A stretch of 64,000 nt of DNA. Origin: Physcomitrium patens (lineage: Eukaryota > Streptophyta > Bryopsida > Funariales > Funariaceae). This document shows, one piece after another, positions 1 to 64,000 of this stretch; positions within the stretch are counted from its first letter, which is position 1; each line of letters starts with the position of its first letter. The DNA lies in the NCBI RefSeq assembly GCF_000002425.4, contig NC_037266.1:1642903-1706902 (forward strand), written 5' to 3'. Position numbers and translations under genes: made by a program. The notes beneath the pieces were generated by a model. That model was not told the DNA's origin. It ran no database searches and saw nothing but the letters and a program-made list of their open reading frames with translations.

Positions 1-362
1 GCAAGACAAACTTCCACTCCCTATACTCCACAACAAAATAGAGTTGCTGAAAGAGCAAATCGAACTATTATGGAGATGGCAAGGAGTATGATTCATGCTC
101 AAAACCTTGGGCATGAATTTTGGGCGGAAGCTGTGGTGAATGCAGTGTATACAAGGAATAGGTGTCCTACAAATGTACTTACATCAATGACTCCACAAGA
201 AGCTTGGAGTGGGAGGAAACCTTGTGTTTCACACATGAGGACTTTTGGATGCATTGCTTATGCAAAAGTACCAAATTGTATGCGGTCCAAATTTGATGCA
301 AAAGGTACAAAACATGTGTGTTTCTTGGATATTGTGAAGGTACCAAGGCATATAGGCTAATG

Positions 363-1009
363 NNNNNNNNNNNNNNNNNNNNNNNNNNNNNNNNNNNNNN
401 NNNNNNNNNNNNNNNNNNNNNNNNNNNNNNNNNNNNNNNNNNNNNNNNNNNNNNNNNNNNNNNNNNNNNNNNNNNNNNNNNNNNNNNNNNNNNNNNNNNN
501 NNNNNNNNNNNNNNNNNNNNNNNNNNNNNNNNNNNNNNNNNNNNNNNNNNNNNNNNNNNNNNNNNNNNNNNNNNNNNNNNNNNNNNNNNNNNNNNNNNNN
601 NNNNNNNNNNNNNNNNNNNNNNNNNNNNNNNNNNNNNNNNNNNNNNNNNNNNNNNNNNNNNNNNNNNNNNNNNNNNNNNNNNNNNNNNNNNNNNNNNNNN
701 NNNNNNNNNNNNNNNNNNNNNNNNNNNNNNNNNNNNNNNNNNNNNNNNNNNNNNNNNNNNNNNNNNNNNNNNNNNNNNNNNNNNNNNNNNNNNNNNNNNN
801 NNNNNNNNNNNNNNNNNNNNNNNNNNNNNNNNNNNNNNNNNNNNNNNNNNNNNNNNNNNNNNNNNNNNNNNNNNNNNNNNNNNNNNNNNNNNNNNNNNNN
901 NNNNNNNNNNNNNNNNNNNNNNNNNNNNNNNNNNNNNNNNNNNNNNNNNNNNNNNNNNNNNNNNNNNNNNNNNNNNNNNNNNNNNNNNNNNNNNNNNNNN
1001 NNNNNNNNN
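363..1009. other. Assembly gap (Ns)
   Basis: A run of unknown bases inside the copia element. Reading frames that cross it carry no information. The missing part should hold the end of integrase and the start of reverse transcriptase. Confidence 0.99.
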
Positions 1010-2409
1010 TGATATTGTGAGATATAAGGCAAGGTTAGTTGCCAAAGGATACTCGCAAGTTGCTGGTTTGATTTCAATGAGAGGTTTGGGCGGATGATTA
1101 AGTTCACCACCATTAGAACCATTGTGGCAATTGGGGCAGCAATGGACTTGGAGATGCATCAAATGGATGTGAAGATGGCTTTCTTAAATGGAGAGTTGGA
1201 AGAAGACATCTACATGGATAAACCTCAAGGATTTGTAGAAGAAGGCAAACAACATCTTGTTTGTAAGTTGAAGAAATCCTTGTATGGACTCAAGCAATCT
1301 CCAAGGGTATGGTATCAAAGAATTGACATATTCTTTGTTAATGAGGGATTCCAAAGAAGTGAGGCTGACCATTCTATGTATGTGATACAATCAAAAGAGT
1401 TCTTGATGTTTGTTATTCTTTATGTAGATGATTTGATCATCTTAACCAATACTTAAAAGATGATGGATTAGTTGAAGGCAAAGTTAGAAAAGGAATATGA
1501 GATGAGTGATTTGGGAGAGCTTCACTATTACTTAGGAGTGGAATTTGCAAGAGATCGTGCTAACAAGACCATCACAATGAGCCAAAGGAAGTACATTGAA
1601 GGAGTGTTGAAACGATTCAACATGGAAGATTACAAGCCTATTGGAACACCTTTGGAATCCAATTTGAAGTTGATGAAGCTCACGGATGAAGAGTTTGCAC
1701 AAGTTGAAAGCCAAATGCAAGGTGTTCCATAGAAGGCAGCAGTTGGGTCACTCATGTATGCAATGGTTGGCACAAGGGTGGATCTTGCTTATGCGGTGAG
1801 TGTCGTAAGTCAACACATGTCAAAAGCAGGACCAATTCATTGGGCAACCATCAAGAGGATCATGAGGTACTTGAAAGGCACTTTGGACTTCAAATTGTAC
1901 CTTGGAGGTGAAAGTATTGCTTTGCATGGTTATTGTGATGCAGATTGGGCTGGAGATGCAAATGATAGGCAGTAAACAACGGGCTATGTATTCTTTGTTG
2001 GAGTGGGAAAAATTTCATGGAATTTCAAGAGGAAACCCACAATTGCAAGGTCCACAATGGAGGCGGAGTACATGGCAGCAAGCCAGGGTGCAATGGAAGC
2101 AACATGGTTAAGGCAAGTTTTGGAGGACATTGGACTTGTGCAATTGGAAGCAACTCCATTGAATTGTGACAATCAAGGATGCTTGGCTTTTGTAAAGAAT
2201 CCAAAGCATCATTCAAGAACTAAGCACATTGACATTCAACATCACTTTATAAGAGAGAAGATTGAAATGGGAGTGATTGACTTGAAGTATTGTGTAACAG
2301 AAGATATGCTTGCTAATTTGTTAACAAAGGAATTGGTCAAAGATAGACATCATATGTTGACAAAGGCATTAGGTTTGAAGGGCTTTGACAATTAGCAAAG
2401 TGGGAGTAT

Positions 2410-2905
2410 TGAGGTAAAAGATAAAGATGAATAGATAATAGTTAAAGTAGAATAAGTTACCTCATAAAGGATATTATCTTAGGTAAATTACTAATGATCA
2501 AAGGCTTGACTCTTGGCATATAAAAAAGCATCCTATGGACATAAGATGCGGTCAAGGACAAAGAGTCAAAGTCAAGAGGATAAAGTGTGTCCTAGGGAAT
2601 ATCCAAAGAACTAGGTAAGAGTAATTAGTATATGGCATAGGATACCTTTGTGGTATGTAAGATGCCATAGGATTCTAGGATCCTTGGATATCCTCGTGGT
2701 ATGAGCCAAAGGATCCAAGGAGCATATATGTAAAAATCAAATGGTTGAAGAAGTCCTTTTAGGGCAGCAACCACCACCTATAAGTAACGAGAGTTGGAAG
2801 AGAGAACCATCCCATTCCACACTTCTCTTATGTGCAACCTTGCTGATTTCTACTTACTTGTGTTATGCTTATAGTGTTCTTTTCTCAATAGCTCTTTAAT
2901 ACACT
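2410..2905 (+). repeat. Probable 3' LTR of the copia element
   Basis: Begins TGAGGTAAAAG right after the polypurine tract that follows the RNase H stop. A TATA-like CCTATAAGTA lies at about 2776-2786, a reasonable promoter position inside an LTR. The 5' LTR is outside the window, so the right end cannot be fixed by comparison. The given end is a guess at a CA dinucleotide just before Helitron-derived sequence resumes. Confidence 0.5.
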
Positions 2906-4752
2906 TGAATAATCAATTCTTATCAGATACTTCTTTCAAACATTTTTTTGGTCAACTTGTATACTTTAATATGAGACCAAATCTTTGATTGTTATAAAGA
3001 AGCATCAACAATCTCTTCTCTTGAACCTTTAACAACAAGTAGAATCTACCATGAACCTCTACCAAAGTCTATAGTAATTCCACCAAATAACTTGTTAGTA
3101 TTATTTATGTCTTTGGAAATTCTATTGATAGCCTTAGGACAATGACAATGTTGTATTGGTACTTTAGTTCATATAATAAGAATTCTCTTTCTTAATATAT
3201 ATGCATATATTATATTCTTTGTAATATTATAGAACAAATCTTCATCAAGATGGAGCAATTTTTTTAATATAATTTGTAGTTTGTCCACCATTTAAAAGTT
3301 ATGTTGTAATTTCAGAGAAAGCAACACACACACAAAAAATTCTATTATTTTAGAACTTTATTGCCATTATATTATAAATAAATATTTTTTTACTTTATAC
3401 TTATCTTTTCACAAAATACAAACTTTCCCAGATTTGTTATATCATACATCGATATATTTCTTGACCTCATCTTCCTCATTTCTAATTTTCATTGGTGAAC
3501 AATCATGTCCTTTATAGATAATACTTGTGAATATATTTTGTAGCAAAAACTAAAGTATCACTTTCATATCAGATAAGGTAGTTATATTTTGTACTAAGAA
3601 CAAGATTGTATAGAATAATATCTTGATTATTTAGAATATGATTGCTAATGTTGAAAGTTCTTCTATCATTTTTATTTTTATTTTTTATAATACTCGAGAT
3701 AGCCATCATCCATTGATGTTACTTTTTGATATTCTGTTGAATATTTCTTTTGACATATTCTACCCATCATGCATATAGCTTGCATATTTTGATGTCTATA
3801 TAGATAATAAACCATGCAATTGCTAATTATCTCAAATAAGAATAGATCTTCTTTCTTAATAAGAAACTTTTCATAAACAATCCTATCATTATTGGTCAAT
3901 TCATTTACTTTGTTATTTTATTAAAAAAAAAAATAAGAAGTGCATATCTAGAAGACCTGGCTTATAAAATTTAATAGTATACACTTTTATAAGTATATGT
4001 TCTAAAATATAATACTTATAAACATTTTTAATCAATACATAATGCTCAAGTTTAAATATTCTTACTATCAAGTTAGAACAATCCTTAAGTCTTTGTTTTG
4101 AAAGAAATATATTTGAAATCTTTGACTATCAAAGAATTGCAATCATTGTACCAAATATATTTGGATGTTGAAATTATTGAGTAATGGCCATAGAAACTTG
4201 AAAAATCTCAAATATATTTTTTATACTTTTAATATGAAAAAATAGAAAAATTATCTTTTACCTTAGATCTTGCAATCAACTTCTTGATTTTGCACATTTC
4301 TAAAAATATTAAATAGTCTTCAACATAAGTTTGAACATAACTTATCTTAATTCATACTAAACTATCTTAACCCAATTTTGTTTTGTTGCTGCCAAAGTAT
4401 CTATAATAAATTCTTATAGCAACTTTCTAACTTCTAAGATAGTGAAGTATTTATTATATTGTAAAAGTAATTAATACAAAAAAAACTCTATTTAAGTAAT
4501 ACATGCAATATGCATATTTTCACTTCTGTCTCTATTGGTATTTATATCTCTATGCTTCATTTGATCATGCCATCTATATTTTTTGTAATAAAAATAAAAA
4601 AAATAAAAAAAAAAAAAAAAACTTAATTCAGTAGTAAGTATGCATAATTTCTTTTATGAATTTATTGCAATTCATCTTCTATCTATCAAATGACTATATC
4701 TCTCATCATTTTTTTCTTTGTTCCATTTCTTGGTATATTAACAGCAATCTCA

Positions 4753-5247
4753 TGTCACGGACACAAAATACAGACTTGAAATCTAACAAGAAGTTCAAGG
4801 AGAAGTGGCAGAACTAGATTAAACAGATGAGTACAAGAACAACACCAGAAAGGTGAGCTAGAACTCCAAGAGATGTGTTGTCGAGACTGAAGAACTCTTC
4901 AGCCTCGATCCCTATATATACTCCTACTTAGGAAGCTTCTCGAGCTACTTCTATTAACTAGAAAGCTTCTAGAAGGTTCCAAAGGCTTCCTTTCTAGAAG
5001 GTTCTAGAAACTTCTCGAGCTACTTCTATTAACTAAGAAGCTTCTAGAAAGTTCCAGGGGATTCCTTTCTAGAAGCTTCTAGAAACTTCTCTTCTAGAAG
5101 GTTCCAGAGACTTCCTTTCTAGAAGCTTCTAGAAACTTCTCTCTAAAAGGTTCCAGAGGCTTCTCTTCTAGAAGGTTCCAGAGGCTTGTTTTCTAGAAGG
5201 TTCTAGAAACTTCTCTTTAGAAAGTTCTAAGGAATATGTCCCTAACA
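4753..5247 (-). mobile_element. Solo LTR of the Gy1/Gy3 chromovirus group
   Basis: Starts TGTCACGG and ends CCTAACA on the plus strand, as the LTRs of Gy1 do. It is flanked by a perfect 5-bp target duplication TCTCA (4748-4752 and 5248-5252). No internal sequence is present, so it is the product of recombination between two LTRs. It lies inside the Helitron remnant and is therefore younger than it. On the minus strand it carries a TATA box, the AGTCTCGACAA block that would start the transcript, and long arrays of alternating TTC and GAA units. Confidence 0.95.
4992..5014. promoter_or_regulatory. Heat-shock-element array in solo LTR
   Basis: Five alternating units TTC-TA-GAA-GG-TTC-TA-GAA-AC-TTC, each on the exact 5-bp spacing required for heat-shock-factor trimers. 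Further partial arrays fill 4940-5225. The function is inferred from the known consensus (nGAAnnTTCn); the spacing is seen directly. Confidence 0.7.
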
Positions 5248-6030
5248 TCTCATTAGAAGATTATAACATCATTTATTGATATCTTTATTAAAATAAATAT
5301 ATTTTTCTATATTATTATCATTATCTTTTTTTTTTTTTTGCTTCAAATAATATTTTATGAGCTTGTCAAAAAAGTGGAAAAAATATGTGATGTTTTTTTA
5401 ACATTCTTGAAGCTCTCATAATATATGAGCTAAAAAATTTACCTTATATATATATGATCTTTGCTTTATGTGCAATGTCAAGATCATAAATGTAAAGTTG
5501 CATATAACTTATTTCTACACCTTATTCCTGCAAAATAATACCCATTTGATCTTGAAGCTCTTCAAGTATGTAAAAGCTATAGATATCGTATTCTTAAAAG
5601 AAAATATTGTTGACTTTTGTACCAAGAGATGTGAATATGTATGCTGCATTATATTATCAAATAGTCTCTAAAAACTCCTAATTTTGTCCATCAAGTAGTT
5701 TTTTAACTAACAACAAAGGATCTTCAAGAAATCTAAGCTCAACCTTCCTATGAAGTTAATATGTACTAAATTATAAATTTAATTTTATCAATGGCATAGT
5801 TTGCTCATCCATGCATTGAAGTGTGTTACAATACTGGCATTGAATGTCTATATTTCCAACATTATGAAAACCTTCTATTTTTTTTATTATAATATTCATC
5901 ACAAAGTTGCTCCACTTTTTCACTAATTTTTCTTGTTCTATCATATATTTTTTGCTCTTATTTCTTGTTGTGCACATAGAATTGCTTCTTTTTGTGCCTT
6001 TTGCCTTTGTTGTATATTTTTGCAAAGATT

Positions 6031-9000
6031 TATAGATTGAACAATCTCTCTACCAATGCCATCATTTTTAATACTATAGTACCATGTTCTATTTCTTGTT
6101 TATTTCATTTTCAATCTTCTTTAATACATTCATGTACCTTTTGTCTTAATTGCATGATTGCACAATAATAGCAGATAGATGCAATATTATTCAAGTCATT
6201 TCTTTGTCCATCTATGGTATCAATTCCTCTTCTTCTTTGTTCTTTATATGCTTATAAGTAAGGCTCTCAATATATTCATGTGCTCTTTATCTTGATTGTG
6301 CAAAAGTTCAAAAATTAACAATTGACATGTTGACTATTAAAAAAGTAAAATATTCATCTTATGATAATATCTTTTAATAGTAAAAAATATTTTTATAATA
6401 ATTTTTTTGATAAAAATAATAATATCCACATTGTTGCAATTATGTTTTTGAAAGTCATGCAATAAAAAATCTATATATATATAATACTCCTAAATTACTA
6501 TTGTTTGCATTTGCATTTGCATTCATGTTTGCTAATAAAATCTTCTCATAATTTCTTCAACTTAAATCATACCATCAAAATAAACCATCATTTTAAAAGA
6601 ATAATTTTTTAAGGCCATTTGATCATAAATGAGGAGAAAGAATATAAAAAGAAATATCTCAATGCTATTTATTAAAAAATATTTATTTAAGAAAAATATT
6701 TCATATGTTATATATACTTGCTTAGGATAGATATGATCATATAATATTTTTTTATTACATTGCACAAGTTTTTTTAATTAAACAATATATAATATTATTT
6801 TAAAAGATCTAATTGATCAATATTGGTTCCAAAATAATGGTGAACTCTTAGCACTAATATGAATGGCCTATATCCTATCTCTGAAATACATATGTATTTA
6901 TTTATTTACTTATATCTTATATTTCAACTATATGCTATATATGTGCTCATTTGCTTATTTATAGCTTTTGATCCCTATACATCCTATAACTCTCAATGCT
7001 CTATATATCATTGCAATTAAAAGAAGATTTTTTCTTGGCTCTAGTAAAGAGTTATTAAAGACTAATTTGATCAAATAATATAGCATATAGAATATCTCTT
7101 GCATTAAAGACATACCTCCACTTAAATTTAAAAGTAAAATTGGAATCAAATAGCAACACAAAACTAAAAAACAAAAAAATACTTATTAATATGTATAATT
7201 AATCAAAACATATTTCTCTTCAACATCATCAAAAGAATTTGGTAGTTTGAATTTGAAAAGGCATATATTAATATATTTAAAATTTTATGACATATAATTC
7301 ATAATTTTTGGAATAGAAAGTGTATATATAATAAATTATTTTAATAAAGCATATGAAACTTATTTGGCTTGTCTCTATTTTTGTTTTGGTACAAGATTTT
7401 AGTTTACAAATATTATTATAATAGTAACCTAAAAGAACATATACATAGTACACATCCATCACTTCATCTACTTATTAACACTATATTTTGATTTGATTTA
7501 AAGATTGTTTCTAGATAAGTATTCAATGCTATTAAAATAATGGCTAAATAGACCTAAATAATAATTAAGAGCTAAACTTTTTTTTGGTAATTTAAAATTG
7601 AGTGTGAGAATTTGTATGTCAAGTGAAGCTAGTTCTTATTTAGCAAAGGTAGCAAGAGATTATCTTAGATGTTGCAACTAGCATTATAAATTTTTGCAAC
7701 AACTATTATTTTAGATTTTTCTTTCTAAATGATGATTTTTTCAACCGTTGCCATTCTTGAAGAAGAGAATACAAGGGAGTTATTTGATCAGCAATAAGAA
7801 CATTGCCAGTGTTGTTAAACCTTACTGGTGTTGCACCTCACAACATAATAAGAAAGCTACTTTACAAAATATTAACCAAAAACTAACCTATAGGTCTAAA
7901 ATTTAGTTTATGGATCTAAAATTGATGCTTTTCTTTGATAACCTAATAGATTTGTAAAAATGTACTTTGAGATAATAATTTTGATGTTTGATAATAATAA
8001 GATAGCTATGCTTTGAGTCAACATAAAAGCTTTTTTTTAATATGATACCACCAAAGATATTTCTTATGACAATGATATTAAAGTATTACATAAGAAAAGT
8101 GATTGTCAGATTGGAATGCATTTCATACAACCATGGAATAAACTATGGCTATATTGTTAACATATATATGAAACAATTCTAAACTTAGATACAATTATAT
8201 AAATAATATAAAAATTTAAATAAAAAGAAGATATAAATTATAATTTAACAATATAGAAATATATATTCTTTGGTGGATTTTGAAAAAACCAACTTTTGAT
8301 GTAAAATAGCCATATAGTTATTTTTTACTAAAAAAAATTAAATTTATAAATAAAATGTATTAATATCTTTATTATATTCATTCTTTTATACTACAAACAT
8401 GATTCATTATGTTAGTATTAATTATATTTTATTTTATATATACAAAAAATAAAAATATAGATAGAAGAAATTAAAAATTAAAAATTAAAAAATTAATGTA
8501 TTGATGCTTTTGATTTGGAGTTTCCAACTCTTAAGCTTATATGTGGAGATAATAAGCAAATCAACTACAAAATTAATGATTTTTTTTTTAAATGTGCTAT
8601 AAAATGTGGTTACAATTTTTTAATACTTCAATTTCACTTAATTTAATAATTATCAATATAACAACCATGGCATAGGATTAAAGTTAATTATGAATTTTAG
8701 AATATAACAATATTTGAAGGCTTCAAAAGAAAGAATCTCTCTTCAAACAACCTGCAACTATTGATTGAAGTAGTAGTGACTTAAAGACTTTATTGCTATG
8801 AATGCATGGCAACAAACTATCAATCTTAGTATCTTCAACTTTGCACTCCATGTATATATCTTCTTTGTCTCAAATTCTTTTGGCATCAATGAAATTTTTG
8901 ATTGGTAGCATGTTTTATAATTTCTTTCTTAAAAATGTGAAACACAAATTTCTAAAATAAATTAATTTGATATTGTAGGAGACTTCATCAACTCATGCAT

Positions 9001-11198
9001 TAAATCATTCTTGATGAAGAATAAATATAACTCTTATAGAAAACAAAAAAAAATACTAATATTAAGAATTGTATCAATGGCACACTTCAAATCCAACAAT
9101 ACAATTTTATTCAACATCTATAACAAAAACACATCCAATTACACATAGCAATTACAACTCTTTACTTTGTTTAAATGAAAACTCAAAATAAATAGGATAA
9201 TTTTTTTTTAAAATTATGCAAATGAAATAGTTAAACTTAAAAGAAAAGAAAAGAAAAAATCAAATATAAATGGCAATTAGAAATAATGTGAAATCATAGA
9301 ATGTGTACAAATAGTGATTTGTATAAAATATGGTCTAAAAGTCTAGCTATTGCAAAAATTTATAAAATATGTAGCAACTTCCTTATTCATTGTCAAAATC
9401 TTTGTATGGGGCCTTTATGTACTTTTGAATGGTCTTGAAGAATAGTTCATTTAGTTATTGCTCAATAATGCTTCAGTCAATGCAAGGCCAAGGAAGAACT
9501 TAAAAAGGTTCTTTTTTGTTACGCATATTGCCAATGATACAAAACTTTGTATATCTGCTATTGTCCTAGTTGTGATTGCAAATCCATTGAAAGCAATGGA
9601 ATTTTTCACCTCTCTTGAATTAAAAACTGCACCATCAAGTAATGTCATATTAAGATCATTCTCCTTGATTGTTCAATAGATGATTATTAATATAAGAAAT
9701 TGCATATTATATTTTAATCATATTAATTCAATTCATTTCATCTAACCATTTGTAATATTGATTCCTTTGTAATATTCAATAAATTCTTCCTCTCTTGACT
9801 TAATGCACAACTTTTGAATCTTGACCTTTTTGTTAAAATGAATTTTTTTGCACCAAACATCATAAAAAAATTGAGTTTCCAATCTTACTATCTCAGCACA
9901 TTCCACTTCTATAACTAAAATGCAATCTCCACATGTAATATAAAAAATCCAAAAACCTTGATTATAAATTTCAATAATTACTTTGATTATTTGATGCTTC
10001 ATAATCCTAAAAACTAATGTAAAAAATTGTAATATCAAAAATCATAAGCAAAGAGGTACTAAATTTCTTCTTTGTAATCCTAAGAGCAATCCTTTCTTTA
10101 CTAATCTTAAATAAATCTCATAACTTTGCAAATGAGGTTATAGACCATAGAATTATGTTTATTGAACTTGTTTTTTTTGGCAATATCTTGCTTTGTAACT
10201 TGGTAAATCATGTGAAGTCCAAAGTTTTATAGAATTTATGCTAGACATTGGAAAAACATACCACAAAGTAAAGTTTTTGTTAGTTCTTTTGGATACTCCT
10301 AGTGCCATTTCAAGGATCACCGCATATAATATTAAAAGCCAAAATTAAATAAATCTGCAATGAATCACCTAATGCACTTTGAGTATGTAAGAAGAATTTT
10401 TAAGAAATTAGTTTTGAAGTATATCAAAGCAACCCTCTAAGGATATATGAAAGACTTTAAAAAGTTAATATTAATAGTGTGGCTCTTCAGACTAAATGGA
10501 AGTAAAAACAAAAATAAAAGTTTGGAAAAATTTACCATTGGTAAGAAGAAAAAATAAGAAAAAGTAAGTACATAAACTTATATGACAACCATTACTAAGA
10601 ATCTCTTGCTTTAATTGTATGCTACCTCCACCTGTTACTTTCGTAATGTAAAATTCTTTAGATTAATTTTTAAAAAACCAAAAAGATATGCAAAAAAGTG
10701 CATAAAAAAGTAATAAACTTAAAAAAAGTAGATAGTTTTTATATTTTTTTCTTTTCTTGTCCTATAGGATCTTTTAGTTTAAATATTGCCAAACCAAAAA
10801 ATCTCTAACATGTCTTATTTCATGCTACTAAGCCATTGCTTCTCTTGTAATATTAAATGGCATTTTTGTAGTAATCACTATTCTTGCAAATTCCTTTATA
10901 ATCCTAATAACATGCAGTACTAAAAAAAAAATCTTCAAAATAAATGCTATCAAGGAATATACAAAACCAATTGCAAAAACTAAAGCTTACAATGCAAAAG
11001 ACTCAAAGAAAGGGACTCTATGAATACCAACTTTAAAATTGATTTGTCTATTGAAATAGATTCAAAGCCAAGAAATCAGATTTAAATAAATTTATTCAAA
11101 ATTACCACTAACATATGAGTTCAACTTAAGAAGAAAAGTAAAAATATAAAAAACTATTTGATTATTTAAAAATCATAAAAAAATACATATTAAGGATT

Positions 11199-11238
<40 letters not shown>

Positions 11239-11289
11239 TATGTATATATATGTATAGATTATTAAGAATGTATGTAGATGTGTGTAAAA
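6031..11289. other. AT-rich stretch without a recognisable gene
   Basis: Very AT-rich DNA with only short frames. The longest is a 98-codon minus-strand frame at 9742-10038 (contains CGDCILVIEVECAEIV and KSREEEFIEYYKG), which may be a remnant of something once coding but matches nothing I know. A 65-codon minus frame lies nearby at 9451-9648. The left part may include the upstream portion of the Helitron. An (AT)n tract lies near the right end. No RNA gene or CRISPR array seen. Confidence 0.6.
11203..11240. repeat. (AT)n microsatellite
   Basis: A near-perfect run of alternating T and A immediately left of where chromovirus fossil sequence becomes recognisable. Confidence 0.9.
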
Positions 11290-14200
11290 TATCAAGGATT
11301 CAATAAGATCACCATCAAGAATAGGTATTCTCTACCTTTGACATGATGACTTCTTAATCAATTGAATTAAGCTAATATTTATACAAAAATAAATTTATAA
11401 AGAGCATATAATATAATATACATTAAAAAAATAAAATAAATAAAAGACTAAATTTTAAATCAAATATGGCCATTTTGAATATAATATCATATCTTTTGGA
11501 TTTATAAATACACCAGTTGCTTTTCAACATCTAATGAATAATATTTTTAAAGATTTTTTAGATAATTATATTTTTTATTATATAAATATTATTTTAATTT
11601 ATTCTAAGAATACAAAAGAGCATGAACTTCATATTTGTTGTAAATTATACAAACTTAGAGATATAAGACTTTATGCCAAGATCAAGAAGTGTATATTTTA
11701 TTAAACTTAAGTTGACTTCTTAGGCTATATCATTTCAAATAATAGTCTTATGATAAATTCTAAGAAAGTTTAGACTATTATAGATTAGAATATTTTAAAA
11801 TATTAAAATATGTTTAATATTTTTTAATTATTATAAAATATTTATTAAAAAAATTCAAGTTTCATCTTAATTAATATGTTTAATTTGAAAAAAATTAAAT
11901 TTAATAAAAAATTGAAATAAAATTTGAAGCTTTAAAGAAATTTTTTATTTTTGTATCAATTTTATATTGTCCCAATTTTTTTAAAGCATTTTTTTTATAG
12001 AAATACATACATTGAATTTTACCTTAAATGTGACATTGCCACAAATAGAAGCAAATGACAAACTTCAACCAATAATTTTTTCTTTTAAAAACTTTTTAGG
12101 TGCTTAGATTAATTACAAGATCTATAATAAAGAATTTCTTGTGATTACAGATTTATTTCAAAAATAGTACTACTATCTTAAAGATGCTTTTAATTTATTG
12201 ATTTTTTATATAAAATACAAAAATATTAAGTATTTTATGTTAGCACATATCTTAAATCATCCTTACCATCCATTGGAACATGTCTTTATTAAGATTTTAT
12301 TTCAAAATCATATATTAATCAAAAAAGAAAAAAAGTTTTTAAAGTGCCCTTTTTAAAATGCTCTTTTTTAAATACTCTTATCTTGCATCAAAAGAAATAA
12401 ATGTAAATTTTAATTAATAATAAATAATTCTTTTGAAACTAAAATAATTTTATCTTTAAGCTATAAAATCAATATTAATTGTTGATTCAATCTTTTTAAG
12501 CAAGTTCAATCAAGTATATTTTTAAATCCTCTTATTTATAATATTAAAAATAATTCTTGTAAATCTCATAATTCTTGTAAATCTTATAATTATTTTAAGT
12601 TTGAATTTAAGAACAATATTTTTATTTTTAGAAATACTTATATATTTGAGAAGGTAAAATATAACTATATATTATTTAAATTTATCATGATTTTTCAACT
12701 ACATGATATATTGGATATAACAAGACCTTTGAGCTAATATCAAAAGATTTGTATTAGTCCAAATTTTGAAGATAGTTAAAGAATTTATACAATTACATAA
12801 TTTTTTTTTAAGATCAAAACTCTTCATCATAGTCCTTATAGACTTTTTCAACTATTACCTATACCAAAACAAATATGGTCTTCTATTTGGATGGATTTTA
12901 TCACAAATCTTCCAATCTCAAATTCATATGATTTTATATTTGTAATAGTAGATCTTCTCACCAAAATGGTATATTTTATATCATATACAAAAACTATGAT
13001 AATTGAAGAAACAACTAAATTTTTTCTTGATAATATTTATTGCTATCATGGATTGTCAAAAAATATTAAATCAAGTAAAAAAATCAATTTGTATTAAGTT
13101 TTTGGAGAATTCTTTTCAAGATTTTTAAAGTAGATATAAAATTATATTTTGATTTTTTTTAAAAAATTTTTGGACAAATAAAATAAGTGAATCAAATAAG
13201 TGAAGAAATATTTAAGATATACCATAAACTATCATTAAAATTATTGAATAAATCTTTTTCCATTAACAAAGTTTATATATAATGACATGGTATATTCTTC
13301 TATTCAATAAATATTTTTTATGATAATTATAATTATCATTAATGACTTAATATCTTGACTTTTCAAAAGTTGATAATCTTATGGAAGAAGATTTGAAAAA
13401 ATATTTATTAGAACTATATATAATAGTAAAGGCATAATTAAAGAAAACTCAAAAATAAAAGAACAATATAGATGTCTATTGTAAAGAACAAACTCAATTC
13501 TATACTGGCAATAAGCTATAGTTACTTTGTTGTAATATCAAGTTTAATTACTCTTGTAATATGTTGAATTATTATAGATTTGAAATATTTTATATTTTTG
13601 AAAAAATTAATCTAATTACTTATTAATTATATATATTAAAATCTATAAGAATCTATCATATATTTTATATATCTCTTCTTGATCTATACAAGACACTTGA
13701 TATATTGAAAAAAAGATAAATATCATTTCTTTCTTTAGAAGCAGATAATAATTAAGAATTTGAAGTTGAAGAAGTCTTACACTCAAGATAGTGTCAAATT
13801 ATGTTGAAATATCTTTTACATTGATGTAGATATGATCTTGGTGAATATTTACTAGAACTAACAAAGAATGTTACAAATGCAGCAAAAAGATTAATGTTTT
13901 TATAGATAATATCCATAAAAAATAAGATAAAGACCAAAAAAATTATTCTTATAAAAAAATAAGGTTTGGTAAAGTTTTTTTTCTATCTTCTATCTTTATC
14001 TATAGTTTTTTTGTATTTGTAGCATTGAGTAGATGAATAATCAACAACTAGCAAATTCAATTCAAAAGCTATTGTTTATTGAGTTACCAAATAATGTTTG
14101 GAGATTGTTACAACCTACAAAACAATTTAATAGACATAAAGATCCTTAAGAAAAATATGATCTTTTTCAAATAGATAGTAAGATACAATATATTTGATAT

Positions 14201-15057
14201 TACGACCTTAGAAGAGACTTTCAATATTTAGTAATATTGTTAGAAGTACAAACCATCTCTAACAATGTTTCAAATGTCTTATGTAAAGGAAGTTACAAAG
14301 GCCTCAAGAATGATTTAATAACATGGTGGTCTTTTTTCCCTAATGTTGGACACTAGGAATAGCTAAGAGGTTCAATCAAATACCTTTAAATAAAACAAAG
14401 ATCACAATATATAGAAAATATAATTTGATACATCTTAGACTTCTTCAAATTTGATCATTGCTCCTTGTAGAACTTGTTTTTAGAAAGAAGAGAGATGAGA
14501 AGGAAGGGAAGAAAGAAAAGAAAGAGAGAGGAATAATTTCATAAACATATATATTTACTTAGATTAAAGAAATTAGTTAGAATGAAATAAAAATAAATAA
14601 ATTTAATAATATCTTATAAAGCAGCTTCTTAGAAGCTTTATAACCATAGATTTGATTTTTTAAGTATTTATAAGTAATTTGTAGGTTAAAAGCTTGGCCA
14701 ATAATTTGGCTATGTGTTGTACATTTTAGTAACTTGCAATATAAGTTGGCCATTTTGGTGACTTGTCTTACAAGTTAGACATGTATATCGCAAGTTGGAC
14801 ACATGTTGGAAGTCCTATAGAACGTGGCCAAGTAGCCCCTCATTAAATAGTATATATGAAGGCAAAAGTGAAGCCTTCTTTACTCTTGTCAATGTCTTTT
14901 TTATTTTTAGTTTTGTTTCAAGAATCTCTAGTCTTCATGTCTTTAGCAATAGTCATTCTAATTCTAATATTAGACTATCTTTAAGTGAATATTTATTATT
15001 TTTTAATGATGCAAGAGTGTATTGAAGTTTTTATTATTTGTTATTCATGTCTATGAT
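11290..15057 (+). mobile_element. Old Gy2-type chromovirus fossil, 5'-truncated
   Basis: Nucleotide-level similarity to Gy2 begins inside reverse transcriptase (about 11297). It runs collinearly through RNase H, integrase, a chromodomain region (about 13,750-13,870), the accessory ORF region (about 14,040-14,445) and a 3' LTR (about 14,534-15,057). The sequence is strongly shifted to A+T relative to Gy2, with a great many breaks. The LTR still shows the TATA box (about 14,848) and the perfect transcript-start block ACTCTTGTCAA typical of Gy2. The 5' LTR, leader, gag and protease are missing. It is much older than Gy2. Confidence 0.85.
14534..15057 (+). repeat. 3' LTR of the old Gy2-type fossil
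   Basis: Aligned by eye to the Gy2 LTR over most of its length. Landmarks are a purine-rich tract just upstream, the shared block around GTCCTATAGAACGT, TATATATG, and ACTCTTGTCAA. Both ends are decayed, so the boundaries are accurate only to about ten bases. Confidence 0.75.
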
Positions 15058-15266
15058 AACACAATACCTTTTATTTGGGCCTTGATTAGTGTGGCAGGTG
15101 AAGAAGTCATTATTACATCTCAACAAGTCAATTTTTGGAGATATTCAAGATTTCAACCACTTCTCGTTTCCCAAATTTCCAAAGTTTTTTTTTTTTTCTC
15201 AACAACCACACTAAAGGCTTTTTTGTCTCTTTATCTTATATCCAAACTATCTTATATAATACATAA

Positions 15267-15299
<33 letters not shown>

Positions 15300-15353
15300 G
15301 TCTTTATGAAAATAAAAATAATGATGTTGCCTATCCTCAAACATCACTGACTG
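15058..15353. other. Intergenic with (AT)n tract
   Basis: No gene recognised. Contains an (AT)n microsatellite at about 15,273-15,298 and an oligo-T run at about 15,185. Confidence 0.6.
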
Positions 15354-15411
15354 GTTGAGGCATAAAATCTGTTATAAAATCAGTTGAGGCATGAAATCTG
15401 TTATAAAATCA
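15354..15411. repeat. 29-bp tandem duplication
   Basis: Two adjacent copies of a 29-base unit beginning GTTGAGGCAT, starting at 15354 and 15383 and differing at one base. A small local duplication with no evident function. Confidence 0.85.
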
Positions 15412-17874
15412 ATTATGTAGGGAGAAGGAGGGAGCACATGCACACAAGGAGTGAAGGTCCTATGTGCTATTCTGCTATGTGGTTATCTCCTTGACATCAA
15501 GTCTGCCATCCATAGTATCACACTCTTTCATATCTCACCTCCACTATCACCACCTGCACACATATGCAACCATCCCCTCCCCCCTCCTTCAACTTCCATC
15601 ACATGGAGGCTACACTCATATCTGAATATCCACACCACATTGTTTGAACAAAATGCAAATATCAAGAACATAAATTAATAAAAATTGGAACCAAAAAATA
15701 ATAATAATAAATTATGTGCAATTTTAATGCATTCTACATCCATCTTTATGTCTTCATTTTTAATCCATCGCAGTAAAGTGTTTTAGGAAAGTTTGGAGGC
15801 TTGAATGTTGGATGAAGGTTCACAGGCTCCAAAGGTTGGAAGGGTACACTCCTTCTCTAGAAGTGGAATGAATCCCACACCAGGGGGGTGGGTCTCATGA
15901 GTTCAAAGTGCAGACCAAAGGATAGACCAGTGGATGGATGGATCACACTGAGTATGTTGTCCTACCAATTAAGAGGATTTCTGCCTCACTTCTGTTCAGA
16001 GACACCCATCAGGAGGCTGATTTCTTTATGCTCATATATATATATATATATATATATATTATTTTAATATTTTCAAAAGTTAATTTTCTGAAGTTGCAAG
16101 TGGAAAGTTAACTGGTGACAGCATACATTTAAAACGTAATATATATAAATTTTAAATACAACTCATACTTTGTTAATTACACCCTCCAACATTGCTCACA
16201 ATATATATATATATATATTAAACAATTACTCATCAGGGTTCACATGTAATAATTTCAAGAGCCACAAGCTTGGTTTTTTCAAGCACTGCATGGCAGGAGC
16301 TAAATGGAATGTTGTGTGCAATTGATTCCCAGTTCATGATGGTTTTAACCAATCAGCAAATACTTCAATCACCTTAAAAATCATACAAAACTGACATTAC
16401 TGATAAACACATCTCTAGTTGTGAACCAGTTTGGAAGTACAGCCTATCTATTGCAGATATTAATGCAGTATGAATGGGCTTAAACTTACTGTGTGCTCAA
16501 GTTGCACCAAAAATTGCAAGGTTTTTCTACATTTCTGCAAAATTGTAAATTATTTTCAAATAATGTGTTCCATGGTATTAAATTTGTGTTGACGTTGGGC
16601 AGATAACATGGGCAACTAACCACCAAGGATGGCAAAACCCAGGCCTTTGACACCTACATTGTGTTTCACCAAACACCATTTTAGTGCCTAAAACAACAGA
16701 TATACAAATTCATTCTATGACTACAAAAGAAAACTGCTCTGCCTTTGATAGCAAAGAAGAATATCTAAGAGATCCAAATTGCCACATTTCCAGATGCAGG
16801 AAGGTAAGTGAGCAGACAATTGTGCAATGAGTTTGGTTTGAGATTCATAGAAGGATTGTTTTGAGGACTAATCTAAGGCACGCCTCTCAATTTCACCATT
16901 TCATTTAGCTTGCTAATACAGTTTAGTGTATATATAAACATTTTCACACATACATCCATAGACCTCTGTATTAAAAAATACATTCATACATACATATAGA
17001 AAAATAGCAACTTATTTCAAGTTCTACTTGTAAAGAAAACAAACAAAAGCTTATAATCAGAACCACAATCCTAATGCATAAGGACACTTCATAGACAGCA
17101 AAACTGCATTTTTACATTTTATTTTTCTTTCGATATCTCCAGTTACCATTTTCAAGAAATAAATGTATAATAATAAAAATAAATAATAAAATTAAAAAAT
17201 CACGGAAACTATATGTAAGTTGAAAATCGAACGAATGTAGACAGAAACCTCAGAAACGCAATGTCGGAACATTCTGATTGTCTGTCTACTAAAGACTCAT
17301 ATGGAACATCTCAAAAACAAGGAGTTTCATGATTCAGCACATGTTAATCCAAATGCAGTGCAATCAACAGCTAATGCAAAATGACCAAACAATAACCACG
17401 TTTAGTCATCATCCATCAACCCTAGCAAACTCTACACTACAGAAATATTTGAGGTACCTCAAAACGGTATTTATTGGGTGTTCTGGAATGAATCGATGGA
17501 GATCATCGTGTCAAAGACAGTATATGTGCAATAAAAGCTTTAACTCCATTGTGGCCACAACCAGAGCCATATAAAAACAGCAGTCCATGGTGAGTGGAAC
17601 CCTTCTTGACGTAACCCATAACATGAACATTGGGCGACAGTCATGCTCTCTCACCACCCACAAAGCAAAAATCAACAAATCCAAACCAGAAATAGAAACT
17701 TCGCAGCAGCAGGCAGTGCGAAGCGAAGTGAAGCAACCACTCAGCCTCTCGTCAAATAATGTGAACCTTCAATCCAAGCCTGCGGATGCAAACCCTTACC
17801 GACACATGCACTCGAGCAATGCCACTGTTGACCTGAACCTTCCATAAGGAACTTACATCGTCTGCTGCAACAGA
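15412..17874. other. Intergenic region, no gene recognised
   Basis: Less AT-rich than the retrotransposon blocks. Contains (AT)n tracts near 16,037-16,060 and 16,201-16,219. Frames at 17,329-17,574 and 17,587-17,847 on the plus strand have no recognisable domain. If the small minus-strand ORF at 17,875-18,045 is real, part of this stretch would be its 3' untranslated region. Confidence 0.5.
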
Positions 17875-18045
17875 TCACGTCAAGGCCTCGAAGATGCTCC
17901 CCTCCAACACTTGAAACTCTTGCCCTCCCGCTTCAATCCGCCCAATCCACGACATCCTCAGCAGCCCACTCTCTGAATGACGCTTCACTTGTTCAAACAA
18001 CTGGTTCTTTTGAGAAGAACCAGTGCGATGAGCAGTGAAATACAT
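17875..18045 (-). CDS. Possible 56-aa protein or upstream peptide ORF
   Basis: An ATG-to-stop frame on the minus strand begins MYFTAHRTGSSQKNQLFEQV and ends EFQVLEGSIFEALT. Its amino-acid mix is balanced (charged, aromatic and aliphatic residues), and its GC level is higher than the surroundings, as expected of coding DNA. It is divergently oriented to the ODF3-like gene, with about 650 bases between the two starts. No long frame follows it leftwards, so it could be a short gene, a conserved upstream ORF of a lost or spliced main frame, or chance. I recognise no family. Confidence 0.35.
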   Translation of the reverse strand: MYFTAHRTGSSQKNQLFEQVKRHSESGLLRMSWIGRIEAGGQEFQVLEGSIFEALT

Positions 18046-18696
18046 CTACTAGCTACTCTCGCGACCGCAACTGACAATATGTAAGCATACGTCGAATCGA
18101 ATCAAGAAAGCACGCAGCATTAAGTGCGAGCAGTAGTGGGCACCTCGTATGGATTGAGGAGTAGGGTTGGGATCTGCGGCACGATGTGCTATGGGAACCA
18201 AACGCTGATTCCCTTTTCTAAAAATCGATAAGCGTGCTCTAGAAAACGGATTGCTGAGATCGTGTATACATAGCAGACGGTTCACGAAGGATGGGCTATC
18301 AGCCTATCACCGTTCATACACCCAAGAAAAGTATTTGAAACGTCGTTCTTTAGCTGCGACACTTCATCGCTCGGATCTCCGGCCCGACCGCTTGAAATCC
18401 TTCTCCATCCCGACAAAGTTTTGTCTGCTGGAGGTGGATTCTTGGTTCCACATCATTACCTTGGTGCCTTGGTCTAGACGGGTCCCTATGTTCACGGCTC
18501 GTCAGCTTTTCCATGGTTATCTCCGGTGGATGAGCATCGCAATTGAAAGGAGGAAAACTAGTTGACCAAGCGATTCAGGGTTTGGTATGGCGATTCGACC
18601 GGCCATGCGCTGATCTCGAGTATGAAGATATGTCCGCGCTTTGAATGCATCAGGTGCAGCAGACACGAAGTAACCATTGACTAGTCACGTTTTAAC
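18046..18696. promoter_or_regulatory. Shared upstream region between divergent ORFs
   Basis: About 650 bases of moderate GC between the minus-strand small ORF and the plus-strand ODF3-like gene. No clear TATA box. It would contain both promoters and 5' untranslated regions if both ORFs are expressed. Short frames here look non-coding. Confidence 0.4.
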
Positions 18697-19467
18697 ATGG
18701 CTCATGCCAATTATAGTGCTGACAACCCTGGACCAGGAGCATACTACTCAAACTATAATCAAGTTTTGCGGGAAGCACCGAAACCTTCATTTGGGTTGCA
18801 GACAAAATTATGGGCAAACAAAGCAAGAACTGGACCAGGAACATACAACTTACGGAGAGATAGCAACGAGAGTCCCAAGTACACAATGAGGAAACACTTG
18901 ACTCGTCATGGCACGAAAGTGCCGGGGCCAGGCACTTACCATCCGATTCTTAAGCACACCAACATACAGGCACCAGCGTACTCAATGCAGGGTAGAACTG
19001 ATTATAACCGAGAGAGAGGAACACCTGGTCCAGGAACATATAACGCGGAGGAGCACGGACACAAGGTACTCATCTCGGTGGGGAGGAAATTTAAGCCACC
19101 GCTGGGCATGGCACAAGGCCCCAAAGGCCACAACAGTCCTCACAGGCCTTCGGGATCACACGGGAACAGCGAAGGGCAGCAGCATAAGCAGCAGGTGGAG
19201 GAGGCCAGAGGAAGCAGTAGTGGCGGAGAAGGAGGAGCGTGCGGCCTCCGATCGGCAGGGATGCGAGGCCCCCTTTTCCGCATGAGCAGGCGCTTCTTCT
19301 CATTCGGTGTCGCGGACCCGGCGCGGCGGCGGCGGAGGCCCTCCGCCACGGCGTCCACGGCAAAGCGCCCCCGCGGTCATGCCCTCCCTGCCGCCTCCTC
19401 ACGCGGTGGTGAGCCCCCTCTACATTCAAGATATGTATGTCTACTTATTTTCCTTTATCTCTTTTAA
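18697..19467 (+). CDS. ODF3/SHIPPO-type flagellar repeat protein
   Basis: The open frame is 256 codons. Four SHIPPO (STPGR) motifs lie in the N-terminal half: PGPGAY at residues 11-16, GPGTY at 46-50, and PGPGTY at 76-81 and 110-115, about 30-35 residues apart. Family-typical spacer motifs (KPSFGLQTK, APAYSMQGR) sit between them. Such proteins bind axonemal and sperm-tail microtubules. In plants they would be expected only in lineages with swimming sperm. The start has a good context (AACATGGCT). The length resembles animal ODF3, but after about residue 140 the sequence becomes Gly/Ser/Arg/His-rich, very GC-rich and unlike the repeats. A plausible splice donor (AAG|GTACTC) lies at 19065, so the true gene may leave this frame there for an exon I cannot identify. 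N-terminal half confident; C-terminal half doubtful. Confidence 0.72.
   Translation: MAHANYSADNPGPGAYYSNYNQVLREAPKPSFGLQTKLWANKARTGPGTYNLRRDSNESPKYTMRKHLTRHGTKVPGPGTYHPILKHTNIQAPAYSMQGRTDYNRERGTPGPGTYNAEEHGHKVLISVGRKFKPPLGMAQGPKGHNSPHRPSGSHGNSEGQQHKQQVEEARGSSSGGEGGACGLRSAGMRGPLFRMSRRFFSFGVADPARRRRRPSATASTAKRPRGHALPAASSRGGEPPLHSRYVCLLIFLYLF
19170..19410. other. GC-rich CpG-dense block
   Basis: An abrupt GC-rich segment with GCGGCGGCGG-type runs within the 3' part of the ODF3-like frame. Open frames exist on both strands, as expected by chance at this composition. It could be a genuine C-terminal tail, an exon of a spliced form, or a regulatory island. Confidence 0.45.
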
Positions 19468-20220
19468 AATTCCTTAATACATATATTTGACATAAAATAA
19501 ATATGATACGTCACTATGATGTCGAATGCAGTGTTATTTGATGCAATGTACGATGATAACGAAACGCAAAAGAAAATCATTTACCATCTTCATTGAAAAG
19601 CAAGTAGCTTTTGGTATGTTTTTTTTTTTATTATTATTATTTTTATATATATTAAAGTCTGTTATTATATATGGGGTACGATGAGTGTCTGAAAAAGAAA
19701 ATAACAAAAGATGAATTATGTGTTTCTCTTCTTACATTTTTATAATGAAAATTTACAAAATGCCACTCTTATTATGATTATTATTATTATTATTATTATA
19801 TGTTTTTGATATATCGAATCAGTATTTTCGAAAGCAATTTCAATTTTTAAAAATCAAATGTAAATTGTAATGATTCAAATATATGATAACTCACGGAGTC
19901 TGGTTACAATTGGATAGTTTCTATTTGTTAAAAGCTTTGAGGTAATAATTGTATTAGATTACTAATTCTTACATACATTTTTTGCGAACGTTTCTCATCC
20001 TACTTTTGGTGTTCATATGGAGGGCGTTCATCCATTTGACTTTCCGCGGAGTCTGTTGGTGTCGGCAGCGTCAGTTGAGGTTCTGGAGCTTTATGGTTTG
20101 AAGGCCCTCGCCATACCCAGACTGTGTAGAGTTGGAAGGGGAATCCGCCCCACGACTTACACTGATCATCAGCAGCATCTGGACTTGTGAAGGTGCGCTT
20201 TGAGGGGGATTGGAGGAGCT
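19468..20220. other. Intergenic, no gene recognised
   Basis: AT-rich with an ATT microsatellite at about 19,775-19,800. The last 200 bases are of higher GC and lead directly into the SF3B6 pseudogene. They may be its old 5' flank. Confidence 0.5.
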
Positions 20221-20569
20221 ATGGCGGAATTAAGCATTCGGAGGGGGGATGCTCGACTTTCACCTACCTGAGGTTAATAGGGTGCTCCTGTATGTGCGCA
20301 ATTTGCTCGGAGGAAATGGACGACATCTTTGGAAAGTATGGCGCCATCCGGCAGAATTCGAATTGGCACAAACAAGGACACTAGAGGTACCGCTTTTGTT
20401 GTGTACAAGGACATTTACGACGCCAAGAATACTGTAGACCATTTACATTGCCACTCGCTATTTGATTGTGCTGTATTACCAGCAGGCGAGGATGTCCAAA
20501 AAGATCGATCAGCGGAAGAAGGACGAGGAGTTGACAAAATTGCGGAAGTATGGCGTGAAACAAGGGTAA
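20221..20569 (+). pseudogene. SF3B6: SF3B6 (splicing factor 3B p14) pseudogene
   Basis: SF3B6/p14 is the small RRM protein of the U2 snRNP that contacts the branch-point adenosine. Reading across frames gives collinear pieces: MAELSIRRGDARL, then [14 protein letters not shown], then [15 protein letters not shown], then [16 protein letters not shown] with [13 protein letters not shown], then [18 protein letters not shown] and KYGVKQG with a stop at 20567-20569. At least four frame changes separate them. Short deletions removed a few residues after RNL (the usual PFNIS) and after DHL (the usual SGFNVAN). No intron interrupts the coding part. I see neither a poly-A tail nor target duplications, so a processed copy is possible but unproven. 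It cannot make the protein; a functional copy should exist elsewhere. Confidence 0.9.
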
Positions 20570-22150
20570 TTCATCTCACAGTCACTACCAGTGTCAAGTA
20601 GGGTTTTTCTAAGGTGGTGTTGAGATATACTCGCTGGGGCAGGAGGTATCGCAGCGATGTGAATTGATGGCTCGCAGTGCGACATGTTTTACAGGTTTAC
20701 TTGCAGTAGGCCTAGTTGGTGGCTAGATTTCTGTCTGTTAAACTAATCACAGGCGTGCCCCTCATGACTATTTTCCCATGTTGAAGAGCTCGTAGGTTTT
20801 GGCACGTAATCCTTTTCGGATTGCGTGAACACCTTTTCAGCTTTTTGAGATGCTCGAGAAAAAAATCCTTGTTTGTTTGTTTGTTTGTTAGATCCTGGTG
20901 TGAGCATTCCTTCAGGTTCAGGATGGTGGCATCAGGTTCTCTGCAGAGGTAGAGGCAGTTTCAGAACATTTGGATGTGTATATATAATCATAGCATAGTG
21001 TGACGCCCTGACAAGCGGCGCAGGCACACTCAATTCTATGTACTTCTTTATTTATTTATTTACTTGTATCATTAGTTTGACAGACTCTACTGATCTTGTA
21101 TACTTGTCGTATTTTCTTTCATTTTCATCTGATAGCTTGTACTTTCCTTGACAACGCAAAAGAATTCAAAGGTTGCAGATTATTCATGCTTACATAAATG
21201 TAGTAATTAAAAAGATTGTTCTAAAAACAATTCCATTTTGCTTTCGTAAATGTGAGAAATTAAAAGGTTAGAGACATTTGTAAGAGTTTTACAAACTGCT
21301 GTTTTGTAAAAGGCAATTGAAAAATCATTTATTTTTATTTTTAAAATCTCTTGTAGAATTTTAACATAGACAGTAATTAATACAATTAAACCACTTTTTA
21401 ACAGAGTGCTATAAAATACCCCAAAAAAATGCTAGTTCATATATTCTGTCATTAGTTGATAAGCCAAGCAATCGATTCATTAAAAAAAGAACTACAATCA
21501 TCTAATTGATTTATTTTTTAATGATGCAAATTTTAAAGAAGAACATTCAAAATTTTAGTACTCATATCCACTATTCAAATGTGTACAGTTAAAAGTGAGA
21601 GAGATACAAAATAATGTAATAATCATAATAATAGTAATAACAGTCATGTCTGATGAAAACAAGGACATTACGTCTGATCAACTCCAAAGCTAAACCAAAA
21701 AATAATAACAATAACTTCTCATTTATGTTCTATACAATGTAGTTTATCTTTTTACAATTTTAAAATTTTAAAATTCTAATTGCATAAAATGTATATTGAT
21801 TTCTTTTATCAAGGATGTTTCTAAGAGTAACTCTAAAAATGTTTAATCCAAAACCTATGTACATGGATGTGGGTATATATGTGTATATGTGAGTGTACAT
21901 ATATATAAATATATATATTCAAAATAAATTAATTCTTATCCTTGTCATTAAAAGAATAAAAAAGAATAATTAAATTTATAATATTTTTTATTAAAAATTT
22001 TAAATCTCAAAATATGTTTCAATTTGCATTTTTTGCAATTCTTAAACAGAAAATTGAAAAAAGATTACAATGATCAAATATTTTTCATGTTGAAGAAGTT
22101 TATTTCTAATCAATAAGACAACTTGAAAATTTATATCAAAAGAATAATGT
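20570..22150. other. Intergenic, no gene recognised
   Basis: The first 450 bases are of moderate GC, perhaps the old 3' flank of the pseudogene, and include a TTTG repeat near 20,873-20,889. The rest is AT-rich with only short frames. Confidence 0.55.
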
Positions 22151-22216
22151 TGTCGTGTAGTAACATGACTATATGGTGAAAAATAAAAATATGGATATTA
22201 TTATAGAAGAACCTAG

Positions 22217-22777
22217 TGTCACGGCCATAATCATATAAGCTAATAATTACATATACAAATAGGTAGAAGTAAGTAAAAGTAGGTAAAAGTAAGTTAATTC
22301 TATAATATTTAATATGGAAGCTTCTTAGAAGCTTTCTAGATGCTCCTTTGACTTCATAGGTGTCTTTAATTGACTTTTTGGATTAGAAACGTGGTCAACA
22401 AGTTGGCCATATGCCACACATGTTGTTAGCTTGAAGATCAAGCTAACTATGTGGCCCACACGTAGAAAAACTTGCCTTGTAAGTCAAGGCATGTGTCCTA
22501 CAAAGTCAACACATATTGGAGGTCCTATAGAACGTCGCCATGTAGCCTCTAGTTAGATAATATATATAGAGACAAGAGTGAAGGCTTCTTCACTCTTGTC
22601 AACTCCTTTCTTGCTTCTAGTCTAGTTTCAAGGGTCTCTAGTTTTCTTGTCTTTTGGCAATAACCATTCTAGTTTCTCTTTCAATATATATATTTGTTTA
22701 TATATATTTTGTTACCTCTCTTTGAGTGAAGGCTCACTTGTCTGAATTGTTTTTTCATCGAGTTCTTGTCCTTGACA
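22217..22777 (+). repeat. Gy2 5' LTR
   Basis: 561 bases, TGTCACGG to CTTGACA. TATA box at about 22560-22567, transcript-start block ACTCTTGTCAA at 22592-22602. It contains two or three loosely spaced GAAGCTTC-type heat-shock half sites near 22,316-22,340, far fewer than the Gy1/Gy3 LTRs. Confidence 0.95.
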
Positions 22778-22779
22778 GA

Positions 22780-22790
22780 TTGATAAGAGT
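22780..22790 (+). promoter_or_regulatory. Gy2 self-primer binding site
   Basis: TTGATAAGAGT begins two bases after the 5' LTR. Its RNA can pair along all 11 positions with ACTCTTGTCAA (22592-22602), the predicted RNA 5' end, with one G-U wobble. This is the position normally held by a tRNA-complementary site. The self-priming role is inferred from Tf1. Confidence 0.7.
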
Positions 22791-22867
22791 ACACCTACAA
22801 TATCAAAGCTTTGTCTAATCTTGATTAAGAGTGGATTATCCCTTTTTTTTGATAAGATATAAGCATA

Positions 22868-22895
22868 TTAGAAGTTGTGGATTACCCTCTTCTAA
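22868..22895 (+). other. Gy2 leader hairpin
   Basis: TTAGAAG and CTTCTAA form a 7-bp stem around a 14-nt loop (TTGTGGATTACCCT). The corresponding hairpins in Gy1 and Gy3 have TTTAGAGG with CCTCTAAA and a loop of the same length, so a stem pair has changed on both sides. Confidence 0.7.
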
Positions 22896-23096
22896 ACTGA
22901 TATTGTCTTTATCATTTTCTTTGTCCTCAAGTCCTCTCTTCTATTTGTCTTGAGCGATATTAGACATCTTCTCTCTTCTAAGTGTTATCATGGCAGAACT
23001 TCTCGAAATGAAGAGTGCAATGGCACAAATGCAAGAGCAATTGAGGGAGTTAATGCTTGCGATGTATCAACTCAATTTACCACCACAAGGAGCAAC

Positions 23097-23537
23097 TGTC
23101 ATGGACCAAAAATACAAACAAGAAATCTAAACAAGAAGTTCAAGAAGAAATGACAAGAACTAGATTATTAGATGAGTACAAGAGCAACGTCAAGAGAATT
23201 GAGCTAGAGCTTCAAGAGATGCGTTGTCGAGACTGAAGAACTCTTCATCCTCGACTCCTATATATACTACTGGCCTATGGTTCTAAGGAAGCTCATCAAG
23301 AAGCTTCTCAAGAACTATGAAGCTTCTCGAGCAACTACCCAAGAGCTAGGAAGCTTCTCAAGTAACTTCCTAGAATCTACTAGAATATTCTAAGAATCTT
23401 CTAGAGCCTTCTAAGAGAATCTTTGAAGAATATTCTAAGAGAATATTCAAGGAATCTTTTAGAAGTTTCTAGAGACTTCTTTCTAGAAGGTTCTAGAAAC
23501 TTGTCTCTAGAAAGGTCTAAGGACTATGTCCCTAACA
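23097..23537 (-). repeat. Gy1 3' LTR
   Basis: 441 bases, TGTCATGG to CCTAACA on the plus strand. The purine tract of the element lies next to it at 23538-23553 (complement strand). It contains a perfect heat-shock array at 23481-23498. Confidence 0.96.
23481..23498. promoter_or_regulatory. Heat-shock-element array in Gy1 LTR
   Basis: TTCTAGAAGGTTCTAGAA: four alternating units with exact 5-bp spacing. It lies in U3 upstream of the TATA box in element orientation, and the same array is in the other LTR at 29521-29538. Heat-shock-factor binding is inferred. Confidence 0.7.
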
Positions 23538-23593
23538 TCTCCTCTTTCTTTAGCTTCGAGGTCTCCGAGAAGCAATGTTATCGTCAGTCAATA

Positions 23594-23941
23594 TCAACGC
23601 AAGAAAATGAAGATCTGTCGCATAACCTCTGCTATGAACACCAATTGTTGTTCACGAGGCAAGTGATTCAATGGTCCTTGAAGCCAACGGTAGTGGCCCA
23701 CGCCTTCAACTTCTGACCAAGCATGAACCTCAGTGTCTTCATTGTAAAATTGTCCTGCAAACACTCCTTCTGGCTGACCATTGTAGGCAGGCTCGACCTC
23801 AAATACAATCACCAACGATCTGTTGCTCGAAATCCTTCGACGTCGTCGTGGTGCAGGCGGTTCTTCATCTCGCGGTCGTCTTCGTGAGCTTGTTGCTTGA
23901 GATGACATGACAAGTGTAGTATCTTGGCTATCCATATTCAA
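23594..23941 (-). CDS. Gy1 accessory ORF (115 aa), unknown family
   Basis: Whole frame of 115 codons in sense with the element, between the chromodomain and the 3' LTR. The N-terminal third is Ser/Arg-rich with a basic run (RRRPRDEEPPAPRRRRRIS) that could bind nucleic acid or act as a nuclear signal. The C-terminal part holds the conserved core SLVIVFEVEPAY, WSEVEGVGHYRWLQGP, NHLPREQ and ends IFIFLR. No signal peptide, membrane segment or known retroviral accessory domain is visible. Gy3 has a near-identical frame, and Gy2 and older copies have divergent relatives. This argues for selection, so it is probably translated. Confidence 0.75.
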   Translation of the reverse strand: MNMDSQDTTLVMSSQATSSRRRPRDEEPPAPRRRRRISSNRSLVIVFEVEPAYNGQPEGVFAGQFYNEDTEVHAWSEVEGVGHYRWLQGPLNHLPREQQLVFIAEVMRQIFIFLR

Positions 23942-24080
23942 AGGCTAAAACAATAAGAACAAACTTGGGCTACTAACAAAGTTCTACGCTATCTTGAAGA
24001 GAATGACTACATCAACTATGGATTTTGATGGTGCTCTCTCCTCTTTTCTGTTTTCTAGATGAGCAAGCTTCAATAAGAAG

Positions 24081-27000
24081 CTATCGTCGAACCGGCTTGG
24101 GTTTCTCAAGATATCGTCGATGAAACTCCTGTACCTTTTGCGGTGCATTCGCGAGATTTTTGACCGGCTCCCATGTTCGTTCATTAATATCGTAACCGCT
24201 CCAATGCACAAAGTATTCTAATTTATCCCGTCTTTGCCATGAATCCAGGACCTTTTCCACCTCGTATTCTTCGTGGTTCTCTATTTCTATGCTAGGTGGT
24301 GGACATTGTACTCTTCCAAGAAAAGACGATTCTCGATAAGGCTCCAACAAAGAAACATGAAAGATAGGATGTACCTTCATAGTAGCTGGTAACTCCAGAC
24401 GATACGCTACAGGATTGATCTGCTTTTGGATAACAAATGGTCCCAATCTCCGATAGTCCAATTTGTCACATGGCCGCTTGGTCTTAATATTTCGTCGAAG
24501 CAGCCAAACTTTGTCCCCAATCGTGAATTTAGGTGCCTGATTCCGAAATTTGTCCGCGGACGCCTTGTAAGATTCTTGGGCAGTTTGCAATTGAAGCTTC
24601 AATGTAATTTGAAGCTACGAAAGCTCCTTCACCAATCCTTCAGCTGCCGGATTGTTAATCGTTGACGAACTCCATAAGTCAAGCTTCGGATGGTATCCAT
24701 AATTAGAAAAGAATGGCGTTTGTTGAGTTGACGCATGAAGGGTGTTGTTATATGCGAACTCGGCTAGCGGTAGATATGCGGCCCAATCATCTTGTTGATA
24801 GTTGATGGTGCAACGTAAATATTGCTCTAAAACTTGATTCACCCGTTCTGTTTGGCCGTCCGTTTGAGGATGAAATGCCGAAGAAAGCTTGATATCCACC
24901 TTCAATATCTCAAAAAGAGATTTCCAAAACTTTGACACAAACTGGGTTCCTCGATCCGATACGATATCATCTGGTAGACCATGATATCGATACACATTAT
25001 CAAGAAAGAGTCTTGCTGTGTCTTCGCTTGACGATGTCTTCTTGCAAGGGACAAAATGCGCCATCTTTGTAAGCCGGTCTACGACAACAAAAATGCTGTC
25101 AAATAAATTCGATGGTGGTAGATCCGTAATAAAGTCCATGGAAACCAAAGACCATGGTCGGCGCGGAATAGGCAATGGCTGTAGAAGTCCATAAGGCCGA
25201 TGTCGAGGGTTTTTGGATCTTGAACAAATGTCACAAGATACAACAAAATCTTTCACATCCTTCCACATTTGAGGCCACCAGAAATCGCGAGAAATAAGTT
25301 CCAAGGTCTTATTGAATCCAAAATGTCCCGCAGCTGGAAAGTCATGACGAGATTGAAGAACTCGGAGTCTTGCTGGCCCTTTTGGGATATACAACCGCTC
25401 TTCGAAATATACTAGATCTCCTTCCATCTTGAATTTATCATCACTAGCATGTTGCTTGATATCAAGGGCTAGAGAATCTTCAATGGTTGCGGCCCATACC
25501 TGGTCGAGGAAGTCAGCATCAATTGGTACAATAGCTGCATTGAGCCGAAATTTCTCTGGCTTCAACAATGTCGTGCACTGTTGATCAAATGCTGCATCTC
25601 CAGCCTTTGGCGTGAGATATGATCTCCTTGATAATGCATCGGACAACCCTTGTTGCTTCCCAGGCCGATAAGTAATAATAAAGTCAAACCTGGATAGCGA
25701 CATACTCCACCGAGCTTGACGCCGATTCAAAATCCGAGCCGACATAAAATACTCCAAATTCTTGTGATCTGTATATACAGTCACTGGATGTGCAGTTCCT
25801 TCGAGAAAGTGGTGCCACTCTTGGAAAGAATCTACTATAGCAAGGAGTTCCTTATCGTGGATCTCATAGTTGATCTCAGCAGCAGAGAATTTTCGAGAAT
25901 AGAACGCAACTGGATGGAGCTTCTCATCTACGCCCATCTGTGAAAGTACAACTCCCAAAGCAAAATCCGAAGCATCTGTCTCCAAATAAAAGGCCTTTGT
26001 AAAGTCCGGATGTACCAAGATTGGAGCTGTAGTAAATACCATCTTCAAATCTTGAAATGCTTTTTCTACGATAGGTCCCCATTCGAGCTTGTCCTTGTAC
26101 GTTAACCGAGTGAGAGGGGCAGCAACTTGAGAATAATTCTTGATGAAGATCCGATAGTAGTTAGCAAATCCAAGAAAACATTGTACGTCCCTAACCATCT
26201 TTGGAACTTCCCAAGACATGATTGCTTCCACCTTCTTTGGATCCATCTTCAAGCCTTCCGTAGTAGCGATGAATCCCAAAAACTCCATTTCAGTTTGGTG
26301 AAATAAGTACTTCTCCAATTTGGCATAGAGTCCTTGCTCCCGTAGTTTTTTGAGTACCAGACGAACGTGCTTCTCATGTTCTTCTTCGTTCTTAGAAAAT
26401 ATCAAAATATCATCTAGATAGATGACAACAAAATCGTCTAGATGCTCTCGAAAGATGTCATTCATCATGTGTTGAAAGACCGCTGGAGCATTAGTAAGAC
26501 CAAATGGCATGACATTGTATTCAAAATGGCCATACCTTGTTCGGAAAGCTGTCTTCCATTCATCTCCTTCCTTGATTCGCACAAGGTTGTAAGCTCCCCT
26601 TAAGTCAATCTTTGTAAAGATCCTTGCACGCCCAAGTTGTTCTAGAAGACCAGAGATCAAAGGCAGTGGATAGCGATTCTTTTTTGTCACCTTGTTGAGA
26701 CCTCGATAGTCCACGCACATCCGTAGTGAGCCATCCTTCTTCTTCACAAATAAGATTGGTGCTCTAGCTGGCGACTTCGAATGACGGATGAAGTTCTTGG
26801 CTAGATTCTCGTCAATGTACTTCCGCAACTCAGTCAACTCCGTCTGCGACAAATTGTAGATTGGTCCAAAAGGTGGTTGTGCTCCTTCTTGCAATTCAAT
26901 GGCACAGTCATAGGGTCGATGCTCTGGCAGCATATCAGCATTCTTCTTTTCAAAGACATCTTTGAATTCTTCATACTGCTTTGGAATAACCAAAGTCAGA

Positions 27001-27641
27001 GTTGCATCTTCTCGAGTCGAAGTTGCGAAGATGATAAGAGGTGTATTTTGCTTGGCTTCCTTCATGAAAGCCCTTGCATCTATAAACAAGGATTTGTTTC
27101 TAGACATTTTCTTGGCAGATTCCACCTTCAAGGAGTTTGTTGGAAATGTCACTTTCCGCAACTTCCAATCTATCAATGGATTATATCTATCAAGCCAAGA
27201 TAGTCCCAAAATGATAGGACATGAAGGGGACTTGATAACATTAAACACAATATTACTCTCATGGTTTTCAAGACGTACCTTCAATGGTTTAGTTTCATGG
27301 ATAACATTGCCCGAAGACAATGGTCGTCCGTCTATGACTTCTACATGGACAGGCTTAAGTTTCTTTACAAGAGAAATATTGTGAAGCTTGGCAAACTCTT
27401 CATCTATAAAGCAAGCGGATGCACCCGAGTCTAATAAAGCATCGACTTGTAGTTCTTGAATACCCAAATGTAAAGGTACCATAAAACAATCTGAAGGTTG
27501 AGCTGAGAGAAAGGGACCTTGATTAATTTTGGATGTTGAGATGTCCAGCCGCACGGTCCCTATTGTGGCTGGGCGTCCTTGTTTTCCTGCATGCTTGTAC
27601 TCCTGAGTCTTGTTGTTTGAGGCTTCTGTTTCTTCCGACAA
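24081..27641 (-). CDS. Gy1 pol: PR-RT-RH-IN-chromodomain
   Basis: The pol frame opens before the gag stop in a different frame and overlaps it by about 80 bases, as in families that use programmed frameshifting. Visible in order: protease LLDSGAS (Asp at about residue 71), reverse transcriptase with VIYLDDILIF, RNase H (LETDASDFALG), integrase zinc-binding domain (HDFPAAGHFG, then CDICSRSK), integrase core (SMDFITDLPPSN, SSAFHPQTDGQTERV), and a C-terminal chromodomain (LEYFVHWSGYDINERTWEP). The enzymes would copy and integrate the element. About one break overall. Confidence 0.95.
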
Positions 27642-28609
27642 TCTACAGCTTTATGGCCCGCTTCTCCACAATATAAACACAAGTTTTGTTCAAACCGTCG
27701 CTTCCTTTCCTCAGCTGTGAGGGGTTTGAAACGTACCACATCAATTTGCATGGGTTCAGGATCTGTGGAGTGATTCTCTGGACCTTTTGAAAATGTAGCA
27801 AATGCTCCATCATTTCTCCAGCCTGATCGTCTTTCTTGTCGTAATTCAAAGAGGCGATTGTTACAAATAATTGCTTGAGATATAAGTTCTTTTAAAGTAT
27901 CCGCCTTAGGCATGGTGATCAATAAGTTCTTCACATCATCTCTCAGTCCATATCGAAATCGTGTCATGAACGCCTTATCATTCCAATCAAGATCACATGT
28001 AAGCTGTTGAAATTCTGCAGCATAGATTGCAGCAGAACGTGATCCTTGTCGCAGATTTTGTATCTTTCTTTCAGCCACTCTTTCTCGATCGCTATCTCCA
28101 AACGCAGTAGTAAGTCTTTCTATGAAAGCCTCTAGGTCGTACAATATTGAAGAATCCTTCTCCAATAGTGAAGCAAGCCAAGAGCGAGCATTTCTTGATA
28201 GAAGAGTACCTATGAAAGCAACCTGGGTAAATCCATTCGGATAACGAGAAGGGTATAGGCGTAGGTAAAGCCGTACTTGTTGCACAAAACCTCGAAAGTT
28301 GGCTCTTGTTCCGTCAAACTTGTCTGGCATACTCGCTTTTGGTTCTTTCATACTAATCCTTGAAGTATCTATAGGGGTCGTATGTGACACATGTCTTGCT
28401 TCTCTCAGTCGAATAATCTCTTGTTGTAGGCTAAGAATTTTGCGTCTAGCTTCTTCAGTCATTAGATCAATTTGAGGTTCTTTACTTGGATTGCGAAGAA
28501 ATGCAATCTCCTTTCGTACACTATTCATAAGAGCTTGAAGATCTGCAAGAGTTGCCACTCTATTGTCTACTTGTGGAGATGCACTGTCTATGACCTGGTC
28601 TACTTCCAT
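27560..28609 (-). CDS. Gy1 gag (349 aa)
   Basis: Whole frame of 349 codons. The capsid part is around MPDKFDGTRANFRGFVQQV, and there is one CCHC zinc knuckle near the C-terminus (CLYCGEAGHKAVDC, spacing C-X2-C-X4-H-X4-C). The N-terminal 90 residues are predicted helical (LQALMNSVRKEI, KILSLQQEIIRLREA). It forms the particle shell and packages RNA. The closely similar gag of Gy3 supports the start. Confidence 0.93.
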   Translation of the reverse strand: MEVDQVIDSASPQVDNRVATLADLQALMNSVRKEIAFLRNPSKEPQIDLMTEEARRKILSLQQEIIRLREARHVSHTTPIDTSRISMKEPKASMPDKFDGTRANFRGFVQQVRLYLRLYPSRYPNGFTQVAFIGTLLSRNARSWLASLLEKDSSILYDLEAFIERLTTAFGDSDRERVAERKIQNLRQGSRSAAIYAAEFQQLTCDLDWNDKAFMTRFRYGLRDDVKNLLITMPKADTLKELISQAIICNNRLFELRQERRSGWRNDGAFATFSKGPENHSTDPEPMQIDVVRFKPLTAEERKRRFEQNLCLYCGEAGHKAVDCRKKQKPQTTRLRSTSMQENKDAQPQ

Positions 28610-28746
28610 ATTTAGAGAATAGATGGATTAAAATTTTGAGAGAAGAAGAAATTGCTAAGTTTCTTGGAGAAAATTGTAGCACTACCTGTCACTAAAACCT
28701 ACTCGAAGAAGAGAATAGAAAAAAAAAAAACACTAAACGATTTCAA

Positions 28747-28778
28747 TTTTAGAGGAGGGTAATCCGCAACCTCTAAAA
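28747..28778 (-). other. Gy1 leader hairpin (one of about three)
   Basis: Nine perfect pairs (TTTTAGAGG with CCTCTAAAA) around a 14-nt loop (TTGCGGATTACCCT on the minus strand). Related repeats occur at about 28,905-28,930 and 29,010-29,042, within leader repeat units of roughly 110-170 bases. It lies between the 5' LTR and gag, where packaging or dimerisation signals usually occur. Confidence 0.7.
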
Positions 28779-29123
28779 ATGCCTCAATGCTTTCGAGAAG
28801 AGGGGTAATCCGCACTCTATCAAGAAGGCAAAGCTCTGAAATCGATGTTAACAGTCTTTTCTACTAGCTATGCTAAACAAAAAGAAGGAATTAATATCAG
28901 TCAAAGAGAGGGTAATCCGCAACCCTTAGAATGCTCAAGTATCTCCAAGGAAAGGGGTAGTCCACTCTCTGCCTCAAAGAACTAAGCTCTGATATTGTGA
29001 TTGAGAAAATATGAGTTTAGAGGAAGGTAATCCGCAACCCCTAAAGCGCTAGAATACCTTCAAGAAGAGGGGTAATTCGCTCTCAAACAAGAAGGATTCA
29101 GCTCTGATATTAAGATAAAGGTA

Positions 29124-29134
29124 AGTCTCGACAA
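29124..29134 (-). promoter_or_regulatory. Gy1 self-primer binding site
   Basis: On the minus strand TTGTCGAGACT begins two bases after the 5' LTR. It is perfectly complementary over 11 bases to AGTCTCGACAA in that LTR (29264-29274, minus strand), about 30 bases downstream of the TATA box. Confidence 0.75.
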
Positions 29135-29136
29135 AC

Positions 29137-29577
29137 TGTCACGGACCAAAAATACAAACAAGAAATCTAAACAAGAAGTTCAAGAAGAAATGACAAGAAC
29201 TAGATTATCAGATGAGTACAAGAGCAACGCCAAGAGAATTGAGCTAGAGCTTCAAGAGATGCGTTGTCGAGACTGAAGAACTCTTCAGCCTCGACTCCTA
29301 TATATACTACTGGCCTATGGTTCTAAGGAAGCTCATCAAGAAGCTTCTCAAGAACTATGAAGCTTCTCGAGCAACTACCCAAGAGCTAGGAAGCTTCTCA
29401 AGTAACTTCCTAGAATCTACTAGAATATTCTAAGAATCTTCTAGAGCCTTCTAAGAGAATCTTTGAAGAATATTCTAAGAGAATATTCAAGGAATCTTCT
29501 GGAAGTTTCTAGAGACTTCTTTCTAGAAGGTTCTAGAAACTTGTCTCTAGAAAGGTCTAAGGACTATGTCCCTAACA
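29137..29577 (-). repeat. Gy1 5' LTR
   Basis: 441 bases. In element orientation: U3 with heat-shock arrays, TATATATAGG at about 29297-29306, then the presumed RNA start AGTCTCGACAA at 29274-29264. Differs from the 3' LTR at about 6 sites. Confidence 0.96.
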
Positions 29578-30617
29578 GCAACAAGATTGGCAGGAAGTGA
29601 AGATATAGAAATGGTTGGAGTTGCTTTAACATCTGCACCAAACCATGTCCTTTTTCTTATGGTGGAACGCCCTTCAAATATTAGAAAAACAAGAATTACC
29701 CTACCCGAGAAGTTTGATGGCACCAGATCCAAGTTTCGAGGATTTATCAATCAAGTGCAACTAGTGATTGAACTTCAACTCCAAAGCTATCCAACTCTAG
29801 GATCACAAGTTAGATTCATTGGTATGCTTCTTTCAGGTTCAGTACTATCATTGTTTTCATCTTTTCTTGAACAACGAGATCCAATATTGGATAATCTAGA
29901 GGCTTTTTTGGCGGAGTTTCGATCCATGTATGGAGAGCATGATACAATTCGTATTGCAACCAATAAGATCCGTATTTTATAACAAGGCAATCGATCAGTA
30001 ACGTTATATACTTCATAATTTCGACAACTTGTAACTGATATCAAGTGGGATGATGCTGCACTTATTAGCCAATTTCTCTACGGATTACAATATGAGGTAA
30101 AAAAAATTAATGCTCAACTTACCTGATCCTCAAACATTGAGTCAAGCAATTGACTTTGTTGTGAAGTGTGACAATCGCCTTTTTGAATTCCGATCTGAGA
30201 ACCGTATAAGTGGACCTCAACGTTACTATAATTCAATGGCAACACCAACACCTCTTCAACACATACATTCAGAAGTAGAGGATATGCAAATTGATGCAGT
30301 ACGTTTCAAACCTCTTACTGAGCAAGAAAAGACTCGTCGTCGTCAAGAAGGATTATGTTTATATTGTGGAGAACCAAAGCACACTGCTCAATATTGTCCA
30401 AAGAAACGACGCAATCACAAAATGAGGAGTATGGGTGTGAAAGAAGACAATATGTCAGAAAACAAGTTTGTCCAGCTACAATAGGGACCATGCGATTGGA
30501 ACCTTGCACAACATCTAGTAAAGGTCCTATTCTCTCCTCAGAGCCCTCTCCTTGTTTTATATTAAATGTTATTTTAGGACCTAAACATTACAAAGTCTCT
30601 GCCTTGTTAGATTCTGG

Positions 30618-32036
30618 TGTCGTATTACGTGCTTTCCTGCTCGAGAACGCGCCGGGCGTCTGGTTGTAGAAGGTAGTATGGAGATTCGCCGATAGTCAAG
30701 CAGTCTATCAGTTTTTGACTGCTGGAATATAAACGACTGCAACAATGTACCGTAAATCTATACGGATGCTCTTCGACTGCTTGTCGAAGTCTTTTTTTTT
30801 TTTCCCCAGCCGATAGGTCTCTAGACGTTACAGAGAACCCCGAACAACCCAAATTGTTAATCTTCAATACCCCTTTGTACTTACGATCTTGTATCCACTG
30901 ATTGTCCTGTTAGATTAACCCAATAAATTTCATTCACTCCGCATACTCAATCCTATAGACACCCCTTTAATCCTTCAATCACAGACGTAACTCGATTTTA
31001 CAAAACAGTCAAGAGTATTCAAACCCACTTCATTTAAAAATCCCGATTCACCATTACAACACTGACTTCAGCAGCGACTGCCTCAGTCTTCCCAAAACTC
31101 TACGAAGAAGAAAAATCCAAATTCTATGTCTTTCCTTCCCCGACCCGAAGCATGAAGCTCCTCTCTCTAATTCCCTTGATCTTCAAAAACCTCCAATGAA
31201 AACCGAACTGGTAACCTTGCAGAAGCTTGAAAACTAGCTTCCCCCCCCCCGATTCCTCGAAAAAAAAAACCTCCCCCCTCAAAACTATATCCCCCCTAAC
31301 CTTATCCTCTGAATTTCTTCAATCTTCCGTCTTAGATCCGGAATTGGCTCCCACCTCAAGCTTGGATCCGAAATTGGCTCTCTCCGTCAAGCTTTCTCCT
31401 CCGTTTTTACCTTTAAGAAATCCATTTACCGAAAATAATGTTCCCTGAAACGGCACAGAGAACAGGACAGCCTGAAACAAAATCGAACCCCATAATCGGG
31501 ACCACATTGAGTCGCCCGACCAATTCAGGTCCTATATTGGAAAAGATGCCCGTAGTAACCTGGATGTTCCCGTAATTAGACCACATTGAGTCGCCCGACC
31601 AATTCAGGTCCAATATTGGGAAAGATGCCCGTAGTAACCTGGATGTTCCCGTAATTGGGTCAAATTGGTCCTCGCGTCAGATTGACTAAGACCCGTAGTA
31701 AGACCTGGATTTCCCGTAATTAGACTGCATTGGGTTGACCGGCCAATTCAGGTCTCATATTGGATAAGAGGACCCGGATTGGATTCTCGAAATTGGATCC
31801 AATTGGCTCTTCAAACCCGTCGTGTGAATTGGTCCTTCTCTTCCTGCTGACTCCCGTTATTGGAATCGAATGGAGCATTTCAGTATGCCCCGGCTGACTG
31901 TAACAGAGTGACTGAACCTGACCACTCAGTATTTGCACTGGAGTTGGTCGATGCTCCCAATATTCGAGGTAACTGAATATTAATAAAATTCTCCTTTCTT
32001 TTTATTTTCACTGTATACTCGTGTTACAACACGACA
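30618..32036 (-). mobile_element. TGTCG-family solo LTR inside Gy2
   Basis: Starts TGTCGTATTACGTGC and ends TTACAACACGACA, with short inverted ends TGTCG/CGACA. It interrupts the Gy2 protease at its DSGA region. It is GC-richer than its host and has no coding frame. The reverse complement matches the copy in Gy3 (54412-55681) over its length. Flanks CTGG and CAGG suggest a degraded 4-5 bp duplication. It contains a 79-bp tandem duplication (units starting 31501 and 31580) absent from the Gy3 copy. Most simply a solo LTR of an element whose body is not in this window. Confidence 0.8.
31501..31658. repeat. 79-bp tandem duplication in TGTCG LTR
   Basis: Two near-identical 79-base units beginning ACCACATTGAGTCGCCCGAC at 31501 and 31580. 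A diverged third relative begins near 31,724. The Gy3 copy holds the corresponding segment once. Confidence 0.85.
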
Positions 32037-35000
32037 CAGGAGCCTCAACGTGTTTTTTAGATGAAGAATTTACTAAAAGACATAGCATATCTTTAGTAAA
32101 GAAAACTAAACCTGTTCATGTAGAAGTCATAGATGGTCGTCCATTGTCTTCTGGAGATATTACTCACGAAACCCTTCCTATAGAAGTAATAATCAATGGT
32201 CATAATAGTTTTGTAGTATTTAATATTATTAGATCTCCTTCTAATCCAGTCATTTTAGGTTTATCATGGTTAGAAAAATACAACCCTCAAATAGACTGGA
32301 TTTCTCAAACTCTTACTTTTTCTAAAAGTATAACTAATAGTGTAATTAATCAAGTAGAGAGTCATGAGTCCAATTCAATTAAACCCGTATTTATAGGTGC
32401 AAAAGCTTTTTTGCATGCTGCTATGAAAGAATCATCATACATTATTTATGCTACACCCGTTTCTACTGGTGAAAAGACTTCAACTGGCATTCCAAGCTAA
32501 TATCAAGAATTTCAAGATGTATTTGAAAAAAAGAATGCGGATACACTCCCAGAACATCGTCCCTATGATTGCTCAATTGACCTTCAAGAAAGAGCACAAC
32601 CGCCATTCGGACCAATCTATAGTTTATCACAAAATGAGTTGGTTGAACTCAAAGAGTATATTGAAGAAAATCTAGCCAAGAATTTCATACGCCATTCTAA
32701 ATCTCCAGCAAGAGCTCCAATTCTATTTGTGAAGAAAAAAGATGGATCATTGCGGATGTGTCTTGATTATCGAGGACTCAACAAGATTACCATCAAAAAT
32801 AGGTATCCACTACCTTGAATATCTGGACTTCTTGATCAGCTGAATCAAGCTAAGATCTATACAAAAATAGATCTTCGGGGAGCATATAATCTAGTACGCA
32901 TTAAAGACGGAGATGAATGAAAGACTGTGTTTCGAACTAGGTATGGACATTTTGAATACAATGTCATGCCTTTTGGACTTATAAATGCACCAGCAGCTTT
33001 TCAACATCTAATGAATGATGTTTTTTGAGAGTTTTTGGACGATTTTGTGGTATGTTATCTAGATGACAACTTGACCTATTCTAAGAATCCAGAAGAATAT
33101 GAACTTCATGTTTGTCGTGTGTTACAAAAATTAAGAGATGCACGACTCTATGCCAAGATAGAAAAGTGTGTATTCCACACTACTCAAGTCGATTTCTTAG
33201 GTTACATCATTTCAAATGATGGACTTATGATGGATCCTAAGAAAGTTCAAACTATTATACATTGGAAGATCCCAAAAACAATAAGAGATGTCCAATATTT
33301 TTTGGGATTTGTCAACTACTATCGGATCTTCATCAAAGACTTCTCTCGAGTTGCAGCTCCACTTACACGTTTGACTTGTAAAGACAAATTCCAATGGAAT
33401 CAAGAAGCGGAAGTTGCTTTTGAATCTTTAAAGACAGCATTTGTTTGTGCACCAATCTTGTATCGTGTTAATTTTTCCAAAGCATTCTTTATGGAAACAG
33501 ATGCATCGGATTTTGCTCTGGGTGCGGTTTTATCACAAATAGGAATAGATGACAAACTTCATCCAGTAGCCTTTCATTCAAGAAAATTCTCAGCAGCAGA
33601 AATCAATTATGAGATCCACGACAAAGAACTTTTTGCAATTGTGGATTCTTTTCAAGAATGGCGTCATTATCTAGAAGGCACTTCTAGTCCAGTCACCGTA
33701 TATACGGATCACAAGAACCTCGAATATTTTATGTCAGCACGCATATTAAATCATCGCCAAGCTCGTTGGAGCATGTCTTTATCAAGATTCGAGTTCATCA
33801 TCACTTATCGGCCAAGAAAGTAACAAGGTTTATCCGATGCCTTGTCTAGACGTTCTTATCTTGCATCAAAAGAAGGAGATGCAGCTTTTGAGCAATAAAG
33901 AACCGTTTTTTGAAGCCGGAGCAATTTCATCTTCGAGCAATAAAATCAACATCGACTGTTGATTTAACTTTTCTTAAGCAAGTCCAGTTAAGTATGTCTT
34001 CAGACCCTCTTGTTCGTGATATCAAGAACAATTCTTCTAAATCTCATGATCCATCTAAATTTGAATTCAAGAACAACCTACTCTAATTCGAAGGACGCCT
34101 ATATGTTCCAGAAGGAGAAGCACGTTTACGTGTTCTTCAAGCTCGTCACGACTTCCCAGCAGCAGGACATTTTGGATATAATAAGACTTTGGAGCTGATA
34201 TCTAGGGATTTTTGGTGGCCTCAAATGTGGAAAGGAGTTAAAGATTTTGTACAATCATGTGATGTTTGCTCAAGATCGAAAACTCCTCATCATCAAACTT
34301 TTGGACTTCTTCAGCCATTACCCATTTCAGAACAACCATGGTCTTCTGTTTCTATGGACTTCATCACGGATCTTCCAATCTCAGGTTCTTATGACTCTAT
34401 ATTCGTGATAGTAGATCGTTTTACCAAGATGGCACATTTTGTACCATGTACAAAATCTATCACAGGTGAAGAAACAGCTAAGCTCTTTCTTGACAATATC
34501 TATCGCTATCATGGATTACCCAAGGATATTATATTAGATAGGGGAACTCAATTTGTATCAAAATTTTGGTGGACTCTTTTCAAGATTCTAAAAGTGGATA
34601 TAAAACTATCTTCGATATTCCATCCTCAAACTGATGGACAAACGGAGTGTGTTAATCAAATTTTGGAGCAATATTTAAGATGTACCATTAATTACAAATA
34701 AGATGATTGTACAACTCTTTTACCATTGGCAGAGTTTGCTTACAATAACACGATACATTCTTCTACAAAACAAACACCTTTCTTTGTTAATTATGGTTAT
34801 CATCCATGACTTGATACTTTTGACTTTTCAAAAGTTGATAATCCTGCTGCGAAAGATTTGACAATTCATTTATCAGAGCTACATGCAACGATGAAGGCGC
34901 AGTTAAAAGAGGCTCAAGAACAACAAAAGGTCAATGCGGATGTCTATCGAAAGGAACAACCATCATTCATCTTGGGTGATAAGGTATGGCTACTTCGTCG

Positions 35001-35494
35001 CAATATCAAGACCACTCGTCCTTAAGACAAGTTGGACTATCGAAGGCTAGGACTATTTTCTATTTCTGCACAAATCAATCTAGTTGCATATCGTTTACAT
35101 CTACCGGAGTCAATGAAAATCCATCCAGTATTTCACGTATCTCTTCTTGAACCATACAAGACAGTGGACATACCAAGAAGACGACAAGCTCCACCTCCTC
35201 CTATAGAAGTGGACAATAATGAAGAGTTTGAAATAGAAGAAGTCCTAGATTCAAGGCGATGCCAAAATAAATTAGAATATCTTGTCCATTGGCGTGGATA
35301 TGGTATTAGTGAACGCACATGGGAGCCAATAATGAATCTTACAAATGCAGCAAAGGCGGTGGAGGCTTTTCATCAACGACGTCCATCAAAATCAAGATAA
35401 AAATCTTCTTTATAAAAGAAACAACATCTAGGCAAGATAACATTCTACTTTCAATTCTTGTTTGTAGCTTCGTTGTAGTAGTGATGCTCAGGAG

Positions 35495-35917
35495 ATGGAG
35501 AACCAACAACCAGCGGATTCAACTCAAGAGCCTTCATTTGTTGACCTGCCGGACGAGACATTACAATTGTCACAACCTTGAAGATGACGTAATCGAGATG
35601 AAGATCTTCAAGAACGACATGTTCTTCCTCGAATAGATGGCAAGATACAATGTATTTGGTATCACGATTTGGAAAGGGACTCTCGATGTTTGGTGATTTT
35701 GCTAGAGGTAGGAACAACTCCTCATGGTATTCCAAATATTCTATTCGAAGGAAGTTACGAAGGCCTCAACAATGATCAAATAACTGGGTGGTCTTCCCGC
35801 CCTAGTATGGGACACTACCAATGGTTGAGAGGTCCTATCAATCATCTTCGAAGAGAACAAAGATCAGAGTATGTGGCAAATACAATTCCTCGTATTATAG
35901 ATTTTCTCAACATATGA
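35495..35917 (+). pseudogene. Gy2 accessory ORF
   Basis: Sense-strand frame between the chromodomain and the purine tract. Its C-terminal part carries MGHYQWLRGPINHLRREQ and ends IIDFLNI, clearly related to the whole accessory ORFs of Gy1 and Gy3 although the LTR family differs. The N-terminal part is acidic and less conserved. I recognise no known domain. About one break. Confidence 0.75.
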
Positions 35918-35958
35918 TGACCGCTCCTTGTGGAACTCGTCTTTAGAAGGGGGGGTAA

Positions 35959-36519
35959 TGTCATGGCCATAATCATGTAAGCTAATAATTACATATACAA
36001 ATAGGTAGAAGTAAGTAAAAATAAGAAAAAATAAGTTAATTCTATAATATTTAATATGAAAGCTTCTTAGAAGCTTCTTAGATGCTTCTTTGACTTCATA
36101 GGTATCTTTAATTGACTTTTTGGATTAGAAACGTGGTCAACAAGTTGGCCATATGCCACACATGTTGTTAGCTTGAAGATCAAGCTAACTATGTGGCCCA
36201 CACGTAGAAAAACTTGCCTTGTAAGTCAAGGCATGTGTCCTACAAAGTCAACACATATTGGAGGTCCTATAGAACGTCGCCACGTAGCTCCTAGTTAGAT
36301 AGTATATATAGAGACAAGAGTGAAGGCTTCTTCACTCTTGTCAACTCTTTTCTTGCTTCTAGTCAAGTTTCAAGGGTCTCTAGTTTTCTTGTCTTTTGGC
36401 AATAGCCATTCTAGTTTCTCTTTCAATATATATACTTGTTTATATATATTTTGTTACCTCTCTTTGAGTGAAGGCTCACTTGTCTGAATTGTTTTTTCAT
36501 TGAGTTCTTGTCCTTGACA
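35959..36519 (+). repeat. Gy2 3' LTR
   Basis: 561 bases, TGTCATGG to CTTGACA, directly after a purine tract and followed by the CCTAG duplication. Differs from the 5' LTR at about 20 sites counted by eye, 18 of them transitions. Confidence 0.95.
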
Positions 36520-38042
36520 CCTAGTAAAAAGATGTAATAGAAAAACATGGATAAATAATAGGAAGATAGTAAAAAATTTAGTATTAATACTGCTTTTTAT
36601 AAAAAGAACTTCTATTTACTTTACAAGGATATAAATACCTCAAATTACAATAAATGATATAAATATATATATATATATATATATATCTTTATAAAAAACT
36701 AAAAATAGGTTTAAATAAAAATTACTTCAAATTATCAAAAATTGATACCCAAAGAGGACTGGTTGTGAACTTGGATTAAAATGAGGCCACAAGGCACAAA
36801 ACCACACACCTATGGCAACTTCAAGGTTTTATTGTTAATCAGGCATTTGAATTTGAAAGAAGACCTTAGGAGAAATTTGAAGAGTTCATTTCATATCATT
36901 TGAATTAATATTAAGGTTTGGAGGGATTTACAAAGTTAGTGATTTATTTAATGGATTTAAATTTTATGAAATAAAAATAGGTTTACAAATTTCAAGACTT
37001 TATAAATTGTATAATACATTTACAAGTGAATATTTGGTAGTTTGTGATTATGATTGTTATAAATGAGTGTGCAAGATTTGGAGTCAATTGAGTAGTTAGA
37101 GTGAAGAATATGAAAGTTTTTTTGGATTACAAACTTGGATGATTGAAATTTAGGATCAATGAGAGATTTCACAATCTGGCAATATCTACTTGTTTAATTG
37201 AAGCAAAAATTTGTAAGAACAATTAAGACTTGAATACCTTTACTATACTTAATTTTCAGAGCAATTGAATGGTTCAATGAGGAAAAATCTTTGTTAAAAG
37301 ACCAACATTCAAATTGAAGAAAGAGGGTCGCCAACAAACGAGAGGTTTTGGAAGCTTTTCTTAGAATTGGTAAGTTCAATTCCTCTCAAATTTTATGTGC
37401 TTGAAAATTGCTTGTTGATTCAAGTCTAGATAAAATTTAAGTGAAGATCAATGGTTCAATCAATATTTATTAAGATTTTAAATAGCTATAGTAATTGATT
37501 ATAATTTACTTGAGATTTGATTAGGATTTTTTCTAAGATTAGGGTTAAGAATTTAGGATTTTATCAGGATTTGACCTAAGATTTAATTAAGATTTATTAA
37601 GATTTCAATTAGAATATTAATTAAGATTTAATTAAGATTTGAACTAAGAATTGGTTAAGAATCATTAAGATTTCAATTAAGACTTTATTAAGATTTAATT
37701 AGGATTTATTTATAATTTATTTAGAATTTCTATTTTTAGAATTTAAAAAATATATTTCTTTAAAATTTTATATTTTAATATTTATTTAAGATTTTATTTT
37801 TTATATTTTTTTGAAATATCTTTATTATTATTTTTTTAGATTAATTTTTTTTTCTTTTTTTTATTTTCTAACTTCTTTTAAATTTACTTTAGATTGATTA
37901 AAGTTTGATAAAAGTTATTAAAGATTACTTAAAGTTTATTTAAGATTGTATTAGACTTAGTAGGATTGTTGTTGTATTTCTACTTATCTTCTATAATTAG
38001 ATGCCTAGTGCATTCTCAAGCAAGAGTATATGTAATATGACA

Positions 38043-38634
38043 TCATTATATAAGAAAAAACAAGAGATAAAGGCTAAACATATACATACATTTAAATATA
38101 TATAAAAAAATATAGATCTTTAAACATCTAAGAAAAAAGATAAAAATTATAAAGCAATACAATTTAGAATATATGATTGAAGAAAAAAATTCAACATATT
38201 GAAGATGTTGCTAACTTTATAATTATTTATAGTATAAGGCCAAATAATTATTCTCTAAGTTTTTAGTAACTTCCTATAAATATTGTAAGAAAAAACTTCA
38301 TTGTTAAAATTTCCTTATTAAGCTTATAGATCAAGATTATAATCAATCATTCATTTATGTTTGAAAATTTAAAAGAAAATACAAAAAAATATTAAAAAAT
38401 TCAACTGAATACTAATAACATTATTATTTTTTCAAAAAACTAAACTCTCATTAAAGAAGTTAAATTAAATATTTTTTGATGCTAGATAATGCATACAATA
38501 TTTTTAGTATATATTTCTTATTAGATTTTGTATATTTTTTAGGAACACAAACAAGAGTTGGTACAAAATTTTATACAAAATTATTACTACCATGATTATT
38601 TAATACTACTTAATATTAAAACTTCTTTTGTTTT
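38043..38634. other. AT-rich spacer, nothing recognised
   Basis: Lies between the outer TGTCG LTR and the next chromovirus fossil. Only short frames and homopolymer runs. Confidence 0.6.
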
Positions 38635-39135
38635 TATCAAGGACATGAATTCTAAAGAACTAAAATATCAGTATACTCTTGTGACACTCAAAAAGACTAG
38701 AAATTCACTCAAAGATGATATAATATTAAACTAGAATAGCTATTGGTAAAGACAAGAAGATTAAAAAGTCTTGAAATAAGACTATGGACTAAAAAGGCAT
38801 TGACAAGAGTGAAGAAGGCTTCATTATTGCCTCCATATATACTCTCAACTAGGAGTTACATGGCAAAATCCTATAAGACCTCGAAGACATGTTGACTTTG
38901 TAAGACATGTAATTTAACTTGCAAGACAAGTTTTTTATATGTGTCACATAATTAGCTTATTCCGCAAGCTATTAACTTGTGGTTAACTTATTGACTAAGT
39001 TTCTATCCAATTAATTAACAATAAATACATGTAAAGTCAAAACAACATCTATGAAGCTTCTAGAAAGCTTCTTTAGAAATATTATTAAATAAATTTATTT
39101 TTACATATTTCTACTTAATTATATAGATAAATATT

Positions 39136-39141
<6 letters not shown>

Positions 39142-39178
<37 letters not shown>
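39142..39178. repeat. (AT)n microsatellite
   Basis: Perfect alternating AT run inside the decayed 3' LTR. It may have expanded from the TATATA stretch of the LTR. Confidence 0.9.
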
Positions 39179-39179
<1 letters not shown>

Positions 39180-39225
39180 CCATGATATTATCCTCCCCAT
39201 TAGAAATAAGTTCCAAAAGGAGCGG

Positions 39226-40469
39226 TGTCATGATGTAATACGACTATATGGTGAAATTATAATCAAAATTAAATTTCTAATTAATATCTAATTATCTTAG
39301 TTCAATTATAATTTGAGTTATCTAAACATAGCTTTTATTAAAGCCTCTTAGGTTATTTTCTTATCTTAATAGTTAATAGATTGAAGGTTAGTTAGTAATT
39401 TTACCTTCTAGGTTGTAGAAACTCTTCTACTACCTTACAAAGACCATAAATTGATAAAATCATGTTAGAAGAAATAAATAATTCATATAGTTGATACTAG
39501 AGTTAAGTTGAAAATAAGGCTGGGCTAAAAAATCCTTAGGATAGGTTAGATTGATACCCGGAGGTCGACCATTTGTGAGACAGGGTCAAAATCACATCTC
39601 TGGCGACTAAAACGACAACCTAGAGCAAAATAGGAATTCATTTGAAGATCGAAGGATAGAATTTGAGAGCTAGCTTGAAGTTCTTTCTAGAGGCATAAGG
39701 ATTGTTTTTGGAGAGTTTTTGACAACTTAGTAATTATTGTTCAAAGTCAAGGTTTGTATTGGTGATTTGGATTTTATATAATATAATTAGGGTTAAGTGT
39801 GTACAAAATTTTTTCATAATCTAATGGTGTGATTTAGAGATATCTAGTTTTTAGCACAAGAAGGTTTTGGAAGTTGGCAGTTTGAGGTTGGATAGGATTT
39901 CTGTGATATCTGAAGATCTATCAGTTGGATCAAAGTGATATTTGGTATGGTGTTAAAGGACTTGAAGATCAAGCTACACACCAATTTTGAGTCAAAGTTA
40001 ACGGTTGAAAAAGAAGAAATCACTGCTGGGATTTCTTCTTCACTTTTCAAGTTGGCAAATGACTGACATTAGTGCAATTTTTGGAGGTTTTCTCACAATG
40101 TGTAAGTTGCATTGGACTAAAATTTCTTAAGCATATAAAAGACTTATATTGACAATTGCATGCAAAATTTTATATCAAGTGGACTGTCGGATTGGATGTT
40201 ACAACTTATTAAAGCTCATTGATTAGGATTGGGGCTTACAAGAAAAATCTAAATTGCTTAAATATGAAAGTAAGAAGGCAGTTCGGATTTATGTATAATT
40301 AAGGCTACTAAGAAGAGTGTTTTTAGTACTTTTGAATTGAAATTCAGATTACATTCTTCTTGTATGGATGAAATCTATTAGGATTTCTTAGATACTTGTG
40401 AAACAGAATCTCACCTTCCATAGCTAGGTGCTCGGTGCATTCGTAAGCAAGACAACATGTCATACGACA
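39226..40469 (+). mobile_element. TGTCG-family solo LTR in old fossil
   Basis: Begins TGTCATGATGTAATACGACT and ends CATACGACA, decayed forms of the family ends. The segment GGTGCTCGGTGCATTCGTAAGC near the right end matches the conserved subterminal region of the other copies. Flanks AGCGG (39221-39225) and AGTGG (40469-40473) differ by one transition and restore the Gy2-like host sequence across the junction. About 1.24 kb without coding frames. Confidence 0.72.
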
Positions 40470-43400
40470 GTGGACATCATATATTAAGTAAATTGAAGAT
40501 GTAGAAAATTTTATTTATCACATATTTTGATCTTTCTTCTCTTTGAAGATGGTTGATAGGCCTTCTCAACCATCAATAGTATCTCATACTAGAGCAAAAA
40601 AACCTCCATGTTATTTTATCATTCTTGAGGTCTTTGTAACTTCCTTCAAATAAAATATTTGGAATATTGTCATGAGTCATTTCAACCCCTAATAAAATCA
40701 CCAAACATTAGAAGACTCTTCTAAGGTCATGATATCAAATATGTTATATCTTTCTATTTATTCAAGAAAAGACATATTATTCTTGAAGATCTTCATCTCA
40801 ATTACGTCATTTTGAAGGTTATGATAATCACAATGTTTCATTTGATAAGTCAACAAGTGATAACTCTTAAGTTGAATCTCCTAGTTGTTAGTTTTCTATT
40901 TCTTTTACATCAAAAATACACAAAAATATCAAATAAGAGAAGAAAATAGGATGTTATCTTTTCTAAATCTTGTTTCTTATAGCAAAGATTTTCTATTTTT
41001 TATCTATATTTTGATAGATGTTGTAGATAAAAAATCTCAACCTTCATTGTTGCATTTATAAGATTCTTTATTGGCTCCCATGTGTATTCATTAATATCAT
41101 CTCCACACCAATGAATAATATATTCTAACCTATTTTGATGTCAGATTGAATATAAGACTTCTTCCACCTTGAATTCTTGATTATTATCTATTTCTATAGG
41201 ATGAGGTGGTATTTTTCTTCTTCTTGAGATATTCATTGTCTCATATGACTCAAAAAAATTTGTATAGAATACAGGATGGATCTTCATAGATTTCAAAAGA
41301 TATAATCGATAAGCAATAGGATTGACTTATTTATTAATAAAAAAAGGTCTAAACCTACAATAGTCCAACTTATGACAAAGACAAGTAGTCTTGATATTGT
41401 AACAAATTAACCATATTTTATCTCCTACATTGAATTGTGGTTGTTCTTTGCAATAGGCACTTATATTAAACTTTTCACATTCTTAAGCTTCTTTTAATTA
41501 TGTCTTTATTGTTATATGTAGTTATAACAAACTATTTATTAAATCTTTTGCTACAAGATTATCAACTTTTGAAAAGTCAAAAGTATCAAGTCATAGATAA
41601 TAATTGTAATTGGTAAAGAAAGGTGATTATTGAGTAGAAGAATATAGCAAATTATTCTACAAAAACATTGTCAATAGCAAAAGAGTTATTCAATCATCTC
41701 AATAATAATTGACAGTATACTTCAAATACTATTTTAAAACTTAATTCACCTATTCCATTTGTCCATGAATTTAAAGATGAAAAGCCAAAAAAATCTTTAT
41801 ATCTACCTTTAAAAACTTGAAAAAGATTCTCTAAAATCTTAATATAAATAAAGTCCTTCTATCTGATATAATATCTTTGAACAATCCATGATAGTGATAG
41901 ATGTTGTAAAAAAAAAGCTTAGTCATTTCTTCACATGAGATGGATTTTGTACATGATATAAAATATACCATCTTAATAAAATTATTTGCTATTATAAATA
42001 TAGAATCATCTAAACTGAGATTAAAAGATTCATGATAAAATCTATAGAAATAGAAGATCATAGTTGTTTTGAAATAGGTAATGGCTGATGAAGTCTATAA
42101 GATTGATGATGAGGAATTTTAGATCTTGAACAAATATCACATGATTGTTAAAAGTCTTTGACTACCTTTTATATTTGACGCCACTAAAAAACTTTAGATA
42201 TAAGCTCCAAAATCTTATTGTATCTAAAATGTCCGGCTACTAGAAAGTCATGATAAGCTTAAAGAACACATAATTGTGCTTTGCCTTTTAGAATGTATAA
42301 TTATTCTTTGAAGTAGAGTAGATTATTTTTAAACTTGAACTTAAAAATATCATGAGATTTAGAAGAATTATTCTTGATATTATGAATAAGAGGATCAAAA
42401 GATATATTTCATTGAATTTACTTGAGAAAGGTTGAATCAGCAATCAATGATGATTTTATTGCTTAAACATGAAAATTCTTCAACTTCAAAAAAATCTTTC
42501 TTTGTTGATCAAAAGCTACATATCTTTCTTTTAGTGCAAGATAAGAATATTTAAAAAGAAAATTTCATAAATCTAATTATTTTTTGTGTCTATGAGTGAT
42601 CTTGAAATTAAATCTTGATAAAAACATACTCTAACGGGTTTGGCAATAATTCAAAATATATGTCAATATGAAGTATTTGAAATTCTTCTGATTTATTTAT
42701 ACAATAATTGGAGTAGAAGTTCCTTCTAGATAATGACACCATTCTTGAAATGAATCCACAATTGTAAGAAGCTCTTTATTGTGGATCTCATAAATAATCT
42801 CAACTACTAAAAATTTCTTAGAATGAAAAGTAACTAAGTAGAGCTTATCATCTACTTCTATTTGTAATAAAATAACACTTATAGCAAATTTTGATGCATA
42901 TGTTTCTATAAAGAATACTTTAGAAAAATTAATATAATATAAAATTGGTATAAAAATAAATGTTGTCTTCTAGGCTTCAAAAGATGTTTCTATTTTTTTA
43001 TTCCACTCAAGTTTGTCTTTATATGTTAGACATGTAAGTAGAGTCCATTATGAAAAAAGTTCTTAATAAAGATTTGATAATAATTGGTAAATTTCAAAAA
43101 ATATTGCACAACTCTAACTATTTTTGGGATCTTTCAATCTATGATAGTCTAGACCTTGTTAGAATCCATCATTAATCCTTTGTTGGAAATGATGTATCCT
43201 ATAAAATCAACTCGTGTAGTGTGGAATATACACTTTTCTATCTTTGCATATAATCTTGCATCTTTAAGTTTTTATACACATGAAAAATATTAAGTTCATA
43301 TTTTTATGTATTCTTAAATTATATTAGAATATCGTCTAAATAAAAAATAATAATATTATAAAAAAAAAACTCACAAAAGATATCATTCATGAAGTATTGA

Positions 43401-45353
43401 AAAGCAATTAGTGCATTTCTGAATCCAAAAGATATGACATTACATTCAAAATATCCATACCTAGTTCAAAAGTTGTCTTCTACTCATCTTCTTCTTTAAT
43501 ACAGACTAGATTATATGCTTTTCATAGATCTATTTTTGTATAAATCTTTGCTTGATTGAATTGGTCAAGAAGTCTTGAAATCAAAGGTAGGAAATACCTA
43601 TTCTTGATAATGATCTACTTAAATCCTTGAAAGTCTTTGTACATCCAAAGAAATCTATCTTTTTTCTTCACAAATAAGATAGAAATTCTTGCTAGAGTTT
43701 TTGAGTGGCATATGAAGTTTTTAGTCAAGTTTTTATCAATGTACTCTTTTAATCCATCCAAATTATTTTGTGATAAGTTGTAAATTGGTCCAAATGGTGG
43801 TTGAATTCTTTTTATAGATCAATTGTATAATCATAGATTGATGCTTTAGAAGAATATCTAACTTTTTTTTTATAAAAATATCGTGAAAATCTTGATATTG
43901 GCTACAAATATCACTTGACATCTTTCCACTATCAGAAATGAATGTGGCATATATAACAAAAGATAGCCACTTTTTTACTGCATACATAAAAGTTCTTGCA
44001 TCTATCAGTAAGAATTTGGATGTACTAGACTAATATTTTTCTACTCCACTATAAGAATTTTGGATTAAATTACAAGAAAAATTAAGATTAAAAAAAATCC
44101 AATCTATTTGAGGATTATATTTTTTTAATCACAATAATCCTAAAATAATTGGATTGGAGGGAGATCTTATGATATTAAATATTATTATACTATTATGAAC
44201 TTTAATTGCTACATCTAAAGGAATAGATTTATGAATAATATTTCCAACAAATAATAAATGATTATCTATGATTTCTATATGTATGAGATTAGTTTTCTTA
44301 ACTAAAGATATTTTTTATTTTTTGATAAAGTCTTTGTTTATAAAACAAGTTGACGCTCTTAAATCTAATAATATAAAGACTTTATGATTTTTAGGTCCTA
44401 AATATGTATATTTAGTATAAAACAAGATGAAAGATTTGATGAGAGAATATGATCTTTATTAGATATTATATATGATTTCAATTGTACGGTTCTTTTTGTA
44501 GCTTGAGAAACTTGTTTTTCAAGACGTTGTCTTCTTTGGCAATTGTATTCTTTATTTTGTAATTGTGTTGCTTTTTTAAAAAAATATTGAGCAGTGTCCT
44601 TAGCTTTTCCATAATATAAGCATAAATCCTTTTCACAACATCAAATCTTTTCTTGCTTTGTGAAAGATTTAAAACATATTGTATAAAATGCATTCATTCT
44701 AGCCTTAATAAAGAAGTTTTTGAAAACTTGAAAATTACTATTGTTACTTGGTTTTTTCTTCTTCAAGGAAGTCTTTGTTTTTGATGCCTTTCAAATAATC
44801 AATTGTTGCATGCAATGGCTTAAGCAATAAATTGTTCTAAAAATTCTCCCTTTCACATTGTCAATAACAAATCTTTGATATTATCCTTCAATCCATATTG
44901 AAATTGATTGATGAGGATTTCATTATTTTAGTCTATGTTGAAAGTGATCTTTTAGAATTTAATAGTATATATGGTGGCTAATTGTGATCTTTGCCATAAA
45001 GATAAGAGTTTGATTTCTACTATTCTTTTTCAATGACTTTCTTTGGATGTAGTCATAAACTATCAAGGACATCAATTTCAAAGAAAGAAATTTTCAATAC
45101 ACTCTTGTGTCACTAAAAAAAACTAAAAAGTCTTTCAAAGATGATATAGTATTGAACTAAAATGGCTATTATTAAAAACAAATAAAATAAAAAAAATCTT
45201 GAAATAAGACTAAAGACTAAAAAAGCCATGATAAGAATGAAGAAGGCTTCACTCTTGCTTCCATATATCTTTTTAACTAGAAGCTACATGGTGCTATCCT
45301 ATACAACCTCTAAAATATGTTGATTTTGCAAGATACGTATCTTAACTTATTAA

Positions 45354-46293
45354 TTGAGAGAAATACAAGATAATCCAAATGGGTATTAAGCAGCCTCTTA
45401 TTTCAATCTGAATGCTAAACTTTTGGTACCAATATCTCCTTCTTGAACCATTGAATTGCTTCTAAATTTCATTTAAAATATTAAAAATTGAGTCTAATAT
45501 CCATATAAAAAAACACTTCAATCCAATTAATAGATTGCTAATGATCTTAAAAATATTCATTGACCCTCAAATTCTAATTTATGAGACCTCAATCCACAAA
45601 AATCTATATACACCTTGATATAATTGTTTAATTGACTTCAAAATTTTCACAAAAATTTATAATTAGTATACCAACATACTATCTAAGATTTACTTGTATA
45701 TATACTACAAAATTCAAAAAATCTTCAAATTTGTAAACATATTTTTATTTTTTAAAATCTAAACCTACCAAAAACATCACTAACTTTGAAAATCCTTCAA
45801 AAATTTAATATTGACTCAATAGACATTAAAATAATGTCCAAAAATCTTTCCTCAAGATTTAAAAAATCTCACTCTTCAATGTACCAAAGGATCCTAAAGT
45901 CACTTTAGATAAACAGTTTTGTGCCTTAAGATCTAATTTTGACCAGGGTTGACAATCAATTTTCTTTGGATATCAATTTTTGGCTTCTTAATGTAAATTT
46001 TGATAAAATCTACTTTTAATTTTTTCCTATACATGCCTATATTATTTAATTTTTTAATCTATTTTTTTTTTACCTTATTTATGGCTCTACAAAATGAATA
46101 GAAGTCTATTTTGCAAAAAGGCAACATTAGCATCCTTTAATTTTACTATCTTTTTGACTATTATTTAAATTTTAAAATAATATTTTTTAATATTATAAAA
46201 TAATATTTTTTAATATTATAAAATAAGATCTTCTATAATATAATTTTTTCTTTTCTTTTTCATTTATTAGCCGTGTTATATTACAACACTACG
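45354..46293 (-). mobile_element. Partial TGTCG-family LTR
   Basis: In reverse complement this matches 36,720-37,700 of the outer TGTCG LTR (for example around AAAAATTGATA and AAGGCACAAAAC). It ends at the right with a decayed CGTGTTATATTACAACACTACGA, the family terminus. The left end is missing where the neighbouring fossil LTR stops. It separates two chromovirus fossils and interrupts the right-hand one within RT. Confidence 0.6.
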
Positions 46294-48966
46294 ATTGGAG
46301 ATTTAAATTGGCATATGAAGTTCTTAGCCAAGTTCTTCTCAATATATTCTTTGACTACAATCAATTCATTTCATAATAGGCTATAGATTGGTTCTAATGG
46401 TAGTTGATCTCTTTTTCAAAGATCAATGGAACAATCATTATGATGATGCTCTAAAATAATATTTGTATTTTTCTTTTCAAAAACATCTTAATAATCTTGG
46501 TATTGGCTTGGAGTATTATTTGAAATCTTTTTTCCATCAAAAATAGGTGTGGCATATATAAAAAAAAGTTGACCCTTTTTTTGTAATATGCATGAAAGCT
46601 CATAAACCTACTAACAAAAGTTTAGATGTATTTGACTTATGAATTGCTATGTGACTAGAAAAATCTTAGATTAAACTACAAGAAAAATCAAGCTTATAAG
46701 AAATTCAATCTATTTGAGGGTTATACTTTTCTAGCCATAATAATCCTAAAATAACTAAGTTAGAAGGAGATTTAATCCAATTAAATATTATTAAGCTATT
46801 ATAAATATTAATTATTACATCTAAAAAGACAATTTCATTGGTAACATCACTGAAAGATAACAAACGACTATCTATTATTTTTTACAATCACAAGTTTGGA
46901 TTTTTAAATTAAAAATATTTCTTATTTTTTTAACAAAGTTTTTATCTATAAAATAGATTGAGGCCTTTGAATCTAATAATAGTAAGACATTTTAATTTTT
47001 TGATCATAAAAAAATTTCTATTATAAAATAAGATAAAAGATTTGAAAAGAAAATAAGACCTTTATTAGATATTTCTCAAGATTCCAATCGCATGGTCTCT
47101 ATTGTGGCTAAAAAATTAATTTTTCAACACATTGTCTTCTTTGGCAACTATGTTCTTTATCATGTGAATGAATTGTTTTTTTAGATAATATTGAGTAGTA
47201 TGCTTAGACTCTCTACAATATAGGCATAATATTTTTTAATAGTCTTGAGTCTTGTTTTACTCAATAAAAGATTTTAAATATATTATGATTTTTTACATAG
47301 GTTTTACTTTTGATGAATAAGATTTTATAAATTTAGAAGTTATTGCTATTACTTGATTTATACCTCTTCAATCAAATCTTTATTCTTCACATCTTTCAAA
47401 GAATCAATTATTACATGCAATGGCTTGAATAATAAATTACTCCAATGAATCTATTTTTGGTATTATTAATTATAAATCTTTGATATTATCTTTTAATACA
47501 TATGAAAATTAATTGATAACAACCTTATGATTTCAATCTATATTGCAAGCGAGGTTTTGGAATTCAATAGCATATATGGTCGTTGAATGTGATCCTTATC
47601 ATAAAAATACAAGTTTGGTCTTTGCTACCTTTTTGCAATCACTTTCTCTAAATGTGGCCATGAAGACTTTTAAGAATGATTTAAATCAAAAATTATTTTT
47701 GAATATTTTTCCATCGAAGTTACAAACCAAAAAAAAATACTTTCATAGAAAAATGAATCTTTAAATCCAACTTGAATAAATTCATCAAAATATTGAGAAG
47801 GATGCAATCTTAGAAAGAGCTTTATTTGTTCTATTAATCCTTGAAACTTTGATCTTTTTCTATTGAGTTGCTCCAGCGTACTTATCTTTGTCTCTTTTAT
47901 ACTTGTAATAGTAAGACTTTTCAATTTTAATTTTAAAATTAATCTACTTATTTATCTCAATTGTATAATTTCTTGACATAGACTTTAAACTTTATTATTG
48001 ACCTCTTCCATAAGCATTGAAATACTACATCTATGGTTGATGTTAAAAATATGTAAGATTTCTATCTTAAGAGTGTTAACAAGGTTATAAAGATCTGCAA
48101 TGGTTGCAAATCTATTCTCACTTTTGCCAAGAATAGCATCTATAATATTTTCTTCTATAGACAATTCAAAAAAAATTTATAAGTCAAAGTAAAGGATGGT
48201 AATCCACAACCTCTAGTATCAAATAAAAATTTCCTCAAAGAAGAATATTCCATTATTTTTAAAGAAAAAATCACTTTTAGATAATTAAAATATTAGATTG
48301 AAGGTGGATAGTCTACAACCTTCAAAACACAACAATAGAAGTGAGATAGTCCACTCACTTCTAAAAATAAGATAAGAGCATTGAATTAGCATTCTTATCA
48401 AAATGTCAAGGATATGAATCTGAAAGAACCAAAAACTCAATACATTTTTATATTATTCAAAAAGTCAATAAAATCACTCAAAGATAGTAATATATTGAAT
48501 TAAAATAGCTACTACTAAAGACAAGAAGACTAAAAAGTCTTGAAATAAGACTAAGGATTATAAAAGCGTTAACAAGAGTGAAGAAGACTTCACTCTTACT
48601 TCCATATATACTATTAACTAGAAGTTACATGGGGATGTTTTATAAGATCTCTGATACGTGTCTAATTTGTAAGACATGTGTTTTAACTTGCAAGAAAAGT
48701 TTCTTGTATGTATGCCACATTTTTACCTTGTACCACAAGCTAACATGTCCAACACGTTGTTAACTTATTGGCCAAGTTTCTAACCTATCAATCACCTATA
48801 AACATGTATAAAGATGAAACTATCTCTATGAAGGTTCTAAAAAGAATTTCTACAAGATATTATCAAATTAATCTATTTTTATCTATTCATAATTTCTAAG
48901 TAACTATTTGAATAAATATGTATGTCTGCAATAATTTAATATGAGTGCAAAAATATTATTAAGATA
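46294..48966 (-). mobile_element. Gy2-type chromovirus fossil, 5' part (minus strand)
   Basis: Reading the minus strand: 5' LTR (about 48,404-48,966), primer-site remnant (48,391-48,401), leader hairpins (about 48,190-48,330), gag (about 47,090-48,160), protease (about 46,600-47,000) and the first part of RT, ending at the TGTCG junction. Strongly A+T-shifted with many breaks. Whether it was once one element with sequence farther left cannot be decided. Confidence 0.78.
48298..48325 (-). other. Leader hairpin in old fossil
   Basis: On the minus strand TTGAAGG and CCTTCAA form a perfect 7-bp stem around a 14-nt loop (TTGTAGACTATCCA). The loop has drifted heavily, but the two stem arms have changed together relative to Gy2 (TTAGAAG/CTTCTAA). 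Confidence 0.6.
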
Positions 48967-49854
48967 TAAAAATTTAATAATTATATTACTATTGTGTAAA
49001 TTTATATGGATATTATTATTAAAATATTTATCTTGTATTACTCAATAATAAGTTGTTTTGTATATTAGATAAGACATGCATGTTTAATGGAAAGGGAGTA
49101 TTATTCTAGGACCATCACAATTATCCTTAGAATCTTGATCGGCGCCATTTTTTAGAAAGATAATTACAAAAGAGACTTAATTGTAGCTTTGTAGCTTTGT
49201 AGCTTCCTTACTTCAAAAAAAAAAGATAAAATGAGGATGAATAAAAAGAAGAAGAAGGCAATAACATTATCTTATATCTAGACAATTTTCACTTGAATTA
49301 TGTGATAAGTGTGTGAAATTTGAGTGACATTTTTTTCATCTTCTACAATAGCAATAGTCTCTATAGCATTTCATCAGTAATCTTCTTTATTAAAAGGTAT
49401 TCCATGGTATTATCTTATGATGCTTAAGAGCACATGCAAGAAAAACCTAAGCTTTAGTTAATTTGTTACTTTCTTCGTTTGCTTGAGCAACTCTTTTTTT
49501 TTCTTGATTCTTGTGAGTTAGGATTCAAGAAAGAGTCCATTAGTTCGTAACTATTAATAGAAAGCAAAATACCATTGTGAGTATAATTGAGTAATAAACA
49601 TTTGATCTTCTATGTTGGTATAAAGGTGGTAATTGTTATGTTGCAATCAAGTAGATGTAAAGATGATGGTTTGCTTGAAGAGTGAAAAAGAAGGAGATGA
49701 GAAGGTGAAAAAAAAATAAATAAATAATGACTAATTTTGTTATATTGTCCTAACTCACTATTTGTAGCATTCAAATGTATTTTTGATAACTAGATTAATA
49801 GAAGGCAATACAAATGATTAATTTTGAACATGAACATAGCTACATATAACTTAG
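48967..49854. other. AT-rich spacer, nothing recognised
   Basis: No frame of interest. A purine-rich GGAAAGGGAGT near 49,090 could be the purine tract of another lost element, but no supporting domain follows. Confidence 0.5.
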
Positions 49855-50312
49855 TGTTAGGGACATAGTCCTTAGAACCTTCTAGAGACAAGTTTCTAGA
49901 ACCTTCTAGAAGCAAGTCTCTGGAACCTTCTAGAAGCTTCTTAGTTGGTAGAAGATGTTAAGGACATAGTCTTTAGAACCTTTTAGAGATAAGTTTCTAG
50001 AACCTTCTAGAAGCAAGTCTCTGGAACCTTCTAGAAGCTTCCTAGTTGGTAGAAGTTGCTTGAGAAGCTTCCTAGTTGGTAGAAGTTGCTTGAGAAGCTT
50101 CCTAGTTGGTAGAAGTTGCTTGAGAAGCTTCCTATATAGGAGTATATATTGGAATCGAGGCCGAAGAGTTCTTCAGTCTCGACAACACATCTCTTGGAGC
50201 TCTAGCTCACTTCTTTGGTGTTGTTCTTGTATTCATCTGATTAATCTAGTTCTTATCAGTTCTTCTTGAACTTCTTGTTAGATCTCGAGTCTATATTTCT
50301 AAGTTCGTGACA
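49855..50312 (+). repeat. Gy3 5' LTR with duplicated head and 30-bp repeats
   Basis: TGTTAGGG to CGTGACA. The first 101 bases are repeated from 49956. Three copies of a 30-base unit (CCTAGTTGGTAGAAGTTGCT and ten more bases) run through about 50,041-50,130. TATA box at about 50,143-50,150, presumed RNA start AGTCTCGACAA at 50175-50185. Confidence 0.95.
49894..49911. promoter_or_regulatory. Heat-shock-element array in Gy3 LTR
   Basis: TTCTAGAACCTTCTAGAA, four units in perfect register. The 101-base duplication of the LTR head doubles the array (second copy near 49,995-50,012). Upstream of the TATA box, so placed to act as a promoter element. Confidence 0.7.
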
Positions 50313-50314
50313 GT

Positions 50315-50325
50315 TTGTCGAGACT
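50315..50325 (+). promoter_or_regulatory. Gy3 self-primer binding site
   Basis: TTGTCGAGACT, two bases after the 5' LTR, perfectly complementary to AGTCTCGACAA at 50175-50185. Same sequence and same offset as Gy1. Confidence 0.75.
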
Positions 50326-50404
50326 TCACTCACCTCAGATATCAGAGCTAGTTTCTTCCTCGTTATAGTGCAGACTACTCCTCTACTTGGAAGTATACTA
50401 GCAT

Positions 50405-50548
50405 TTTAGAGGTTGCGGATTATCTTCCTCTAAACTGATACTTCTTTTGTTACAATATTGGAGTCTTATTCTTCTTGGAGAGAGTGGATTACTCCTTTTC
50501 TTGAAGCTCTTAAGGCAATTTAGAAGTTGCGGAGTACCCTCCTCTAAA
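50405..50548 (+). other. Gy3 leader hairpins (two)
   Basis: First hairpin 50405-50434: TTTAGAGG and CCTCTAAA, 8 pairs, 14-nt loop (TTGCGGATTATCTT). Second hairpin 50519-50548: TTTAGAAG and CCTCTAAA with one mispair and a 14-nt loop (TTGCGGAGTACCCT). Both lie in the untranslated leader before gag. Confidence 0.7.
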
Positions 50549-50592
50549 CCAATATTGTCTTCTTGTAGAGTCATTTCTGTCCTTCTCTTAGA

Positions 50593-51618
50593 ATGGCCAG
50601 AGGCCAAGACATTAGTATGATGGAAAGTTCGAAGTCCAAGTTGGATGCTATCATGAATGCCCTCGCTACGTTATCGCAAAGAACTGCAGAGATTGAAGGA
50701 GTCATGGCAAGGCTTCATAATGATGGAGCATCTGGGATGGCACAATCTAGGTTGCACCAGCCTCAAACTTCTGCACTTGGAGAAGCAACTTTGCCTCAGG
50801 TTCGACAAGCATCACTGATTCTACAAAATAAGGAGCCCCAAGTTAGCCTTCCGGACAAGTTCGATGGTACACGTTCCAAGTTTTGAGGATTCGTCAATCA
50901 AATCAAGTTCATAACAGTTTTACAGCTCGAACGCTATCCAACGGAGGAGTCACGTGTTGGACTTATTAGAACCTTACTTACAAGGCAAGCTCTATCATGG
51001 TTTGCTCCTTTGTTTGAGAAACAATCATCCATATTAAACAACTTTGAAACCTTTTTGGATGCATTTGCGGAAGCATTTGGTGAACACGACAAGGTTCGAT
51101 GGATTACAACAAAGATCTGGTCACTACGACAAGAGATGCGTTCTACATCAGTCTATGCATCGGACTTCAGGCAAGTAGCATGTGACATCAATTGCAACGA
51201 AGAAGCATTGATGAGTCAATTCTATTGGGATTTAAGGGATGATGTGAAGGATTTGCTTTTAACTCTTCTTGATCCACAAATGCTCAACGAAGCTATTAGC
51301 CAAGCTATGAAGTGTGATAATCGTCTATTCCAATGCTGCCAAGATCAATATTCAAGACAACATATGGTTTGTCACGTCCCAACTATGTCGACAAGCAGTG
51401 TGAATTCACATTCAGAGGTAGAAGACATGCAAATTGATGCGGTACGTGCCAAATCCCTTACTCTAGAAGAAAAAAAGCACCGCATGGAGGAAGGTCTATG
51501 CTTGTATTGCGGTGAAGAAGGCCACAAAGTTGGTAACTGCCCCAAGAAGCAAAATCGACGTATTTTTAAGACTAGGGGTGCGTTTGTTCAGAAAAACGAG
51601 GATGCCCAGCTACAATAG
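50593..51618 (+). pseudogene. Gy3 gag region
   Basis: From MARGQDISMMESSKSKLDAI through the capsid motif LPDKFDGTRSKF to a CCHC zinc knuckle (CLYCGEEGHKVGNC) near 51,500-51,540. Homologous to Gy1 gag throughout. Broken, so listed as a fossil gene. Confidence 0.92.
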
Positions 51619-51623
51619 GAACC

Positions 51624-54600
51624 GTGTGGCTGGATAGTGAAATATCGCAACAACAACCAGGTTCCTTTCTTTCTGCTCAACCTATCCTTTGCTTTACAAT
51701 CCCTTTGCTTATTGGCCCTCAGAAACTGAGAACCTTAGCATTATTAGATTTAGGAGCATCTGCTTGTTTCTTAGACGAAGATTTTGCAAAGTGTCATAAG
51801 ATCCCTTTAGTACAAAAATCCAAACTTGTTCACGTTGAGGTCATAGATGGGCAACCTTTATTGTCTGGTAGTGTCATCTATGAATCAGAACCTATAGAAG
51901 TGACGTTTAAGGACCGTAGTAGTCATATTATTTTCAATATTATTAGAACCCCATCAAATCCTGTTATTCTTGGTCTTTCTTGGTTGGAAAAGCATAACCC
52001 ATCCATAGATTGGAAGTTACGAAAGATGACATTTCCCACAAAACCACCCAAGAGCAAGCCTAGTAGAAAATCTCGAATAGAGAAATCTTTATTCATTGGA
52101 GCAAGAGCGTTTATAAGATCGTCCAAGGAAGGCACACCGTTTGTCATTTATGCGGTTTCAACTATCGGGGAGAAGATCTCGATAGTAAGTATACCTGAGC
52201 AATATAAGGATTTTAAAGACGTGTTTCAAAAGGAAAATGCCGACATGCTATTGGAACACCGACCATATGATTGCGCCATAGACTTGCAGGAAGGAGTACA
52301 ACCGTCTTTTGGCCCAATCTACAATCTATCGCAGACGGAGTTGGCGGAGTTACGAAAGTACATCGACAAGAATCTAGCCAAGAACTTCATCCACCATTCA
52401 AAATCATCAGCTGGAGTACCAATCTTATTTGTGAAGAAGAAAGATGGCTCGTTGCGGATGTGCGTGGACTATCGAGGCCTCAACAAAGTAACAAAGAAGA
52501 ATCGTTATCTGTTACCCTTGATTTCTGGTCTCTTAGAACAACTTCGACATGCAAGGATCTTTACAAAAATTGATCTAAGGGGAGCTTACAATCTTGTACG
52601 AATCAAGGAAGGAGATGAGTGGAAGACAGCGTTCCGTACAAGGTATAGCCATTTTGAGTATAATGTCATGCCCTTTGGTCTTACCAATGCTCCAGCGGTC
52701 TTTCAACATATGATGAATGACATTTTTCGAGAGCACCTTGACAATTTTATTGTCATCTATTTGGATGATATTTTGATATTCTCCAAAAATGAGGAAGAGC
52801 ATGAAAAGCACGTTTGTTTGGTCTTGGAGAAACTACGCGAGCGAGGACTATATATCAAGTTGGAGAAGTGTTTATTTAACCAAATAGAGATGGAATTTCT
52901 GGGGTTCATTGCGACTACAGAAGGCTTGAAGATAGACCCCAAGAAGGTGGAAGCAATCGTATCATGGGAGGTTCCGAAGACGATTAGAGATGTACAATGC
53001 TTTCTTGGTTTTGTTAACTTCTATCGGATCTTCATCAAGAACTACTCTCAAGTTACTGCTCCTCTCACTGGGTTGACATGCAAGGATAAGCTGGAATGGG
53101 GACCTCTAGTAGAGAAGGCGTTTCAAGACTTGAAGACCGCATTTACTACAGCTCCAATCTTGGTACATCCAAACTTTACAAAGGCCTTTTATTTGGAAAC
53201 TAATGCTTCGGATTTTGCTTTGGGAGCTGTACTTTCACAAATGGGAGAAGACAAGAAGCTCCATTTGGTTGCATTCTATTCTCGAAAGTTCTCTGCTGCT
53301 GAAATCAATTATGAGATCCACGATAAGGAACTTCTTGCTATAGTGGATTCTTTCAAAGAATGGCATCATTTTCTTGAAGGAGCTACACACCCAGTGATCG
53401 TATACACAGATCACAAGAATTTGGAATATTTCATGTCGGCTCGAGTTCTAAATCGATGTCAAGCTCGATGGAGTATGTTGCTATCTAGGTTCAATTTTGT
53501 TATCACTTATCAACCTGGAAAGCAGCAAGGACTATCTGATGCCTTATCAAGGAGATCGTATCTTGTACCAAAGGCTGGAGAAGTAGCGTTTGATCAACAA
53601 TATACGACATTGTTGAAGCCAGAGCAATTTCAGCTTTGTGCTACTATTGTGCCAATTGATGCTGACTTCTTGAATCATGTACATGCCGTGACCATTGAAG
53701 ATTTAGTAGCCATTGATATTAAGCAGTATGCCAATGACGACAAGTTCAAGGTGGAGGGAGATCTTTTATACTTTGAGGAGCGGTTGTATATTCCAAAAGC
53801 ACCAGCACGACTCCGAGTTCTTCAATCTCGCCACGATTTTCCAACTACGGGACATTTTGGATTCAACAAGACCTTGGAGCTTATTTCTCGAGATTTTTGA
53901 TGGCCCCAAATGTGGAAGGATGTGAAAGATTTTGTCCTCTCCTACGACATCTGTTCAAGATCCAAGAATCCTCGGCATCGCCCTTATGGACTCCTATAGC
54001 CATTGCCGATTCCACGTCGACCATGGTCTTCAGTTTCCATGGACTTCATCACGGACCTGCCATCATCGAACTCAATTGACAATATCTTTGTCGTGATAGA
54101 TCAGCTTAAAAAGATGGTGCACTTTGTCCCTTGCAAGAAGACATCGTCCAGTGAAGTCACAGCAAGGCTCTTTCTCGATAATGTATATTGATATCATGGA
54201 CTACCAGATAATATCGTATCAGATCGAGGAACCCAGTTCGTATCAAAGTTTTAGAGATCTTTCTTTGAGATACTGAAAGTGGATATCAAGCTTTCTTTGG
54301 CTTTTCATCCTCAAACTGATGGCCAAACGAAACGGGTGAACCAAGTCTTGGAACAATACTTACGATGCAGCATCAACTATCAGCAAGACAATTGGACCAC
54401 ATATCTACCGATGTCGTGTTGTAACACGAGTATATCGTGAAAATATAAAGAAAGGGGACTTTTATTAATGTTCAGTTACCTCGAATATTGGGATCAACGA
54501 CCAACTCGAGTGCAAATACTGAGTGGCCAAGTTCAGTCACCCCGTTACAATCAGCCGGGGCATACTGAAATGCTCCATTCGATTCCAATAACGGGAGTCA

Positions 54601-56370
54601 GCAGGAAGGGAAAGGACCAATTCACACGACGGGTGAGCCTGGTTCGAAGAGCCAATTGGATCTAATTTCAAGAATCCAATCCGGGTCCTCTTACCCAATA
54701 TGAGATCTGAATTGGTCGGGCAATCCAATGCAGTCTAATTACAGGAAAATCCAGGTCTTACTACGGGCCTCAGCTAATCTGACGCGAAGGACCAATTTGC
54801 TCCAATTACGGGAACTTCCGGGTCTTACTACTGGACTCTTAGCCAATATGAGACCTGAATTGGTTGGGCGACTCAATGTGGTCCCGATTACGGGGTTTTG
54901 ATTCTGTTTCAGGTTGTCTTGTTCTCTGTGCCGTTTCAGGGAACGTTGTTTTCAGTAAAAAGATCTCTTAAAGGTAAAAACGGAGGAGAAAGCTTTGACG
55001 ACGAGAGCCAATTTTGGATCCAAGCTCTGACGGTGGGAGCCAATTCCGGATCCAAGACGGAGGATTGAAGAAATTCAGAATTAAGGTTAAAAAATGAGAG
55101 GGGGGAGAATAAGTTTTGGGGGGGTTTTTTTTTGAAGGATCAGAGAGCTAGCTTCATGCTTCGCGCGGGGAAAGAAGACAGAGAATTGGGTTTTTTTTCT
55201 TCATAGGGTTTTGGGAAGACTGAGGCAATTGTTGCTGAAGTCAGTGTTGTAATGGTGAATTGGGATTTTTAATGAAGTGGGTTTGATTACTCTTGACTGT
55301 TTTGTGAAATCGAGTTACGTCTGTGATGAAGAATTAAAAGGGTGTCTATAGGATTGAGTATGCAGAGTGAATGAAATTTATTGAATTAATCTAACGAGAC
55401 AGTCCATGGATACAAGATCGTGAGTATAAAGCAGCATCGAAGATTAACAGTTTGGATTGTTCGGGGTTCTCTATAACGTTTAGAGACCTACCGGCTGGGG
55501 CAAAAAAGACTTTGGCGAGCAGTTGAAGGACATCTGTATAGATTTACGATGTATTCTTGTAGTTGTTTATATTCCAATAGTCAAAAACTGATAGACTGTT
55601 TGAATATTAGCGAATCTCCATACTACCTTCTACAGCCAGACGCCCGGCACGTTCTCGAGCAGGAAAGCACGTAATACGACACCGCTAGCCGAGTTTGCAT
55701 ATAACAATACCCTCCATACGTTGACTCAATACACACCATTCTTTTCCAAATATGAATATCATCCGAAGCTTGATTTATTGAGTCCGTCAACAAATAACAA
55801 TCCAGTAGTTGAAGGATTTACGAAACAACTATCAGAGCTTCAAAATATGTTGAAGCTTCAATTACAATCCGCTCAAGAATCCTACAAGGTGTCTGCAGAT
55901 AGATTTCAAAATCAAGCACCTACTTTCAAAATTAGAGATAAAGCATGGCTTCTTCGACGGAATATCAAGTCTAAGCGACCATGTGATAAGTTGGACTATC
56001 GAAGATTGGGACCATTTATCATCCAGAAGCAAATCAATCCAGTGGCATACCATCTGGAATTACCGGCTTCTATGAAGGTACATCCAGTCTTTCATGTTTC
56101 TCTTTTGGAGCCTTATCGAGAGTCGTCTTTTCCTGGAAGAGTGCAATGTCCACCACCTAGTATTGAGATCAAGAACCACGAGGAATGCGAGGTTGAAAAG
56201 GTGTTGGATTCATGGTAAAGGTGGGGCAAGTTGGAGTATCATGTTCATTGGTGCGGCTATGACATTAATGAGCAAACGTGGGAGCCAGCTGAAAATCTTG
56301 CCAATGCGCCACAAAAGGTACAAGAGTTTCATCAACAACATCCTCATAAACCTAAGCCGGTTCGACGATA
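51624..56370 (+). pseudogene. Gy3 pol region: PR-RT-RH-IN-chromodomain
   Basis: Protease, RT (VIYLDDILIFSKNEEEHEKH), RNase H (TDHKNLEYFMSARVLNR), integrase zinc-binding region (HDFPTTGHFGFNKTLEL) and core (SMDFITDLPSSN), then a chromodomain near 56,225-56,330 (VHWCGYDINEQTWEP in part). Integrase is divided by the TGTCG LTR at 54412-55681. Several breaks besides that insertion. Confidence 0.93.
54412..55681 (+). mobile_element. TGTCG-family solo LTR inside Gy3
   Basis: Starts TGTCGTGTTGTAACACGAGT and ends CACGTAATACGACA. Removing it restores the integrase text seen in Gy1 around LAEFAYNNT. Flanks ACCGA and ACCGC suggest a 4-5 bp duplication. It matches the reverse complement of 30618-32036. 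A TATAAAG at about 55,425 could be its promoter. No coding frame of note. Confidence 0.8.
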
Positions 56371-56502
56371 GCTTCCTTCTAAAGCTTGCTCATCCAAGAA
56401 TATAAGAAAGGGAGAAAGCACCACCAAAATTCGTAGTTGATGTAATTATTTTCTCCAAGATAAAGTAGAATTTTTTCAGTAGCCATAGCTTGGTCTTCTA
56501 AT

Positions 56503-56856
56503 ATGGATAGCCAAGATATAGATACTATGTCAATCAAATTATATCAACCAACTAGCTCACGAAGGCGACCCCGAGATGAAGAATCACCTACACCACAACG
56601 ACGACGGAGGATACCAAGTAATCGATCACTGGTGATTGTATTCGAGTTTGAGCATGCTTATGATGGTCAGCCAGAAGGCGTATTTGCAGGACAATTTGAC
56701 AATGAGGACACGGAAGTTCATGCTTGGTCAGAAGTTGAAGGAGTGGGCTACTACCGTTGGCTTCAAGGGCCGATGAACCACTTGCCTCGTGAACAACAGT
56801 TGGAGTTCATAGCAAACGTTATGCGACAAATCTTCATTTTCTTGCGTTGGTACTGA
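56503..56856 (+). CDS. Gy3 accessory ORF (117 aa), unknown family
   Basis: Whole frame of 117 codons, starting MDSQDIDTMSIKL, with the basic segment SSRRRPRDEESPTPQRRRRI and the core WSEVEGVGYYRWLQGP and NHLPREQQLEFIANVMRQIF. It aligns without gaps to the Gy1 frame over the core. It stays open although gag and pol of the same element are broken, which may be chance given its length. Located between the chromodomain and the purine tract. Confidence 0.72.
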   Translation: MDSQDIDTMSIKLYQPTSSRRRPRDEESPTPQRRRRIPSNRSLVIVFEFEHAYDGQPEGVFAGQFDNEDTEVHAWSEVEGVGYYRWLQGPMNHLPREQQLEFIANVMRQIFIFLRWY

Positions 56857-56906
56857 TTAACAACAACATTACTTCTCAGAGACCTTGAAGCTAAAGGAGG
56901 GGGTGA

Positions 56907-57304
56907 TGTTAGGGACATAGTCCTTAGAACCTTCTAGAGACAAGTTTCTAGAACCTTCTAGAAGCAAGTCTCTAGAACCTTCTAGAAGCTTCTTAGTTGG
57001 TAGAAGATGTTAGGGACATAATCTTTAGAATCTTCTAGAGATAAGTTTCTAGAATCTTCTAGAAGCAAGTCTCTGGAACCTTCTAGAAGCTTCGTAGTTG
57101 GTAGAAGTTGCTTGAGAAGCTTCCTAAATAGGAGAATATATTGGAATCGAGGCTAAAGAGTTCTTCAGTCTCGACAATACATCTCTTGGAGCTCTAGCTC
57201 ACTTCTCTGGTATTATTCTTATATTCATCTGATTAATCTAGTTCTTGCCAGTTCTTCTTGGACTTCTTGTTAGATCTCGAGCCTGTATTTCTGTGTCCGT
57301 AACA
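56907..57304 (+). repeat. Gy3 3' LTR
   Basis: 398 bases, TGTTAGGG to CCGTAACA, after AAAGGAGGGGG and followed by the CTTAG duplication. It has the duplicated 101-base head (second copy from 57008) but only one copy of the 30-base unit. Confidence 0.95.
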
Positions 57305-57309
57305 CTTAG

Positions 57310-57740
57310 TTTATAACAAATTCACTTCTCTAATGTTAGGTTGGTAGTACCTTATCATATTTGAAGGTACATTTATTGTTATCAAGAATTTTGATATTTC
57401 ACCATACTCTAGGAGTTTGTGTAATATTTTTCCTTAAAAAAAAGTAAATTTTTAATAAGTAACATATTTTGACATCTTCTTGGGTTATTATTGACAACAA
57501 ATCTTAACAATTGCATCAATACTCAATATTTTCATTCTTTTTCTACAAAATATGTAAAATGAAAGTCCACCTCATAGGTTTTTAAACAATATACTTCCAA
57601 AACCAAATTTTTTTATATTTTTTCCTGTTTTTTGTTTTTAAAGAAAACTTTAATATAGTGAAACCTAATTCAATGATTTATGATGAAATGACCACTATTA
57701 GTTAGAAGTCTCAATTTTGTTTCAGTTCGGCAATCATTGT
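57310..57740. other. AT-rich spacer, nothing recognised
   Basis: No gene or repeat recognised between Gy3 and the GC-rich island. Confidence 0.6.
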
Positions 57741-58350
57741 TTTGTGCCAAAAATGGAAAACAGGGGTCCACATCGATGACTGTGCAGTCGGGAGCCGACC
57801 ACGTGGAGGTGGTCGTGATCCACGTGTCGGGAATTCAGTCTCCACCATCTCCCCCCACCACGCCAGCTTTCAGCCGCTGCCGCGTGGGTGCCGCCGCGAC
57901 ACCGCGGGGAGATGGCCCCGCCAGACTTTCTGCCGCTTCTTCCTCTTCATGTCACCCCACCCCACCCTACCCACGAGACTTCTCCTCCTTCACTTGGCTG
58001 CTCCCCTTCTACTCCGGCGAGCACGCCATTCCTCACCTCCCTTCTTCTTCTTCTTCTTCTTCCCCTTTGGCGTTGCTCTTCCCCTTCTCCTGGAGAGCCG
58101 GCCAGCCAGCGCAATCCCCATTTGCCCAGTTTTCCTGCTCCCCTGCGATCAGCATCATCATCATCATCATCATCCGCAGTGCAGCATTCTCAGCAGTGCA
58201 GCGCACCAGCCTGGATACATTCCCAACCTGCTCTTCGCATCCCACCCCTGGCGCCGCTTGCTCGCCGCCCGGAATCCCCCCACCCACACACAATTCAGCC
58301 TCACTTTGAGCACTCCACTGGTCCCACATGAGATGGATGTGTTTCGTTAG
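57741..58350 (+). promoter_or_regulatory. GC-rich island with two G-boxes
   Basis: Composition changes abruptly to GC- and pyrimidine-rich. Two G-box cores lie 21 bases apart: CCACGTGG at 57799-57806 and CCACGTGT at 57820-57827. G-boxes bind bZIP and bHLH factors and are common in ABA- and light-responsive plant promoters. Downstream are a CT-rich stretch with (TTC)n at about 58,040-58,065 and (ATC)n at about 58,150-58,173, typical of a plant promoter and 5' leader. Overlapping open frames of 98-202 codons on both strands look like products of composition. No main coding frame follows, so the gene it serves is unidentified or lost. Confidence 0.5.
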
Positions 58351-59999
58351 ACAAGGGTCATGCTCTCAGCAGTCCCGTTCTTGGGAGCAGCTTCGTTTCT
58401 CCCGAAAGATGCCCACATTATTTATTGTCTTGGGTCATCACTCTTGACGATCTAATGAATCGATGACGCATGGCCTCATCGGATGAGAATGCTGCATTGT
58501 CACTTTTTATGTAATTATGAGAATATTGTATCTGTCGAATTTCTACAACCACCGGAACAGTAGAATAAGAGATCACAAGCGTAGCCCAAGCTCCCCCGGC
58601 GTGTTGCAATCATCAGAACTCAGTATCTGCACCACGGTGCTAGATGGAGAAGGCTGAAGTTTTGAATTGACGTGGCAGTCAGAAATATATTGCAGACAAA
58701 GAAGATGTTGGGACTGGCCACTGACCTAGTTGATGCCCACCCACAGCTCATGTTCTCGTGTTGGGGTTTATTCGCATGACTGATCGCGGTGTCCATCCAT
58801 CCCCCATGGTCACGCCTATTTTCGGGGTTAGAAATCTTTGGACGTAAGAAATGAGAGAGAGTTGACCTTCTCGCCACCTATCATTTTGGCGAACGACGAC
58901 TTTGACGCTTACAGGGCGACCTCGTCTAAACAATCTGCTCCATCTCGCAGACATAGACCTGTACGACAGATCATGGCCATCTTCTTCCTAACAGGCATTG
59001 AAAAGATCTATAGCTTTGAGTCAAATGGATGCCCCAGGAGTCTACTGTGATCCGGATTGCAGGCAGGTGTCGTTATGTGGATTTCCTTTTCTCACGTTTC
59101 AAAGTTTACTTACGGTGTGTGTTATCTTGTATTATGAGTTATTGGATTTTTGTTTTCTATTTTTTGATTTTTTTTGATTTTGAGGAATGATTCAGATCGA
59201 TTTCGCTTGTGATGGAAGCGAGCTTGTTTATGTTTATAGAGGCAACCCCAGAATGCGAGGCAATTACTGTTCTGTGGTTCCCTAACAATTGCCGTTGAAA
59301 CCTGAGAGCGGGGAATAATGTTTCTAGGTTGAAAAGAATCATCCATAATCTCAAATTCCTAAGGAGAAGTTTTAGGGCAAACAACCAAAACGAGTATCCT
59401 CCATTTAGAGCCCAATGGTCAATCATAGTTGTTTCGTTTTGTTTATTATTTCATTTTAAACCTCAGATTGAGAATCCTCCCAAGCGAATATTCATCTGTG
59501 GAGGCTGAATTTGAAATCTCTGCAATGACGATCCCAAGCCGGTGAGGCGTAACTTGTAGATGTTTCTACCTGCAAGTTGCTGCAAGGTCCAACTAATTAA
59601 ACCAGTGAAATGAAGAATTGCAAGTGGAGCATGAAGTTCCGCGAGTGTATTATCATTCCGACTAAGTGAGTCATAACAAGTCTAAAAATGGTTTACGATG
59701 CCCGCTTGGTTGAGGGCGTAATATTTCAACACCGAGTTCCAAGGGGGCGAGTAACAAACTGTCGGAATCGCGAGTCTAAGGAAGAAATTATTGCACTCAT
59801 AAGCGTGGTTTCCTGAACAATACTGTTCCATTACGCTACCATATATCAGAGTTCCAGCCTGTACACGTGACAGGCCTACATTGCCAAGACTGGATTATAT
59901 TTAGAAAGAACGTCTATTCCATAAAAAGATTTCGGTGGTTCTTGGGGTCCCGTGCTATTGGGCCGCGCACATGTCCCGTTTGGCTACGACCCCTTCCCT
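58351..59999. other. Intergenic, no gene recognised
   Basis: Moderate GC. Frames up to about 89 codons occur on both strands with no recognisable domain. It could include introns or untranslated parts of a gene served by the G-box island, but no exon is supportable. Confidence 0.5.
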
Positions 60000-60010
60000 A
60001 CATTTAAATG
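60000..60010 (+). promoter_or_regulatory. TATA-like element of the AGP gene
   Basis: CATTTAAATGA lies about 230 bases before the AGP start codon. It would place transcription start near 60,035 and leave a CT-rich 5' untranslated region of about 195 bases, a common plant arrangement. Confidence 0.4.
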
Positions 60011-60230
60011 AGCCCGCTCACTACCTCCCACAAGTCTCGCATTCGGAGGCTCCAACTCCAGAGCTCTCCATCTAGTGTCCAGCAGCACCATCACCAAAAT
60101 CACTAATTCTTGTCCTCTCTCACTTCCCTCTTATCATCATTGCATTTCTGAATTGCCAGGGTCATCATTTGTGTTACTCGATCCGTCTGAGCTCTCACAA
60201 GTTGCTTTGTCGACGATCTATCTGCACGCA

Positions 60231-60765
60231 ATGGCTTCATCTAACACCATGTCAATCGCATCTGCGTTGTGCCTGGTGACTCTATTTGCCTCCGTGATCG
60301 TTCAGGTTGCTGCCCAAGAGCCAGCTTCGGCCCCCACGGCCACGCCTCCAGTTGGAGCTCCAACAGTACCCCCTCCCGCTGGGTCTCCTTTCCAGCCACC
60401 CACCAGTTCTCCTCCCGCTGCGTCGGGTCCAGCTTCAGTTCCTCCTCCACCACCATCACCCTCAGGTTCGACTGTTCGTGTTCTACGTCCTTTCCCGATC
60501 GATTCTATTTCAGATTGGAGCTTTTTAAGCTATCAGTTAGTGTTGGGGATGCGATGGACATGGTCAATATATGTAAGTACTTGAATAATTTCTGATTGTA
60601 GATACGTGGTTTTGAATTTTTGCAGCTGAGACCCCCACTGCCACAGACTCTCCTCCCGCCGCTGCAGGACCCGGACCCGCCACATCCCCATCTAGCGATG
60701 CCTTCACCGTGGCACCGACTGTTTCGATTGTGTTGATGAGCACCCTTGCTTACCTTCTTTACTAG
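60231..60765 (+). CDS. Classical arabinogalactan protein, GPI-anchored, two exons
   Basis: Exon 1 is 60231-60465 and exon 2 60626-60765. The intron runs from CAG|GTTCG to TTTTTGCAG| and joins in phase 1, giving 124 residues. Residues 1-28 form a signal peptide (MASSNTMSIASALCLVTLFA onward, cleaved before QEPAS). The mature part is rich in Pro, Ala, Ser and Thr with AP, SP, TP and VP dipeptides, the hydroxyproline glycosylation context for type II arabinogalactan. The C-terminus has a small-residue region (TSPSSDA) then a hydrophobic tail (TVSIVLMSTLAYLLY) typical of a GPI-anchor signal. Such proteins sit on the outer plasma membrane or wall and act in growth and signalling. An in-frame upstream ATG exists, but this start gives the proper signal peptide. 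Confidence 0.9.
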
Positions 60766-63700
60766 ATCTCGGGGTAATGAGGCTTAGCATTCACGTCAGG
60801 ATTAGTCATGGAGCTGCTGTATCCACGGACGAGGAAGTGATCCCAAGACATTATTGGCAGGACACATTGTTAATCTATTCATGTAATGTGCTGATCAAGG
60901 AAGCGCTGAATAACTAAAATCCTTTTATTTAGGGATTCGATTGTGGACTGGAACTGTTTATTAAAATACATGTGTACCGGAGTTGCAAATATCCATATCG
61001 TCGATTGGGAATGAGTGTTAATGAGATGCTTTGAGCGGGGTGAAGCGCAAGTCATGCGGCATTGTCGGGAGGTGATCGTGCTCATCAGATTTCAAGAACG
61101 TGCAATCATCTTGCCATCTGGAAATCCATTGTATGTCTGTAAACAGTTGTTTACAAGCAGAGAAATTGACTGCAGTGGACTCAAACAACTGGAAAGCAGA
61201 GACGGGTGTGGCCCTGGTTGCGCTCGACTGGCACGAAACGATGAGGACTGCTGACCAGGTACGTCAAAGTGCAGCATGGCATTCCAGGAAAAGCGCCAAT
61301 GCCAAGAACGCGGGGCTTATTCGCTGCGTCTGGCATGAATCGTGCCTGAAAGGCGACAACGTCGCCCGCTCCACCGCGCCATGTCTACAGTGAATGCGGG
61401 ATGCATCGGATTCAGTCAGTCGACCACGGAGCCAGCTAGACAGCCGGCAGCATCAGCATCCGGCAGTGCCAGTGCGTGTGCTTCACGGGAGTCCCTTACT
61501 GTCCCTGGCCTGGCCACCACTCCACTCCTTCCATTCCCCCTTACTCTTCACGCTTACCACCATACCATCGCAAATACCAAAAGCACTTAGCGCATCTCTG
61601 CCGCCCAACTCAATCAAGTTTGATTGCCATATTCACGTTTCGATTCTGAAGGTGAATGGAGAGATGAATGCTCATTTTTACATATATATATATATAGACA
61701 TGAGATTTGTCCTTTTGTTGGTTCCAGTATTAATGGCGACGCAAGGAACAGCCTCTTTTTCCGTGCTTGAAGAGGTGGCCTGCCACTGACATGGATCGCA
61801 GTGCCACCATGTGCATGACTTGTGGTGAAATCCACCCCTTGATATGTATATATATATATATATATATATACATGTCCACTCATACTTGTCTATATCTTGG
61901 AAGGAGAAGCCTGAGTGTGTTTTTATTAACTGGACCCTGCATGTTTCAAGGCAAATTTCAATATTAGTACTAGTAATTGGTCAAAATAATACTGGGTGAA
62001 ATGAAAATTGTTGGATGTTCCATTGTGCTAATACTCACTTTCTTCTCTACTACTAACTTCTAAGTTATGCTTTCAATTTTGTGTAATTCAATTAGATGTT
62101 CAGACAAAAATTAAGCATTGTTGGTTGTGGTTAAATTGTGTTCAGTACACATCAGCTATGCTTTACACACACACACAAAAACACATCCATATATTTACAT
62201 GAATACAAGAACATTCTGTCCACAAAATGTGTCTTCAAGTATAAATTTTCAAATCTCTTCAAAAACTCACAAAACCTAGAAATATTAGTCAATAATTTGA
62301 TTCATACCATCTACAGTAAATAACAAAGATTTGTAACCTTCTTCTTCTTTTTACTTCTCTTTTTACAAATAATGATGTTTTTGGAAGCATTCAAGTTCTT
62401 CTGCATGTTATTAGAATGTAGAAGGCATTATTTTTGTGCACATGAAAGGTTTACTTTAGTGAGACTTTTCTTGGAATATCTAAAAGCAATTGAGAAGCCA
62501 CCACTGCATCTAAAATGGTTTTTTGACATTATTTCAAACACATTATTGCCTTTGACTTTGTTGACCAAGTTAGAAGAAGAAGAAGAAGAAAATATATTAT
62601 TCATGATATTTTTTTAAACAATCTCCGATGAACCTCGTAGTTTACATAATAGAATTCATTCATTTAATTACTACAATTGTTTAATATTTATATAATTTTA
62701 CCACACTCAAATGTAAGAGCAGGTTCAATTCATGAACTCTTTGTGCACATTTGATGGCAAAGCCTTCAACATACCCAACAAGGAAAATCAGAGAATCATT
62801 TGCAGTATATACAAAATAAATAAATAAATAAATATAATATAAATGGTGTGTTCAATGAAACAGATGTTCAAAAGTGTTTTATAAGGTTTTCCTCGCTGAC
62901 ACAACTTGATTCCTTTCATTTATAAACAAAAACAAAATTTCATTTCATCAATAAAACAATACAGTATTTTTAAAATACCATTTCATTATTAATCATCACT
63001 TTTGCAATGTATGTTGTAGATATGCAAATAGCATACTAATGTAAATAATATAACACAAAAAATGATGGAAATGAGACCAAACTAAATTTTACCTCAAACA
63101 TTCATCCTTTACAAGTACATGCACCACAAAAAGGGATCTCTCTTTACATTCATCCTTCACCACATCCTCATATCAAAGTATTCATCCATGCATTTATGTG
63201 TTTAAGTGTAGTTTATCCAGGATAGATAAATGAAAGAAGGGGAGAAAATAATTTATCTTATTTTTGATATTTCAAATTGATGATGAATAAGTGTGCATGA
63301 AGATATTTTTATTACTCATAAAAATAGGGAATTGCTAAAGCATCACCTCCATGTTGTTGAAGTCACATCTTGAAAGATGTGGTTGCTTGCATTGCAATTC
63401 CTTTTGGGATTACACTTCACAATTCACAATTCCTTTTGAGACTTTTTGGAGAAGGTCGACCACTATGGTGACTTGCATTTGGATGGAGGAAGCATCCAGA
63501 ATGAGGATCTAGTGTGTATGCACAAGTGGAGAGGGACACAAGAGAGCAAGACTAGACACAAGTAAAGAGCAGCAAGAGAGAGCACTCAAACAAGAGTACC
63601 CATGTGAGGTGTGGCTTTAACAATGTGGGGGTGTTGCCTTAGCAACCAACTAAAAATAGAATTGATATTTTATGCTAAAAATTACCATCATCTGCAAGTA

Positions 63701-63841
63701 TGTATGTTTGTATAACTAAATCAATCATACATACACTTCAGAAAAGGACAACTCTACAGTCATACCAAAGATTATGGAATGCAACAAATCATCAAGGAAA
63801 TATTCTATTCAATTATATAAGGAATAAAAGCATATAATAGG
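60766..63841. other. 3' flank of AGP and intergenic DNA
   Basis: The first 200 bases are probably the AGP 3' untranslated region. Frames at 61,015-61,789 on the plus strand and 62,372-62,617 show no domain. (AT)n tracts lie at about 61,680-61,696 and 61,850-61,870. No gene supportable. Confidence 0.55.
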
Positions 63842-63967
63842 GACTGCGTGGATGTACAGCTTTCATGCACTAATCGAGATGAGCTTAAAGATCCCAATGT
63901 CATGGTGGTCAAGGACCTCCTGGCGATAGAGACAGTAGGTAGGTCTGCAGGACAGGTCAATCCTTGA
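63842..63967 (+). CDS. Possible terminal exon of an unidentified gene
   Basis: After an AT-rich stretch ending in a possible acceptor (AATAG|G), a higher-GC frame reads DCVDVQLSCTNRDELKDPNV and then MVVKDLLAIETVGRSAGQVN before a stop. Composition and amino-acid mix look coding, but it is only 41 codons, has no start codon at its head and matches no family I know. The rest would lie upstream across an intron. Confidence 0.25.
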   Translation, partial: DCVDVQLSCTNRDELKDPNVMVVKDLLAIETVGRSAGQVNP

Positions 63968-64000
63968 GTGAAGAAACCACACAGAAAGAAGAGTAGAAGA

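Follow-up and report, generated by a model that had tools for sequence, protein, structure and literature searches.

The window, by which we mean the whole 64,000-nucleotide stretch of Physcomitrium patens DNA that was analyzed, contains a Ty3/gypsy retrotransposon with both long terminal repeats (LTRs) on the plus strand, in which an earlier sequence-only reading had seen a Tf1-type self-priming signature. We call it the reported element, and the coordinates of its features and of those of its relatives are collected in Table 1. The two LTRs of the reported element are identical at 373 of 398 aligned bases, and they are unequal in length, with 458 nt for the 5′ and 398 nt for the 3′ copy. Short units around AGAAGCTTCCTAGTTGGTAGAAGTTGCTTG recur in the U3 region of the family A LTR (49855-50140), which also contains a duplication of some 100 nt. 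The reported copy is dead, with a stop codon inside gag and a broken pol. A second element of the same family lies on the minus strand; its LTR is about 76% identical to that of the reported element (BLAST), and its pol matches PF00385 (E 3.4e-14) and PF24626 (E 2.6e-21). Of the two integrase domains present there, the chromodomain and SH3_Tf2-1, the frames scanned in the reported element gave SH3_Tf2-1 alone. Both elements carry target duplications and show identical 11-mer spacing.

A second family, B, is represented in the window by an element at 22211-36519 that is split by the minus-strand second family A element (29577-23097). Stretches matching the B locus L060 were located at 22211-23087, 29580-30617, and 32039-33287, and the 3′ LTR at 35956-36519. 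This B element is apparently further interrupted by another insertion around 30617-32039, and the whole interval appears to be a nest of Tcn1-like elements. The minus strand also carries an older relative of family B (48885-43112), in which pieces near 48885-48517 and 45349-45155 resemble LTRs; its self-primer and site, starting from 48610, form 10 of 11 pairs when G-U is included. Elsewhere in the window, a gene for a sperm-tail PG-rich (PF07004) protein is found at 18685-19467, which is consistent with a host that has flagellated sperm; the closest named relative of the protein is from Ceratodon (44%), followed by one from Sphagnum (30%). The open reading frame at 60012-60584 reads like a secreted arabinogalactan-type plant protein, and a stretch of N runs from about 356 to 1030, beside a copia-like fragment (DIVRYKARLVAKGYSQ).

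Table 1. Positions in the window of the features of the reported element and of its relatives.
Feature	Position	Strand	Remarks
5′ LTR, reported element (family A, subfamily A4; TG...ACA)	49855..50312	+	
3′ LTR, reported element	56907..57304	+	11-mer copy at 57167-57177, without primer site behind it
Target duplication CTTAG, reported element	49850-49854 and 57305-57309		5 bp, flanking the element
TATA box TATATATT, reported element	50143..50150	+	starts 32 nt upstream of the 11-mer
Hairpin spanning the U3/R boundary	50155..50182	+	first 8 nt of the 11-mer lie in its 3′ arm
Proposed RNA 5′ end and self-primer AGTCTCGACAA	50175..50185	+	
Candidate primer-binding site TTGTCGAGACT	50315..50325	+	2 nt (spacer GT) past the 5′ LTR
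Position +12	50326..50326	+	hypervariable across copies of family A; would face the RNA cap under self-priming
TATCAGAGC, complementary to initiator tRNA-Met beside its CCA end	50340..50348	+	9 nt; families A and B
gag (Retrotrans_gag), reported element	50569..51618	+	stop inside at 50884-50886
pol part (protease, RT, RNase H, integrase start), reported element	51576..53900	+	
Integrase C-terminal part with SH3_Tf2-1 domain, reported element	55604..56218	+	pol broken between 53900 and 55604
5′ LTR, second family A element	29137..29577	-	self-primer at 29274-29264
3′ LTR, second family A element	23097-23537	-	target duplication GTTGC
Candidate primer-binding site, second family A element	29124..29134	-	2 nt past its LTR
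TATCAGAGC, second family A element	29109-29101	-	about 25 nt past the LTR, as in the reported element
pol, second family A element, with classical chromodomain (PF00385) and SH3_Tf2-1	24081..27650	-	two reading frames
Further family A LTR	4753..5247	-	11-mer at 4888-4878; no exact primer site adjoining
Self-primer ACTCTTGTCAA in the 5′ LTR, interrupted family B element	22592..22602	+	
Site TTGATAAGAGT, interrupted family B element	22780-22790	+	11 pairs only if G-U is counted

The sequence-only reading had described an 11-mer 2 nt past the 5′ LTR with an exact reverse complement within the same LTR, about 30 bases after the TATA box, and we found both where it had placed them: TTGTCGAGACT is the exact reverse complement of AGTCTCGACAA, and the last TATATA of the LTR begins 32 nt ahead of the latter. 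It had also noted that no TGG-initial site adjoins the LTR, and TGG is indeed absent from the first 25 nt past it, for which reason we rejected a tRNA site at the LTR edge. When the reported LTR was shuffled with its dinucleotides preserved and a complement to the 15 nt after the LTR was accepted anywhere within it, 4 of 5,000 shuffles gave a complement of at least 11 nt; the equivalent test with a family B LTR returned an 11-nt match somewhere in 14 of 5,000. Moreover, we scanned both strands of the window for exact instances of the layout (a TATA box, an 11-mer 26-35 nt further on, and its complement starting another 90-300 nt downstream, preceded by CA and a spacer of 0-12 nt). Only the reported and the minus-strand element fitted, both with a spacer of 2 and with 140 nt between self-primer and site. 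The plain 11-mer occurs seven times in the window, where 0.03 occurrences are expected. A looser scan, with G-U pairs and one mismatch allowed, was uninformative on the pairing, as it gave 64 matches at spacer 2 and similar numbers (41-65) at eight other spacers, although it did bring up the B element at 22592 and the older minus-strand relative at 48610. The free fold of the 201-nt leader of the reported element did not choose the primer pairing and was no better than those of shuffles (z -0.35). When primer and site were forced to pair, the ensemble energy of five leaders rose by 0.4-3.4 kcal/mol, and the forced folds of L001 and L005 matched the minimum energy.

We counted the pair genome-wide in the P. 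patens assembly, whose 101 contigs total 470.4 Mb. There, exact family A pairs are present at 871 places, and the reversed-pattern control at none. The family A-type leader pattern was found at 1,625 places, of which 100 were listed, and it was among these that family B came to light. Its exact pair, ACTCTTGTCAA/TTGACAAGAGT, occurs at 2,496 places, again with a control of 0 (the pattern is its own reverse complement, and the same places are reported from either strand), and there are 3,056 leaders of the B type. This copy number is of the same order as those of RLG1 and related gypsy families, a likeness drawn by abundance and type; RLG1 is a very abundant chromodomain gypsy element of P. patens that is expressed in protonema (PMC7466625). 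Scans of viral contigs gave no places with the exact pattern and, at the protein level, four pattern matches, none of them a relative.

In the family B locus L060 the self-primer ACTCTTGTCAA faces the site TTGACAAGAGT over exactly 11 nt and with a spacer of 2, as in family A, and in both families the complementarity stops at nucleotide 11 on the cleavage side. The distance from the TATA box to the 11-mer is 32 nt in family A and 29 nt in family B, with a C at -1 in both. Positions 2, 6, and 8 distinguish the self-primers of the two families, by transversion in two cases, and the partners in the site of L060 mirror all three. Co-variation of the two 11-mers across family members was the check that the sequence-only reading had proposed, and the expected change was found, in a single comparison of A against B, whose proteins are 42% identical in gag (313 aligned positions) and 64% in pol (first 491) where they overlap. 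Among the sampled copies we noticed no copy-by-copy compensation inside either family. The earlier reading had also asked whether other members lack the complementarity: besides the exact pairs counted above, 17 of 30 family A-type copies sampled regardless of the LTR 11-mer, by GTGACA...TATCAGAGC only, keep a match of at least 11 nt (11 or 12), and 13 do not. Several of these 13 are single changes and look like later decay, and C-to-T decay would seem to account for site variants including TTGTTGAGACT and TTGATAAGAGT. In L059, an old B copy, the match has decayed to 9 of 11.

For this pair of 11-mers, whose position, recurrence, and compensating change in a second family we have demonstrated, Tf1-type self-priming is very probably the explanation. 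The RNA would begin at the A of AGTCTCGACAA, with which the TATA spacing and the C/A start context agree, and its first 11 nucleotides would fold back and pair with the site that begins 2 nt past the LTR. RNase H would then cleave after nucleotide 11, and the freed 11-nt end would prime minus-strand DNA into U5. The plus strand would later copy the attached 11-nt RNA up to the cap, and the primer site would be renewed in every cycle from the RNA end of the element itself. At the cap, the plus strand may gain an untemplated or cap-derived base, which would enter the next copy. A site that is rewritten in each cycle would be expected to keep an exact match that stops at 11, with the next base randomized.

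That next base, +12, is hypervariable in family A. We compared 95 of the 100 listed leaders, which fall into four subfamilies that differ downstream, after dropping five rows. Minority bases occupy +12 in 27 of the 95 copies, with all four letters occurring (A1 7/23, A2 4/20, A3 5/19, A4 11/33; one row tied between A1 and A4 was placed in A1, and the total is 26 if it is moved), while the other listed positions together show a minority base in 64 of about 2,431 observations, summed by hand. We also built a tree of 46 copies with the +12 column left out, starting from 92 loci and 2 window stretches and dropping duplicates and loci that lacked the family A anchor. On this tree +12 needs 11 changes, the second highest value of 673 columns (mean 1.9), and the next highest between -17 and +70 is a C/T site with 9. 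The genomic loci that entered the +12 analysis all lie on contig 1, L001-L028 having been selected by exact 11-mers and L029-L058 by TATCAGAGC. At the same boundary, the second window element carries an additional T. In family B, +12 is A in 85, G in 13, and C in 2 of 100 leaders, that is, 15 minority bases; this backs the reading of +12 weakly, because +16 varies more (24 per 100) and +19 and +13 nearly as much (14 and 13), nearly all of these being C/T. The variation at +12 looks as if it were a record of the capped RNA end. G at this position is the complement of the C at -1, and part of it may come from RNA begun one base upstream.

The 11-mer also takes part in a hairpin over the proposed RNA start, in which its partner is the U3 sequence immediately upstream. 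The 56-nt start-site stretches of six LTRs in the window fold with -14.7 to -22.7 kcal/mol (z -2.11 to -5.50), and 200 shuffles gave none as good in four of the six and four as good in the other two. The 5′ LTR of the reported element has the poorest fold of the six (-14.7 kcal/mol, z -2.11, 4/200), the other five folding better. In a separate fold, the 3′ LTR of the same element gave -17.8 kcal/mol (z -3.49). Weaker folds came from two older related LTRs, at 14882 and 38810 (-11.1, with -7.9 in a different fold). A hand alignment of the U3 arms of A and B shows each of the three self-primer differences matched in the arm, so that the 11-mer is compensated twice, by the primer site and by the U3 arm. 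The RNA could form the hairpin in its 3′ LTR only, given that the 5′ copy would start at the 11-mer. Its role may be to hide the second copy of the self-primer, to take part in RNA 3′-end formation, or to serve a promoter function as DNA. Alternatively, it may be neutral, an imperfect palindrome repeatedly corrected by template switching.

The sequence-only reading was silent on a further feature of the leader, the 9-nt TATCAGAGC, displaced from the LTR, which is partially complementary to initiator tRNA-Met. Using a search pattern based on other plants, we located the host initiator tRNA-Met at 13 places within 3 mismatches; the complement of the host tRNA 3′ end with CCA added is TGGTATCAGAGCGAGG. 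In family A leaders, TATCAGAGCT is nearly invariant, with 0-2 changes per column, and TATCAGAGC is exact in 23 of the 28 loci L001-L028, which had not been selected for it. Family B leaders have it as well, in a search whose pattern demanded ATCAGAGC. The full 12-nt complement, TGGTATCAGAGC, follows an intact family A self-primer site at 298 places in the genome. As our best guess, the complement is left over from tRNA priming. A pretzel arm formed by TATCAGAGCTAG and the LTR was considered as the reason why this sequence is conserved and found unsupported when judged by eye: a 7-nt pairing is possible with CTAGCTC in the family A LTR, but subfamily A2 has altered the leader side of this pairing with the LTR piece still present, and no good LTR partner was seen by eye in family B.

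The same conservation, shared by both families, and the 298 places with all 12 nt would also suit a scheme in which tRNA-iMet itself primes from the displaced (TGG)TATCAGAGC, about 25 nt past the LTR, and the pairing of the 11-mers is merely structural. We consider this improbable. The TGG that the CCA end would need is missing ahead of TATCAGAGC in both family A elements of the window and is present in 15 of 100 listed A-type leaders (of 1,625) and in 0 of 100 listed B-type leaders (of 3,056); a primer 25 nt off the LTR would give the cDNA a long tail; and the presence, in two families, of an exact complement of the 11-mer right beside the LTR would go unexplained. Long-range complementarity alone is no proof of priming, and the 11-mers might instead pair as an RNA stem that serves packaging, translation, or dimerization in an element that uses another primer. 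Such a stem would hardly account for the position at the LTR edge, the length of exactly 11 nt, the variable base right behind it, or the resemblance to a group with a self-priming founder (PMC7175516, PMC10085805), and we think it unlikely. Chance or an artefact of sequence decay, to which the lone 11-nt matches in a few LTR shuffles of A and B might point, has next to no probability and is already refuted by the genome counts, as the expected spacing recurs in hundreds to thousands of copies, with a compensating change and with reversed-pattern controls of 0.

Self-priming, as the preferred reading, also fits the affiliation of the element, which looks Tf1/sushi (Tcn1)-like. A sequence at the presumed RNA start in its LTR is complementary to a site within 0-5 nt past the 5′ LTR, no complement of a tRNA 3′ end adjoins the LTR, judging from the lack of TGG in the first 25 nt, and the second family A element combines a chromodomain with an integrase SH3 domain of the Tf2 type. 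The surprise at a plant chromovirus that the sequence-only reading implied is not borne out, given SH3_Tf2-1, the chromodomain of the sister copy, and the named relatives: in the best 120 of 7,963 protein matches, 11 carry an organism name, nine of them frog, one the alga Closterium, one a chytrid, and none a seed plant. To our knowledge, self-priming outside yeasts rests on sequence inference. In Tf1 of Schizosaccharomyces pombe, the founder of Tf1/sushi, the RNA supplies its own primer, namely its first 11 nt, following RNase H cleavage (PMC7175516). Tf1 shares with the moss element the 11-nt RNA start complementary to a site adjoining the LTR, the chromodomain integrase, and self-priming in place of a tRNA (PMC7175516, PMC10085805); in Tf1, however, self-priming is proven by experiment, whereas in the moss host we infer it. 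According to PMC10085805, self-priming is a common feature of Tf1/sushi elements, a leader of three duplexes occurs in Tf1, Tf2, and several others, and the published tree includes PpatensLTR2 from P. patens.

The Tcn1 clade (REXdb) has in common with the moss element the host group, the chromodomain, and the lack of an adjoining tRNA site (PMC6317226). Neumann et al. (2019) positioned the Tcn1 elements of mosses and club mosses next to Tf1/sushi. With a criterion of at least 10 complementary bp starting 0-5 bp past the LTR, they predicted self-priming for most of these elements, and they stated that it is used in no other group of plant chromoviruses (PMC6317226). Another Tcn1-like chromovirus of a non-seed plant, SM-Tcn1 of Selaginella moellendorffii, differs in that Novikova et al. 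(2010) found evidence neither of a tRNA site nor of self-priming (PMC2864245). The reported element is possibly already within the 2019 survey. Thus, while the sequence tests sustain the Tf1-type mechanism of the sequence-only reading, its novelty for a plant chromovirus does not stand, as the element looks Tf1/sushi-like, and moss self-priming is not new in kind because it was predicted for Tcn1 elements in 2019 (PMC6317226). The accessible text of that survey yielded no analysis of compensation, of the boundary base, or of a hairpin, and the accessible open-access literature yielded no account of the boundary base, of the U3/R hairpin with its compensation, or of the displaced complement to tRNA-iMet.

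Finally, we put forward a wider reading, which is tentative and on balance doubtful: that the self-priming cycle is legible in the DNA. The site would be rewritten from the capped RNA end and leave a hypervariable base at the cap; the near-copy of the site in U3 would fold on the 11-mer in the 3′ LTR of the RNA only, hiding the second self-primer; and the tRNA-iMet complement would be a relic or, in the subfamily with all 12 nt, still a second primer site. Given thousands of copies in a moss, two or more families whose self-primers compensate, and a base that seems to record the RNA end in each cycle, the mechanism could be tested on cDNA and on the copies that already exist. Shifts of a lineage between tRNA priming and self-priming would be illuminated by a retained tRNA-iMet complement, and, if the wider reading is true, the subfamily with all 12 nt would catch such a switch.
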